Assembly: GCA_030280995.1 (NCBI GenBank)
Contig: JASXTE010000001.1
Location: forward strand, 9,581,001 to 9,645,000
Reading direction: 5' to 3'
DNA: 64,000 nt
Source of the DNA: Hemileia vastatrix
Taxonomy: Eukaryota > Basidiomycota > Pucciniomycetes > Pucciniales > Zaghouaniaceae
Position numbers and translations under genes: made by a program. The notes beneath the pieces were generated by a model, which was not told the origin of the DNA, ran no database searches, and saw only the letters and a list, made by a program, of their open reading frames with translations. Each line of letters starts with the position of its first letter. Position 1 is the stretch's first letter. Shown in pieces: positions 1-64,000 of this stretch.

Positions 1-3000
1 TTTTTTAAATAATATGAATTAAATTTTTGTAGATGGTTATATAAAAATTAATATTTGATGCTCAAATTTAAAAAATGTAAAAAGGTCTTGTATGAAATTT
101 CAAGTGGCATTGTATGGAGATTAGGAACAACATCTGTAACTGACAATCAGAACACTATAGGAGATTAAAATTCAAGAAATTCATCCCAAAACTCATGTTG
201 AAAATGTGGAATAATATTTAATTATAGATTTTATTTAATGTAAATTTCTTCTTCTAATTGTTACTAAATATCTTTGAGATTTTTCAGTTTTATTGTAAGT
301 TTTTTTTTCTCAAAATATTTTACAGATAATAAAATTTGACTGATTTTTCAAAGATAAACCATGCAATATTTGTGGGTGGACTTGCTAGCAAGTCCTCAAC
401 TTGAAGTCAGATGGAACTCAGACTGGACTCAGACTGAAATCAGACTGAACTTTACTTTGATCTCATCTTGAGCCCTTAACCAAAAATGGATGAGTCTGTG
501 CTGGAATAATAGTGAAAGTTTAATGAATAATTTATAGAAATAATAACAAGGGAAGATTAATAATCTGATCCATTAACCAAATTATTTTCATAAAACTCAT
601 TTTCATTTTCATTTTGAATTTCACTTGATCTTTAAAAAGACTGAAAATTATACTATTTATTCTAAAAACATCACTTTTAACCTCTCTAATGATTTTATTC
701 TATTTTTTTTTTTTGAAAAAATATAAAATAAGATCAGTGGTTCTTTTTATTGATAACTCCTTTTAACCAAGAATTTGAAGCTTTTATTTTTTAATTTAAA
801 CCTTATTACCTGATTTTTTTTTGTATTTTTATTATTTCTGATTATGAAATATAATTATTTTCAATTCAATGGATTTATTTAAGAAACATATTACACCATG
901 AAAGTTCTCAAGTTTTTATTCTAGAATACTGTGAAAAGACTCATAATTAAAAAAAATAAAAGATAGAAATATGTTTACCTAATTTCTGTTTCAATGAAGT
1001 CCTCTAATAGCTTCTTTACACTAAGCACTAATAATTGATAAATTGTTTAGTTATATGTCTAGAAAAAAGTATAATTCTTATACCATTGAATTTTAATCCA
1101 GTTTTTTACATTTTTGTATGCAAGAAGATGATTAAAATTAAAAGGAAATATCTTTTTGCTCTTTTTTTTTCTATTGAATATTCAACTACTAAGAGTTTTT
1201 GCAATATAAATTTATTCAATGTAATACATATATGATATTCTGGAACTCTTCATGATGTATTTCATCAAAATTCCATTTAAATATGGTTATTTGGTAGAGT
1301 AATCTCATGAGTTGTAATAATTAATCACTACTTATTGAATTTTCCATATGAAAGACCAAAATTCAAGCTAGATGTAAAAATTTAAAGATAATAAAAACAA
1401 ATTAGTATAAATTTATTTAAACTTTATTTTTAGTGCTTGATTTTGCTTCAATGCTGTATTGTGGGATAATTTCAGTGTCAACCTGGGAATAAGCACCATA
1501 TAATTCATAAAGTGTTCTCATGTTAAAAATTTTTTCTTCAGGTAAATATTTTGATTTTATTATTGTTAAAGAACTGAAGTAAATAGGTATAAGTGATACT
1601 TTTTTATAATTCTATCAGTTTCAAATTGAAAAACTATTATATCGTATTTATTTTTTAAAAAAGACACAATAGGTGCTTTTGATTATACCCATGTAGAAAA
1701 GCAGCTGTAAAGGAAAACATTTTTTAATTAAAAATAATATTATTCCATGTTTTAAATGAAAAGAAAAAATATTTCAATTCTATGGTGTTTAAAAATTAAT
1801 TAAATGAAACATTGCTGGTGCACTTTTTTAGTCATTAGAATTAAAGTCTTGATAGGAGTAGTTCACAACTGAACACTTACACACAATTGTAATATTAAAT
1901 ATATGGTTTCAAGATTTATCAATTATTTATTGGAATTATGATATTTATGCTGATTGGTAGTTCTTATATGTTGTTTCTATTCAATTTCTAAGTGTATGAA
2001 AAACAATCCCTTTGATATTTTATTTAAACAGAAGAATTTAAAAAGTTTCTTGAAATATGTCTTATCACAAAGCAATACTGGAATGAGTATATTTTTATAA
2101 AAATTAATTTAAATAGCAAAATTTCAAATATTCTTAACAGATTTAAAACAAAACATAAATATTAAAATTTGACTTTTTTTAAAAATATATATTGATTTAA
2201 AAGATATTTAATTATTTTTTTTTACAAAATGACCAATTCTATCTTGTGAGGCTTCCCTTAAACTTACAAGTATAAGCCTAAAAAATTAATTTGATGCTCT
2301 TAATACTCTATTTAATGTGTACCTAATGCAAAATAATGTTTTTTGAAGAACTTTAAATCTAAGCAGAAGAGCTGATATCTTTTTTATATAATATAGTTGT
2401 ATAAAATTGATTTTTAGTTAGTTTCTTAATCTGTTATATGAAAAGAAATTATATTATAATAAAATATAATCAACTTAAAACTATTTTTAATATATTATTT
2501 TCTAAAAATGATTCTTAATTTGTACTTATTTTCAGAACTTCAAAGTATTTAATAAAAATATTTTGATATAAAAATAAAATTATTTTTATATTTAAAAGTA
2601 TTTAATAAAACTTCTAAAAAAGTATAAATTTTTTCATGGCTTAAATTAGCTTGAACCACATTTGGAAACAAGATTGCACTGAGAGTTCAATCTACGTTCC
2701 ACCAAAAACATGATAAATAATTTTTTTGAAAATGTATATAGTCATTGAAATGAAAAAATTAGTAAAAGAAAGGACTCAGAAAGTTTTTTCTGTTACTGAA
2801 TAGATTATCATAAGTATATTGAGGTAGATAACTTATTGAAATTTTTTAAAGTTGCAGTTATTACAGTCAATTATCCAGTTATATATAGCAATCACAAAAC
2901 AAGAAATAAACCTAAATGGTTATATATGTAGATAAATCTTTTCTTCAACCTTTACTTGAATTATTTAATTTAATTCAAAGCTATTTTTAATCTAACCAAC

Positions 3001-3330
3001 ATATTATACTATTAAATTTAAAAATAAATGCAATAAACTCATAAAATATATAAGTTCAATAGTTTAAATTTCTTTAATTTTTTTGTTCTATTTATCAACT
3101 TTTTGCTACAATTTTCCTATTATATTATTTATTTATATCATGTATAGTTATCAGAAGCATTCTGTGAATTCTTGGGTAAAAAAGCAAAATATTATTTCAT
3201 CACCAATTACTTTACTATATTACTTTCTTGGTCTTAACGTGCATTGTAAATTAAAAATATAAAATAAAGACATATAAAATATAGGTTTAAGCTCAAAAAT
3301 ATCAATAAAAAATAATTGTCAAAAATTTTC
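1..3330. other. AT-rich gene-free region
   Basis: Very AT-rich sequence with many short A and T runs. On both strands I see only short open frames without recognisable domains or splice structure. I find no gene, RNA gene or well-bounded transposon. The one distinct landmark is the palindrome at 378-395, listed separately. Confidence 0.6.
378..395. repeat. 18-bp perfect palindrome
   Basis: GGACTTGCTAGCAAGTCC reads the same on both strands. The 16-bp core GACTTGCTAGCAAGTC recurs perfectly at 5894-5909 and with one change (GACTTGCTAGTAAGTC) at 4039-4054. At the two later sites it sits in a longer conserved repeat context; here the flanks differ. Confidence 0.7.
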
Positions 3331-3379
3331 CATATTGGCAGAATAGAGCTGTAGATTGAGGGGGTAGACTCTGATGTTT

Positions 3380-3800
3380 TCCCAAAGAACAAATTTCACT
3401 CTCCATTTTTCACTACCTCAATGGACAACCTCTCAATCTCTCCACACAACCTTTTCTGCCTTGTCATTTCTGTTAATTTTATTGCCACTCTCCATGCTTT
3501 TATTGCCCTCCTGATACATTTGCTACATCCTTTAAGCTTCAAAATCTAAGTTTAAGCCCCCCTCACTACTCCCCTCCACTCTATTTTCACTTTTAACACA
3601 ACTTCACCCCTTTTTCAAAAGAAATAAAGAGAAGAGAAGGGAGAGGGGGGGAAAGAGAGGAGAGTTGTTTTCTCACTGTGAAGGGAAGGGATAGGGTATA
3701 AAGGGTAAGTAGATGGCAAGGTTAGCAACAAGATAAGGGGGGTAGGATAGGAAGTCAGATTGAAGATAAGGGAGAGTTAGGGGAGGGAGGTATCAGATGG
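3380..3800. repeat. Pyrimidine tract facing purine tract
   Basis: A CT-rich stretch (about 3400-3610) is followed directly by a GA-rich stretch (about 3620-3800). The arrangement resembles imperfect foldback arms, as at 4400-5060 and in the large element at 44430-48317. I see no clean terminal repeats or target duplication, so this is a compositional description only. An 18-bp hairpin of two 8-bp arms (GCACTAGA/TCTAGTGC) lies just downstream at 3850-3867. Confidence 0.35.
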
Positions 3801-3879
3801 AAGTCCCACTTGGAATTTTACCAGGAATCATTTCAGGAAGCAGAAAAAAGCACTAGATGTCTAGTGCACACTATTTTCG

Positions 3880-4077
3880 TACCATGAATATTTTTTGAAC
3901 TATTAATCAACTGTGGTTCAATGAAGGTTCAAATCAGTTTCAAGGTGTTTTCAAAGTAAATTCAATATTTCTTCATGATTGTTTCATCACCACCTCAATG
4001 TGTGCTGAAAAAAATATGAATTAGGGTTCAAGGTTGCGGACTTGCTAGTAAGTCAGCCCCCCATATTGTGTGGTGAT
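3880..4077. repeat. Dispersed repeat, copy 1
   Basis: About 200 bp that align by eye with 5740-5932. The shared features are alternating 'ttca' phrases, a 'catcaccacctcaatg'-like segment, the sequence GGTTCAAGGTTGCGGACTTG, the palindrome core, and the common end CCCCCCATATTGTGTGGTGA. No protein-coding content is visible. The family and its mode of spread are unknown. The palindrome here is broken by one substitution. Confidence 0.6.
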
Positions 4078-4399
4078 ATGTATAGCTATTATCCTCATAA
4101 AATGAAATCATTGGAAAGAAGGAATGTATTTCTATGTATTGATTAATTTCAATATTTCATTACTTTTGATTTTTTCAATTTTATTATTGATATAAGTAGT
4201 AAAAACTTATGTATCTTGAATTACTGAAGATCTATAAAAAGCCTTAAACTAGAATTTAATTTCAGCTAAATTAAAAATGGAGGTCTCCACTTTGGCATAA
4301 AAGGATGAAGAATTTAAGTCCATAACTCAGTACTCATATGATTGAAATAAAGCTACTTCTGTAGTAAGAGATACAAGATGAAGGTGAATTATGATGTTT

Positions 4400-5060
4400 G
4401 GTAATAAAATAACATCCACCCTCTCATTTCTAAAAACTCTTATTTCAATTTTTCTCAACCACTTTTTCTAATTTTCTCACTCTTACTAGCACCTTTATAT
4501 GTGATCATATTTGCTCAACAAATGTTTTTCTACCTTCCTTTCACCTTTCACTTTTCTCTCCTCCTTTTTCTTTCACTCCCTATCCCACAAATCTTAACCT
4601 GTTTCTTGTACCATAAAATTGCTCCCCACTCCTTCCAATACCCTTTAATCAACAGTCAAACCCATTCTTATCCCTTTTTCTATCCTCAATTATATTTACA
4701 GCCTCTTTAAACCCATTTACTTCCCTCTCTACCCGTTTTATTTCAACACATATCTCCAATTTTTATCATAACCCTTTGCATTTGCTACACTTAACCTCTC
4801 ATCAATCCCTTTTCATTTCCTTCTTAAAAAAATCCTCTTGGTTTCTATGAGCTATAACAGGCATAAAAGACTGGGGAAGTGATAAATAGGGATGGGAAGA
4901 AGTGGAAAGGGGTAGGGATGCTTTTAAAGGGTCAGAGAGCATTTGATAGGAGAAGAATAGGTTTAAAATCATGGAAAAAATTGTGTTGAGGGAATAGAAA
5001 AGAAATTTTTAACAGGGGAATTATATTGAAGATAATTTTTTACTTAAGACAGAAGTTAGG
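4400..5060. repeat. Pyrimidine-rich/purine-rich foldback-like block
   Basis: A long CT-rich tract (about 4410-4830) is followed by a GA-rich tract (about 4860-5050), the same arrangement as at 3380-3800. The longest open frame in the CT-rich arm is low complexity (mostly Phe, Leu, Ser, Pro) and is not treated as a gene. Confidence 0.35.
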
Positions 5061-5739
5061 AATGGAGAGTTAAGTAATAGTGTAATACAAAATAAAATAA
5101 TAATAAAACATGAGAAATATGTTATATAGCATGGAAAAAGGAATGGAATCAACTCAAAAAAACAAATAGAAATCAAAATACCCATTTTGATACTATTCAT
5201 TCTAATAAAATTACATTTTATGTCTTTCTTTTTTCATATTTTTGGAGATAAAGGGTTAATATCTTGTAAAAAATACCATTACAAGCATACCTTTTTTTTA
5301 TTGAATAGAAAACAGAATAGATATTGATATTAGAGCTTAATTTTATCACTAAAGTATTATTCCCTTCATTTTTATAAGTTTTTTACATTTTTCACATATT
5401 ATAAATGATAATAATGGCTAATAAAATCTTTTTGAATAATTAGAATTCAATTTTTGTTTCATATTCTTACTGAGGAAATTTAATAGAATATATTAATTTC
5501 CAAAATATTTTTCTTGAATGATTCACTATAGTGCCTTACAATTTCACCATATATTAAAAATTAAGTATAATTGTTTGAACAATAAAGATCACTTTTCTTT
5601 CAATTTAAATTGGGGTGTGTCTAGTTTTACATGCCACAAAGTATAAAATTATTTTAAACATTTTGTAGCTTTCCAGGCTGGTTCAGCTGTGGGGAGGGCT
5701 GATTTCAACATCCCAGTACAAACTTTTGTTTTTAATGCT

Positions 5740-5932
5740 TCAACATTGTTTCAAAAAATGTTCACATGTACTTCAATAATTAATCAAGCTAGTTTCATCA
5801 GAGGTTCAATGTATTTTCACACTTTATTCCCTATTGCTTCATCACTACCTCAATGGGTGCTCAATTAGATATGAATTTAGGTTCAAGGTTGCGGACTTGC
5901 TAGCAAGTCTGCCCCCCATATTGTGTGGTGAG
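5740..5932. repeat. Dispersed repeat, copy 2
   Basis: Second copy of the repeat at 3880-4077, with the palindrome GACTTGCTAGCAAGTC intact at 5894-5909 and the same end CCCCCCATATTGTGTGGTGA. The two copies lie about 1.85 kb apart in direct orientation. Confidence 0.6.
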
Positions 5933-7023
5933 AAGCAGGCCTCATACCACCTCAAACCATGCCAACAACCATTATGCACTGTTTGTCAGGAACTGGCTTG
6001 GTGCCTGATCTAGAATTGCCCATAGTGCAAAAACAGCAAAAAATAAAAAAACTAAAACGAAATATTATGAGCATAAAAAACAACAAAGAAAATAAAAAAC
6101 ATACCTTTAGTTATAGAAAAGGAAAAAAATCTTGAAATCTTGAGGTGCCAGAGGTAAATGTGACACAGCAGGAGCAGGTGGAAGGGGTGGAAGGTGAAAG
6201 ATCTGATGCATAAAAAATTGTGAAGACTATCTTCCAGGCAATGTATGCTTATTTAATTTTGAATGCGAATATGCACAATGAGTATGCATATGCATATTGT
6301 ATATTTCATATTACATATGCATTTGCTTAAAATGAGTTTAACTGTTGGACAAGTGATGCTCAAGCTCTGATCAAGTTGGGATCAAGTAAGGACCAACCTG
6401 AGTCCAATCTCTGGCAAAATACAGTTTCTACCAGTGTATATCTGGTTGACTAGCGGCTTCCCAACATTTTTAAATCAACCCCCCTAATTTCCTGAGTGGT
6501 TAACATCTGAAAGAAAACTTATTAATCTACTGTGACATTTCTTCTGAAGTCACTCAACAAACTACTCAAAAAATGAATAGTTTTGAGAAAGAAATTAATT
6601 TTCTATCCCAGGCAGTTTAAGATAAGTGTACTAAACCAAGAAACAAGCAATTGTTAGATTCTGGATTAGACACCTTGGAACAATGTTGACTTAAAAAGCC
6701 TCTGTTATGCCCCTCCTATAAGTGATCTACTGAGTCTGGAAAGTGTATGTAAATAAGCATAAATGGTGAATCGAACAAAATTTTGGCTTTTCAACTACAC
6801 AAGAGGGCTTTATAATCACTTGTTTACCATGAGATGCAATATACTATTTAATTGAACAAGTAAATATCTTTTAGAGTTTTTTACTCTTCTTTTTTCCTCA
6901 ATACTTATCATGAACTTTTTATCCATATATACCTTCTCTACTTTTGTTCATATAAACATACATCTTGGTCTTCCTTACACTGAGTATCATTGAGTGATAT
7001 AACTCCCATGTGGAATTGAAGAC
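5933..7023. other. Intergenic, nothing recognised
   Basis: No convincing coding or RNA feature. This is the 3' flank of the DBP8-like gene on the minus strand. Confidence 0.5.
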
Positions 7024-8864
7024 CTATGTGAGTTCGACATTTTTCAAACTTTTAGATTTCCGCTTGCCATGACGGTCAAGTTTTTGCTGCTTCATTTTAT
7101 GTATCAGTTTTTTTTCTCCGAATTTAATTTCTTGCAAAGTCTTTTATTTGTTAACATATAACACAAGTAAATTTTATTGGATTTATATCAGATAAAACAT
7201 AATAGATCAGTCTGAGCTGTGGCAAGTTATTATGTCGGTAAAAAATGATTTTAGTGGAGAACTTACCAGAATTGCTTCACGTTTGGCCCTGCTAATAACA
7301 TTGAGATTCGCAAGTACATCTTTTTCAGGAATCACAATTTCTTCCAACTTCTTCTGCACTCTTGCCTCGACAGCTAATATACACTTCACATCTGATTCAC
7401 AGACAAAACTGACGCTGACACCACCCTCAGAAACCGCAGCTTCCCCACGACAGGTTCTCCCAACTCGATGGACATATTCATCGGGATCACTGGGTACATC
7501 CCAATTGATAACTACACCAACATGTTTGAAATCTAACCCTCGTGAGCCTACATCAGTAGAAATTAAAACATTAGCTTTCCGAGTTTCAAAAAGCGCCAAG
7601 TGTTGAAGGCGAGTTGCCTGAGATAAATGAGAGTGAAGGGTAGTGCAATGAAATTGGTGAGGGAGAGTTGGAGAAGTGAGCAAATGGTGCAACATCTCGG
7701 CAGTGTAGGGCTTGGCGACAAAAATGATAGTTTGGGGAAGTATCCGGGTCGGATCGTTTTCCAGATTATCTTCATTCTTGCTATTTTTGTGACTTTTCCT
7801 AGACTTAAGGGTGGTGGCTGTTTTTGGAATTGAAGCTGGTTTGGCACCCGTTAAAGAACAAATGTCAAGAAGTACATGATATAAATGACATTCTTTAACT
7901 TGAGAAGGCACAAATGTATACATTTGACGAAGATTAGGAGGAAGATTGACTCTAGAAGGGCAAGCTCCAGATAAAGTCAGTTGATTGACAACAAAAGAAT
8001 TGCTCAGTGTTGACACAAACTATAGTGACAAACTGATTAGGGCCACAAAGATGAATGGATGGCTTAGGCCGTCCAGATCCCGAACTTTTAGAACCCAAGG
8101 CAAGTACAGATTCAGTCATTGTAGCTGTGAAGAGCAAAGTCTGACGTTTATCGGGGGTAGGAAGATGATTATGAATCAAATAAGATAATGGCTCTGCAAA
8201 AGTTGGCGTCAACATCCGATCTGCTTCATCCAAAACCTGGGGGAGATATAAGAAAATCAAAACAAGTCTTAACTATTTAGGGTCAAAAATTCACTAGAAA
8301 GGGGAAGATGATATTCAATTAGGTATAACAACCGACCAGAAAGTGGCACCTAGACAAACCCCACCGTCCATGTTCACCATCAGCACTTTTGAGATGATCA
8401 ACTAGCCTGCCAGGGGTAGCAACAATTACATGAGGGCGTTTGTTGAGTTCGACAGCTTGAGCAATCATGTCCATCCCACCAACAACTACAGCACAGCTAA
8501 AACCATGGAGGACAGCTTGGCCAAGTAATCTAAACTGCGACGCAATTTGGAAAGCAAGTTCTCTTGTGGGAGTGAGAACCAATGCGAAGGGGCCAGAGGG
8601 GTCATGGCAAAGTTTATGGAGGATTGGTAGAACAAAAGCCAATGTCTTTCCAGAGCCGGTATGAGCAGATCCAATGACATCACGGCCTGGTGACGAAATG
8701 AAAGTTCAGTAAGAGAGTAAGGAAGACAATAGATGGAGGAAGAAAGCTCAACCTTGGAGGATGTCAGGGATGGCGGCAAGTTGTATCGGAGTGGGAGAAA
8801 CAATGGAGAGGGCAGCAAGAGCCTTGACAAGGGAGGAGTTGATGCCAAGAGCAGAAAATTCCAT
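7024..8864 (-). CDS. DBP8: DEAD-box ATP-dependent RNA helicase, DBP8/DDX49-like
   Basis: Predicted nucleolar RNA helicase for small-subunit rRNA maturation. Four exons read by eye: 8864-8753, 8686-8337, 8236-7267 and 7140-7024, total about 515 aa. Motifs in order: Q-motif region with SPTPIQ (about residues 22-27), AHTGSGKT (Walker A), PTRELA, GG, ATPGR, DEAD (about 157-160), TATMT in the SAT position, TIIFVAK (motif IV), [11 protein letters not shown] (motif V) and HRVGRTCR (motif VI). The C-terminal exon is Lys-rich ([14 protein letters not shown]), as expected for the family tail. Introns 1 and 4 end or begin with clear AG/GTAAGT signals. The donor GTCGGT of intron 2 is weaker but gives an exact HFLVLDEAD join. 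One oddity: around 8000-8040 the frame must change by one base between the IHLCGPNQ segment and the [14 protein letters not shown] segment, because exon 3 is 970 nt long. This is a real frameshift, a sequencing error or a missed micro-intron. Assignment to DBP8/DDX49 rather than another DEAD-box subfamily rests on overall recall of the motif context. Confidence 0.85.
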
Positions 8865-9274
8865 CTTGGAAAGGCTGGAAAGAATAAGAAATCACCAAGA
8901 TGGACAAACAATAAATTTGCAGCAGTTGGTGAAAAAAAAGAATGTTTTTTGTCAAACACTTTCAATTCAGTGCTCAAAACAAAAATTCTTGGTTCAGACC
9001 AGCCAAAAAAATTTATGTCTGTTTATTGATGCATATATTATCACACTGCATATCAAGAAGGTCAAAAAGACCTCTAGGGACCATGGTGTGAAATCAAGGG
9101 AAAAGTGTGCTGACACCGATTTTATGATGAGAGATCAAACAAATTTGAATGAGCAAAGCTCACTTATGAGTACAAAATAACTCAATTTCTAGCCCTCATT
9201 GAGTTTTTGTTGAGATGAGGAGAATAAGAACCTATTTCTTCCCTTCACCCCACCAAAAAAATATCTAGCACTTC
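8865..9274. other. Intergenic between two minus-strand genes
   Basis: About 410 bp separating the PKR1-like gene from the start of the DBP8-like gene. It should contain the DBP8 promoter and PKR1 3' end. No individual element can be assigned with confidence. Confidence 0.5.
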
Positions 9275-9701
9275 TCAATCTGATTTGTGGTCGTTGTAGT
9301 TCTCGCCAATTTTTGGAGTAACCGAATGAGAGTTGATCCGTCTGAGTTCTGCTATAAACCTGGCACACATTCCAGTATTATCAGTATGATCCTGAACTAC
9401 TGCCTCATTTACGCGTTTCAAATGCTCATTGATCTTATCTTCTGTCAATTCCTATGTACAACAACTATAGATTTAAAAACAGACTGGCTCACCATCGCAC
9501 ACTCAACCACAACGCAATATCAACTCCCAGCAAGGCGACCACATGATAGTTTCCTGATGTGAGGACTAGCAGGCCAATCAATGTCGCCGTCAGTGCCCCA
9601 AACGACAGATCCATGGCTTGGACGAGCCCTGTATCGGGCACGACCGGCTGCGTCTTCGATGGAAGCACTGAATCCAATACCGACTTCCAAATAGAGCTCA
9701 T
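9275..9701 (-). CDS. PKR1: PKR1-like V-ATPase assembly factor
   Basis: Small membrane protein, probably of the endoplasmic reticulum, belonging to the family that helps assemble the V-ATPase Vo sector. The first exon (9701-9489) starts MSSIWKSVLDSVL. It then shows the family layout: an N-terminal amphipathic stretch, an AMDLSFGAL segment and two hydrophobic segments (about residues 31-67) around HVVALLG, ending LWLSVRW. At that point a donor G|GTGAGC appears. Downstream, an open frame of 59 codons (9451-9275, beginning ELTEDKINEHLKRVNEAV) looks like the charged C-terminal tail. By eye the short candidate intron (about 40 bp) does not join the two frames exactly: the best acceptor (ACATAG) leaves the tail one base out of phase. 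The tail may need another splice site, or the copy may be frameshifted. Family assignment is from remembered similarity. Confidence 0.6.
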
Positions 9702-9894
9702 AATATCCTTTCACAAATCCTTGCTTTTGCTTTGTAGAATGCCAAAGATGCTATTAGTTAGCTTCTAATAAGATTGTAAAAGGTATGGGCTGTGCTGTTG
9801 AGTAAATGTATTGATTTATTTGATTACAACTTGATGTTTTTGAGTGCATTTGAGATGTTGCTATGTTAGGTTTCATATAGCGAAAACTTGAACT
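9702..9894. promoter_or_regulatory. Short upstream region of PKR1-like gene
   Basis: Only 193 bp separate the PKR1-like start codon from the Copia 5' LTR at 9895. This interval, possibly together with the LTR, must supply the promoter. I see no clear TATA box in it. Confidence 0.35.
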
Positions 9895-10036
9895 TGTTGA
9901 GAGAGATAGGTTACACTCAACTGTGCCGCAGCTACCCTATATACTTGTATATAAATCTTACGCTAATTATTAGTTTATGTGAGCCTTTACGAGACAATAA
10001 AAGAAAATAACATATTCAAACCCCTCTGCCTCAATA
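9895..10036 (+). repeat. Copia 5' LTR
   Basis: 142 bp, TGTTGAG...CTCAATA, matching 25149-25289. The sequence immediately inside, GGTTATGGGCC at 10037-10047, is the likely tRNA primer-binding site. Its tRNA partner is not identified with certainty. Confidence 0.88.
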
Positions 10037-10406
10037 GGTTATGGGCCTCTAATTAGCACTCCTTTTTTTATTATTATTACTATTTTCTTATCAGCTCACT
10101 CAATCTTTTTCTTTCCTCCTTTTTTTCCTATCACCTCACTCAATTTTTTTTCACTTCCTTTTTTTTCTTCTTTGTTTTCTCCTTTTCTTCTCTCTCCTTG
10201 TCTTTTCCTTTTCTTCCTTTTTGATGTCTCTTTCTGCTCTCTTCCTCTTTCAACAATTAGGTCAGCATCTTGGCCAGATCCTGAATTTTAAGTGCGGATG
10301 CACATTTAATCCAAAAGTTTCTTTTTTTCCATTCTCTTTTCTCTCTTCTTTCCTCTTTTCATTTAAACCCTCCAAAAGGTAAAAAAATAAAAAAATAAAA
10401 CAAACC

Positions 10407-11874
10407 ATGTCTTCTGACACAACCCCAACTCCAGCAACACAAGACCCTCCACCACACCAATTGACTACCAACACTCAAGCCTCAACTTTGGCAACCAATT
10501 GTCTAATTGCCAGACACTCCTCAACAAATTGACCCCCTCCCACCTTGGCATCTACAGCAGCCTCTGCAACCCCACTTCCCCCCATGCAGCAAAGCTTGGG
10601 TTCCTGGGATTGTGACAAACAATGACATGTTACCCAATCCATTGCTAATGCCAAGCAGGAACTCAAATCTTGGACCAATATCCTGAAGACTGATGGGTCT
10701 AATTTCAATACTTGGTTCTGCAATGTCAAGATAATGCTGGATGAATACACTGACAATAGCCTTTACTTATTATGAGTTGTTGTGGACACCAATACATCAA
10801 AAGAAAAAATCACTTGTACAATTGTCCTTAATTCAATCCCACCTGAGATCAGATCACTGGTTATTGATGCCAAACCCGTATCTGGTCTCTACCAAGAACA
10901 CAATTCAGGACTCAATGTACCAAGCAAAGCATGACAATTACATGTCTGAGACCAACTAGCTGGACTTAGCCTCAAAGATTTTGCCAACCCTACTCTTTTA
11001 ATAGGGGGTATCAATGTTCAGGGATCTGCAATTAGGGATCAGGAATTTTTTTTTCCAGGATCAGACATTATTAATTGCCAAAGATTCTTATCCACTAGCC
11101 CTGGGGCTAGTGGATAAGGAATCCATGATAATGCATTATCCCGCCTCTTATACCCCAATTTCCATTTCTAACTCCTGATCCCAAACTCATCACATCCATG
11201 AGGCATATCCAGAGAGTAGTCCAAGATGTGGTTATGGCAGAAAGTTGTGCAACATGTGGTTATGACAGAAAGTTGTCCAAGATGTGGTTATGAAAAATTG
11301 AGTAGAAAAATGTCAGATAAGAGGTGAACATTGACACGTAAAATGTCTAATAACCCAATTATTAGCAAAAATAATTGCGGAAGATAATTGGGGTATAAGG
11401 ATTTTTATCTGCAATTAATTTAATTGCAGATCAATCAACATTGATACCCCCTAATAACTAGATTTAAAGAATGTGTAAACAGATTCAAGAACCATGGTCC
11501 ATATATCAATGAAGATACAGTCCTGGGTATCCTCCTTCAGCAGGCCATTAAAAGCAATCCTGTCTTTTATGAGAAGGTACTTGAAGACCAGGAACTCAGC
11601 ATCAAATTTTCTGGCAAATATCTGTCTTACATGGAACTACAATGAGTTATGGTGAATGTATGGGACCATATCAAAGTTGGGAAAGCTCTGACATCACAGT
11701 CAGCTGTTGTCTTGCCCAATAATCTGAAAGCACAAGTAGCTGAACTTAACCTGGGACAGACAGGAACAAGCATTCCCAATCAAGCACCTATGGCAATGGC
11801 GTGCAGACAACCTTTGTGCTGGAATTGTGATTCTCCAGATCACCTGCAATCTGGCTGCCATTGACATCCTGCAT
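10407..11874 (+). pseudogene. Copia gag, broken and split by a MITE
   Basis: The reading frame starts at the ATG of MSSDTTPTPATQ (10407) and continues with stops. It includes a segment like KTDGSNFNTWFCNVKIML, typical of Copia Gag (UBN2-like) proteins. The frame is interrupted by the MITE at 11004-11451 and resumes with RFKECVNRFKNHG. A zinc knuckle C-X2-C-X4-H-X4-C (CWNCDSPDHLQSGC) lies at 11817-11858. Gag would package element RNA. This copy cannot make an intact protein. Confidence 0.75.
11004..11451. mobile_element. Harbinger-like MITE in Copia gag
   Basis: 448 bp with terminal inverted repeats beginning GGGGGTATCAATGTTCA on the left and GGGGGTATCAATGTTGA read inward from the right. TAATA flanks both sides (10999-11003 and 11452-11456); the duplication could equally be read as AAT with one more terminal base. 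An internal hairpin at 11087-11118 has 16-bp arms (CTTATCCACTAGCCCT) with one central mismatch. No coding capacity. The ends match the larger element at 44430-48317, with which it also shares internal sequence. Confidence 0.85.
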
Positions 11875-11954
11875 TCAGTAATAATAGAAGACCTTCTATT
11901 CCTAATTTCACTCCCCCACAAACATATAGGGCTTTTTACCAGGTTCTTGCTCCT

Positions 11955-14189
11955 GTGCCTATGTCCACCACTCTTCAAAGTCAACTGACTGGATCAAGGC
12001 AACCAGGTGGAAGAATGGATAGCTATAGGCCAATGTACCCACAAAGGCTTTATAGAACTATACTACCACCTCAACTGACTCAGAACAAAATAACAGCAAA
12101 TCAAACCCAGATTGTTGAAGTTATCAATGACCAACCTGTGGCTGCATTGGTTACAGTGGAATCCCTTCCTACTTCTACATCAAATGAAACTGTCATGTTA
12201 GACTTGGGTGAAACTCACCATCTTACTGGTAACAGTGAACTGTTAGTTAATTTTAAATTGCTTGCTTGTCCTATTCTGTTGAATGTAGCAACTAATGGAA
12301 AAAGAAACTTTATTACAGGCTTGGGGATGATGTGGTTTATTGGGAAAAATGGGGAGATTATTAATTTTGGTCTGGTTCATTACTGTCCAAAAGCTATTGG
12401 TACTCTCATATCTCCTGCGGCACTACTATTTGGTGAAATGCTGATGAGCACTTCTGGCAATACTTTTCATTTTTGGAAAGATGGACTAGAGCATCTACAA
12501 GCCAAACCTGTAAATAGAATGTGGTTATTTCCTTCTCCTATTATACAGCAACTGTCTTCAATTAATACTTGTGACTCAGAACACACAATTTCTGTCATTG
12601 ATACTCCTTCCACAACTCAAAATCTGTTACAAGCTAAATCTTCCATACCTATCAACATTTTGGATTTTCCCTTACCTGTAATTGTATGAAACAAGAATGA
12701 GTAAGAATTATATGTCTGGAACTGAATTTTTGGTCATGCCAGCCTCAGACAATTGAAACAAATGATTGCTGGGAAAATGGAACATGGCCTACCAGACAAG
12801 CTTCCCCCTGGAAAAATAGTATGTTATTCTTGTAGTGTATGCAAAATCAAGCAAAGATTCTTACTTGACTCTTCAGGATGAGATCCAGAAAAACTGGGCA
12901 TTATTACAGCAGATCTGATTGGACCTCTAGAAGAGATGATGTTTTGCAATAGCTTTTATGCTCTCACAATCAAATACACTTCAACATTGTACAGTGAATG
13001 CCATATTCTCATGCAGAAATATGAGGCTCCAGATATTATCATCAAAACAATAACTCATCTAGAAAACTAAAAAACCAAGAATGTCAAAGTTTTTGTTCAG
13101 AAAATGGGGGTGAATTTAAAAACAAAAAGTTGGCCACTTTTTTGAATCCAAGGGTGTTTTGCACAAACTGACACTACCATATTCTCATGAACAGAATGGT
13201 AGAGTTTAATGTTTCAACCAAAGCATTGAGGAGATGGCCTGCACAGTATTTCACAAAAGTAGACTTCCAAAATTCTTTTGGGGCTTTTCTTATCAAAGGG
13301 CTTCCTATATCCTTAATTGCCTTCCAAATTTCACCTATCAATCCATGACCCCATTTAAAGCAACATTTGACACCAAGCCACAACTTGACCTAATCAGGAA
13401 ATTTGGTGAACAGGAATTAGTTCACCATCCAAAGGAAAAGTGACAAAAATTGGAAAACCATGCTATACCTAGTTTTGTGGTTATTTATCCGCAAGGCTCT
13501 AAGGGTTGGCTCTTTTGGGACCCATCCAAAAAGAAGCTTCTATCCTCAGCTTCTGTTGATTTTATTGCACCACAAAAACTGGCCCCAATCAACAAGATTT
13601 CAATTGATCATCTGGTTAATGCCTTAGCAGTTAACCCCTTAGCCCTAGAGCTTGGTTATTTTTTGAAAGAACATAAGATTGTGGAAAAGTAAATTCTTAC
13701 ACATGAAATTGAACACAATTCAGTTTTCTTTGCTTTTCAAGCTCCAAAGACTTACAAAAAGGCAATGAACTCCAAAAAAGTGAAATAATGGCAGGAAGAA
13801 TGCAAATCAGAAATTCAAAATATGAAAAACATAGATGTTTGGGAAAGATCCAAGCCACCAAATGGTACCCATCTACTTGTTTCCCAATGTTTTTTTGAAG
13901 AAAAAAGGGATTCCAATAACATAATTAAAAAATAACAGCCTGATATGTTGCCAAGGGCTTCAAAAAAGTCCCTGGCTTCAACTTCACAGAAATCTTATCT
14001 CCAAAAGATATGTTTGTCTTTCAGAGTCTCATTCAAATGATTGTGGCTATCAACAACTGGCTGGTTCACTCCTTTGATGTCACTTCTGAATATCTCCACA
14101 GTACATTAAAAGAAGAACTATGGGTCAAGGATCTGCCTGGCTATTGAAAGAATGATGGCCTTGTTTTAAAACTCAAAAAGGTGTTGTAT
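11955..14189 (+). pseudogene. Copia pol, protease to reverse transcriptase (5' part)
   Basis: The longest open piece (11955-12689) carries a protease-like site, MLDLGETHHLTGN, where functional elements have D-S/T-G. Further on come a GAG-pre-integrase segment GHASLRQLKQM, integrase remnants (ITADLIGPL; FWGFSYQRASYILNCLP), and an early reverse-transcriptase segment ending KKVLYG just before the chromovirus insertion. Numerous stops and shifts make it a pseudogene. The frame continues at 23965 after the inserted element. Confidence 0.75.
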
Positions 14190-14194
14190 GGAAC

Positions 14195-15005
14195 TGTCAC
14201 TGGACAACCTATGCACAAGGTCAAGGGTGTTCCTGGAAGTGAGATGAGGAGAGTAGTTTAGAAACTTCTTCAAAGCACAGAGGAAATGTTTGAGGAATTG
14301 ATTTGAAGATGACTCAAAGGAAGAGCTACTGCTTTGAGATATGTTCAATAAGAATTCTAATATAATTTAAAGGTAATATTATTATTCTTAAGATCTCACA
14401 AAGGGTTGAAAACTCAATAATCAAAGATTTAGGATTTAGAAATGATTACTGAGAAAAAATAAGGAAATGTACAATAATAATGATTTAACCTAAATCTTTA
14501 CCACTATTAACTATATATACATTTTATAATTTAATTCTAAAGGAATATTGAACCAGAATCCAACCCCTTTTATATCCATTACTCCTCCTTGCACTGACCT
14601 CATACCCATCCATTATTCCGCACACCACAGACCACCAAAATTACATCTGTTACACCTGGACCCTCCTCACTAACATCCGTTAACCCTTTAATCCTCTACT
14701 AACCATCCCATCCATGCTCACTACCCCTTTTAATAACCCACAGATACTTAATAAACCTTTTAGCGGACTATTACATTAACTATTGCACTGTGTGTTGCTT
14801 ATTGAGGAAAATACTAAAACACACTATTGAGAGATTGACTAATTTAGATTTAAAGTTTAGACTAGTGCGTTTGAATAGTGAGTACACAAAGGAAGGTTGC
14901 AGTTTCTATGTAGAATTGTTTTCTGCGCCTTGAGTATGGATTTAGACCTCTGTATTATTGATTTAATGAGCTGCTTTTGCCTCGAGTGTCACGTGGCGTG
15001 TGACA
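14195..15005 (-). repeat. Chromovirus copy 1, 3' LTR
   Basis: 811 bp. In plus-strand reading it starts TGTCACTGGACAACC and ends GTGGCGTGTGACA, matching 23148-23959 and 56452-57264. Differences from its partner are scattered and few. An open reading frame across the plus strand here (MDLDLCIID...) is just LTR sequence and joins the extra gene only by chance of frame. Confidence 0.9.
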
Positions 15006-15103
15006 GATGCCCGGGTATAAAAACGCGAGCTCTGTTTAGCATGAGACATATTTTTTCCACACTACTTTCTCTCCATTCTTATTTTAATTATTTTATTTTT
15101 ATT
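15006..15103 (+). promoter_or_regulatory. TATA box and leader of the antisense gene, copy 1
   Basis: Directly after the LTR comes CCGGGTATAAAAACGCGAGC, with TATAAAA at 15016-15022, followed by a pyrimidine-rich leader and the start codon at 15104. The same block is conserved at 57265-57360 in copy 2. In gag-pol orientation this junction should hold a polypurine tract for plus-strand priming, and I do not see one. Confidence 0.65.
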
Positions 15104-16054
15104 ATGTTGACTTGTCCTACCCCAACTCCCACGCCTCCACACCCCAAAGCGGATGGTGGACTGGTTACCCGGCAGTATTCTCAAGCATGCACGGCCTGTG
15201 AATCAATGGAATATTTTTGTTCCAAAAGCACAGCTACACAAGGTCCTTGCCAGAAATGCAAGTTTTGCCGCTGGAGACGGGTGACATGTGATGCCCTATC
15301 AAAAAAGGCGGACATCAAACAACAGTTTACAAAAACTAAATACTGGGTAATACTGAAGACCAAAGAGGTGGTCGAAGATATCTGGGATGTATCAGTCAGG
15401 GAAAATCAGTCGGTGGGAGAGATTGAGGAGGAGGTCAAGGATACCGTGGCAGCCTGGGTAACCCAGGCCACAGGTAAAAAACAAGGGGTGGAAGAGGAGG
15501 TAGATGAGTTGGTTGAAGAGGATGAGGATGAAGTCCCCATCTCGAGACTGAGACTAAAGAAGCGGCGGATGGTCATCGAAGATGACAAAGAGGAGAAGGA
15601 AGTGACAGTGGAAGTCACCCCAAAATTATTTTTAGAAGCTGACCCATCTTTCAAAGTAAGTCTGCTTTTTCTTTTATTTTAAAAAATTTTGTTACTGATG
15701 ACCATATGTTTTTAGAATTCAGATGCCATTGCGGAAGCTCCAATTGTGGAAGCTGCAACATTGCTGTCAGTTGAGGAAGATCAACCAGTGATTGATTTGA
15801 GGGAGGACAACAAAGAAACTCTTGACCAAGTATGGTCAAAGAAACCTTGGCAAGGTCGAAAAGCTTGATTCATTGAGTATATAAGTGGGGAGGTCGACAA
15901 GATTGTTGATGCTACCTCCTTCAAGGTGGCTGAAGAATTACTAGAAATTAGGGAAGTGGTACCAGTAGGAGAGGAGGAGGTATTTGAGAAATGCAGGAAG
16001 GAAATAAGGGTGGTTTTGGAAAAAATGAAGAAGTTGGTTCAGGAGAAAATTTGA
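15104..16054 (+). pseudogene. Antisense gene with Zn2Cys6-like motif, copy 1
   Basis: Two exons, 15104-15655 and 15716-16054, joined by an intron with GTAAGT donor and TTTTTAG acceptor. The protein of about 297 codons starts MLTCPTPTPTPP, then QYSQACTACESMEYFC and GPCQKCKFCRWRRVTC. The cysteines follow C-X2-C-X6-C-X9-C-X2-C-X9-C, near the fungal Zn(II)2Cys6 pattern, with basic residues between the last two. A long acidic region follows (EEEVDELVEEDEDE), then a helix-prone C-terminus (EVFEKCRKEIRVVLEKMKK). It runs opposite to gag-pol. One in-frame TGA at 15866-15868 breaks exon 2. Copy 2 is open at that codon, so the ancestor was intact. Function is unknown. A DNA- or RNA-binding or regulatory role is inference from the cysteine pattern alone; the region between C2 and C3 lacks the usual basic residues of GAL4-type domains. 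Confidence 0.72.
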
Positions 16055-16900
16055 AATGGAAGGAAAAAAGAAAAAGGAAGAAAGAGGGAAGGAAATAAGT
16101 AGAAAGCAATTTGTGTATTTATTTATTTATTTTATTTTTGTTGTTTTAATTCTAAATTTTGATATATATTTTATAAGATTTGGAGAAAGAAAAAGAAAAA
16201 AGGAAAAAAGAAAAGATTTGAATAAAATTTTGTTTTTAATTTTGAAAGAAGAAAAGAAAGAATGTTTAACTAAGGAATTTTTAGTTTAAGTTTTGAAAAA
16301 AAAAATTTAAGTAAGAAAAGAAAAAAAAAGTTGATTGAAACAATTTTGTTTGAAATGAAAATTTAATGAGAGAAAAATTTGTTATTTGTGAAAATTTATT
16401 TATTGAAATTTTGAGGAATTTAGATTTTTTTGAAAAGAGAGAAGAAAAATAGTTTTGAAAAAATTTGAAAGAAAGAAGTAATTTGTTTGAAGAATTTTAA
16501 AAGAGAGATTTAAAGGTTGAAGTGAAATTTGAAAAAGATTGTCATATTGAGTTCATGAAAAATTTTGATAGTTCAAAGAAAAAGAAATAAGGGAAAAGAA
16601 AAAAAGTTTGAAAGAAGAAAAAGAAAGAAAATTAAAGGAATTATTGATTTTTAAGATTTTATTTTAATTATTTTATTTTATTATTTTTTTAATTTTAACT
16701 TTTAATTTAATTTAATTTTAGTTTATTTTATTTTATTTTATTTATTTAATTTATTTATTTAGTTTTAAAGAAGATTGAAAAAAGTTTTTGAGAAGAAGAA
16801 AGAAGAAAAAGAAAAAACAGAGTAAGTATTTTTAGAAGAGAAGAAGTTTTAGGATTTTAAGAAAAGAAAAGAAAAGAGAAAGAAGAGAAAAAAAATAAAA
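16055..16900. other. GA/T-rich low-complexity spacer of the chromovirus
   Basis: Strand-asymmetric sequence of GAAAA-type purine runs with TTTTA runs, lying between the end of the antisense gene (plus) and the end of pol (minus). The corresponding stretch in copy 2 is 58328-59150 and shares the composition and many phrases. It separates two convergent transcription units and may carry both 3' ends. No protein is called. Confidence 0.55.
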
Positions 16901-16907
16901 GAGAGTT

Positions 16908-17112
16908 CTAAGGTTTTGGTTTTAAAGGATATTTAAGATGAAAAGATTTTAGGAGTTCAGGGGCGTTAGAAAAATTGATGGCTGGTTCCCAGGATGTTTT
17001 GTCTGCGTCATCGAGGAAGCATTCCCATTCCACGAGGTATTGAAGTTTCCTCTTGCACATTCTTGAATCAAGGATACGGCTTACTTCCCACTGTAGATGG
17101 TCTTCTACTTCG
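16908..17112 (-). pseudogene. Chromodomain at the Pol C-terminus, copy 1
   Basis: Reads, in order, WEVSRILDSRM, KLQYLVEWE, DKTSWEPA and NAPELLKSFHLKYPLKPKP, then a TAG stop at 16908-16910. This is a canonical chromodomain layout. In chromoviruses it guides integration to chromatin marks. This copy lacks the two stops that interrupt the same domain in copy 2. It is cut off from the rest of Pol by the insertion at 17118-18464. Confidence 0.85.
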
Positions 17113-17117
17113 ACTGG

Positions 17118-18464
17118 TGTGGTACACGCCTCGCAGGAAGCGTGATTTTAGACCAATCAGCGCACGTAGTCCAGGAAGAACAAAGGGGAGTTAGCGCAGC
17201 AGGAAATGTTAAAATATAATATGTATTTGTGTGTTTCAAGGAACAAAGGAAATGGAAGCGTGGAAAAAGATTAAGGGTCTGTGCGCTCGGATTTTGCAGC
17301 AAGATGTGCCGCACAATAGGGAATTGTGTATTATTAACTTAGGACTATTACGCGCTAAACAATATGGATTTGGGCTTTCCAAAAAGTATGTGTTACGCAT
17401 TAAGAAGAAAGTCATGGATTAAGGACAACTCAAGTGCATGGTATGCTGTACCGTGGCCAGTTGGGAAACTTACTGAGACAAGTAATGAAGAAGGCTAACT
17501 AGTTAAGCGAGCTGTCAGAACTATGAACCTAGTATTAAAGTAAAGAGAGTGGGGACTCAATCGTAAAACTACCCAAGAGTTAAGGCAACTAGACGCAGCG
17601 TTAAGATAAGTCAAACCTGGAACTAGCGCTGAAACAAAACAAGGTATAGTTAAAAGCGCATATGTGGAGAATCAGTGAAACAAGTTAATACTAGTGTTAG
17701 TAATTATAGGGTCTGATTTAGGTGCTGTAGTTGTTGCAAGCAGTGTAAGTAGCATACTAATAAATAGTTATTGTTTTACTAATGAGGCGCTAGAGTCAGC
17801 ACTGGAGATCCATTAGGGAACTGTGTCTTGAGCGCTGGAAGAATATAAAAGGAGGACTATTAGGTAGGGACAAAAGAGAGGACTGGTCAATCTATCTATT
17901 TAGTTAATAAAATAAGAAAAATCGCATTAGTTGTCATTTTAAAAAGCAGATCATAGAAAAATCAATATAGAGATATACGTGTAGCTATAGTCATAGTACC
18001 CAGTATAAGATATTAGATCTTTTTGTGATTAATTGTTTGAGAGAATATTAAAAGGTATTTTCTGAGTCTTTTAGAGTTTGTGCGTCTGTGTGTGTATTTC
18101 ATATAGTATAGTGAAAGAGCGCAACATAGAGAGAATATATAGATTCAGTGGGATTAACTATTATTAGAGATATTTTATTACTATAATAAGGCATATTCAA
18201 AGAGAGCGCTTCAAGAGGGAGTAGCTGTGGATAATAGCGCTTGTTAAGAATAGAAATATCCAGATAGTAATACTTTTTTTTGTTTTTTTTTCCTTATCTT
18301 TAACTCATCTCAACTTATAAACTTTCTAGTCAAATATTAGTGTTACACATTATTACACTGTCTTTAAAAATAATAGTGGCAGGCGCTTCTTTTTATAAAT
18401 TAAAAAAGGAGAACCAACCCATCTCGCATTGTGTCTACTGCTTAGTACTTTAGAACAGTCTACA
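17118..18464 (+). mobile_element. LTR-like insertion in chromovirus pol
   Basis: Comparison with the uninterrupted sequence of copy 2 (59352-59372) shows about 1.35 kb inserted between ACTGG and CCGGTTTCGG. The insert starts TGTGGTACACGCC and ends AGTCTACA, so TG...CA ends with a 4-bp duplication CTGG/CCGG (one difference). If the limits are moved by one base, a 6-bp duplication ACTGGT/ACCGGT is possible. It contains TATAAAAGGAGGA at 17844, the same core motif as the solo LTRs at 34428 and 40082, so a solo LTR is likely. A 63-codon open frame (17231-17422) is not recognisable. Confidence 0.65.
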
Positions 18465-21400
18465 CCGGTTTCGGAGGAGGTTGGTTCCTGCCCGGGTATG
18501 TTTCTCAAGCCAGTTCCAGGAGAGATACGTGGAAAACAGGGTGAATAGCCTGCCATTTAGGAGGTAGCTTGAGTCCAAATGCAGTTTTAGAGACTTCAGA
18601 GTTGATTTCGAATGGTCCTAAGCACCTTTTGGCCAGTTTCTTTTATGGTCAAGTTGTTTGAATGTTTCATGCGTCGAGCCATACTTTGTCGCCTGGTTTA
18701 AAGGAAGGAGCAGATTGTCAATGTTTGTCGGCCTGTTCCTTGTACCTTTGAATCGCTAATTCCAATTTTGATTTAAGTTATTATTGGAGTCGTGATATGG
18801 TTAAAAGATAATGTTCCACAGGATGACTAGTTCCTACATGGATTGAGTTGAATCAAGGATGTCTTCCATAAATAGTTTCAAAAGGAGATTTTCATGTTGA
18901 AGAATGAGTCAAGTTATTATAAGCAAATTTGGCCAATGGTAACCATGTGGTCCAATCTTCTTGTTGGTAACTGAAATTAATTTGAAGGTATTGTTCGAGG
19001 ATTTGGTTGACCCTTTCTGTTTGTCCATCAGTTTCAGGATGATAGGCCATGGAAAGATTCCTCGTGATATTGAGTTGTTAACACAGTTGAGTCCAGAATG
19101 TGGATACAAACAATGAGCCTCTATCTGAAATAACATCAATAGGTAAGCCATGTTTGGAAAATACATATTCTAGAAACTATTTTGACAAATCTTCTGCTGT
19201 AGCAGTAGTAGTGGTTTTAATGAAAATAGAAATTTTTGAAAATCTATCTACTATTACTAATATAGCATCAAAATTATTAGAAAGAGGAAGTTGAGAAACA
19301 AAATCCATCGATAATGATTCCCAAGGTTTAGAGGGAATAGGAAGTGGTTGAAGCAACCCATGCTTCCAGTGATGGGGAGCCTTATTCCTATTACATTTGT
19401 GACAAGATCTTGTATAGGCCTTGATTTCTCTGGTCATTCCTGGCCAGAAGAAATCCCTTACTATTAACTGGTAGGTTTTATCAACCCCAAAATGACCAGC
19501 TAATGGAGAATCATGTTGACTATTGAAAATCCATAATTTTATTTCATTGTTGTCGGGTATGACTACTTTACCTTCGAAAACTAATAGACCTGATTCAATA
19601 CTAAATCTTTTGGCCCCTTGCTTCGAGAGTATTTTGTCTTTTATCCCTAAACAATAATTGTCCTTTGACTGAGCTTTGAGGATTTTGGATAGTGGATTTT
19701 GAAAAGATTGAATGGTCATCAAATTAAGTTAATGAGTCGTTAACATTGATTTTTTTAAAATTGATTTCACATTTGCTGGGTTCTTGTCAGCAAATGCATC
19801 CCCCCGCTGTGGGTAAATGTCATCCCAACGTGACAGGATATCTGGGACAATGCAGTTCATACCTGGGTGATAGGAAATAGAAAAAGGAAATTCAGACAGA
19901 AATTCAGCCCACCTGGCTTGACGCCTGGTTAACACTTTGGAAGACATAAAGTATTTCAAAGCATTATGGTCAGTCAGGATTTGAAAAGGACTATCTAGGC
20001 TGAGAAGAAAAGAGCACCATTTTTTAAGACAATGAATAATAGCTAAAAGCTCTTTATCATGAATTTCACAATTTAATTCTGCCGCAAGGAGTTTGCATGA
20101 CTCAAAAGCAACAGGATGAACCAACTTTGTTTCAGGATTGAATTGAGAAATGACCCCTGCGATAGCATAATTGCTAGTGTCTGTCTCAACTATTGTCAAA
20201 GCAGAAGGATCAAAGTGCCAAAGAATTGGAGCTGTGGTAAGCTCAGTCTTCAATGCTTTGAATTCCTTTTGTGCTGTAGAAGTAAAAACAAAAGGAATAT
20301 CTTTTCTAAGAAGAGAAGTAATATTGGAAATAGTTTTAGAGTAATCTTTAATAAATCTTCTATAGAAATTGGCAAAACCCAAAAATCCTTGGAGGGATTT
20401 AACGGTTTTGGGCTCAGGCCATTCCAGGACCTTTTGGACCTTTTTGTCGTCCATGACTAAACCATCAGTGGACAATGTAAAACCCAAAAAATCAATAGAT
20501 TTAAGATGAAATTTGCATTTATTGTGCTTGGCGTAGAGACCGTGATCTCAAAGGCGATTTAGAACCTGTCAAACATGATGAATATGTTCATCCAGTGTCT
20601 TCAAGAAAATTAAAAAATCGTCTAAGTAGACGACAAAAAATTGTTTGACAACATCTTGAAAGATGTCATTAACAAAAGTTTGAAAAGTAGATGGTGCGTT
20701 ACATAATCCAAAAGGCATTACTAAATATTCAAAACTAGCAAATCTAGTGTGCATTGCAGTCAGTGGTTCATGACCTTCCGCATTGCAAATAAGATTATAA
20801 GCACCTCTAAGATCAATTTTAGAAAAGAAATTAGCACCATTAAAAAGGGTAAGAAGCAATGACATAGGAGGAACTGGATATGCATTCTTCTTTGTAACTG
20901 TGTTGAGCTTTCTATAGTCAACACACAACCTAAGGCTACCGTCTTTTTTCTTTACAAAAAGAACAGGGCAGCTGGTTGGAGATTTACTGGCTCTGATGAA
21001 ACCTTTGGCTAAATTCTCTGCAATGTAGTCTCAAAGAACTTGAGATTTGTCCTTTGACAAAGAATAGACAGGACCTGCCGGAGGTACTGGACCTATTAAC
21101 TCTATTTGATGGTCGTAGGGTTGATGAGGTGGTAACTTATTGGCCTTGCGGATTGAGAAAACATCAAGGAAATCATGATAGATTTCTGGTAGAGTTGATT
21201 TGTTCATCCTCATCATCTTCGAGAGAATCTGTCGAGGGAAGACCAGAATTGAGAGAGCATAATTCGACTACTTTGAGGCAATTTAAATCCTCTTCAAGTG
21301 AAGTGATTGAGCTAGAAGGGTTAGCCAATTGCTCATTTAGAGAAAGATCAGATGCTTTCAAGTCATCTGGAAGAGATTTTTCCTCTAGCAGGACATTGTC

Positions 21401-21871
21401 AGGCAGGTTTTTTAGCTCCCTATTGACCTGCATTGAAGAATCAGAAATATAATTAGTGCGTGGGGTGATCAATCCCCGAGACCAATCAATTTCAGTATTC
21501 CAATGCATTAAAAAGTCATGGCCAAGGATGGTATTGTCCATTCTTGGGGTGTCCAAGACTGATAATTCCCACTCAAAGGAGGTAAAGTTCAGAAAGTTGA
21601 AAACCCATAAAACTTTATTACTTACCCAATATTTGGGTTCCTCTGATTCAACCAAATAAATTGGAGTTTGATCAATATCTGTGAATGTCAGCTTTAACTT
21701 CTTGGAAAAAGATAAACTGACAAAAGAAATTGAAGCTCCAGAGTCTATAAGACAACTGAAGGGGGTATCCTCCTTGAAAAGAATGAATCTCAAGTGGTTT
21801 AAGGCAATTCCAGTCCTTAAGACATGGAGGTTCTGTGCACTGGGAGAGATAAGATAGTTTGCTTTGCACAC
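18465..21871 (-). pseudogene. Chromovirus pol, copy 1 (protease to integrase)
   Basis: Broken minus-strand frames in normal order: protease with LIDSGAS (about 21750), reverse transcriptase with [35 protein letters not shown] and the catalytic YLDD (frame 20928-20569), RNase H with ETDTSNYAIAGVISQ and LTDHNALKYF (20487-19729), integrase zinc region H-H-C-C (HDSPLAGHFGV ... SCHKCNRNK), and integrase core beginning SMDFVSQLP (19722-19177) with its continuation to about 18909. Between 18465 and 18900 lies the linker to the chromodomain. Stops and shifts separate the pieces. The active-site YLDDFLIF has F where copy 2 has I. Confidence 0.85.
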
Positions 21872-22230
21872 AAGTAAACTATCTACTAGTTTTTTGACCT
21901 TGAACTAGTACCTTCTCTTTCCTTCAACTTTACACAATCTTCTATCTTGTGCTTACCCCCACAATACATACATAACCCATTATCTGCTTGTCTCTTCCTC
22001 TCAGCTTCTTTAAGTTCCCCTTTTGGATCCAGTACCTTAATGATATCACCTGGGGTTGAGCCTTTTGGTCAAGGTTTGTCCTTTCCCTTATTGGGTTTGA
22101 ATTGAGTCGAGGAGGATTGAGTTGTCCGTGTGTGTGACAAAGGTCCTGATTTAAAATTTAGGCCTTGAGATTTGTTGGCATATTGACGATGTTGTAGTTG
22201 TCCTTGGTAAATGCCATTGAGTTTGAGGGT

Positions 22231-23073
22231 TCAATCCATTAAATCCGTTAAAGTAGTCATCTTCTGACCATGAAGATTTAATTGATCCAGAATCCTCGGA
22301 GGAAGTCCCTTTTTGAAATGATACTTGAGGGCAGCATCATTCCAACCTACTCGAGTTTGAAGTTCTCTGAAGTTCAAGATATATTCAGAGGCTTTACCAT
22401 TATCACTCATGTGAAGGAAATCAATTTCAATTTCCGCGTTGTCAGTTTTATTAGGGTCACCAAACAACGTAAAGAGTTGGTCTTTGAATTTTTCCCAGTT
22501 ATTGATGAGTAAGTGGGTTTCTGTCGAAGAGAGCATGAGAAGATAAGGTTCGAACCATCTTGCTGCTTTTATGGCTAGGAATGAAGAAGTGTAAACAACC
22601 TTCGATCGGTAGTTATTGAATGTTCAAGGGTCGTTATGGAACAGGAGCTTGCAGGTTTGCAAGAAGGGGCGCAATCTGTCTGGGTGTTCTCCATCAAATT
22701 TATCAGGAGATTTCATGGAAGGAGTTTTGAATTTTGATCCCTCCAAAGACGTTGGATTGGAAAGGGTTTTCATGAAAAGTCTCATGAAGTCTTCCAGAGA
22801 ATTAGATGGCCCAGGTTCCAAAGGTTGACCAGAAGGGTGAGTAGCAGGGGCAGATGGTGCCTCATGCATTGTATCCTCTCCTACTTCTTCCTTTCTAGAA
22901 TCATCAAAATCCTGGGGGATGTCTTCTACAGATTGGACTGAGTGTCCTCGTTCCCTAAGGTTGAGAGGTTCCAGGGAGTGAGTGCGGGAAACAGGCCGTG
23001 TGGCTGTTGGCCTGCCTCTGGTGCGAGCCCTGGTAGTAGTGCCTGTAGGAGGAGTGTGTTGAACAGGTGCCAT
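22231..23073 (-). pseudogene. Chromovirus gag, copy 1
   Basis: Starts MAPVQHTPPTGTTTRARTRG at 23073 and continues with a capsid-like region (SLEDFMRLFMKTLSNP; PDKFDGEHPDRLRPFLQTC; then 22536-22231 with QLFTLFGDPNKTDNAE). The frame is broken between 22624 and 22536. A zinc knuckle C-X2-C-X4-H-X4-C (CMYCGGKHKIEDC) lies downstream near 21945-21983. Copy 2 keeps the same first 240 codons open. Confidence 0.8.
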
Positions 23074-23132
23074 TTAAAGAATTTAAAACACCTGAAAGAA
23101 AGACGTAGTAGCTCCAGAGAATGAGAACTATG

Positions 23133-23147
23133 GAGAATTAAATTATG
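23133..23147 (-). promoter_or_regulatory. Candidate self-priming primer-binding site
   Basis: Just inside the 5' LTR, in element sense, the sequence is GC followed by ATAATTTAATTCT. These 13 nt are perfectly complementary to AGAATTAAATTAT in the LTR (23492-23480, sense orientation). A tRNA match is not apparent to me. Complementarity between the primer-binding site and the transcript's own 5' end is the known arrangement of self-primed chromoviruses such as Tf1. Confidence 0.6.
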
Positions 23148-23959
23148 CTGTCACCAGACGACCTATGCACAAGGTGGAGGGTGTTCCTGGAAGTGAGATG
23201 AGGAGAGTAGTTTAGAAACTTCTTCAAAGCACAGAGGAAATGTTTGAGGAAGTGATTTGAAGATGACTCAAAGGAAGAGCTACTGCTTTGAGATATGTTC
23301 AATAAGAATTCTAATATAATTTAAAGGTAATATTAATATTCTTAAGATCTCACAAAGGGTTGAAAAATCAATAATCAAAGATTTAGAATTTAGAAATGAT
23401 TACTGAGAAAAAATATGGAAATGTACAATAATAATGATTTAACCTAAAGCTTTACCACTGTTAACTATATATACGTTTTATAATTTAATTCTAAAGGAAT
23501 ATCGAACCAGAATCCAACCCCTTTTATATCCATTACTCCTCCTCGCATTGACCTCATACCCATCCATTATTCCACACACCACAGACCACCAAAATTACAT
23601 CCGTTACACCTGGACCCTCCTCACTAACATCTGTTTACCCTTTAATCCTCCACTAAACATCCCGTCCATGCTCACTACCCCTTTTAATAACCCACAGATA
23701 CTTAATAAACCTTTTAGCAGACTATTACATTAACTATTGCACTGTGTGTTGCTTATTGCGGAAAATACTAAAACACACTATTGAGAGATTGACTAATTTA
23801 GATTTAAAGTTTAGAGTAGCGTGGTTGAATAGTGAGTACACAAAGGAAAGTTGCAGTTGCTATGTAGAATTGCTTTCTGCACTTTGAGTATGGATTTAGA
23901 CCTCTGTATTATTGATTTAATGAGCTGCTTTTGCCTCGAGTGTCACATGGCGCGTGACA
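23148..23959 (-). repeat. Chromovirus copy 1, 5' LTR
   Basis: 812 bp, the partner of 14195-15005. In element sense it begins TGTCACGCGCCATGTGACA and ends TCTGGTGACA. Confidence 0.9.
23480..23528 (-). promoter_or_regulatory. Chromovirus gag-pol core promoter and inferred start
   Basis: In element sense the LTR has TATAAAAG (23528-23521), followed about 36 nt downstream by AGAATTAAATTAT (23492-23480), the segment complementary to the candidate primer-binding site. That places the inferred RNA 5' end at or near 23492. The same pair of elements is present in the other LTRs. Confidence 0.55.
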
Positions 23960-23964
23960 GGAAC

Positions 23965-25028
23965 ATTTCAAGCTTTCATGTTCTGGTGGCAAAATCATAG
24001 TGGGAAACTCCAAAATGCTGGTTATCAACTTTTCAAATACAATGACAGCATCTATTTTTAAACCAAAAGCCATGTTAAAAAATTTATATGTATTCATGTA
24101 GATGACAGCCTAGTCACTGGAGATTCCATAGAAAGTTTGAAAACATAGGAGCTCTGTCTCAAGAAGAGCTTATCTATCAAATGGGAGAACTCACTTGACT
24201 CAATTGATGGGATCTCAACAACAAGAGTGGAAACATGCTTCTTACTTCATTAAACACATCTTATTGAGCGTTTCCCAGCCTCACACAGTGTACCTATATT
24301 TGCAAAGAAACTCCCTTACCAACTCATTACCACTTAGCTACCCCAAATGACAATTCACTGACTCTTCAATATAAGGGTTATCTCTCTATAATTTGTTCTT
24401 TGAGTAACATAGCTATATGAAAAAGACTGGATTTCTATTTTTCAGTAAATCTACTACCTTTTTTTGCAAAATGTCCTCAACAAGAGAATTGGAATTCATT
24501 AGAGCACCTATTGGGTTATTTATCTGTCACAAAGCACAAAAAGTTGTTCTTGGGCAATTGAATCTCACTGGCAAGCTTGAGGTGTATTCAGATTCCAACT
24601 GGGGTGGAGAGATTTTAAGATCCACTTGAGGAATGGTCATCTTTCTACAGGGTTCTCTCATCTTTTGAATCTCAAAATGTATGCCTTGCGTGGCCACCTC
24701 TACCAGTCTTGAAGAACTTATGGCACTAAGTGCAACAGCCAGAATTGGTATCTGGGTCAGGAATTTGTTACATGAACCAATAGGCTTTACTGAACCGCTT
24801 CACTTCCATTGTGACAGTCAGTATACTGTGAAAATATCCTTGGATCAAGCCTCCAAAAAACAAACCAGACATGTTGAGAATGACTTCTTCTATGTTAATC
24901 AACAGCTTTTCAAGAAGAAAGCAGATATTTTGTGGGTAGAGAAAAGCAACCAGTTGACTGATGTCTTAACCAAGAGTTTAGGTAAAATTTTACATAATTC
25001 AGCTTTTGTAAAACTGGGACTTATATGA
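23965..25028 (+). pseudogene. Copia reverse transcriptase (3' part) and RNase H
   Basis: Continuation of the Copia pol frame after the nested chromovirus. Recognisable pieces: HVDDSLVTGDS (the catalytic YVDD region, with H for Y), then GKLEVYSDSNWGG, ATSTSLEELMALSA, LHFHCDSQYTVKIS and ADILWVEKSNQLTDVLTKSLGK of RNase H, ending at 25028. Several stops and shifts make it non-functional. Confidence 0.8.
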
Positions 25029-25133
25029 TTTAGATTGGGGCCAATTTTTTTCTTTTTTTTTCTCTCCTTGACTTCTACTCTACAATATTAAATATTATTA
25101 AGTAAACTTTCAAGTAATGGTGTTCTGCAGCTT

Positions 25134-25148
25134 GTTGAGGGGGCAGGT
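25134..25148 (+). promoter_or_regulatory. Copia polypurine tract
   Basis: GTTGAGGGGGCAGG lies immediately before the 3' LTR. This is the position and composition expected for plus-strand DNA priming. Confidence 0.65.
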
Positions 25149-25289
25149 GTTGAGAGAGATAGTTTACATTCAACTGTGCTAAAGCTACCCTATATACTTG
25201 TATATAAATCTTATGCTAATTATCAGTTTATGTTATCCTTTACAAGAAAATAAATAAAAATAACATATTCAAACCCCTCTGCCTCAATA
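25149..25289 (+). repeat. Copia 3' LTR
   Basis: 141 bp matching the 5' LTR at 9895-10036. Differences include several losses of CpG (for example TTACGC to TTATGC, TACGAG to TACAAG). Confidence 0.88.
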
Positions 25290-25294
25290 GAACT

Positions 25295-27041
25295 GTGTCC
25301 TGTGCATGTGTGCATTAATATTATGTGCCTCCCAAATTTCCTCTTAGCACTCAGGGAGAATTATGGGAGTAGAAGACCAAACTGTATCCATAATCTAAAG
25401 CTTTGGTTTTCAAATACACATTTAAAAAACATCTTTCACTCTAAGATCATCCACATTCATTTGGTTGTGTAAATCCTGCTTACATGCATATTAATTCTGA
25501 GTTGCACAAATTTATGATATCATTCCACACTCATTTTTTGAAAAATTCACTATTTGCAAGTTACACAAAATATTCATCAATTGTGTTTCTTGGTTTATTC
25601 AATAACATCACTCCTTCCATGGTACTGATTTATTCTATCCCTTCTTCTACAATACTCATTTTTCTTCACTCAACTGTTGCATTTCCAGTGCCATTAAATT
25701 TCATTGATGATTTATTATACATGGAAGAAGATCTGTTTCTTACATATTTTTAACTACCTATTATAACAATCAAAGATCCAATTCAACTACACTGAGACCA
25801 AAAAAATAATAGAACAAGATTGTTACACTGGTAATGCATGCTTAATGAAAGACTACTTTGGGGAAGAACATTTTCAATTTTGTTGGAGCTTTGAGGTGTA
25901 GACATGGATTAGAAATTATTATAATATAATAAAATGATAACTTTGGGTGTGATGTGATTATGAGAAGTGAGAAAAGTAGTGTTGTGTAAGAGAATGACAA
26001 GTAATGTAGTTTTTGGTAAGAGTGAAGCTTTAATAATTCAGAGGTAGTGAGGTGTTGCAAGGTTGAGCAAGTGAGATAAATTGCTGAAAAAATGGCAGGG
26101 CAGAAAATGAGTTACACAAATGGTTCAGTAATTTGTGGAAAGATCCATGATTTACTGAAAAAATTACTGATTTGACCTGTTACCAAAAGACTGAAAATAG
26201 ATGAGTGTGGAATTTTAGCCACTGTTTTCAGTAAAATATGCATACCAAAGCTAATTTGACCTGCCAATGTAGATTCTATAAACTTGCAAACAATAAAAAT
26301 GAGTAATGTTGGTGATTTTCAGGTTGAAGGTGCTATGAACTAGCATACTTATTCACCTAGCGATCAACTATATCTACCTATTGACACATCATCACCTGAT
26401 TTCCCCAGTTCTATCTGGAGTCTAGCTGATGCCATGTAAACAGGTAAGTAATCTATATAGGTTCTATCCAGAGTCTAGCTGATGCAATTTAAACAGAAGG
26501 GTCCTAATTAATATTAATGTTAATTTTCATGTTTGATAGATATCACAGCTAATCCTGTAACATTTGCAGTTTGGTTGCCCCTGAACCCCCCAAAAAAACA
26601 CTGTTATCTATCACATGACCTAGCACATCTGAACATTGAATATGCAGCTTGATGCTGCAAATATTTTTGAGATCTCCCACCCAATCTCCTCACTTCCATA
26701 TTTTCCTTTCTTTTCCTTGTTTCTGTAATAATATTTAATATAACATAACATTCCATTATTATTTTTTATTATACTTCAACTTAACAAAGATTCCAATGTC
26801 TGCTAGCATAAATTAAATAAGGGAAACATATAAAAGTGTTCAACTTGCAGTGAAACTAGAGAACTATATATATTGTTGTAAGTGTAGTTTTTATCCTTGC
26901 CATTGTGCTCAGTATTCTACTTGTTGTCTATTATCTCTATGTTCTTTACAGGTCAGTTAAAAATCCATAATATTGTCTAAGAGAGCTTTGTCTCACTGGA
27001 TTGTATAACTGTAAAGGATAGAAGTATTATTATTATTTAGA

Positions 27042-27072
<31 letters not shown>

Positions 27073-27315
27073 GCAATTAATCATTTAATCATTATTTTTC
27101 TTGTTGTCTATTTTTTCTTTGTTTCTTACAGGTCAGTTAACATTCAGTAGTATTGTCTAAAAGCACCTTTTCTCACTGGATTATATTACTATAAAGATTG
27201 TTTGAAAAATATAAAAAATGAGTAACAATGTATTGACAGGTTTCTGGATCATATTCTTCTTGTAAATTTTCATATTTATTAATCCTTTTGTTTATTTCAT
27301 ATTTTTTTCACAATA
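25295..27315. other. Unassigned AT-rich region with small duplication
   Basis: No gene recognised; open frames of 70-90 codons at 25484-25753 (plus) and 25842-26060 (minus) have no features I can name. A segment of about 97 bp at 26920-27016 (containing TTTACAGGTCAGTTAA) is repeated in direct orientation at 27101-27197. A short (AT)n run lies between them at about 27047-27069. Confidence 0.45.
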
Positions 27316-27622
27316 GGGGGTGTCAGTTCTGGCAAATCCGCACTTACAAATCCGCACTTAAATTTGACCAAATCCGCACTTAAATAAGTGCGGATTTCCA
27401 AAACACACTAGCCCCAATACTGGTGGATTTCAAAATGAAATAAGTCACTTATTTCACTCAAATCCGCACTTTCTCAACCAAAAGTGCTGATTTCACCATC
27501 AAGTCCCATTTCACTGATTTGTCAGCATCATCCCATTCATACGCAGCACTCCGCAGCATAACACTTCATAACTCAAAACATTGTACATCACTTACATCTT
27601 CATATCAGATCATATAAGAGTC

Positions 27623-28882
27623 ATGCCTTCCTCACTTTCAAATCGTGATAAATTACATAAAGCAAAGACTTTCATGGCGCTTGAACTGCTCTTGGACTCT
27701 GATTCTGATTCTGATCTAGAAGAAGATTTTGTCGTTTTATCAAAAATGGCCAGGAAACGTTACCTTCTTCCCAGAAAGCCTCAAGTACTTTATACCCCCA
27801 AGTACACCATCCAAACACTTCTTAACCTATCTACACCCAGTTTTAGACAGCTGTTCAGGACTTCTCAGGAATGTTTCCTTAAATTGCTTGAGCTTATTCA
27901 GGATCATCCCATATTTCACAATAATTCTCAAAAAGAACAACGACATCCTTCAATTCAATTGGCCATCACACTATGTCATTTGGGTTCAAATGGTAATGGA
28001 GCCGCTTTGAAACGTTTAGAAAATGTCTTTGATTTAGGGTATGGTTCAGTTAACACTTATACCAAACAATGTATCACTGCCATCAACTCCTTGGAATCTC
28101 AACTTCTCACCTGGCCAACAAAAGAAGAGTGACTTGAATCATCTCAGGTTATGCAAGCAGAGGGCTTTCCAGGATGTATTGGTTTTGTTGATGGTACTAC
28201 TATTCCTTTGAGCCAGAAACCTGGTCAAGGTGGAAACAATTACTTTGACCGTAAAAAGAGGTAGATTATTTTTAACTCCTTTCATCCTCCTTGAAACTAA
28301 CACAAACAAATATATCTTCTTTATAGATATTCAATTAACGTTCAGCTTATATGTGACGTAAACAAAAAATTTATATCATTCTTCGCTGGCTATCCTGGCT
28401 CATGTCATGACTCCTACGTCTTCCAAAGAATGCATATTTCAAATGAACCTGAAAAATTCTTTGATGAAAATCAGTATCTTCTTGCAGATTCTGCTTATGT
28501 GAATGGAAAGTATGTACTTCCTGCTTTTCGGGGAGCAGCTTCAGAAGACAGTCAAAATGCCAAATTCAACAATCATTTGGCAAAGTCAAGAGTCTGTATT
28601 GAACATTCTATTGGAATCTTGAAAGGCTGTTTTTCTAGTTTAAGGGAATTAAGAAGTCCTCTTAGAAATAAATCTGAAATGGAGGCGGTGATCAACTGGA
28701 TTCTGTGTTGCACTATACTTCATAACCTACTTGCTGACCTCAAAGATCAATGGTTAGAGCTGTATGAAGATGAACAATTTGATTCACCTCCGACTATATC
28801 CAACACTTCTATTTCTCAATCAACTAGTATAAGGGCAAAAATCCTTCCAATAACACTCCAACATTTTTCAACGCAATTTTAA
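27623..28882 (+). pseudogene. Harbinger-type DDE transposase with one in-frame stop
   Basis: HARBI1-like (DDE_Tnp_4) transposase that would cut and join the element ends. Exon 1 runs from MPSSLSNRDKLHK (27623) to 28260. A 66-bp intron (GTAGAT...TTATAG) follows, and exon 2 is 28327-28882. The catalytic triad is visible: D in CIGFVDGTTIPLS, D in YPGSCHDSYVF and E in RVCIEHSIGILKG. About 395 residues, within the normal range, with an acidic Ser/Asp N-terminal stretch (LLDSDSDSDLEED). A single TGA at 28130-28132 interrupts exon 1, after WPTKEE and before LESSQVM. All other frame is open, so inactivation looks recent. No separate Myb-like second protein was found in the element. Confidence 0.85.
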
Positions 28883-29171
28883 TTTTTTTCTCTTTCTCTT
28901 CAAATTATCAATTTGCATGTATTATTCACTGAGAATGGTAAATTTTTTTGCATATTTTTTTGGTTTTTGAATTTGCTGTTAAAGTCTTATTTTTTTTTCT
29001 CTCTGTGTTTTCTTTCATCAACTCAACATGAAATCGCATATTTTCAGCAAACGCATATTTTTTCAGTCACTCAAAGGTTGGGAAAGAGTTGGAAGGGAAG
29101 ATTAAGGGTTCCGAGGCATTTTAAATGAAGAAAAGGGTCTGGGAGAGGTTGAGAGGGGTGAAATGGGGATC

Positions 29172-29775
29172 AAAAGAGGATGGCATACAATGGGGCTGGG
29201 AGGATAGCGAAAGGCATGGGGAGGGAAGACAAGCATGTGTTGATAGAATTGAAAGGGATGGAGATTGGTGCAAACAGAGTGTGAAAATAGGAGGATGAAC
29301 TCTGTTCTTCGGGCAAAGAACAGAGTTCACTTCCATAAAATATTAGCTGAAACATAGTTTTCAATTCTGTAAAAACAGTTGTAAGTAATAGAAAAAGTCA
29401 CTGATTTTTTTTATATGTAATCCTTGCTTTACTAGGAGACTTTTGTGACGAAGCAGATTTTTGAGTTACCTTTAAAAGAGGATGGCATACAATGGGGCTG
29501 GGAGGATAGCAAAAGGCATGGGGAGGGAAGACAAGCATGTGTTGATAGAATTGAAAGGGATGGAGATTGGTGCAAACAGAGTGTGAAAATAGGAGGATGA
29601 ACTCTGTTCTTCGGGCGAAGAACAGAGTTCACTTCCATAAAATATTAGCTGAAACATAGTTTTCAATTCTGTAAAAACAGTTGTAAGTAATAGAAAAAGT
29701 CACTGATTTTTTTTATATGTAATCCTTGCTTTACGAGGAGACTTTTGTGACGAAGCAGATTTTTGAGTTACCTTT
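29172..29775. repeat. 302-bp tandem duplication with hairpin
   Basis: Two adjacent copies (29172-29473 and 29474-29775) differ at about three bases. Each contains a hairpin with 14-bp arms AACTCTGTTCTTCG and a 2-bp centre: 29298-29327 with one mismatch, 29600-29629 perfect. It lies inside the Harbinger element, downstream of the transposase. Confidence 0.9.
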
Positions 29776-30171
29776 TGAGATTTGGAATGTCTGGGAGGCA
29801 TTATGAAACTGGCACATAACAAGAAAAAAGATTAAAAAGTAGAAGAAATAAGTAAAAAAGAATGTAAACATGCCTGGTCAAAATATTGAAAATGTCAGGA
29901 AGGGGTGTGTGCCGAGGATTGATGGGTAGGTAGCGAGGAAGGTCAGTGTGTCACATGTGACAGGGATGGGGTAAGAAAGGAAGGGATGTTTTGTGGCCAA
30001 AATGTGGTTGTGAAAAAAAACGGGAAAAAAGTGCTGATTTGAGGTCATAACTGACACCCTTTTTTGAAATAAGTGACTTTTTTGCAAAATTTAAGTGCTG
30101 ATTTGTAAGTGCTGATTTGGTTTGAAATCCGCACTTAATTTAAGTGCGTATTTGCCAGAACTGACACCCCC

Positions 30172-30860
30172 TAATAATTCTTGGCCTTAAACTGTGTCCT
30201 CAATCTAATTCTTCTTTTTTATTGATGACCTTGTTCATTTTTCTGGTTCTCTTTTTTTCATTTATTTGTCTTTTTTTACCTTTCCAATCAGTCTATCTGT
30301 AAGTGTATTTCATTGATATTTGCTAAATTTTCTTTTTTTCTGTTATTTAGATATAGTTTTTTGAAAATATCACCCATCTCTTAAATTCAAAGCTGTAAAT
30401 ATTGTGATGGCTGGAAATAAATTGGATGAGATTTGTACAGTCTATTGCACTTTGATCAGTGATGAATCCTTGCACAAATGGATTAAGGTCTATCAAACAA
30501 CCAGAGCTGTAGTTGTTGACCAAGCACATATCTCCAACATGGCCATCCTTTTCAGCTAGATGATGGAAAATGCAAGTTATTAATGGCCCTGATTGAAAAT
30601 TATCCAAAAACATATGTCAGAAAAATAAGGGATGCTTTGTTCCAGTTGCATAGCATCAATATCAGTACCTCAAGATTACAACATGAACTCCATGCTTTCT
30701 TGAATTTATGAAACAAAAATATTCTAACCATGCATCCCAGCCAAAGTGATGTAAAAAGAATCAATTATAATGCTCTAATTAGCCACTTCAAGTTGAATGG
30801 CTTGTTTTTACTGGTAAGAATGCTATTTATTGTTTTTTTTTAAAAAAATAAATTACATTA
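30172..30860. other. Unassigned flank of Harbinger element
   Basis: T-rich sequence followed by a segment (about 30380-30760) with several broken open frames on both strands. No domain recognised. Confidence 0.4.
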
Positions 30861-32930
30861 GGGGGTCTCAAACCTTACAAAATACACATAGCAGGTTCCA
30901 TTTGAAAAACACCACACAAACTCACCATGAAACATAGCTGGTTTGGTATTTGGGGCCTCAAAAATGGGGTCAAATATGCCCTACTTTTGTGCCATTTTCT
31001 CAACAACAATTCATCCCACCAATATCTACATCCTCTCAATCAACTGCACATCACCTCCCTTCCAACCTATCCCATATAACCCATATAAGCCATATAAGCC
31101 ATATAACCCATACAAACCATATACTCCACATCAAATCTATTCTCTCCCTGTTCTTTTACAAATCAAATTTTTCTCCTTTACACCACATTAGATCTATTAA
31201 TTTTTTTTTCTTTCTCTATCAAATTTTCCTACTCAACTTTCAATTCTCAAACCTTCTTATTTTTATCTAGTTCTTCATAAATATCTAAAAACTTGGTTAG
31301 TTTTTATTTTTCTTTAACAAAATTTTATTTTTCACTAATTTCTTTTTATAGTGTTAATTTCCTCACCCAGAATCTACTCAATTGATACCATCTGAGCTTC
31401 AGATTATAATTAACTGGCTATATATTAAATCCAATTTTGAAGCCTGTTTTGGCTGTGAAAATTTCAATCAAGTTGGTTGTTCACCTGCCTAAAAATTGAG
31501 TAGCTTTAATCAAATGGTAATGGAGATGAAATCAAAAACTAGAGGTAAGATGGTTTTGGCAACAAAGAAAATGAGACAAGTATTCAAAAACTATCAAGAA
31601 AAATACAAAAAGGGAAAGATGGTTTGCTCTTCCACTGGGTTTAAAATTACCAAGATGATTTGAAACATGGAATCATTTCCATTTTTGGAAAACTCAACTC
31701 TATGTGTCCTCTTTATGATCAAATGGATGAACTCTTTGGAAAATGACCCAATTTTAACACCTTGCATGTAAATCAATGTCCAAAAATTTCTGAGTCTCAT
31801 GCAAATAATAAAGAATATACTGTAGATCCTTAAATTTACTCTTCTGAATTTGAAGAACCAACTGTATATTCTGAGGTTGATCTCAATGAGCCCATGGTAG
31901 TCAGCTTAAACTACTTTTTTTATTATTCTTTATTTCTTATTTCTGATTTACTCCTCATGTATTAACTAGACCCAAAGCTCATCAAATCTAGAAATTTATA
32001 AGGAAGTATCTGATGATAAAAGGCTAGAAGATAAATAATCAATCCCTCTTAGAAATAGATTCAAGAAAAGAGCTTCTTCTAGTTTTTGGACAACACAGTC
32101 TATGCCTAAGGTTGTTTTTATGGCTTATAAAGTTTACAGGGAGATCATAAATAAATGTGAAAAGGGTTTTTTTTTGGTATTTACTAAAGTTTTTTGTAAT
32201 TTATTTCTCTTCTACTCAAAAGCTAAACTTTTTTAAGAGAATGAACATGCTCAAACTGAAATGATGAAGTTATAGTCTCAAGAAAAAACTGCCAGACATC
32301 AATAACTTTTTGAAGAAAAAAAGTGGCTTCATTCACAATCAAAGGAAGAAAAATGTTTGGAAATTAAGAGAGATTATTCAGATTTAGATAGTTAGAAGGT
32401 TAAGATGCAAAGGGAGGATTATAAAAAATTTTAAAATAAACAATTTCATTTGAAAAATTCCAAAATTCAGTTTCAGGTCAATGAATTTAAAATGAAGAAA
32501 CTCAATGCTAAAAAATACAGAAATCAAGATTTTATACTTGCCTTTTTTAATGCAAATAAATCAAATTCTGATATTAATGAGTTTCTTTATTAACTGGGTT
32601 AAATTTTAATTAATATTAATACATTTCTTTCTGAACTTCTTCTTTAATATCAACATGAGAGTCTTCAAACAATTCTTGTATTTCCTTCCTTAGACATTTA
32701 AACTGTTCAAAAAATTTTTGACTAAATAAACTACTAATATTCAATAATCTAGAACCTACTCCCTCAATTATACTTTTTTCCTCTATATCAATTATTTTTA
32801 TAAATCTTTCTCTTGTTTTTAATTCAAAATTTTCTTAAATTTTTTTTCAAATACTATCTTCACCCTCAGATTGTGCAAATCACCAAATTTTTTCTAAGTC
32901 AATTTTTTTTGCAATACCCCCCCTAATATT
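30861..32930 (+). pseudogene. Decayed sequence with Harbinger-accessory-like fragment
   Basis: Starts near AGGGGGTCTCAAACC and ends near ATACCCCCCCTAAT, suggesting a degraded element of the GGGGG-ended type, but the ends do not pair well. Within 31490-31830 a broken plus-strand frame reads RGKMVLATKKMRQVFKNYQE, then EKYKKGK and CPLYDQMDELFGK. This recalls Myb/SANT-associated proteins often linked to Harbinger elements. Several stops are present. Assignment is tentative. Confidence 0.35.
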
Positions 32931-34240
32931 TACCATAGAAGGGGGTGCTAATCAACATTTTTTTCTTTATTGAAAGTAAATTTAATAAATTAATATGCTG
33001 ACTCTATTCTCTTACTTGAATTTGAAAAATAATACAAAGAAATATGAAATGAAAAAATGAAAAAATGAAAGTGACAATAAATTCTTACATATTCTAAAAA
33101 AGTCCCCCAAAGTCCCTAATATTTCAAAAAAAAGCCTGAAATTCTCAAAAAAATTGCCAAAAATCAATAGACAATTACTTGAAATTTTTTTCAAAATGGT
33201 TCCAAATAATTTCAGTGAAAAAAACCCTAAATAGCCTAAAAAAACCTAAAAATTACTGGTAATTCTTGGAAATGTTTCTAAATGGTTTTAAAAAACAAAT
33301 AAGAAAAAAATAGCCCAAAAATACTTAAAAAAAAGTTTAAAATTCTCATAAAATTTTTCCGAATTGTTTCTGAATGATTCTGAAGCAATTTAGCAAAAAA
33401 AAGCCAAAAAAAATGAAAAAACTAAAAAAGTTTTAAAAACACCAAAAAATCAGTAAAAACAGAACAAAATAGGTTGATGTGCAAGAAAAAAGGAAAAAAA
33501 TGGAAGACAGAACAGTTTAATCAGTAATTAATTTAAAACAGATGATAAAAAAAAGAAAAAAATTAAAGAGAAAAAAGACACTTCAATCAGAAATTAACTA
33601 ACAAAAATTTTGAAATTGAACTACCTTTAGAGTTGTGGATTAAGAAATATCAGAACCAATAATGAGTGATTCAAGTGAGAGATGAAAAGAAGATGAGATA
33701 TCATGGTGAGGAAAAATCTTAGAAATTTAGTGCGATTTCAAGTCTGGGAGCTGAACCAAAACAAATGAAACTGAGAAACTGGGGAAATTCATTGCAACAA
33801 TGGTTAAAATTTATAAATATTAAGGTCAAGTGTATGATTATGAGATTGATTAAATTCTTGTAAGTCACATACCTCACTTGTATTAATAATCCCTTAAGGA
33901 ATACCTTAAAAAAATATAGGTGTTTGCATCTCTGTACAGTGGGCGGCCATTTATTTTGGTCAATTTTTGTTTCATCCAAACTTTTTCAATTCATATCAAA
34001 AATTCTATAAATTTATACTCTGATACCTGGGATACTAAAGATTAACATCATATAGATGAAAAAATAGTCTAAGAAATTTTTTTTCAAACTTTATTTCTTA
34101 GTAAAAATGACATTTTTGACTTCAAAAGCAGAAATCTGACAGACACATAACTTTCACCATCAGAAAGCTAGCTAATGATATAGATGTATTGCTATATCAA
34201 AGTTTTAAAAAATGTAAAAATTATAAACTAAAATTAAAAA
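32931..34240. other. A-rich unassigned region
   Basis: AT-rich, with a diffuse repetitive block of 'aaaa...cctaaa' phrases at about 33040-33450 resembling the decayed array at 39826-42190. No coding feature supported. Confidence 0.4.
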
Positions 34241-36500
34241 AAACTATTCTGGTCAACAGGGGGTTGACCCCCACCAGCAGCAAAAACAGCTCATATTAGG
34301 GTTGGAATTGAAGATATAATGTTCTCAAGTATCTTTTGCAGAAATATGTACCATGCTAACTGAATCTCCTTGTGCGTTTCTGAAATGCTTTGGGGGTGAT
34401 ATTTTTTTGCACTTAGCAGATGAGCACTGTCAGCCTGTATATCTCCAGGACTGAGTAAAAAGTGATTATAAATTATGTTAAACTCATGAACTATACATGG
34501 GAACAATAAATAAGAGTACACAAATAGTATACATAAGTAAAATTATGATAATACACAAAAAAATGCCATTATAACACCTTATATACACGCATATATCCAC
34601 CTTTTATAGGTCTTATGTACTTAATATTAAGTTGGAATATGTTAGGGTAATCTTAAGAACCTTAAGTATAAGGCTACATAATTTTTAAGTACTCTTAAAG
34701 CTGTTATATTCATTGTTTTATGCAAAAAACAAAAAATGCGCTTTATTTCACTTAAAAGTTGACTATATGCGCTATTAAATTGAGAATATCAAAATTGTGC
34801 TTTGACAGATCAATTGGGCTCAATTAGAACTATTGATTTGGCTATTTAAATGCATAAAAATAACACTTTTTAAATTTGGTGTTTTTTATGCCAGAAATGG
34901 CTTCTGTGTACTGGCCACATACTACCTGCTTTTTTCCCGTGTGAATAGCTTCATTTTTAGCAAAGTTAGCTTTTTCACACTATAATTACCCCACATACTA
35001 CGCCCACTGTGGGGAAACACACTAAAATAGGCGACAGGCGCTTATTTAGTGTCCTAGCTTAATTAATAATGCATTGACCTTGTTTATATGCACTAATTTC
35101 ATTAATAACCTCACTCTTGGCATTTTATTTCATCACCACGCTTAAATTCGCCTAATTTTAGTCAAGGATTTACCCGTGCAAGCGCCTGCCAAGAACTGCA
35201 TTTAGTTACCCCACATCTCACGCTCTTTTTTAAGTTTTTGGGTGGTTTCTCAGTCAATTTTGGTTATTTTTGAATGGGAATTTCACGTAGTATAATGTCA
35301 GGATTAGCCCCATTATTTCTACAGTAAATCCCCCTTATTATTAAGCTATTATTAAACTTAAAAAGTCTCCTTTAGTCTTTTATATTATTGTTTTATACGC
35401 ATATACTCTCTTTTTGTCTTTTTCTTTAATTTTGATGGATTTCCCTTATTATTACAGTATTTTGGCGGTTGTTACTTGTCTAATTATGTCATGGGTCACT
35501 AGGGATATTGATGGGAAGGTCTATTAGTTGTTTTGAGGCGTCATTAACTGTGTATTGGATGGTATATCAAGGGATTTATTGGGGAACTCAGTGTGTATAA
35601 AAGGAGGAGGTTTTTGGGTCTTGTTTCTACATTCTTTATCATTACAATTTAACCAATATAACCAAATCAATTACAATACATATCAATTAGTACTTTTATA
35701 AGACTTTTGAATAGTATATGAATTTATATAATCTATTTTTCTACCAACTACAAAGATTGTAAGCCATATATAAGAATAGTGAGAATTATATTACTGAGAC
35801 CTTTATATTTGATTTTATTATACAATTTAGTGGATTAATACTACAGTATTCATATAGGACCATTAAAATCTTCTAGAAAACTGACTATTCAAGCTATTTC
35901 ACGTCCTTGTACTTGACCTTAGCCTGACAAGCACCTTCCATACATTCTCTATAGGGTTTAAATCTGGGGATTGGGGAGGCCAATATTCCATTTTTCTGAG
36001 ATTTATGGACACTCAAAATTTTTAGAGAGTTTAGCATTATGAGCTGGAGACTTATTCTTCATAAATGTGAGTCAATTACTCACATTAAATTTCTCAAGCC
36101 AAGGGAGGAGTGTTGAGAGGTAAAAATTTTTAATGAAATTTTTCACAGTTTGATTTTTTATGGGGAGAATGACTAGTGAGGCTTTTTTTGTGTTGAATAA
36201 AGCCCCCCCAACTATGATAGAGAAATGAAAGTTGTTAAAAGTGGGTTTCAGACTTCCTTAAAATATTTTTGGTTGGGCTTGCACCAAACAAATAGTTGAC
36301 TTGATTTATTTCAAGCTTTAAAACTAGACTTTTCAGGACATATAACCTTTCTCCAATAATTGACAGACCATTAGAGATGGCTTTGTGCAAAGAAGAGGCA
36401 TTTAATTTGATGGGTTTGATTGATATGAGGTCTTTTGACTTCAAATCAGCTTTCAAAACCCAACTTGAGCTGATACAATGCTAGTAATTGAGTCTGTGAG
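34241..36500 (-). pseudogene. Tc1/mariner transposase remnant, split by a solo LTR
   Basis: On the minus strand, reading from the right: FGASPTKNILRKSE, VILPIKNQTVKNF, LLPWLEKFNVSN, MKNKSPAHNAKLS (the DNAPAH motif with its catalytic Asp lost), then WPPQSPDLNPIENVWKVL, the hallmark of the family. After the solo LTR at 34428-35929 the C-terminus continues as KEIQLAWYIFLQKILENIIS and ends near 34260 with AVFAAGGGQ. Frameshifts and stops throughout; inactive. Confidence 0.75.
34428..35929 (+). mobile_element. Solo LTR, copy A
   Basis: 1,502 bp starting TGTCAGCCTGTATATC and ending TTAGCCTGACA, flanked by a perfect 5-bp duplication AGCAC (34423-34427 and 35930-35934). It contains TATAAAAGGAGGAGG at 35596. 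No internal retrotransposon sequence adjoins it, so it is a solo LTR. It split the Tc1/mariner pseudogene. Confidence 0.88.
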
Positions 36501-37279
36501 CTGACTCATTGCTGACTTTTAGCTGATAGAGACTGTGCTGGAAATTTGTTGTGTTGAAAGTAATATGTTTTCCTGGAAATCCAATTTAGGGAAAAGTAAC
36601 CACCGTTCCCTCTGTCACTGTTTTTATTATGATTCAGAACACAGTTGTGTAAGGAAGGCTGTAATGGTGGGAAACTTGGGCTGCTGTGAAAACCAGCCCA
36701 TCCATTCCAGCCACTTCAACCTTAATTCATAGCTGTGGTCAGGTTTCTGGGTGTGAGTTGATTGAATATTGAGAGTAAACTGGTAAAAGCTGAAGGTTTT
36801 TTTAGTAAAAATATAAAAAAAAAGAAACTTACTTAGTGTAAAAAAGGCCTGGCCAAGATCCAGGAAGTGAAGTCCTAAGATGATAGAGATGATAATGGTT
36901 AAAGGAGAAAAACATGAAAATGGACTGAAAAAAACAAGTATTCATAAATGTGACCAGAATAAATGGACTCCCATTTTAACTAGTTCTGACTAATTATGAT
37001 GAAGAAGGTAAGTGTTTTGATGACTTTTTTGACCCAAAAGAAGATTTTTTGGGGACAAATGAGCTTTTGAAATAAACCTTTCTAGAGAAGATGTATTTAA
37101 ATTTTTGATGGTGGGTTTGTCAAATTCTTTTTGGTGTGGTTATGTGGCTTATTCAGTAAGTTTTGGGACCCCCTATTGTCTTAATATTAATGCAGATAAA
37201 ACTGGTGTTGCTATGGATATTTTTCCCAAAAATATGGTTAGGCCAAGGAAGGAAAAAGAACAAAACATGTGAAATGGGA
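36500..37279. other. Decayed transposon flank, unassigned
   Basis: Mixed remnants between two oppositely oriented transposase fragments. Open frames at 36535-36732 and 37163-37369 (plus) are short. The second may be the upstream part of the fragment listed at 37280. Nothing firmer can be said. Confidence 0.35.
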
Positions 37280-37570
37280 ATGGGAAAGACACCATTTCAA
37301 TGTTATTCCAGTTATATCACTAAGAGGTCTTGTGGCTTTGATAATTTAAGAATCTGTCTCACATTTTGATTTTGAATATTACTTGGAGAAAATATTGGTG
37401 ATTTATGAAATTGGCTATTATTTTATTTTATTTATTTATTTATTTTCCTTTAGCTTCCTGAAATGAATCATTTTTCTGGTCCTTCAAGTGTCCTTGTAAT
37501 AGACAATGCATCCATTCACCAAAACTGTAGAGTAATGGATTTCATGGAAAAATTAGGTAGTATTATTATA
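37280..37570 (+). pseudogene. DDE_3-type (Tc1/mariner superfamily) transposase fragment
   Basis: Plus-strand frame with ISLRGLVALII and EYYLEKIL, a candidate 56-bp intron (GTGATT...CCTTTAG, 37398-37453), then LPEMNHFSGPSSVLVIDNAS and IHQNCRVMDFMEKLG. The VLVIDNASIH segment is the second catalytic Asp region of fungal DDE_3 transposases. At least one stop is present, and the C-terminus with the final acidic residue is not found. It differs from, and faces away from, the minus-strand remnant at 34241-36500. Confidence 0.65.
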
Positions 37571-38849
37571 TATCTGTTTCATATTCTTCTGTTTTTAAAA
37601 CTTTGAAGAAGGGATTCAAAACTCTAAAAATCAGGTTGCAAATGTGTGGGTGGTTATCAGGTGGAACACAGGACTTCAACATTATAAAATTGTTTGTTCA
37701 CATGAATATTACTGCTTCAAATCACAAATTTTTTTTCTCCGGTGGTTACATCCCTTAAATATGTTTTGATATATCTTATTTTTTTACTTTCAATTTAGCC
37801 ATAGTAAAGATAAATACACAATCAAAAGTTTCTAAAGAAAATAAAATAAATATTTTCCTTTCAACCAAAAATTTAAGAAGCTTTTGAAGTTTGGTGACAG
37901 TTATTGCTTCACTAGTATTGAGACTTTAAATTTTCTAAGTGTTTCAATCAAATCTAGCTTCTAAAATATTTCCTCAATATAAAAAAAACTCTCACTAGTT
38001 GATTATTTTATATATTTAATAGAAATGAAATGAAATTTAAGCACATTCAGCCCATATTTTTTATATAGTATGTGAAAACATTTTTGTAAAAAAACTATAT
38101 CATGTTTACTAATTTTTTATTTACGCTTTAAATTGACTCTCATGTATTCATGTATTTTTTTCATGTTTTAAAATCATTTTAAGATATCTTAATAATTTTA
38201 TCTGGGGTTTTAAGCAAGTCTTTGAGAAAAGGTAATATAATTTTTCTTAATATTTTAATCTGTGTTTTATGCTGACTCTAGCTTTCACTGTTTTGATCTG
38301 AGAGTAATGTAATTTAGTAAAATATACTTAAAATTTTAACTGAGTTTTAAAGTGAGTTAAAAGTATATACACATTTCATTAAGACACCAAAAATAAAAAA
38401 AAACCTAATTAACAAAGTATGGCATAGATTTAGTTTGCTTCCTCAAGATTTCTTTTATTCATTAAATAGGGTTGATAATTGTTAATTCAAGTAAAAGTAA
38501 AAAAAGAAGTTCCATCAGAAACACCAAAATTAATCAAATGTTGAACAGGAACACTTTAAAATATATCCGTTGATTCATTTGAAGCATCTGAACGCATACT
38601 TCAAATGTACAATTTAAATAGTCAATATTAGCAAACTGAAAATAATTGAGCAGTGTATGTACATTATCAGAATCTCCCAGTGTAGAAAAAGGAGGGGAAA
38701 TGATTGTATTTTTGCTAATTTGTTTTGATCACTAGAGCCAAAACAGTACCCATGAACAGTTCCATCAATTTATTGAAATTTAGAGGTCTTAGGGGGCATA
38801 ATATTGTTACCTCATTTGGATTTTCAGGCTTTGAAAAACCCCAAAGGAA
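37571..38849. other. AT-rich unassigned region
   Basis: No coding, RNA or transposon feature recognised. Confidence 0.45.
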
Positions 38850-39815
38850 AAAATTTAAAATTTAAAATTTAAAAATTTAAAAATTTAAAAATTTAAAAAT
38901 TTAAAAATTTAAAAATTTAAAAATTTAAAAATTTAAAAATTTAAAAATTTAAAAATTTAAAAATTTAAAAATTTAAAAATTTAAAAATTTAAAAATTTAA
39001 AAATTTAAAAATTTAAAAATTTAAAAATTTAAAAATTTAAAAATTTAAAAATTTAAAAATTTAAAAATTTAAAAATTTAAAAATTTAAAAATTTAAAAAT
39101 TTAAAAATTTAAAAATTTACAAAATTTAAAAATTTAAAAATTTAAAAATTTAAGAATTTAAAAATTTAAAAATTTAAAAATTTAAAAATTTAAAAATTTA
39201 AAAATTTAAAAATTTAAAAATTTAAAAATTTAAAAATTTAAAAATTTAAAAATTTAAAAATTTAAAAATTTAAAAATTTAAAAATTTAAAAATTTAAAAA
39301 TTTAAAAATTTAAAAATTTAAAAATTTAAAAATTTAAAAATTTAAAAATTTAAAAATTTAAAAATTTAAAAATTTAAAAATTTAAAAATTTAAAAATTTA
39401 AAAATTTAAAAATTTAAAAATTTAAAAATTTAAAAATTTAAATATTTAAAAATTTAAAAATTTAAAAATTTAAAAATTTAAAAATTTAAAAATTTAAAAA
39501 TTTAAAAATTTAAAAATTTAAAAATTTAAAAATTTAAAAATTTAAAAATTTAAAAATTTACAAAATTTACAAAATTTAAAAATTTAAAAATTTAAAAATT
39601 TAAAAATTTAAAAATTTAAAAATTTAAAAATTTAAAAATTTAAAAATTTAAAAATTTAAAAATTTAAAAATTTAAAAATTTAAAAATTTAAAAATTTAAA
39701 AATTTAAAAATTTAAAAATTTAAAAATTTAAAAATTTAAAAATTTAAAAATTTAAAAATTTAAAAATTTAAAAATTTAAAAATTTAAAAATTTAAATATT
39801 TAAAATTAAAAATTA
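38850..39815. repeat. (AAAAATTT)n satellite
   Basis: About 970 bp of an 8-bp unit AAAAATTT, roughly 118 copies. Only a handful of variants occur, such as TTTACAAAATTT near 39117 and 39560, TTTAAGAATTT near 39151 and TTTAAATATTT near 39440. A/T only. The unit carries the rigid AAATTT step. It begins and ends gradually with shorter TTTAAAA repeats. Confidence 0.95.
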
Positions 39816-39825
39816 AATAAATAAA

Positions 39826-42190
39826 AAGTGATCAAAGACTCACAAATGAGCAGGGAATATTTTCAAGCCATTTTCAAGAAGAGAAAAAGCAAAAAATAAA
39901 TAAGAAAAAAAATTAACCAAAAATGCTAAGTCACCATTAAGAAACCCTCCTGCAACTTATTCCAAAGCTACATAGAAAATAAAAAAAACAAATAGTACTT
40001 ATATTATGACAAAAAAACCCTCTGAAACTTTTTCCAAAGCAAAATAAAATTTTAAAAAAATAAAAAATAAAGAAAACTCACTGATAATGAATTTAAGCCT
40101 GGATGTTCCCAGGACTGAGTAAAAGGTACTTATAATTTATGTTAAACACATTGACTATACATGGGAGCAATAAACTAAAATACACAAGCAGCATACATAA
40201 GTAAAAATTATGATAAAATACAATATATGCCATTATAACACCTTATATACACGCATATATCCACCTTTAATAAATCTTATGTACTTAATATTAAGTTTTA
40301 ATATGATAGGGTAATCTTAAGAACCTTAAATATAAGGCTACATAGTTTTTAAGTACACTTAAAGCTGTTATTTTCATTGTTTTATGTAAAAAACAAGAAA
40401 TGCGCTTTAAATCACTTAAAAGTTGATTATATGCACTATAAATTTAATAATATTAAAGATGGGCTTTTACAGATCAATTTGTCTTAACTAGGACTATTGA
40501 TTTGGCTATTCAAATGCATAAAAATAATACTTTTCAAATTTGGTGTTTTTCATGCCAGAAATGGCTTCTGTGTACTGGCCACATACTGCCTGCATTTTTC
40601 CCATGTGAATAGCTTCATTTTTAGCAAAGTTAGCTTTTTCACACTATAATTACCCCACATTCTACGCCCACTGTGGGTAAACACACTAAAATAGGTGATA
40701 GGCGCTTATTTAGTGTCCTAGCTTAATTATAAATGCATTGACCCTCTTTATATGCACTAATTTCATTAATAACCTCATTCTTGGCACTTTAATTCACTAC
40801 CATGCTTAAATTTGCCTTAATTAGTCAAGGATTTACCTGTGCAAGCACCTGCCAAGGACTTCATGTAGTTACCCCACAACTCACACCCTTTTTTGGGTTT
40901 TTTGGTGGTTTCTCAGTCAATTTTGGTTATTTTTGAATGGGGATTTCACATAGTATAATGTCATTATTAGCCCCAACATTTCTACAGTTAATCCCACTTA
41001 TTATTAAGTATTAATTAGTCTTAATTTTCCCTTTTTGGCCTTTTATATTAATGTATAATATGCATATACTCTCTTTTTTGCTTTATTCTTTATTTTTGAT
41101 GGATTATCCCTATTACTATAGGATTTTGGCGGGTGATATCATTCTAATTATGTTACTAGTCACTCTTTTTGGTTCTGAAAATATCTATTGGCTAGAATAA
41201 GGCGTCATTAACTGTGTATTGAGTTGTTAAATCATAAGGGTCATTGGTGAAGTAATTGTGTATAAAAGGAGGAGGTTTTTGGTCTTATCTTCTTCATTAT
41301 TTATCATTACAATTAAACATAAAACCAATACAATTAAAATACATATCAATAGTACTTATAAAGTCTTTGAATAGTATCTGAATTTATTAAATCTATTTTT
41401 TTACCAACTATAAGATTGTAAGCCATATATAATTAGTGAGATTAAAATTTCTGAGAGCCTTATATTGAGTTACATTTAATACTTATTGGATTTTTACTAC
41501 AGAATTCATATAGGACCATTAAAATCTTCTAGAAAACTGACCATTCAAGCTATTTCACGTCTTTGTACTTGAACTCAGCCTGACAATCACTCAGAAGGCA
41601 TCAAGAAACCCTTCTACTCCTGTTTCAAAAAATTTATTTAAAAAAAAAAACAAAAGATGAAAAAGAAAAACTCACCCAAAAAAAACACTCAGAAACCATC
41701 AGAAAGCCTCCTGACTCTGTTTTGAAAAAAAAAAAAAAAAAAAAAAGTGATTCACCTATTTGGACATATGCTAAAAACATTTCCAAACTATTTTTAAGCA
41801 AAAAAAAAAAAAAATAACAAGGAAAAAATTACACCAAAACACTCTAAAAAATCATTAACCCTCTTGCAACTGTTTCCAAATCCATTAGAAAAATAAAAAG
41901 TGATTCACAAACTTGAAAATGTGTTGGGAACATGTTCAAGTCATTTCCATTAAGTAAAAAAAAAAAAAAAAAAAAAAAACTTAAAAACTCAAAGATAATC
42001 ATGTACCTCTCCTGCCACTGTTTTTAAAGAAATTGATGACAAAAAAATGGGTTTCAACAACTCATCCTTGTACTGGGAATGTGTCCAAGTCAATTCAAAT
42101 GCATAAAATCAAGAAATCTTACCCAAAAAACACTCAAAAAAAATCAAGAAGTCATTCTACAATTATTTTCTAAGAAATTGAGAAAAGAAA
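39826..42190. repeat. Decayed tandem array interrupted by a solo LTR
   Basis: Imperfect units of very roughly 130 bp recur at 39826-40080 and 41590-42190. Each has phrases like AAAAAGTGATTCACAAAC, GGGAACATGTTCAAGTCA, a poly-A run, AAACACTC, and CCCTCCTGCAACT with TTTCCAAA. The solo LTR at 40082-41585 separates the two blocks, and another LTR copy lies at the right end. Units are too diverged for exact borders by eye. Confidence 0.5.
40082..41585 (+). mobile_element. Solo LTR, copy B
   Basis: 1,504 bp closely similar to copy A throughout, ending CTCAGCCTGACA. The left end is diverged (TGATAATGAATTTAAGCC in place of TGTCAGCC). Flanks CTCAC (40077-40081) and ATCAC (41586-41590) give a 4-bp duplication TCAC plus one mismatch. 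TATAAAAGGAGGAGG occurs at 41261. Confidence 0.8.
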
Positions 42191-42194
42191 ATTT

Positions 42195-43620
42195 AAATAA
42201 AAACACACCGGTATACAATATTTATACATAAGTGAAATAAGTCATTTAATACAATATATGCCATTAGAATACCTTAACTACATGCATATACCCACCTTTT
42301 ATAGGTGTTATATACTTAATATTAGGTTTGAATATGTTAGGGTAATCTTAAGAGCCTTAAACATAAGGCTACATAATTTTAAAGTTGTCCTATAGCTATT
42401 TTTTCACTATTATAGTGAAATAGTTGATAAATATGCTTTAAATCACTTAAAAGCTGGATATATGCACTACAAATTTAATAATATTAAAGTGGTACTTTGA
42501 CAGATTAATTCAACTTATTTAGCACAATTGATTGGACTATTTAAATGTCTCAAAATAACGCTTTTAAAAATTGATGTATTTTTTATGCTAGAAATGGCTT
42601 ATGTAAACTGGCCTTATGCTGCCTGCATATATCCCACATGCAAAGCTTTATTATTAAGAAAGCTAGCAATTTCACACTAAAGTTACCCCAAAGTGTATGC
42701 TCCATATGTTTAAACATGCTAAAATAGGCAAGAGGTGCTTATTTAGTGTCCTAATTTCATTATTAGTGCATTGACCTCATTATATGCACTCATTTCATTT
42801 ATCACCTCAAGATTGGTGCCCAGATTTCACAACCATGCTTAAATTTGCTTATTTAGTCAAGGATATATGTGTGCAAGTACCTTCCAATAGTCTGAATTCA
42901 GTCACTCCACATTTATATGTCTTATTATGGGCTTCTTAATGATTTCCCAGGCTATATTGGTTATTTTTAAATGGGGATTTCATGTAAAAAATTTCTATAA
43001 TTAATGCTTTAATTTCTACTGCTGATCTTCCTTTATTAGACATTAGTTTTAGGTCTTTTTTCTTCCTGCTTTTTTAGTCTTTTATTTTAAGAATTTCATG
43101 CATATACCCTCATTTTGGATTATTACTTTATTTTGATGGATTAACTTAGGTTATTCTTGTATTTTGGCATGTAATATGATTCTTCTTTTGTAATTGGATG
43201 GTCCTTGAGCTGATGGGTATGAGTAACTTCTAGATTGGAGTGTCATTGGCTGTGTAAAGGATCGGTAATTCAAAGGGGAACCTTGGAGAATTGATGGGTA
43301 TAAAAGGAGGAGGTTTTGGGCTTATATATTACATTCTTTTACATAACCTTACAAATAGATAACCAGACCAATACAATACATATTCATTAGTACTGTTAAA
43401 GTCTTTGAAATAGTGGTAAATCAATTTCTCTATTTTTCTACCAACTGTAAGCTGTATACTATTTATATTAAGTGAGATTAAATGACTGAGACCATTACAT
43501 TGAATTATATTTTATTAATTAATTGGATTTAGACAACCCTATTCATAGTGGAACATTGAAAAACTTCTAGACAACTGACTAATCAAGCTATTCAGGTCTC
43601 TATACTTGAACTAATCCTTA
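42195..43620 (+). mobile_element. Solo LTR, copy C, degraded ends
   Basis: Aligns along most of its length with copies A and B, including TATAAAAGGAGGAGG at 43299 and CTTCTAGACAACTGAC near the right end. The first 80 or so bases and the terminal GACA are missing or diverged, so no target duplication is seen. It is the most diverged of the three plus-strand copies. Confidence 0.75.
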
Positions 43621-44375
43621 AATAATGGGTCTACATCAGCAAGAAACCCAAGTTCTCAACACATCAATAAGGCAAAGCTAGATTTCTATATATAAACAAA
43701 TTGAAACTCATTTAAATGAAAATTTGCAAAATGAACTATCATAATAGTGCTGTATGATTCACATGAGAAAGAGAGAGAAGTTGTGTTGAATAAGAGAATG
43801 ATGATCTTCAAAGATGATTCCTAATACATAATGTTTTGTCATTTCCTTAGGTAGGTAAGTGAGATGGTAAAAGATTCTTAAAAAAAATATAAAAAAAAAA
43901 TAAAGAAAAATAAAGAAAAAAAGAAAAAAAAAAAGAAAAAAAAGAAAGGAACAATCTCTTCCTTCCTCCCTATCACTCAAATATCTCATCCATCCCATTG
44001 ATCAAAATCTATATATATAACACAAATTGTGAAACATAACTGGAAATAATGACTTAGTGACAGCTGTTAGGAATGGAGAGGCAGGAATTGTTGGGGTGAC
44101 TTAGTCTGGGTAAGACTGCATGGGATTTCAGTACAGTAAAATAAAAATAAAATAAAAATAAAAATTGTGGTTTGTTCTTGGCAGAGAGTACTTGTAACCT
44201 ACTGAGAAATGATTTGTTGTGGCTGGAGATGCTCATATCCCCTGTCTTCCCTATAACAAGCCCAAATTTAAATTCAACACAACATGATACAACTCACATT
44301 AATCCAATGATGACCCATTCCCCACTCCCCATCTCTACTAAAAGAAGGAGAAGAAGAATAGCAATATTAATGGTA

Positions 44376-44376
<1 letters not shown>
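43621..44376. other. Unassigned region left of the MITE cluster
   Basis: Contains an A-rich GAAAA run at about 43880-43950 and no recognisable gene. Minus-strand open frames here are low complexity. Confidence 0.4.

Positions 44377-44429
<53 letters not shown>
44377..44429. repeat. (TAA)n microsatellite
   Basis: About 17 TAA units directly abutting the left end of the element at 44430. It matches the (TAA)n at 48318-48358. Confidence 0.9.
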
Positions 44430-44869
44430 GGGGGTATCAATGTTCAGGGATCCGCAATTAGGGATCAGGAATTTTTTTCACCCAGATCCGACATTATTAA
44501 TTGCGGAAGATTCTTATCCACTAGCCCCAGGGCTAGTGGATAAGGAATGCACGATAATACATTATCTTGCCTCTTATACCCCAATTTCCATTCCTAATTC
44601 CTGATCCCAAATTCATCTCATCCATGATGGATTTGAAAGAAAGTCACATGACTTATAATTCCTGATGCCATCCTTAAGTCGTTCCTCACTCTATGCTACT
44701 TAATTTTGGTGGCAAACAAATAACCTTTTTTTCTATCTAAACACCCTCATTTCTTTTTTACATTCATGGTTTATTCCTTTTTTGTAAATATTTCCTTTGT
44801 AAATTAACATAAGTTTCTGATCCTATCCTTCCCTTGTGTTCCCACCAATTCCACTACACCTGAAATCTT

Positions 44870-45245
44870 TCTTTCTCCCTTCCCTTTCACCTTCACTAGA
44901 AACCCCACTCCTCAAACTTACCTCGCTCTCCATCCCTTCATCTCCACTAGACACCCCAGCACACCCTTTCAACTTTAATTGATGCCTCACCTTTCAAATC
45001 CACCTAGCTTTACTCCCTTTTGCCTCCAATAGAAACCCCACTCCTCAAACTTACCTTGCTCTCCATCTCTTCATATCTACTAGACACCCCAGCACACCCT
45101 TTCAACTTTAATTGATGCCTCACCTTTCAAATCCATCTCGCTTTACTCCCTTTTGCCTCCAATAGAAACCCAAACACACCTTTTAAACCAAACTTGATGC
45201 CCCAAGCATCAAAAACCTCCTCTCTCTCCCTTCCTCTTCACCTCC
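44870..45245. repeat. Left inverted arm, 133-bp direct repeats
   Basis: Pyrimidine-rich units containing CTCCTCAAACTTACC, CACTAGACACCCCAGCACAC and TTGATGCCTCACC repeat with a period of 133 bp (AACCCCACTC at 44901 and 45034, related sequence near 45167). Complementary to 46160-46545. Confidence 0.8.
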
Positions 45246-46159
45246 AATTGACACCTCATCACCCAAAAATTAGCTTGTCACCCTCTTATGTGCTTCTTTA
45301 GTACCTTGAACATATATTTAATTTGTCCACATTAATCAAGATTTATAAAACAAAGGTTAACATTAATACAAACTATCACATTAACCTTTACTTATAGACA
45401 TCATAATAGGGAAAAAATATATATTTCAAAAATTTTGAATGTAACAGGGACTGTAATTTTTGTATTCAGGAAACTTACAAAAGAGTCAGGTCGATAATTT
45501 TCTAATCTTTTTTGGGAACAAATTTACTTTTTTACTTATTTATGGCATGAATGATAACTCTTGGCCCTTTTGACATTTTTTTTGTGGATGTTTTTTTAAA
45601 CTAAACTGGTGTGGCATCTTTTATGTTGGATGCATCACCCAAAAAAAGCCTAAAAACCCCTAATTAGGGCCGGAAAAGTGCTGATACAGCTAAACAAAGT
45701 ATTAAATAATTTTTGTGAAAAAGGCCAAGCATTTATGGTTTTGCCAAATATATAATTGTACAAATTAAAGTGACTGTTTGTCAGACTTTTAGTTACTTTT
45801 TGGAGATGCTTAATGGTGTGAAATATAATAATTTTTTTATTCATTGGTTCATAATTTATTTATTTATTAGCTATTTTCTTCAAATAATGTTCATTTTTAT
45901 TATATTGGGCTATTAAATCATATATCTTGTCCCATAGACTATTCCAGTTATTGCAAAACAGTTGTCTGTATCATAAACTTATTTTACTATATTTGTATTG
46001 CTTTTATTTATTCATCTCTATAAATTTAATATTACATACTTTAAGATTATCATTTACTTTTTTTTGTGGAGATGAAGTGAAGAAGAGAATATTGGATGTC
46101 AAGGTGGAGGGTTTTTGGTTGGAGGCTATGGAGAGGGTGGCGAGTTAATTTTTGCATGA

Positions 46160-46545
46160 TGAGGAAGGGAGCAAGATGGATTTGATGCTTGGGGCATCAA
46201 GTTTGGTTAAAAAGGTGTGTTGGGGTTTCTATTGGAGGCAAATGGGAGGCAAGCGAGGTGGATTTGAGGGGCCAGACATCAATAAAAATTGAAAGGGTGT
46301 GCTGGGGTGTCTAGTGGATATGAAGAGATGGAGAGCGAGGTAAGTTTGAGGAGTGGGGTGTCTATTGGAGGCAAATGGGAGTAAAGCGAGGTGGATTTGA
46401 AAGGTGGGGCATCAATTAAAGTTGAAAGGGTGTTCTGGGGAGTCTAGTGGAGATGAAGGGATGGAGAGCGAGGTAAGTTTGAGGAGTGGGGTTTCTATTG
46501 GAGGTAAATGGGAGGCAAGTGAGGTGAATTTTCAGGGTGGGGAAT
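46160..46545. repeat. Right inverted arm
   Basis: Purine-rich complement of the left arm, with units GGTAAGTTTGAGGAGTGGGG, GTGTCTAGTGGA and GGGGCATCAA repeating at about the same period. Arms are separated by about 900 bp. Confidence 0.8.
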
Positions 46546-47043
46546 CAAGTAGAGTTGAAGCAGTGAGGTGGAGTCTCTTTTAGAGAAGGAAAAAAATAAA
46601 AATAATACAGCAGTATCCTGGTTAGAAGCAGTAGCTTGTCACATAAAATAGAAGATCTATTTACCATCTACTTCCCATAAGATAGGTCTAGCACTACCTC
46701 TCAAGTCTGGAGGTTGAGAGAGATCATACCATTTCTGTTCAAAATATGCTATGAAATCATACAATGCTAAATGTTTTGATTCATAGATTGAAAATATTTT
46801 CTTTCTTACCACATAGGAGAGGTTCTGGCCCGGAATTCAAGATGTTGGTGAGAGAGATTGTCTATGGTAAAGAGGATTGGACATTTAAATGAAGAATTTT
46901 TCAGGGTAGATGACAGGATGGGATGAGGGTAGGAGTGCGCAGCAAGGTGGGAAGGCTGGGATATCCAGAAAGATGTCCAAGATGTGGTTATGAAATATTG
47001 AGGATAAAAATGTTGGATAAGAGGTGAACATTGACACATAAAG

Positions 47044-48204
47044 TGTCAGTATAGTCTAGTATATAAGTATGATATAATAGTAATTTTTTATGGTCCTACT
47101 ACTTATTGATAAATGATTTAGTGATTAAACCTCAGGGGAAGACTAATAAAATAGTTATACTCAAATAAAACTCACAATACTTGGATTTAAATGCATGCTA
47201 GTGGTGGAAAATAGATAAATAGAATATAGTTATAGCTTTATATAAAGATAATATCAACTTATAAGAGGCTTTATAATATATTTCTAAATGTTAATAATTG
47301 TATTGAAGTGTTTTATTGAATTGTAGTAATTGAATGATGATAAATAACTGTCAAAATCCCTCCTTACTTATCCCCAAATCCCCTGGAGTGCACAGACCTT
47401 CAATCCAGATGATGTCACTGCTATCCCTGGCAATTACAGCACTGTGAGGACCCATCACCTCCCCATGGCGTCCACTTCAAGCAGATTGAACATCCAGACC
47501 TCCAGTAAGAACCCTCCATCACAATTCATGATAACACAGATCTATACCACAAATAGAAAATCCAGATAAAAACGGATACCATAAAGAAACAGGTAAAATA
47601 AGCAATCAAAAAGAGATTTAATGAAACCCAAAGCATATAAAGGAAACAAATGAAATGTCCAAGCCCCCAATAACATCCCCAAGCATCCATATTAACCCAG
47701 CAATGACCTCCCAACCCATAAATCTGTGAATATTCATCCAAGGAAGCAGATTAAGTTGTCCAAACTGAGTGTATGCGCCTGAAATAGATGTTTATTCTTC
47801 TGTAGGCGTTGTGAGTCCACTGGATACGTCCATATGACCTAAAATAAGCAGAAAAACAAAGGTTATAGGCTATTAAGGAGCTAAAACCCACTTATATACC
47901 TAAATATACATAATATACTGCATATTTCACTGAATATGAGATTTATGTATGTCAATAATTACTTCATATCACTTAAGATAAGTATATTATGACTACATTA
48001 ACACCTTAATAAATATTATTAGGCTATGGATAAGCTATTTAAACTACTATAATTTATATAATAGAGTAATAATTATATATATATGTAATATAATCATATA
48101 TATTATTATTTTAACCTTATTTTTAAGATATAAGCTTAATTTACTTAAGGTTATCTTATTTTAAGTATAAGAAATACTCAGTCCTAGGGATATCTAGGCT
48201 GACA
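47044..48204 (-). mobile_element. Solo LTR, copy D
   Basis: 1,161 bp starting TGTCAGTATAG and ending ATCTAGGCTGACA, with a perfect 5-bp duplication TAAAG (47039-47043 and 48205-48209). Read on the minus strand it begins TGTCAGCCTAGATATC and continues CCTAGGACTGAGTA, matching the start of copy A, so it is the same family or a close relative in reverse orientation. It is shorter than copies A and B. Confidence 0.85.
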
Positions 48205-48317
48205 TAAAGTGTCTAATAACCCAATTATTAGCAAAAATAATTGCAGAAGATAATTGGGGTATGCAGATTATTTTCCACAATTAATTTAATCGCGGATCCT
48301 TGAACATTGATACCCCC

Positions 48318-48358
48318 TAATAATAATAATAATAATAATCATAATAATAATAATAATA
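48318..48358. repeat. (TAA)n between two Harbinger-like elements
   Basis: Thirteen or so TAA units with one TCA. The element ending at 48317 and the one starting at 48359 are separated only by this tract. Confidence 0.9.
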
Positions 48359-48615
48359 GGGGGTATCAATGTTCAGGGATCCACAATTAAATTAATTGTG
48401 GAAAATAATCTGAATACCCCAATTATCTTCCTCAATTATTTTTGCTAATAATTGGGTTATTAGACACTTTACGTGTCAATGTTCACCTCTTATCTGACAT
48501 TTTTCTACTCAATTTTTCATAGCCACATCTTGGACAACTTTCTGTCATAACCACATGTTGCATAACTTTCTTCCATAACCACATCTTGGACTACTCTCTG
48601 GACTTTGATACCCCC
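48359..48615. mobile_element. 257-bp Harbinger-like MITE
   Basis: Begins GGGGGTATCAATGTTCA, ends TTTGATACCCCC, and has TAATA on both flanks. It shares internal sequence with the right part of the MITE at 11004 in reverse orientation (the repeated CCACATCTTGGACAACTTTC phrase). No coding capacity. Confidence 0.85.
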
Positions 48616-48641
48616 TAATAATAATGCTTTTTTTTAATGAT

Positions 48642-49013
48642 TCAAGAGAATAAAAAGTGATGAACAAGTAGTGAAGGAAAAGATCCACTTATGATAAGTG
48701 AGATGAGCTGGTTACACAGGACATTACCACACTCGAAGAGCAGATGTGGCACCAATAGGAAGATATAATTACCACTGATTTCTTTGACCATCTCACGCAT
48801 ATGACTTGACCTCTCTCTCATGTGAATCAACAACACCACCACAGGAACAATGCTCACATATGCACCACTTTCCAACAAACAAAAAAAGTGAACACCCAAC
48901 TCATCCAAGATAATGGGAATGAACAATTCATTCTGTTCCTCGCTTACGAGGGATATATCCACATCATTTTCCTTGGAATGATTTAAAGAACATGAGGTCA
49001 ATACTTTTACCAT
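48642..49013 (-). pseudogene. Retropepsin-like fragment
   Basis: An open frame of 123 codons with ELFIPIILDELGVHFFCLLE, then SGAYVSIVP. This resembles the flap and active-site region of Gypsy-type aspartic proteases, but the catalytic D-S-G is E-S-G. No neighbouring retrotransposon domains are seen. It is probably a relic. No evidence of expression. Confidence 0.4.
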
Positions 49014-49137
49014 TTTATTTCATTAGAAGATATTAGATATACATATATTTCAACTCAAGAAGAAAAAAAAAAAAAAAAAAAAACCAGTGTATAAAAAGTA
49101 GTCACCATCAAGAACTATATATTTGATATGGATTGTT

Positions 49138-49923
49138 TTACATTAAACCCAACTGCCTGGCCCGTTCAGGGTTCATACCTGCAAGAGGGCCTTGATTTGG
49201 ATGGAGTTTATTAGGTTGTGATGGTGCGGATGGTTGATTTGAAGATGGATGACCGATAGGGATGGAAAAGCCGTTTGGACCGGATGGGAGTTGAGGGAGC
49301 ATTGGGAGTTGAGATAACAGATTCATACCAGCGGGTGGTTGAGGAAGAGGAGGTCCATTATAACGCATTTGGATGGGCATTTGAGCAAAGTTTGGAGGTT
49401 GGAAGGGAGGGCGTGCTAAAAAAGGGGGGAGGGGGTTAGAGAAGGAGATAAGAAGAGGGGGGATGAAGGGAAGATACCTATAGCGGAAGAAGGAGTATTT
49501 TGAGAAGGATTATTAGGAGGTTGACGATGATTGGGATTGATACCGGATTCGTACATGCGAGTGATTTCGTCGATGATATTTTGAGCCTTATCATGACCTA
49601 GAGCTGAATTTTATAGATTGGGAAGAAAAGGATGAGAGAAGGAGAGGGGAAGAAGAAAGGAGGACGGACAAGAATAATAGTCTCTGACGTTTGTGAGATG
49701 ATTGCGACCGCTGTTGTGAGCCTTTCTGACGGAAGGACTAGAAGGAGAGGGGAGAGAGGGGAGAGAGGGGTGAGAAGGGAGAGAGGGAGAGAAAGAGAGA
49801 GATGAAAAGCGTACGATTCGCTGACGAGGAAGACATCTAGAAAGAGGAGTGAGGAGTGAGGAGAGAGACATGGAAGACAAGAAGAGAAGACTTGCCGCAG
49901 TAGTCGCAGTAGTACTTTCCCAT
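49138..49923 (-). CDS. YHC1: U1 small nuclear ribonucleoprotein C (U1-C)
   Basis: Core protein of the U1 snRNP that stabilises pairing of U1 with the 5' splice site in the nucleus. Five exons: 49923-49896, 49836-49815, 49737-49670, 49603-49478 and 49415-49138, for 173 aa. The N-terminus is MGKYYCDYCDVFLVSESPSV followed by RKAHNSGRNHLTNVRDYYSS. This is the matrin-type C2H2 zinc finger (C-X2-C-X14-H-X5-H) and conserved helix of U1-C. A LGHDKAQNIIDEITRMYESG segment follows, then a Pro/Met/Gln-rich tail ending RARQLGLM. Introns are 59-77 bp. All phases agree. Intron 1 uses a GC donor (G|GCAAGT) instead of GT; with it the frame reads CDVFLVS exactly as the family requires. It is transcribed divergently from VPS41. 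Confidence 0.92.
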
Positions 49924-50344
49924 GAGTGAGTGAGTGAGTGATTGCAGGGAGGGGAGTGAGTGTGGAGGGAGAGATCACGTGTTGCTTGGAGACATCGCCA
50001 ACAGCAACAACAGCAACATCATCTTCATCATCATCAACAGCAACAGCAACAGCAACATCTTCATCAACAACAACATCATCTTCATCAACAACAACATCAT
50101 CTTCATCAACAACAACATCATCTTCATCAACAACAACATCATCTTCATCAACAACAACATCATCTTCATCAACAGCAACATCATCTTCATCATCATCAAC
50201 AGCAACAGCAACAGCAACAGCAACAACATCATCTTCACCACCACCACCACCACCACCATCATCACCATCTTCACCACCACCACCACCATCTTCATGAGGC
50301 TGTGTTGATGTATGTGAGGCGCTCATTTTGCTGGATATCAAAAC
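49924..50344. promoter_or_regulatory. Bidirectional U1-C/VPS41 promoter with minisatellite
   Basis: 421 bp between the two start codons. From about 49995 to 50290 it is made of CAT/CAA/CTT trinucleotides. Between about 50054 and 50180 a 21-bp unit (containing ATCTTCATCAACAAC) is repeated nearly six times. Long open frames exist on both strands (acidic/Gly-rich on minus, Gln/His- or Ser/Thr-rich on plus), but they are by-products of the repeat. In the VPS41 frame a stop lies at 50306-50308. The frame on the minus strand does not match U1-C. Confidence 0.7.
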
Positions 50345-51687
50345 ATGTCTGACCTTCCTTCCGCCGATGAGCCGCTGTTCAAATATCTCCAGTTCCCCCT
50401 CTTCTCAGCTGACTCCGCCTCCGCCGTCGCCCTCTCCCCTCACTTCCTCGCCATCGCTACACATGCTGGTCTCATCCATCTCTTTCATCTCAATCCCTTC
50501 CTTCTGCTTCACAAGTCTTTCTCTCCTCATGCCGCTACCATCTATGATCTCAAGTTCGATGCTCATCATCTCTTCCTTGCTGCTGCTTCCATGGATGGTC
50601 TTCTTCTTCTCTCCTTATCTTTCTCTCCCTTTTATTCACTCACTCACTCACTCACTCACTCCCTTCTCTTAGGAAAAGTCTCCACTCTTCAAATCAATGG
50701 CAAACATCTCTCTATCCATGACCTCAAACGTCCCGTTCGTTCCATCGCTCTCGAACCCGATTTCGCTAAGCATTCTACTCGTCAGTTCATCTCCGGTGGC
50801 ATGGCTGGCTCTCTCATCCTTCATGAAAAAGGTTGGCTCGGTCATAAAGATACCATTCTTTATTCTGGTCAAGGTCCTATTTGGAAGTGTGATTGGAATC
50901 TAAATCTTATTGTCTGGGCTACAGATGATGTCTGTTTTTTTTTTTTTTTTTTTTTCCTTCTCTTCCTTTTCCCATTCTTTAATCATCTTGTTTGGTCTTT
51001 TTTGTTTCAAAAAAAAAAAAAAAAAAAAAAAAAATCAGGGCGTTCGAATTCTTGACAGTCACTCTCATCAACGTGTTGCTTTTATTTCTCGCTCTTCATC
51101 CATCTCTCCTCTTCCAAGATCTGATCTTTATCCTTGTCATTTTTATTGGTCAAGCTCTCTTGAACTGGTCATTGGCTGGGCTGATACCATTCAGGCAGTC
51201 TCTTTGGTTCCCTCTCATATTCAAATCAAAAAGGTCTTTCAGGTCGATTGTATGATTGCTGGCATCGTAGGCCGTCAGTCTAATGAATGGATCATTCTCG
51301 CTTATGTCACCGCTCAATTGGATCCCGATAACCCTGGTCCTACTCTCAGACCCGAGTTACGAGTCATATCAGAACATGCAGAAGAAATATCGTCGGATGC
51401 CATAACCATTCAGTCATTCGAAACTCTGAGACCTATAGATTATGCTCTTTGTGCCTCTACTGCAAAAGGTGGCCCCGATTTTCGATTGTATATTCTATCT
51501 CCTCATGAATTAATCGAAGTTCAAGAAAGGGACAATCTTGATCACATTCGTTGGTTGCTTGACCATCGCGATTATTTGGCTGCAATGGCACATGTCGAAT
51601 CAGAACAAAAAAATAATAATGTCTTGGAGTGGACTGTCAAAGATATTGGTGTTCAATATCTAAATCATTTGATTGAATTGAGTAAGA

Positions 51688-51718
<31 letters not shown>

Positions 51719-51989
51719 CTTTCTCTATATGTTAAATGTTTTTTTTTTTCTCTCATTTGTTCATTTTATATATATATATATTTTCCCAGAGGACTTTGAA
51801 ACTGCTGCTGCTGCATCAAGCAACATATTAGCTGATGATGCTCAAGCTTGGGAAGATTGGATCTTTTTGTTGGCTGATAAAGGTCAATTACAGGTTTAGT
51901 CGCCATTTTTAGTTTTCAATCATCTTTGACAAAAGATGACTTCTTCAATCTTGGTATACATACTCATGCGCCAAAAACATTGTCATTCA

Positions 51990-52025
<36 letters not shown>

Positions 52026-54486
52026 CTTCTCATCTTGCTCACTAGGCCATTGTTCCTTTTGTACCTACATGTAAACCACAATTAAGCAAATTAGTTTATG
52101 AAGTGATTTTGGTACATTTACTTCGAAAAGATCCTAATGTAAGGCATTCTCTTCTTGGGAGAAGTGATTCTTTATATAAATCTATTTTCTAAATAAGTTC
52201 AATTTCATTCCAGGGTTTGCTCGAAATGATTCAAAACTGGCCCATAGAAATTTATGACATTCTAGCTGTTATATCTGCAATATTGGATCGTCTTGAACGT
52301 CTGGATACTCAATCAATCAATTCAGCTCATCAAGATCCTAGTGAATGTGAAATATTAATGACCTGTCTGTCCGAACTGTTGAGTCTCCCAAAGTTTAATT
52401 TGGATTTTATTTTGGTTGCTAAAATCGCATCATCTAGATACTTGAAAAATCATCAACCTGGAAAAGCACTAGCCTATTTTTTAAAACTTAGAAAAAAGGA
52501 AGTGTTTGATCTTATTAAAGATCATAATCTTTTTACCGATGTGATGGATCAAGTTTTGGTCTTGATTGAGTTTGAAGATGAACTAAACAACCGCCGTAAC
52601 ACGACTCCTCCTAATCAAATCAACCATACGACAACTTCAAGTGATCAAATTGATCCTCAAAACCCAGTTATTGAACATTCAAAAACCATATCTACTAATG
52701 ATCACAAGTCATCAAGCTCTTTTGTTAATGTTATCCAACCTTCAAACAATCAACATGGGACTGTCATCAATTTACTTGTGCATAATACGCTTTCTATTCC
52801 AGTATGTTTTTTTTTTTTTTTTTTTTTTTCAATCCATTATTAAATGTTAATTTTTTTTTTTTTATTGGCTCTCATTCTTCTTCTAAAATTCAGGTTCCCA
52901 AAGTTGTTCATCAGCTTGTCAATCATCGAAAATACCTTCACCTCTATCTTGATGCATTATTTGAATTGGATTCTCAATTGGCAATTGACTACAGTGACTT
53001 GCAATTAGATCTTTATTCCGAGTTTGATAGAGTAAAGCTAATTCAGTTTTTACGGGCTTCTAATTCATACAGTCTTGAAAAGGTAAACTCATGTTTCATT
53101 TATATTTATTGACATATCACACACACACACACCATCATGTCCGATGGTCGTTTATACTGCTCACTAAAAATCTACCACTTTTGCTTGGATAGGCTTATGC
53201 AAAATGTCAAGAGTTGGATTTAGTTAGTGAAATGGTTTATCTGCTTGGTAGGATGGGTAATAATCGACAAGCTTTGGCTTTAATTATTGATAGAATCGGT
53301 GATGTTCAAAGAGTGAGTTGGTTATCTTTTTTTTGGATTTAAAGTTTTTTTTATTCCTATATTTCAAACTGCAGTAAATAGTTCACATCCTCCCCTATTC
53401 CCTTTTCTTTATATATATATATATATATATATATTATAGGCCATTGATTTCGCTAAAGAACAAAATGATCATGATCTCTGGGAAGACCTGCTTAAATATT
53501 CGGAAACTAGGCCTGGTGTGTTGATTTCAATCAAAATGACTTGATGGTAATTATTTAACTAGTATTTTTTTTTTTTTTTTTTTTTTTTTCTCTTTAGATT
53601 TCATCAGAGGACTCCTTGACAGTGTTGGGTCTGAAATTGATCCCATTCGTTTGATCCGAAGAGTTCAAAAAGGATTACCCATACCAGAATTGAAAGCATC
53701 CATCATTAAGATTTTACAGGACTTTAATTTGCAGGTCAGTTTAGCTTTTTTTTTTTTTTTAATCAGTTGTTTTGAAGTAGTATATTAACCTTCCTTTTCA
53801 ATAGATATCTTTAATTGAAGGTTGTCGATCAATCATGGCAAGTGATTGTCGTGATTTGGTTGATTTGTTTTATTCTAGTCAGACCTTGGGTGCTTTTGGA
53901 GATGGTATGTTCTTTCGGAACATGATGATTGGCTTTATCTGACGGTACCACCGCCTATGCGTGAATAGCTTCGTCAACTTGTCAAAAGTGTCATGGACTT
54001 TTGAAGGAACCTGCACAGGTGACTTCAGCCATGAACTCTACTAGTTCAATTAATGATGCTACTAAGAGTGTTTCTGTCATGTTCCTCTGTCGGCATAGTT
54101 TCCATGCCATCTGTGTATTTGATCAAGAAACTGTCATAGCAGCCATTGAAGACCAGGCCAAAAATATCAAAAATCGAACAGGTCTCAAACAGATGAAAAC
54201 ATTGAGTCACCATGTTAATAGGAGTCATGATGGTGGTTTAGGGTTTGATAGCCAGAATCATGATGGTGGTATGGCGAGGAGTGGCTTCAATGATGGTTAT
54301 CATGGTGATGAACTACTGCTATCGCTATCAGAAGCTGGAGGGGATCAAGATGAAGTTGATTTGGTGATGGAAAGAAAAGTCGATCGGTTGATTTGTTTGA
54401 AATCAGGAAATGGATTTTGTCCGATTTGTTGTGATGAGAAGGGGAGTGTTAGAAGGAATGCTATTGTAGGCGGAGGTGGGAGGTGA
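50345..54486 (+). CDS. VPS41: VPS41, HOPS complex subunit
   Basis: Subunit of the HOPS tethering complex, acting in fusion of late endosomes, autophagosomes and AP-3 vesicles with the vacuole. Twelve exons: 50345-50597, 50673-50929, 51039-51681, 51790-51893, 52046-52138, 52214-52801, 52894-53082, 53193-53312, 53440-53515, 53598-53734, 53805-53904 and 53969-54486, about 1,025 aa. All phases join. The N-terminal beta-propeller (to about residue 330) has GMAGSLILHEKGWLG, QGPIWKCDWN and DLYPCHFYWSSSLELVIGWA, then EEISSDAIT, ERDNLDHIRWLLDHRDY and the clathrin heavy-chain repeat region (about 480-850) with ELDLVSEMVYLLGRMGN, LWEDLLKYSETRPDFIRGLL and LQDFNLQISLIEGCRSIM. The C-terminal RING-like part has CQKC (about 858), CRHSFHAIC and CPIC, but with about 100 extra residues between the last two. 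A Ser/Thr/Asn-rich insertion of about 70 residues lies near the end of exon 6. Many introns contain long poly-T runs. Confidence 0.93.
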
Positions 54487-55513
54487 GTTTGGATCAGTTG
54501 GGCCGCTTTGCAATTTACGGAATAGGAATCGTCATGTAGGGGAAGGTCCCAGTGAAGTTCAAGACCAAGGAGAAAGTTTTGTTGGACGTCTTGATCATCA
54601 TGGGTGGAAGGTGATGAATCAAATGTAGTAGAAGTGTCTCAAAGGAAGGATGGTGTCATGTAGATCAATCTTTATATATGCAGTTAGGGGGTAGGTATAT
54701 GTATTTATTTTTTGAAGTGTTTTGTAGGCTTTTTTTTTCATTAATGATTTTAATGAGAGTCATGATGATGTTGAGTGTTGGATTAAATTAATGGATAGAA
54801 TGTGAATTCATTTGGGTTGTTGAGAAGATGACTTTAATTTTAAAAAAAAGAAAAAAAGTCGTGATTGCACCCCGCTCCATTCATACTAAACTATTACCTT
54901 GTTGCATATTCCAGCACTGTGTCATTTACATACACCTCACATTAGCTATTCATTTCAGTCAATATTGGGTGCATATAAGTATATATACTTATAGATACTT
55001 CTTCTGTGTCATTAACTTGCACCTCTCTCCCTGCCAAATTCTTTTCATTTTGCATCTCACTTAAAGATACCTCTTGTCTTTGATTCCACCATTGTTTCTC
55101 AAAAAATAAAAATAAAACATTATGAGACATTATATTGACTCCTCATCACCCAGATTTGATTGACTCATTTTATTTTTTATTTTTTTTATTTTTTATTATT
55201 ATTTTAGACTTTCTTATGATTACTACTGGTTAGAACTTTTGTGTAAAGCTTTAATGATTGATTGATTGATTGATTGATTGATGTAGATAGGATAGGATAG
55301 GATAGGATAGGATAGGATAGGATAGGATATGCATGGCTAAGTGAGGGTTACTAGAAGAAGAAGAAGAAGAAGAAGAAGAAGAAGAAGAAGAAAAAAAAAA
55401 AGTGTTTATTTTATTTTATTTTATTTTATTTATAAATATATTTATTTTATTTTTTAATTTTTTAATTTTTTTTTTTTTTGTAATTGAAGGTACAAATATG
55501 TAGAAGAAATAAG

Positions 55514-55551
<38 letters not shown>

Positions 55552-55745
55552 AAATAAATGTATATAAATAAATGCCTTTATTGGCAAGTTGTCTAGAAGA
55601 AGATAGAGGAAAATGGAAGAGGAAAGACATAATAATAGTGGAGTTTACAAAGTAATAGGATAGACAGGAAAAATAAAAATAATAATAATAATAGGATTTA
55701 TAAGAATTAAAGATGAGAAGAAGAAGAAGAAAAAAAAGAAAAAAG

Positions 55746-55779
<34 letters not shown>

Positions 55780-56451
55780 GCAACAACAACAACAACAACA
55801 ACAACAACAACGACTAAAGACTGATACAACACTAAGCTTTATTTTCAAAATATTTTACTTGAGTAAGTGAGTTAATCTCAGCGCGGCTAACCATAATTAT
55901 ACTTAATAGACTTAAAGCAACTGTAATTTATTTATTTCATATTTATACTAGATTGTTTGTAATACTAATAGAAATAAAAATAATAGTTGAATAAGTAGTT
56001 AAAATAATTTTAATGTAAGTGATGATTACTAGAGAGGATTCCAAGACCTTTTTATAGGCAAGAAGACTCTCTCAAGTGTCTCAATTGTATTTACAAAGAA
56101 TATAGTAATCTGAAACAAACAGGTATTTTAATTTAATTGAAACATACAAAATAAGAGACAAAATGGATCCAATAATGTAAACCCATGAATAAGAAACAAC
56201 TTTTCCCACCATACAGTCCCAAAACAAATATGTAATATAATAAATAACCACTTAAGTATGAAACCTGAGAACTGTGAGAAAGAAAATCTAAAACAGGTAA
56301 AATACATATAGCTGAAAAAGGTTTAATTAAAACAAAAGGAATTATTTTTTATGCTTTAATGTATATAATAAATCTTAATTCAGTATAAAGAGAATTAAAT
56401 TAATTATTTTAACTTTTTCAAGTAATTTGATTGAAACAACTAATTATTTTA
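54487..56451. repeat. Intergenic microsatellite cluster
   Basis: No gene seen. Within about 560 bp lie (ATTG)n at 55255-55282, (GATAG)n at 55284-55329, (AAG)n at 55353-55391, (TTTTA)n at about 55406-55433, (ATCT)n at 55513-55551, (AAT)n at about 55677-55693, an A-rich run at about 55728-55774 and (CAA)n at 55781-55810. The remainder (55812-56451) is AT-rich and featureless. Confidence 0.85.
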
Positions 56452-57264
56452 TGTCACCAGACAACCTATGCACAAGGTCGAGGGTGTTCCTGGAAGTGAG
56501 ATGAGGAGAGTAGTTTTAGAAACTTCTTCAAAGCATAGAAGAAATATTTGAGGAAGTGATTCAAAGATGACTCAAAGGAAGAGCTACTGCTTTGAGATAT
56601 GTTTGATAAGAATTCTAATATAATTAAATAGTAATATTAATATTCTTAAGATCTCACAAAGGGTTGGAAACTCAATAATCAAAAGATTTAAGATTTAAAA
56701 ATGATTACTGAGAGAAAATAAGGAAATGTACAATAATAATGATTTAACTTAAAGCTTTACCACTATTAACTATATATACGTTCTATAATCTAATTCTAAA
56801 GAAAGTCGAACCAATACCCAGCCCCTTTTATATCCTTTACTCCTCCTTGCATTGACCTCATACCCATCCACTATTCTGCACACCACAGACCATTAAAAAA
56901 TACACCCCTTACACCTGGACCCTCCTCACTAACATCTGTCAACCCTTTCATCCTCCACTAACCATTCTGTCCATGCTCCCTACTCCTTTTAATAATTCAC
57001 AGACACTTAATAAACCTTTTAGTGTACTATTACATTGACTATTGCGCTGTGGGTTGCTTATTGAGGAAAAGACTGAGACACACTATTGAGAGATTGACTA
57101 ATTTAGATTTAGAGTTTAGACTAGCGCAGTTGAATAGTGAGTACACAAAGGAAAGTTGCAGTTGCTATGTAGAATTGCTTTCTGCGCTTTGAGTATGGAT
57201 TTAGATCTCTGTATTATTGATTTAATGAGCTGCTTTTGCCTCGAGTGTCATGTGGCGCGTGACA
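56452..57264 (-). repeat. Chromovirus copy 2, 3' LTR
   Basis: 813 bp, TGTCACCAGACAACC to GTGGCGCGTGACA in plus-strand reading. More diverged from the two copy-1 LTRs than they are from each other. The self-priming segment here has one change (ATAATCTAATTCT near 56787). Confidence 0.88.
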
Positions 57265-57360
57265 GATGCCCGGGTATAAAAACGCGAGCTCCATTGAGCG
57301 TGAGACATATACTTCCCACATTATTTTCCCTTTATTTAATTCTTGTTTATTATTATTATT
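57265..57360 (+). promoter_or_regulatory. TATA box and leader of the antisense gene, copy 2
   Basis: TATAAAA at 57275-57281 in the context CCCGGGTATAAAAACGCGAG, identical to copy 1, then a pyrimidine-rich leader to the ATG at 57361. Confidence 0.65.
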
Positions 57361-58327
57361 ATGTCAGCTTGTCCAACTCCAGCTCCCACGCCTCCTCGCC
57401 CCAAAGCGGATGGTGGGCTCGTTAATCGACAGTACTCCCAAGCATGCACGGCTTGTGAAACGATGGAATACTTTTGTGTTGAAAGCATGGCTACTCAAGG
57501 TCCTTGTCTGAAATGCGAGTTTTACCGATGGAGACGGGTGGTGTGCGATGCTTTAGCTAAAAATTCTGACATTGAAAAAAGGTTTACCAAGACCAAATAT
57601 TGGGTAATACCAAAGACCAAAGAAGTGGTCAAAGATATATGGGATGTGTCGATCAGGGATGATCAATCAGAAGCAGTTGAGGAGGAAGTTGAGGACACCA
57701 TGGCAACCTGGGTAACCCAAGCCACGGGTAAAAAACAAAGGGTAGAAGAGGAGGTGGATGAATTGGTGGAGGAAGATGAGGAGGAAGTCCCCATCTTAAG
57801 GCAGATGGTCATTGAAGATGACAAAGAAGAAAAACAAGTGGCAGTGGAAGTCACATCAAAGTTATTTCTAGAGGCTGATACAATGTTCAAAGTAAGTTTG
57901 CTTTTATTTTATTTTATTTTAATTTTGTTTTTTCCAAAGAAAATTTTTTACTGATGACCGTATGTCTTAGAATTTAGATGTCATTGCAGAAGCCCCTATG
58001 ATGGAAACCTCGAGTGTGGGAGCTCCTATTGTGGACGTGGCACTGTTGATTCCAACTGAAGAACATTTACCAGTGATTGCCTTGAGGGAGGATAATGAAG
58101 AAACTCTTGACCAGGTATGGCCCAAAAAACCTCACCAGGGTTGACGAGCTAGGTTTATTGAAGAGTTCAGTGGCGATATCAACAAGATTATTGATGCTGC
58201 CTCCTTCGACGTGGCTGAAGAATTGCTGGAGATTGGGGAAGTGGTACCAGTAGGAGAGGGAGAGGTTTTTGAGAAATGTAGGAAGGAAATAAGGGTGATT
58301 TTGGAGAAGATGAAGGGATTGGTTTGA
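57361..58327 (+). pseudogene. Antisense gene with Zn2Cys6-like motif, copy 2
   Basis: Exons 57361-57891 and 57971-58327 with an intron at the same position and phase as copy 1 (AAA|GTAAGT ... TCTTAG|AAT). The cysteine core keeps six residues, ACTACETMEYFC and GPCLKCEFYRWRRVVC, giving C-X2-C-X6-C-X9-C-X2-C-X9-C. The seventh cysteine of copy 1 is Tyr here, so six is the conserved number. Acidic middle and C-terminal FEKCRKEIRVILEKMK are retained. A TGA at 58142-58144 interrupts exon 2, where copy 1 has CGA, a C-to-T change at CpG. Plus strand, opposite to gag-pol. Confidence 0.75.
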
Positions 58328-59150
58328 GAGAAAATAAAGGAGAAAATTTAAAATGGAAGAAAAAAAGAAAAGAAAGAAAGAGGAAAAGAAAAGTAGAAAA
58401 AATTTGTATATTTATTTATTTTATTTTGTTGTTTTAATTAAAATTTTTAATATTTATTTTATAAGATTTTGAGAGAAAAAGAAAAAAAAAAAGAAGAAAG
58501 AAAAAGATTTGAATAAAATTTTGTTTTAAATTTTGAAAGAAGAAAAAATTTGAATGAAAGAAGAAAAGAAAGAATATTTAATTGAAGGAATTTTAGTTTA
58601 AATTTTGAAAAGAAAAAATTTAAGTAAGAAAAAAGAAATAGTTGATTGAAATAATTTTGTTTGAAATGAAAATTTAATGAAAGAAAAAATTGTTATTTGT
58701 GAAAGTGTATTTATTGAAGTGTTGAGAAATTTTAGTTATTTGAAAAGAAAGAAGAAAAAATAGTTTTGAAAAAAATAATTTGAAAGAAAGAAGTAATTTG
58801 TTCAAAGAATTTTAAAAGAGAGATTTAAAGGTTGAAGTGAAGTTTGAGAAAGATGGCCATATTGAGTTTGTGAAAAATTTTGATAGTTTGAAGAAAAAAA
58901 AAATAAAATAAAATAAAATAAGGGAAAAGAAGAAAAGTTTTGAAAAGAGAGAAGAAAATTTAAAGGAATTTATTGATTTTTTAAGATTTTAATTTTATTA
59001 TTTTGTTTTATTTTATTTTATTTTATTTTATTTATTTTTAATTTAATTTTAATTTAATTTAATTTATTTTAGAGAAGGTTGAAAACTTTTGAAAGAAAAA
59101 AGAAGAAAGAAGAAAAGAAAAGAAAAGAGAAAGAAGAGAAAAAATAAAAG
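58328..59150. other. GA/T-rich low-complexity spacer, copy 2
   Basis: Counterpart of 16055-16900: purine runs of the GAAAGAA kind and TTTTA runs between convergent genes. Alignable in parts, with length changes in the runs. Confidence 0.55.
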
Positions 59151-59156
59151 AGAGTT

Positions 59157-62100
59157 CTAAGGTTTTGGTTTTAAAGGATATTTAAGATGAAAAGATTTTA
59201 GGAGTTCAGGGGCGTTAGAAACATTGGTGGCTGGTTCTCAGGATGTTTTGTCTGAGTCATTGAGGAAGCCTTCCCATTCCACAAGGTATTGAAGTTTCCC
59301 CTTGCACATTCTTCAATCAAGGATACGGCTTACTTCCCACTGTAGATGGTCTTCTACTTTGACCGGTTCTGGAGGGGGTTGGTTCCTGCCCAGGTATGTT
59401 TCTCGAGCCAGTTCCAGGAGAGATACGTGGAAAACAGGGTGAATAGCCTGCCATTTAGGAAGTAGCTTGAGTCAAAATGCAGTTTTAGAGACTTCAAAGT
59501 TGATTTCAAATGGTCCCAAGCGTTTTTCAGCCAGTTCCTTTGATGGTCAAGTCGCTCGAATGTTTCGTGCATCGAGCCATACTTTTTTGCCTGATTTAAA
59601 AGAAGGAGCAGATTGTCGATGTTTGTCGGCCTGTTCCTTGTACCTTTGAATCACTAATTCCAAATTTGATTTAAGTTCCTCTTAGAGTCGTGATATGGTT
59701 CAAAGATAATGTTCAGCAGGATGATTAGTTCCTACGTGGATTGAGTTGAATCAAAAATGTCTTCCATAAGCAGTTTCGAAAGGGGATTGTCGTGTCAAAG
59801 AATGAGTCAAGTTATTATAAGCAAATTAGGCCAATGGTAACCATGTGGTCCAATTGTCTTGTTGGTAACTGACATACATTAAAAGGTATTGTTCGAGGAT
59901 TTGATTGACCCTTTCTGTTTGCCCATTGGTTTCAGGATGATAGGCTGTGGAGAGATTCCTTGTGATATTGAGTTGTTGACACAGTTGAGTCCAGAATGTG
60001 GATACAAACAATGAGCCTCTATCCGAAATAATATCATTAGGTAAGCCATGCTTGGAGAATACATATTCTAGAAACAATTTTGACAAATCTTCTGCTGTAG
60101 CAGTAGTAGTGGTTTTAATAAAAATATACATCTTTGAAAATCTATCTACTATTACTAATATAGCATCAAAATTACTAGAAAGAGGAATTTGAGAAATAAA
60201 ATCCATCAATAAAGATTCCCAAGGTTTAGAGGGAATAGGAAATGGTTGAAGCAACCCATGCTTCTGGTGACAGGGAGCCTTATTCCTATTACATTCATAA
60301 CAAGATCTTATATAGGCCTTGATTTCTGTGTTCATTCCTGGCCAGAAGAAATCCCTTGCTATTAACTGGTAGGTTTTATCAACCCCAAAATGACCAGCTA
60401 ATGGAGAATCATGTTGACTATTGAAAATCCATAATTTTATTTCATTGTTGTTGGGTATGACTACTCTACCTTCAAAAACTAATAGACCTGATTCAATACT
60501 AAATCTTTTGGCCCCTTGCTTCGAGAGTATTTTGTCTTTTAACCCTAAGCAATAATTGTCCTTTGACTGAGCTTCGAGGATGTTGGATAGTGGATTTTGA
60601 AAAGATTGAATTGTCATCAGATTAAGTTGATGAGTCATTAACATTGATTCGTTGAAAATTGATTTCACATTTGCTGGGTTCTTGTCAGCAAATGCGTCCC
60701 CCAGCTGTGGGTAAACGTTGTCCCAACGTGACAAGATATCTGGGACAATGCAGTTCTTACCTGGGCGATAGGAAATAGAAAAAAGAAATTCAGACAGAAA
60801 TTCAGCCCACCTGGCTTGATGCCTGGTTAACACTTTGGAAGACATAAAGTATTTCAAAGCATTATGGTCAGTCTGGATTTGAAAAGGACTATCTAAGCTG
60901 AGAAGAAAAGAGCGCCATTTTTTAAGACAATGAATAATAGCTAAAAGCTCTTTGTCATGAATTTCATAATTTAATTCTGCTGCAATGAGTTTGCGTGACT
61001 CAAAAGCAACAGGATGAAAAAATTTTGTTTCAGGATTTAATTGAGAAATGACCCCTGCAATAGCATAATTGCTCGCATCTGTCTCGACTGTTGTCAAAGC
61101 AGAAGGGTCAAAGTGTCAAAGAATTGGAGCTGTGGTGAACGCAGTCTTCAATGCTTTGAATTCCTTTTGTGCTGTATAAGTAAAAAAAAGGAATATCTTT
61201 TATAAGAAGAGAAGTAAGATTGGAAATAGTTTTAGAGTAATCTTTAATAAATCATATATAGAAATTTGAAAAACCCCAAAATCCTTGGAGGGATTTAACA
61301 GTTTTGGGCTCAGGCCATTCCAGGACTTTTTTGACCTTTTTGTTGTCCATGACTAAACCATCAGTTGATAACGTAAAACCCAAAAAATCGATTGATTTAA
61401 GATGGAATTCACATTTATTGTGCTTGGCGTAAAGACCGTGATCTCGAAGTTGATTTAGAACCTGTCAAACATGATAAATATGTTCATCCAGTGTCTTTGA
61501 GAAAATTAAAATATCATCTAAATAGACAACAACAAATTGTTCGACAACATCTTGAAAGATGTCATTGACAAAGGTTTGAAAAGTTGATGGTGCATTACAC
61601 AATCCAAAAGGCATAACTAAATATTCAAAACTACCAAATCTAGTGCGCATTGCAGTCAGTGGTTCATGACCTTCCGCAATGCGAATAAGATTATAAGTGC
61701 CTCTAAGATCAATTTTAGAAAAGAAATTAGCACCATTGAAAAGGGTAAGAAACAATGACATAGGAGGAACAGGATATGCATTCTTCTTAGTGACTGTGTT
61801 GAGCTTTCTATAGTCAACACACAACCTAAGGCTACCGTCTTTTTTCTTTACAAAAAGAACAGGGGAGCCGGTTGGAAATTTACTGGCTCTGATCAAACCT
61901 TTGGCTACATTCTCTGTAATTTAGTCTTGAAGAACTTGAGATTTGTCCTTCGACAAAGAATATACAGGACCTGCCGGAGGTACTGGACCTATTAACTCTA
62001 TTTGATGGTTGTAGGGTTGATGAGGTGGTAACTTATTGGCCTTGCAGATTGAGAAAACATTGAGGAAATCATGATAGATTTACAGTAGATTTGATTTAAT

Positions 62101-62787
62101 GGCTTCAACATTGATTTGGTCATCCTCATCATCTTCAAGAGAATCTGTTGAGGGAAGACCAGAATTGAGAGAGCATAATTCGATTACTTTGAGGCAATTT
62201 AAATCCTCTTCAAGTGAAGTCATTGAGCTAGAAGGGTTAGCCAATTTCTCATTTAGAGAAAGATCAGATGCTTGCAAGTCATCTGGCAGAGATTTGTCCT
62301 CTAGAGGGACATTGTCAGGCGGGTTGTTTAACTCCCTATTGACCTGCATTGAAGAATCAGAAATATACTTAGTGCGTGGGGTGATCAATCCCCGTGACCA
62401 ATCAATTTCAGGATTCCAATGCGTTAAAAAGTCATGGCCAAGAATGGTATCGTCCATCCTTGGGGCGTCCAAGACTGATAATTCCCACTCAAAGGGGGGA
62501 ATGTTCGGAAAGTTGAAAACCCATAAAACTTTCTTACTTACCCAATATTTGGGTTCCTCTGATTCGACCAAGTAAATTTGAGTTCAATCGATATCTGTAA
62601 ATGTCAGTTGTAACTTCTCAGAAAAAGATAAAATAACAAAAGAAATTGAAGCTCCAGAGTCTATAAGACAACTGAAGGGGATATCCTCCTTAAAAAGAAT
62701 GAATCTCAAGTGGTTTAAGGCAACTCCAGTGCTTAAGACATGGAGGTTCTGTGCACTGGGCAAGATAAGATAGTTTGCTTTGCACAC
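59157..62787 (-). pseudogene. Chromovirus pol, copy 2
   Basis: Order from the right: protease CLIDSGASISFVI (in 62787-62584), a protease-to-RT linker (62571-62080), reverse transcriptase 61896-61465 with [13 protein letters not shown] and intact YLDDILIF, RNase H plus integrase open for 423 codons (61097-59826) including ETDASNYAIAGVISQ, HHCC zinc residues (H...H; SCYECNRNK), the DDE core positions (MDFISQIP; SDRGSLF; TNGQTERVN), then linker and chromodomain ending at the TAG at 59157-59159. The chromodomain has two stops, one replacing a conserved Trp (TGG to TGA). Frameshifts near 61100-61460 and 62080 also inactivate it. Confidence 0.87.
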
Positions 62788-63251
62788 AAGTAAACTATCT
62801 ACTATTTTTTTGACTTCAAACTAGTACCTTCTCTTTCCTTCAACTTTACACAATCTTCCAGCTTGTGCTTACCCCCACAATACATACATAACCCATTATC
62901 CACTTGTCTCTTCCTCTCAGCTTCTTTAAGTTCCCCTTTAGGATCCAGTACTTTGCTGATATCTCTTGGGGTTGCACTTTTAGGTCAAGTTTTGTCCTTT
63001 CCCTTATTGGGTCTGGATTGAGCTGTCCGTGGGTGTGAAGAAGGTCCCGATTTAAAATTTAGGCCTTGAGATTTGTTGGCGTATCAACGATGTTGTAGTT
63101 GTCCTTGGTAAACGCTGTCGAGTTCAAGGGTTCGATCCATTAAATCAGTTAAAGTAGTCATCTTCTGACCATGAACATTTAATTGATACAGAATCCTTGA
63201 AGGAAGTCCTTTTTTGAAATGATACTTGAGGGAAACATCATTCCAACCTAC

Positions 63252-63974
63252 TCAAGTTTGAAGTGCTCTGAAGTTCAAAATATATTCAGAGGCTTTACCA
63301 TTATCACTCATGTGAAGAAAATCAAGTTTGATTTCTGCGTTGTCAGTTTCATTAGGGTCACCAAACAACGTGAAGAGTTGGTCTTTGAGTTTTTCCCAGT
63401 TATTAATAAGTAAGTGGGTTTCTGTCAAAGAGAGCATGAGGAGATAAGGCTCAAACCATCTTGCTGCTTTTCCGGCTAGGAATGAAGAAGCGTAATCAAC
63501 CTTTGATTGGTTGTTATTGAAGGTTCTAGGGTCATTATGGAACAGGAGCTTGCAGGTTTTCAAGAAGGGCTGCAATCTGTCTGGATGTTCTCCATCAAAT
63601 TTATCAGGAGATTTTATGGAAGAAGTTTTGAATTTAGATCCCTCCAAAGACGTTGTATTGGAAAGGGTCTTCATGAAAAGTCTCATGAAGTCCTCCAGCG
63701 AATTAGATGGTCCAGGTTCCAAAGGTTGACAAGAAGGGTGAGTAGCAGGGGCGGATGGTGCCTTGTGCATTGTATCCTCTCCTTCTTCATCATCACTGGA
63801 ATCATCAAAATCTTGTGGGATGTCTTCTACAGATTGGACTGAATGTTTCCGTTCCCTAAGGTTGAGTGGTTCCAAGGAGTGAGTGTGGGAAACAGGCCGT
63901 GTGGCTGTTGGCCTGCCTCTGGCGTGAGCTCTAGTAGTAGCGCCCATAGGAGGAGTGCGTTGAACAGGTTCCAT
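63252..63974 (-). pseudogene. Chromovirus gag, copy 2 (first 240 codons open)
   Basis: MEPVQRTPPMGATTRAHARG opens the frame. Capsid-like features PDKFDGEHPDRLQPFLKTC and SFLAGKAARWFEPYL, then DQLFTLFGDPNETDNAE. A stop near 63252 precedes the rest, which includes a zinc knuckle CMYCGGKHKLEDC at about 62850-62888. Better preserved than copy 1. Confidence 0.82.
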
Positions 63975-64000
63975 TTTATGAATTTAGAAAACACCTGAAA

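What the first reader, a model, noticed from the sequence alone, without database searches (positions are those of the whole stretch)
15006..16054. Chromovirus with a promoter-equipped, intron-containing gene on the opposite strand (copy 1)
Between the end of pol and the 3' LTR, on the strand opposite gag-pol, lies a two-exon gene with a TATA box 82 bp before its ATG and a six-cysteine motif C-X2-C-X6-C-X9-C-X2-C-X9-C, close to fungal Zn(II)2Cys6 spacing, followed by an acidic region. Extra antisense genes are known in some plant retrotransposons, but I cannot name a described fungal family with this combination. An element-encoded nuclear regulator or RNA-binding protein is possible. The function is inference.
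Basis: partly seen in the sequence, partly recalled or inferred. Interest (0 to 1): 0.85.

Follow-up and report, generated by a model that had tools for sequence, protein, structure and literature searches.

The report
Spliced zinc-cluster gene antisense in chromovirus
A jumping element present in many copies in the coffee leaf rust fungus carries, on its opposite strand, a small gene with its own promoter-like block and an intron, and comparison of related copies indicates that the protein it encodes was kept by natural selection while the element was mobile.

Summary
The observation largely holds. The window matches the Hemileia vastatrix Race I assembly (same largest-scaffold length). Between pol and the 3' LTR of a chromovirus (LTRs 14195-15005 and 23149-23959, 5-bp target duplication, Chromo domain E 7e-11) lies an antisense gene: conserved TATA block, exon 1 15104-15655, 60-nt GT-AG intron, exon 2 15716-16054.

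Across 93 copies, shared variants of exon 1 pile up at third codon positions (39/35/85), singletons do not (114/117/101). Intron length varies in all three phases; exon 1 keeps frame in 88 of 93. A gene-blind sample of 20 copies repeats this for exon 1 and reveals a second subfamily (one pair: dN 0.14, dS 2.4). So this is a spliced, selected gene.

Pfam Zn_clus matches only weakly (best E 0.023).

Most likely product: an element-encoded nuclear zinc-cluster regulator (inference). Antisense accessory genes are known in plants and in Botrytis (brtn), so this is a new variant of a known kind.

The parts
14190..14194 (.). target-site duplication GGAAC (left)
   Evidence: read; matches 23960-23964
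14195..15005 (-). 3' LTR of copy 1 (gag-pol sense is minus)
   Evidence: 95.6% identical to the other LTR; TG..CA ends next to the TSD
15013..15032 (+). antisense core-promoter-like block GGGTATAAAAACGCGAGCTC, next to the LTR edge where a polypurine tract would be expected
   Evidence: identical at 57272-57291, no match in 100 shuffles; TATAAA at the site in 80 of 93 copies, TATA start 79-93 nt before the ATG
15104..15655 (+). exon 1 of the antisense gene (184 codons, open in copy 1)
   Evidence: selection
15188..15289 (+). zinc-cluster-like region: conserved Cys29, 32, 39, 52, 55, 62 = C-X2-C-X6-C-X12-C-X2-C-X6-C
   Evidence: 80 to 92 of 93 copies keep each; Zn_clus sub-threshold in 5 of 10 pieces scanned
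15479..15532 (+). acidic stretch (aa 126-143)
   Evidence: mean 10.5 D/E in aa 126-150 over 88 in-frame copies
15557..15568 (+). basic patch KKRR (aa 152-155), nuclear-localisation-like (inference)
   Evidence: basic K/R pattern in aa 149-160 in 73 of 88 in-frame copies
15656..15715 (+). spliceosomal-type intron, GTAAGT..TAG, conserved CTGAT branch-like site
   Evidence: GT-AG in 85 of 93 copies, length 53-79 nt; columns
15716..15865 (+). exon 2, first piece (open)
   Evidence: codon constraint not visible here (shared variants 11/11/15)
15866..15868 (+). in-frame stop in copy 1
   Evidence: a stop at this codon in 27 of 93 copies
15869..16054 (+). exon 2, remainder; terminal stop codon 16052-16054
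   Evidence: terminal stop in 79 of 93; shared variants 15/3/25 by codon position
16055..16860 (+). purine-rich tail between gene and pol
16911..17117 (-). chromodomain end of pol
   Evidence: Pfam Chromo E 6.9e-11
17119..18463 (.). nested insertion in copy 1, absent from copy 2
18464..23073 (-). gag-pol, decayed (stops and frame changes); upper limit is the first ATG read after the LTR
23132..23148 (-). likely primer-binding site; contains a 13-nt complement of LTR position 23492-23480, about 30 nt after the sense TATAAAAG (self-priming type)
   Evidence: chance expectation not computed
23149..23959 (-). 5' LTR of copy 1
23960..23964 (.). target-site duplication GGAAC (right)
57272..57291 (+). 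same TATA block in copy 2
57361..57891 (+). exon 1 of copy 2
57892..57970 (+). intron of copy 2 (79 nt)
57971..58351 (+). exon 2 of copy 2, broken by two in-frame stops

Best explanation
An accessory gene of a probably self-priming chromovirus family in the rust Hemileia vastatrix, lying antisense between pol and the 3' LTR, with its own TATA-type promoter block and one spliceosomal intron. Shown: it is coding, its splice signals are kept, and its amino-acid sequence was under purifying selection while the element was mobile. Because it is antisense, the intron and promoter are not removed from the sense genomic RNA and so survive each round of retrotransposition (follows from the known retrotransposition cycle). 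Inferred: the product is a small nuclear protein with a GAL4-like Zn2Cys6 cluster whose basic half comes second, plus an acidic stretch, a basic patch and a C-terminal helix-like tail. It would bind DNA and tune transcription of the element (its own LTR or the antisense promoter) or of its silencing. Target and direction of the effect are not known.
For: Selection: in 93 copies, columns with a second base in at least 9 copies fall 39/35/85 on codon positions 1/2/3 in exon 1 (p 5e-7) and 27/15/40 in exon 2 (p 0.003). Singletons are even, 114/117/101 and 88/98/85. LTR control 8/9/11, post-gene control 7/9/7. Gene-blind sample, 19 aligned of 20 copies picked by chromodomain, second base in at least 3: exon 1 63/55/134 (p 2e-10), singletons 81/75/79. 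dN/dS 0.17 between the window copies; copy 1 to subfamily-B copy L113 dN 0.14, dS 2.4. Splicing: GT-AG in 85 of 93; intron length mod 3 is 27/32/34 while exon 1 keeps frame in 88 of 93; GTAAGT in 18, and GTAAGT..TAG in 17, of the 20 gene-blind copies. TATA block conserved. Six cysteines at exact Zn2Cys6 spacing conserved in 80-92 of 93, and mostly kept in subfamily B. Zn_clus is the only Pfam hit in 5 of the 10 zinc-region pieces scanned (E 0.023-0.52). In 4 of those 5 the best stretch puts Cys52-Cys62 on the first half of the profile; in the fifth the best stretch puts the Cys29 half on the second half. Acidic stretch and basic patch. Analogy: plant antisense genes reported nuclear or predicted DNA-binding (passages).
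Against: No transcript data could be examined. Zn_clus never reaches its 21-bit cut-off and is absent in 5 of 10 pieces, window copy 2 among them; exon 1 of window copy 1 as a whole has no Pfam hit. Other, evidently chance Pfam hits in A1 had better E-values than Zn_clus (Augurin 0.006, DUF6615 0.013; Zn_clus 1.3). No solved-structure relative: no match, three unrelated matches at E 0.55 or worse. AlphaFold models were not usable (pLDDT 35 and 45). The stretch between Cys32 and Cys39 is not basic, unlike GAL4-type clusters. No target site was shown. In exon 2, codon constraint is not visible before the copy-1 stop (11/11/15, p 0.65), and exon-2 singletons of the gene-blind sample are uneven (47/25/26, p 0.009). 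Only 5 of 93 copies are open across both exons with intact splice sites, so most sampled copies make no full protein.
Confidence: 0.6

Rival explanations
1. A spliced, selected antisense gene whose product acts in the particle or on RNA: a zinc-knuckle-like nucleic-acid chaperone, RNA exporter or silencing suppressor, not a DNA-binding regulator.
For: Cysteine-rich segment with a basic WRR part; acidic low-complexity parts; the tests show selection but not which function. Pfam Zn_clus is weak.
Against: The cysteines fit Zn2Cys6 spacing exactly, and no retroviral or CCHC zinc-finger family was among the Pfam matches. A basic patch resembles a nuclear signal (inference). A TRAM match (E 0.09 at best, 3 of 30 members) is too weak to weigh.
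Confidence: 0.25
2. The antisense transcript itself is the functional product (it makes double-stranded RNA with the genomic RNA and limits copy number); the protein is secondary.
For: Both strands of 15005-16054 would be transcribed if both promoters work; the review names this possibility for plants. The cassette is unusually diverged at synonymous sites, as escape from small RNAs might produce.
Against: Strong amino-acid constraint, frame-keeping indels and six conserved cysteines are not expected if only the RNA mattered.
Confidence: 0.1
3. A chance open frame or decayed captured host gene with no role in the element.
For: Copy 1 and copy 2 are both broken in exon 2; no relative found in the protein collection.
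Against: Exon 1 end to end in 15, and parts of the gene in 4, of 20 chromodomain-picked copies; third-position excess only for shared variants of exon 1; between subfamilies dS is 2.4 or saturated while dN is 0.14-0.19.
Confidence: 0.03

Closest known systems
Plant aORF-3R antisense genes (Grande gene23, RIRE2, Retand/TRP28)
   Same: Ty3/Gypsy element; gene antisense between pol and 3' LTR; own promoter and nuclear product reported for Grande gene23; TRP28 predicted to bind DNA (passages read).
   Different: Retand is a non-chromovirus lineage of plants with TRP28 (PF04195) products; the term intron did not occur in either paper's main text. Here a rust chromovirus, a six-cysteine cluster, and a conserved intron.
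Boty-like elements of Botrytis cinerea with the antisense gene brtn (Zhao et al. 2011, Virology)
   Same: Fungal Gypsy-type element with an additional antisense gene. Seen only as a reference title and in one methods passage of PMC8365987; the paper itself was not read.
   Different: Ascomycete. No brtn sequence was at hand, so homology was not tested; whether brtn has an intron, promoter or zinc motif is unknown to me.
Fungal Zn2Cys6 (GAL4-type) binuclear cluster proteins, Pfam PF00172
   Same: Six cysteines with C-X2-C-X6-C-X12-C-X2-C-X6-C spacing, within the recalled C-X2-C-X6-C-X(5-12)-C-X2-C-X(6-8)-C rule; acidic region downstream.
   Different: Below the Pfam cut-off; basic residues sit in the second half-site (RWRRV-type) and not the first, as if the halves were swapped; no fungal transcription-factor homology domain among the Pfam matches; encoded by a retrotransposon.
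Antisense genes of deltaretroviruses (HTLV HBZ type; the name HBZ is recalled)
   Same: Antisense coding gene near the 3' LTR; HTLV is the analogy drawn.
   Different: No sequence relation tested; the HTLV antisense promoter lies inside the 3' LTR, here just inside the internal region.

Membership tests
Chromovirus (Ty3/Gypsy with integrase chromodomain) | Chromodomain at the end of integrase | tested here: met
   Pfam Chromo E 6.9e-11, 42.3 bits against cut-off 25.1
Chromovirus (Ty3/Gypsy with integrase chromodomain) | Gypsy-order pol with RNase H and integrase zinc domain, LTR pair and TSD | tested here: met
   RT_RNaseH E 7.7e-30, Integrase_H2C2 E 6e-21, integrase core only E 0.019 in the broken piece; LTRs; TSD
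Antisense accessory gene between pol and 3' LTR (plant aORF-3R kind) | Gene antisense to gag-pol between pol and 3' LTR, present in most copies of a family | tested here: met
   exon 1 end to end in 15 and parts in 4 of 20 chromodomain-picked copies
Antisense accessory gene between pol and 3' LTR (plant aORF-3R kind) | Transcribed from its own promoter | not testable with these tools
   Only a conserved TATA block was shown; no RNA data
Antisense accessory gene between pol and 3' LTR (plant aORF-3R kind) | Homologous to gene23, TRP28 or brtn | tested here: inconclusive
   No TRP28 (PF04195) match in Pfam scans; gene23 and brtn sequences not at hand
Zn2Cys6 binuclear cluster (PF00172) | Six cysteines with canonical spacing | tested here: met
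   Cys29/32/39/52/55/62 in 80-92 of 93 copies; spacing rule recalled
Zn2Cys6 binuclear cluster (PF00172) | Profile score above Pfam gathering cut-off | tested here: not met
   Best 15.2 bits against 21; 3 of 30 exon-1 proteins list it at E up to 10, best 1.3
Zn2Cys6 binuclear cluster (PF00172) | Basic DNA-contacting residues between Cys2 and Cys3 | tested here: not met
   ESMEYF-type there; basic WRR lies between Cys5 and Cys6; the feature itself is recalled, seen in GAL4 and LAC9
Zn2Cys6 binuclear cluster (PF00172) | Binds two zinc ions and DNA | not testable with these tools
   Models too poor to use

The most novel reading that the evidence does not exclude
A chromovirus family carries its own zinc-cluster transcription factor, with the two Zn2Cys6 half-sites in swapped order, as an intron-containing antisense cassette. 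The cassette lineages have drifted several times further apart at synonymous sites than the gag-pol genes they ride with (four- to ninefold for the window copies, more between subfamilies), as if element types were kept distinct by type-specific self-regulation or by escape from small RNAs made in this possibly two-strand-transcribed region.
Probability: 0.25. Interest if true: 0.8.

Novelty: new variant of a known kind. Interest (0 to 1): 0.62.

Why it matters
If confirmed, a family with many copies in a large rust genome (81.66% masked as transposable elements) encodes its own regulator. Genes of this assembly were called on the masked sequence, so such genes would be missed. The antisense intron gives a natural counterpart of the laboratory retrotransposition-marker design (recalled): it survives only because it is antisense. 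It makes the open question of what antisense accessory genes do testable with many natural variants under measurable selection.

Tried and rejected
Led nowhere: exon 1 (83 candidates) and its 30-member alignment (7995 candidates scored) found no relative in the protein collection, though a pol piece found 3068 proteins, with Austropuccinia psidii and Puccinia sorghi among the 120 listed. So some rust proteins are held, and the gene is either specific, unannotated or too diverged. IMG/VR scans with exon 1, its alignment and pol gave no relative. Structure predictions were too poor to search. A bacterial promoter scan does not apply to a fungus and was not used. A search of the own genome for host PF00172 genes, meant to test the swapped half-sites, did not complete. 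A look for CpG decay among exon-1 singletons was uninformative: 45 of 331 were C-to-T or G-to-A, 0 of 331 at majority-CpG sites.

Rejected: co-divergence of U3 with the gene (LTR A-B identity is even, 82-87%). Random reassortment of cassette and LTR: a first correlation near -0.1 came from an alignment with badly placed LTR columns; pairwise BLAST gave rho 0.72 over 355 of 528 pairs. The first multi-copy alignment mixed strands and was discarded. One search timed out and was rerun.

Limits of the samples: the 93 copies are window copy 2 and 92 loci from best-scoring matches to copy 1, one of them copy 1 itself; 60 were taken from the lower-ranked rows; locus L028 was dropped as a duplicate of L008. 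The 20 gene-blind copies are among the best chromodomain matches, not random ones; L105 did not align and was left out of the counts, so these rest on 19. First-look candidate counts (3964, 6861, 2289) are unscored and are not copy numbers. NG86 without transition correction inflates dS; the raw third-position counts carry the same message. The 10 pieces were chosen from the 30 members of A1.

Full report
Where it is. The window is G000:C26:9581001-9645000 of an assembly of 747,610,610 bases in 791 contigs. Contig C26 is 71,415,227 bases long, exactly the largest scaffold of the Hemileia vastatrix Race I assembly in PMC10652848 (747,980,110 bases and 794 scaffolds in its table, GC 33.78%, 81.66% masked as transposable elements; part 1 of 2 of the text read). 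Totals differ slightly, so the held version may not be the same file, but the host is, with little doubt, the coffee leaf rust fungus.

The element. Copy 1 has LTRs at 14195-15005 and 23149-23959 (95.6% alike), flanked by the duplication GGAAC. Gag-pol runs on the minus strand: RNase H, integrase zinc domain and a chromodomain (Pfam Chromo E 6.9e-11). It is a decayed chromovirus, with stops and frame changes in gag-pol and a 1345-bp insertion (17119-18463) missing from copy 2. The stretch just inside the 5' LTR is complementary over 13 nt to LTR position 23492-23480, about 30 nt after a sense TATAAAAG. That points to self-priming of the Tf1/sushi type (type recalled; chance expectation not computed). 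Copy 2 starts at 56452 and runs off the window.

The antisense gene. On the plus strand, immediately inside the 3' LTR, a block GGGTATAAAAACGCGAGCTC is identical in both copies and has no match in 100 shuffles. Exon 1 is 15104-15655, the intron 15656-15715, exon 2 15716-16054. In copy 2 the intron is 79 nt instead of 60, while each exon differs in length by whole codons. Copy 1 has an in-frame stop at 15866-15868; copy 2 has two in-frame stops in exon 2, at other codons. Of 93 copies, 27 carry a stop at the copy-1 codon and 79 keep the terminal stop.

Is it selected? I aligned 93 copies (window copy 1 as L001, window copy 2, and 91 further loci). Variants found in at least 9 copies stand for changes inherited while the element was moving; single-copy variants stand for decay after insertion. 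Shared variant columns in exon 1 fall 39/35/85 on codon positions 1/2/3 (p 5e-7) and in exon 2 27/15/40 (p 0.003). Singletons fall 114/117/101 and 88/98/85 (p 0.52, 0.60). Controls in the LTR end and after the gene are even, 8/9/11 and 7/9/7. The part of exon 2 beyond the copy-1 stop is constrained (15/3/25, p 2e-4), while the part before it is not visibly so (11/11/15, p 0.65). Exon 1 keeps frame in 88 of 93; intron length mod 3 is 27/32/34; exon 2 keeps frame in 69 of 93; GT-AG is kept in 85 of 93; 5 of 93 are open in both exons with intact splice sites.

Gene-blind check. Because that sample was picked by similarity to the gene, I picked 20 copies by their chromodomain. Exon 1 runs end to end in 15 (in some the fetched stretch ends inside exon 2), the gene is partial or rearranged in 4 (L098, L100, L106, L108), and L105 holds none of it; 18 have the GTAAGT donor and 17 of these end in TAG (breakpoints of five). 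Three (L094, L095, L113) have exon 1 in frame without stops. On the 19 aligned copies, variants in at least 3 fall 63/55/134 (p 2e-10) in exon 1, singletons 81/75/79. In exon 2 shared variants are 34/26/65 (p 4e-5); singletons there are uneven, 47/25/26 (p 0.009), an exception to the pattern. The sample holds a second subfamily, B (L095, L096, L099, L103, L104, L108, L112, L113), about 73% alike in DNA. Its TATA block reads TATAAGAA or TATAATAA in 6 of 8; in L096 that part is not held and L108 is rearranged. Window copies: dN/dS 0.17, bootstrap 0.12-0.25. Copy 1 against B copy L113: dN 0.14, dS 2.4; against L095 dN 0.17 and dS saturated.

What it encodes. The conserved cysteines are 29, 32, 39, 52, 55, 62 (89, 80, 88, 87, 89, 92 of 93); Cys49 is cysteine in 33 of 93; Cys4 in 88 of 93 but Phe in 7 of the 8 B copies and a gap in the eighth. 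The spacing C-X2-C-X6-C-X12-C-X2-C-X6-C is that of Zn2Cys6 clusters (rule recalled). Pfam does not accept it: no hit for copy 1, Zn_clus listed for 3 of 30 members at E 1.3 or worse, and sub-threshold in 5 of 10 zinc-region pieces, where it is the only family. In 4 of those 5 the best stretch puts Cys52-Cys62 on the first half of the profile, and in one the Cys29-side half on the second half. Together with the basic residues lying between Cys55 and Cys62, this suggests swapped half-sites; it is a lead, since the planned profile comparison could not be run. An acidic stretch and a basic patch follow. Structure predictions were not usable.

How it probably works. Shown: coding, splice signals kept, selected, with a conserved TATA block. 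From established knowledge: a gene antisense to the genomic RNA keeps its intron and promoter through retrotransposition, which a sense gene would not. Inferred: the protein enters the nucleus and binds DNA to regulate the element. Plant counterparts support the kind of function: Grande gene23 reported nuclear with its own promoter, TRP28 of Retand predicted to bind DNA (passages).

An unexplained feature. Exon 1 is far more diverged at synonymous sites than gag-pol of the same copies. For copies 1 and 2 its dS is 0.90, against 0.225 for gag, 0.124 for protease, 0.19 for RT and 0.10-0.12 for RNase H-integrase. Between A and B exon 1 gives 2.4 (L113) or saturation (L095), against 0.16-0.17 for RNase H-integrase of copy 1 with L095 and L104 (pol of L113 was not fetched). 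LTRs are 91% alike for copies 1 and 2 and 81-87% between A and B. Singletons are not raised in the gene, and LTR and exon-1 identity are rank-correlated among the copies (rho 0.72, 355 of 528 pairs). Old cassette lineages with homogenised pol, or faster change during the mobile phase, would both fit.

Novelty. Antisense accessory genes are known in plants and in Boty-like elements of Botrytis (brtn; title and a methods passage only). In the paper library, full text of open-licence papers only, the listings showed no title or abstract start on such a gene in a rust or on a zinc-cluster version; one search found no paper at all, and the others list 8 to 20 of up to 310. I read passages of three papers and part of a fourth. 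I file it as a new variant of a known kind.

Noticed in passing
17119-18463: 1345-bp insertion splitting the chromodomain region of copy 1, absent from copy 2, with TG..CA-like ends between similar 5-mers: probably a nested solo LTR of another element.
   Followed up: partly
15006-15029: No purine tract stands upstream of the 3' LTR in gag-pol sense (read by eye); the antisense TATA block occupies the place where plus-strand priming would be expected. How this family primes its plus strand is open.
   Followed up: no
23132-23148 and 23480-23492: Likely primer-binding site complementary over 13 nt to the likely transcript start in the LTR: a self-priming type of chromovirus in a rust.
   Followed up: partly
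L098 and L100: Two of 20 chromodomain-picked copies carry internal deletions that remove the start codon and zinc region of the antisense gene.
   Followed up: partly
38849-39827: About 1 kb of nearly pure A/T satellite with a unit of about 8 bases.
   Followed up: no
7207-8642 (minus): Pieces of a DEAD-box-type helicase gene, probably a host gene (Helicase_C E 7e-23 for one piece).
   Followed up: no
44881-46619: Inverted and tandem repeats of 133-nt units (arms of 333 nt, 92% complementary, 967 nt apart).
   Followed up: no
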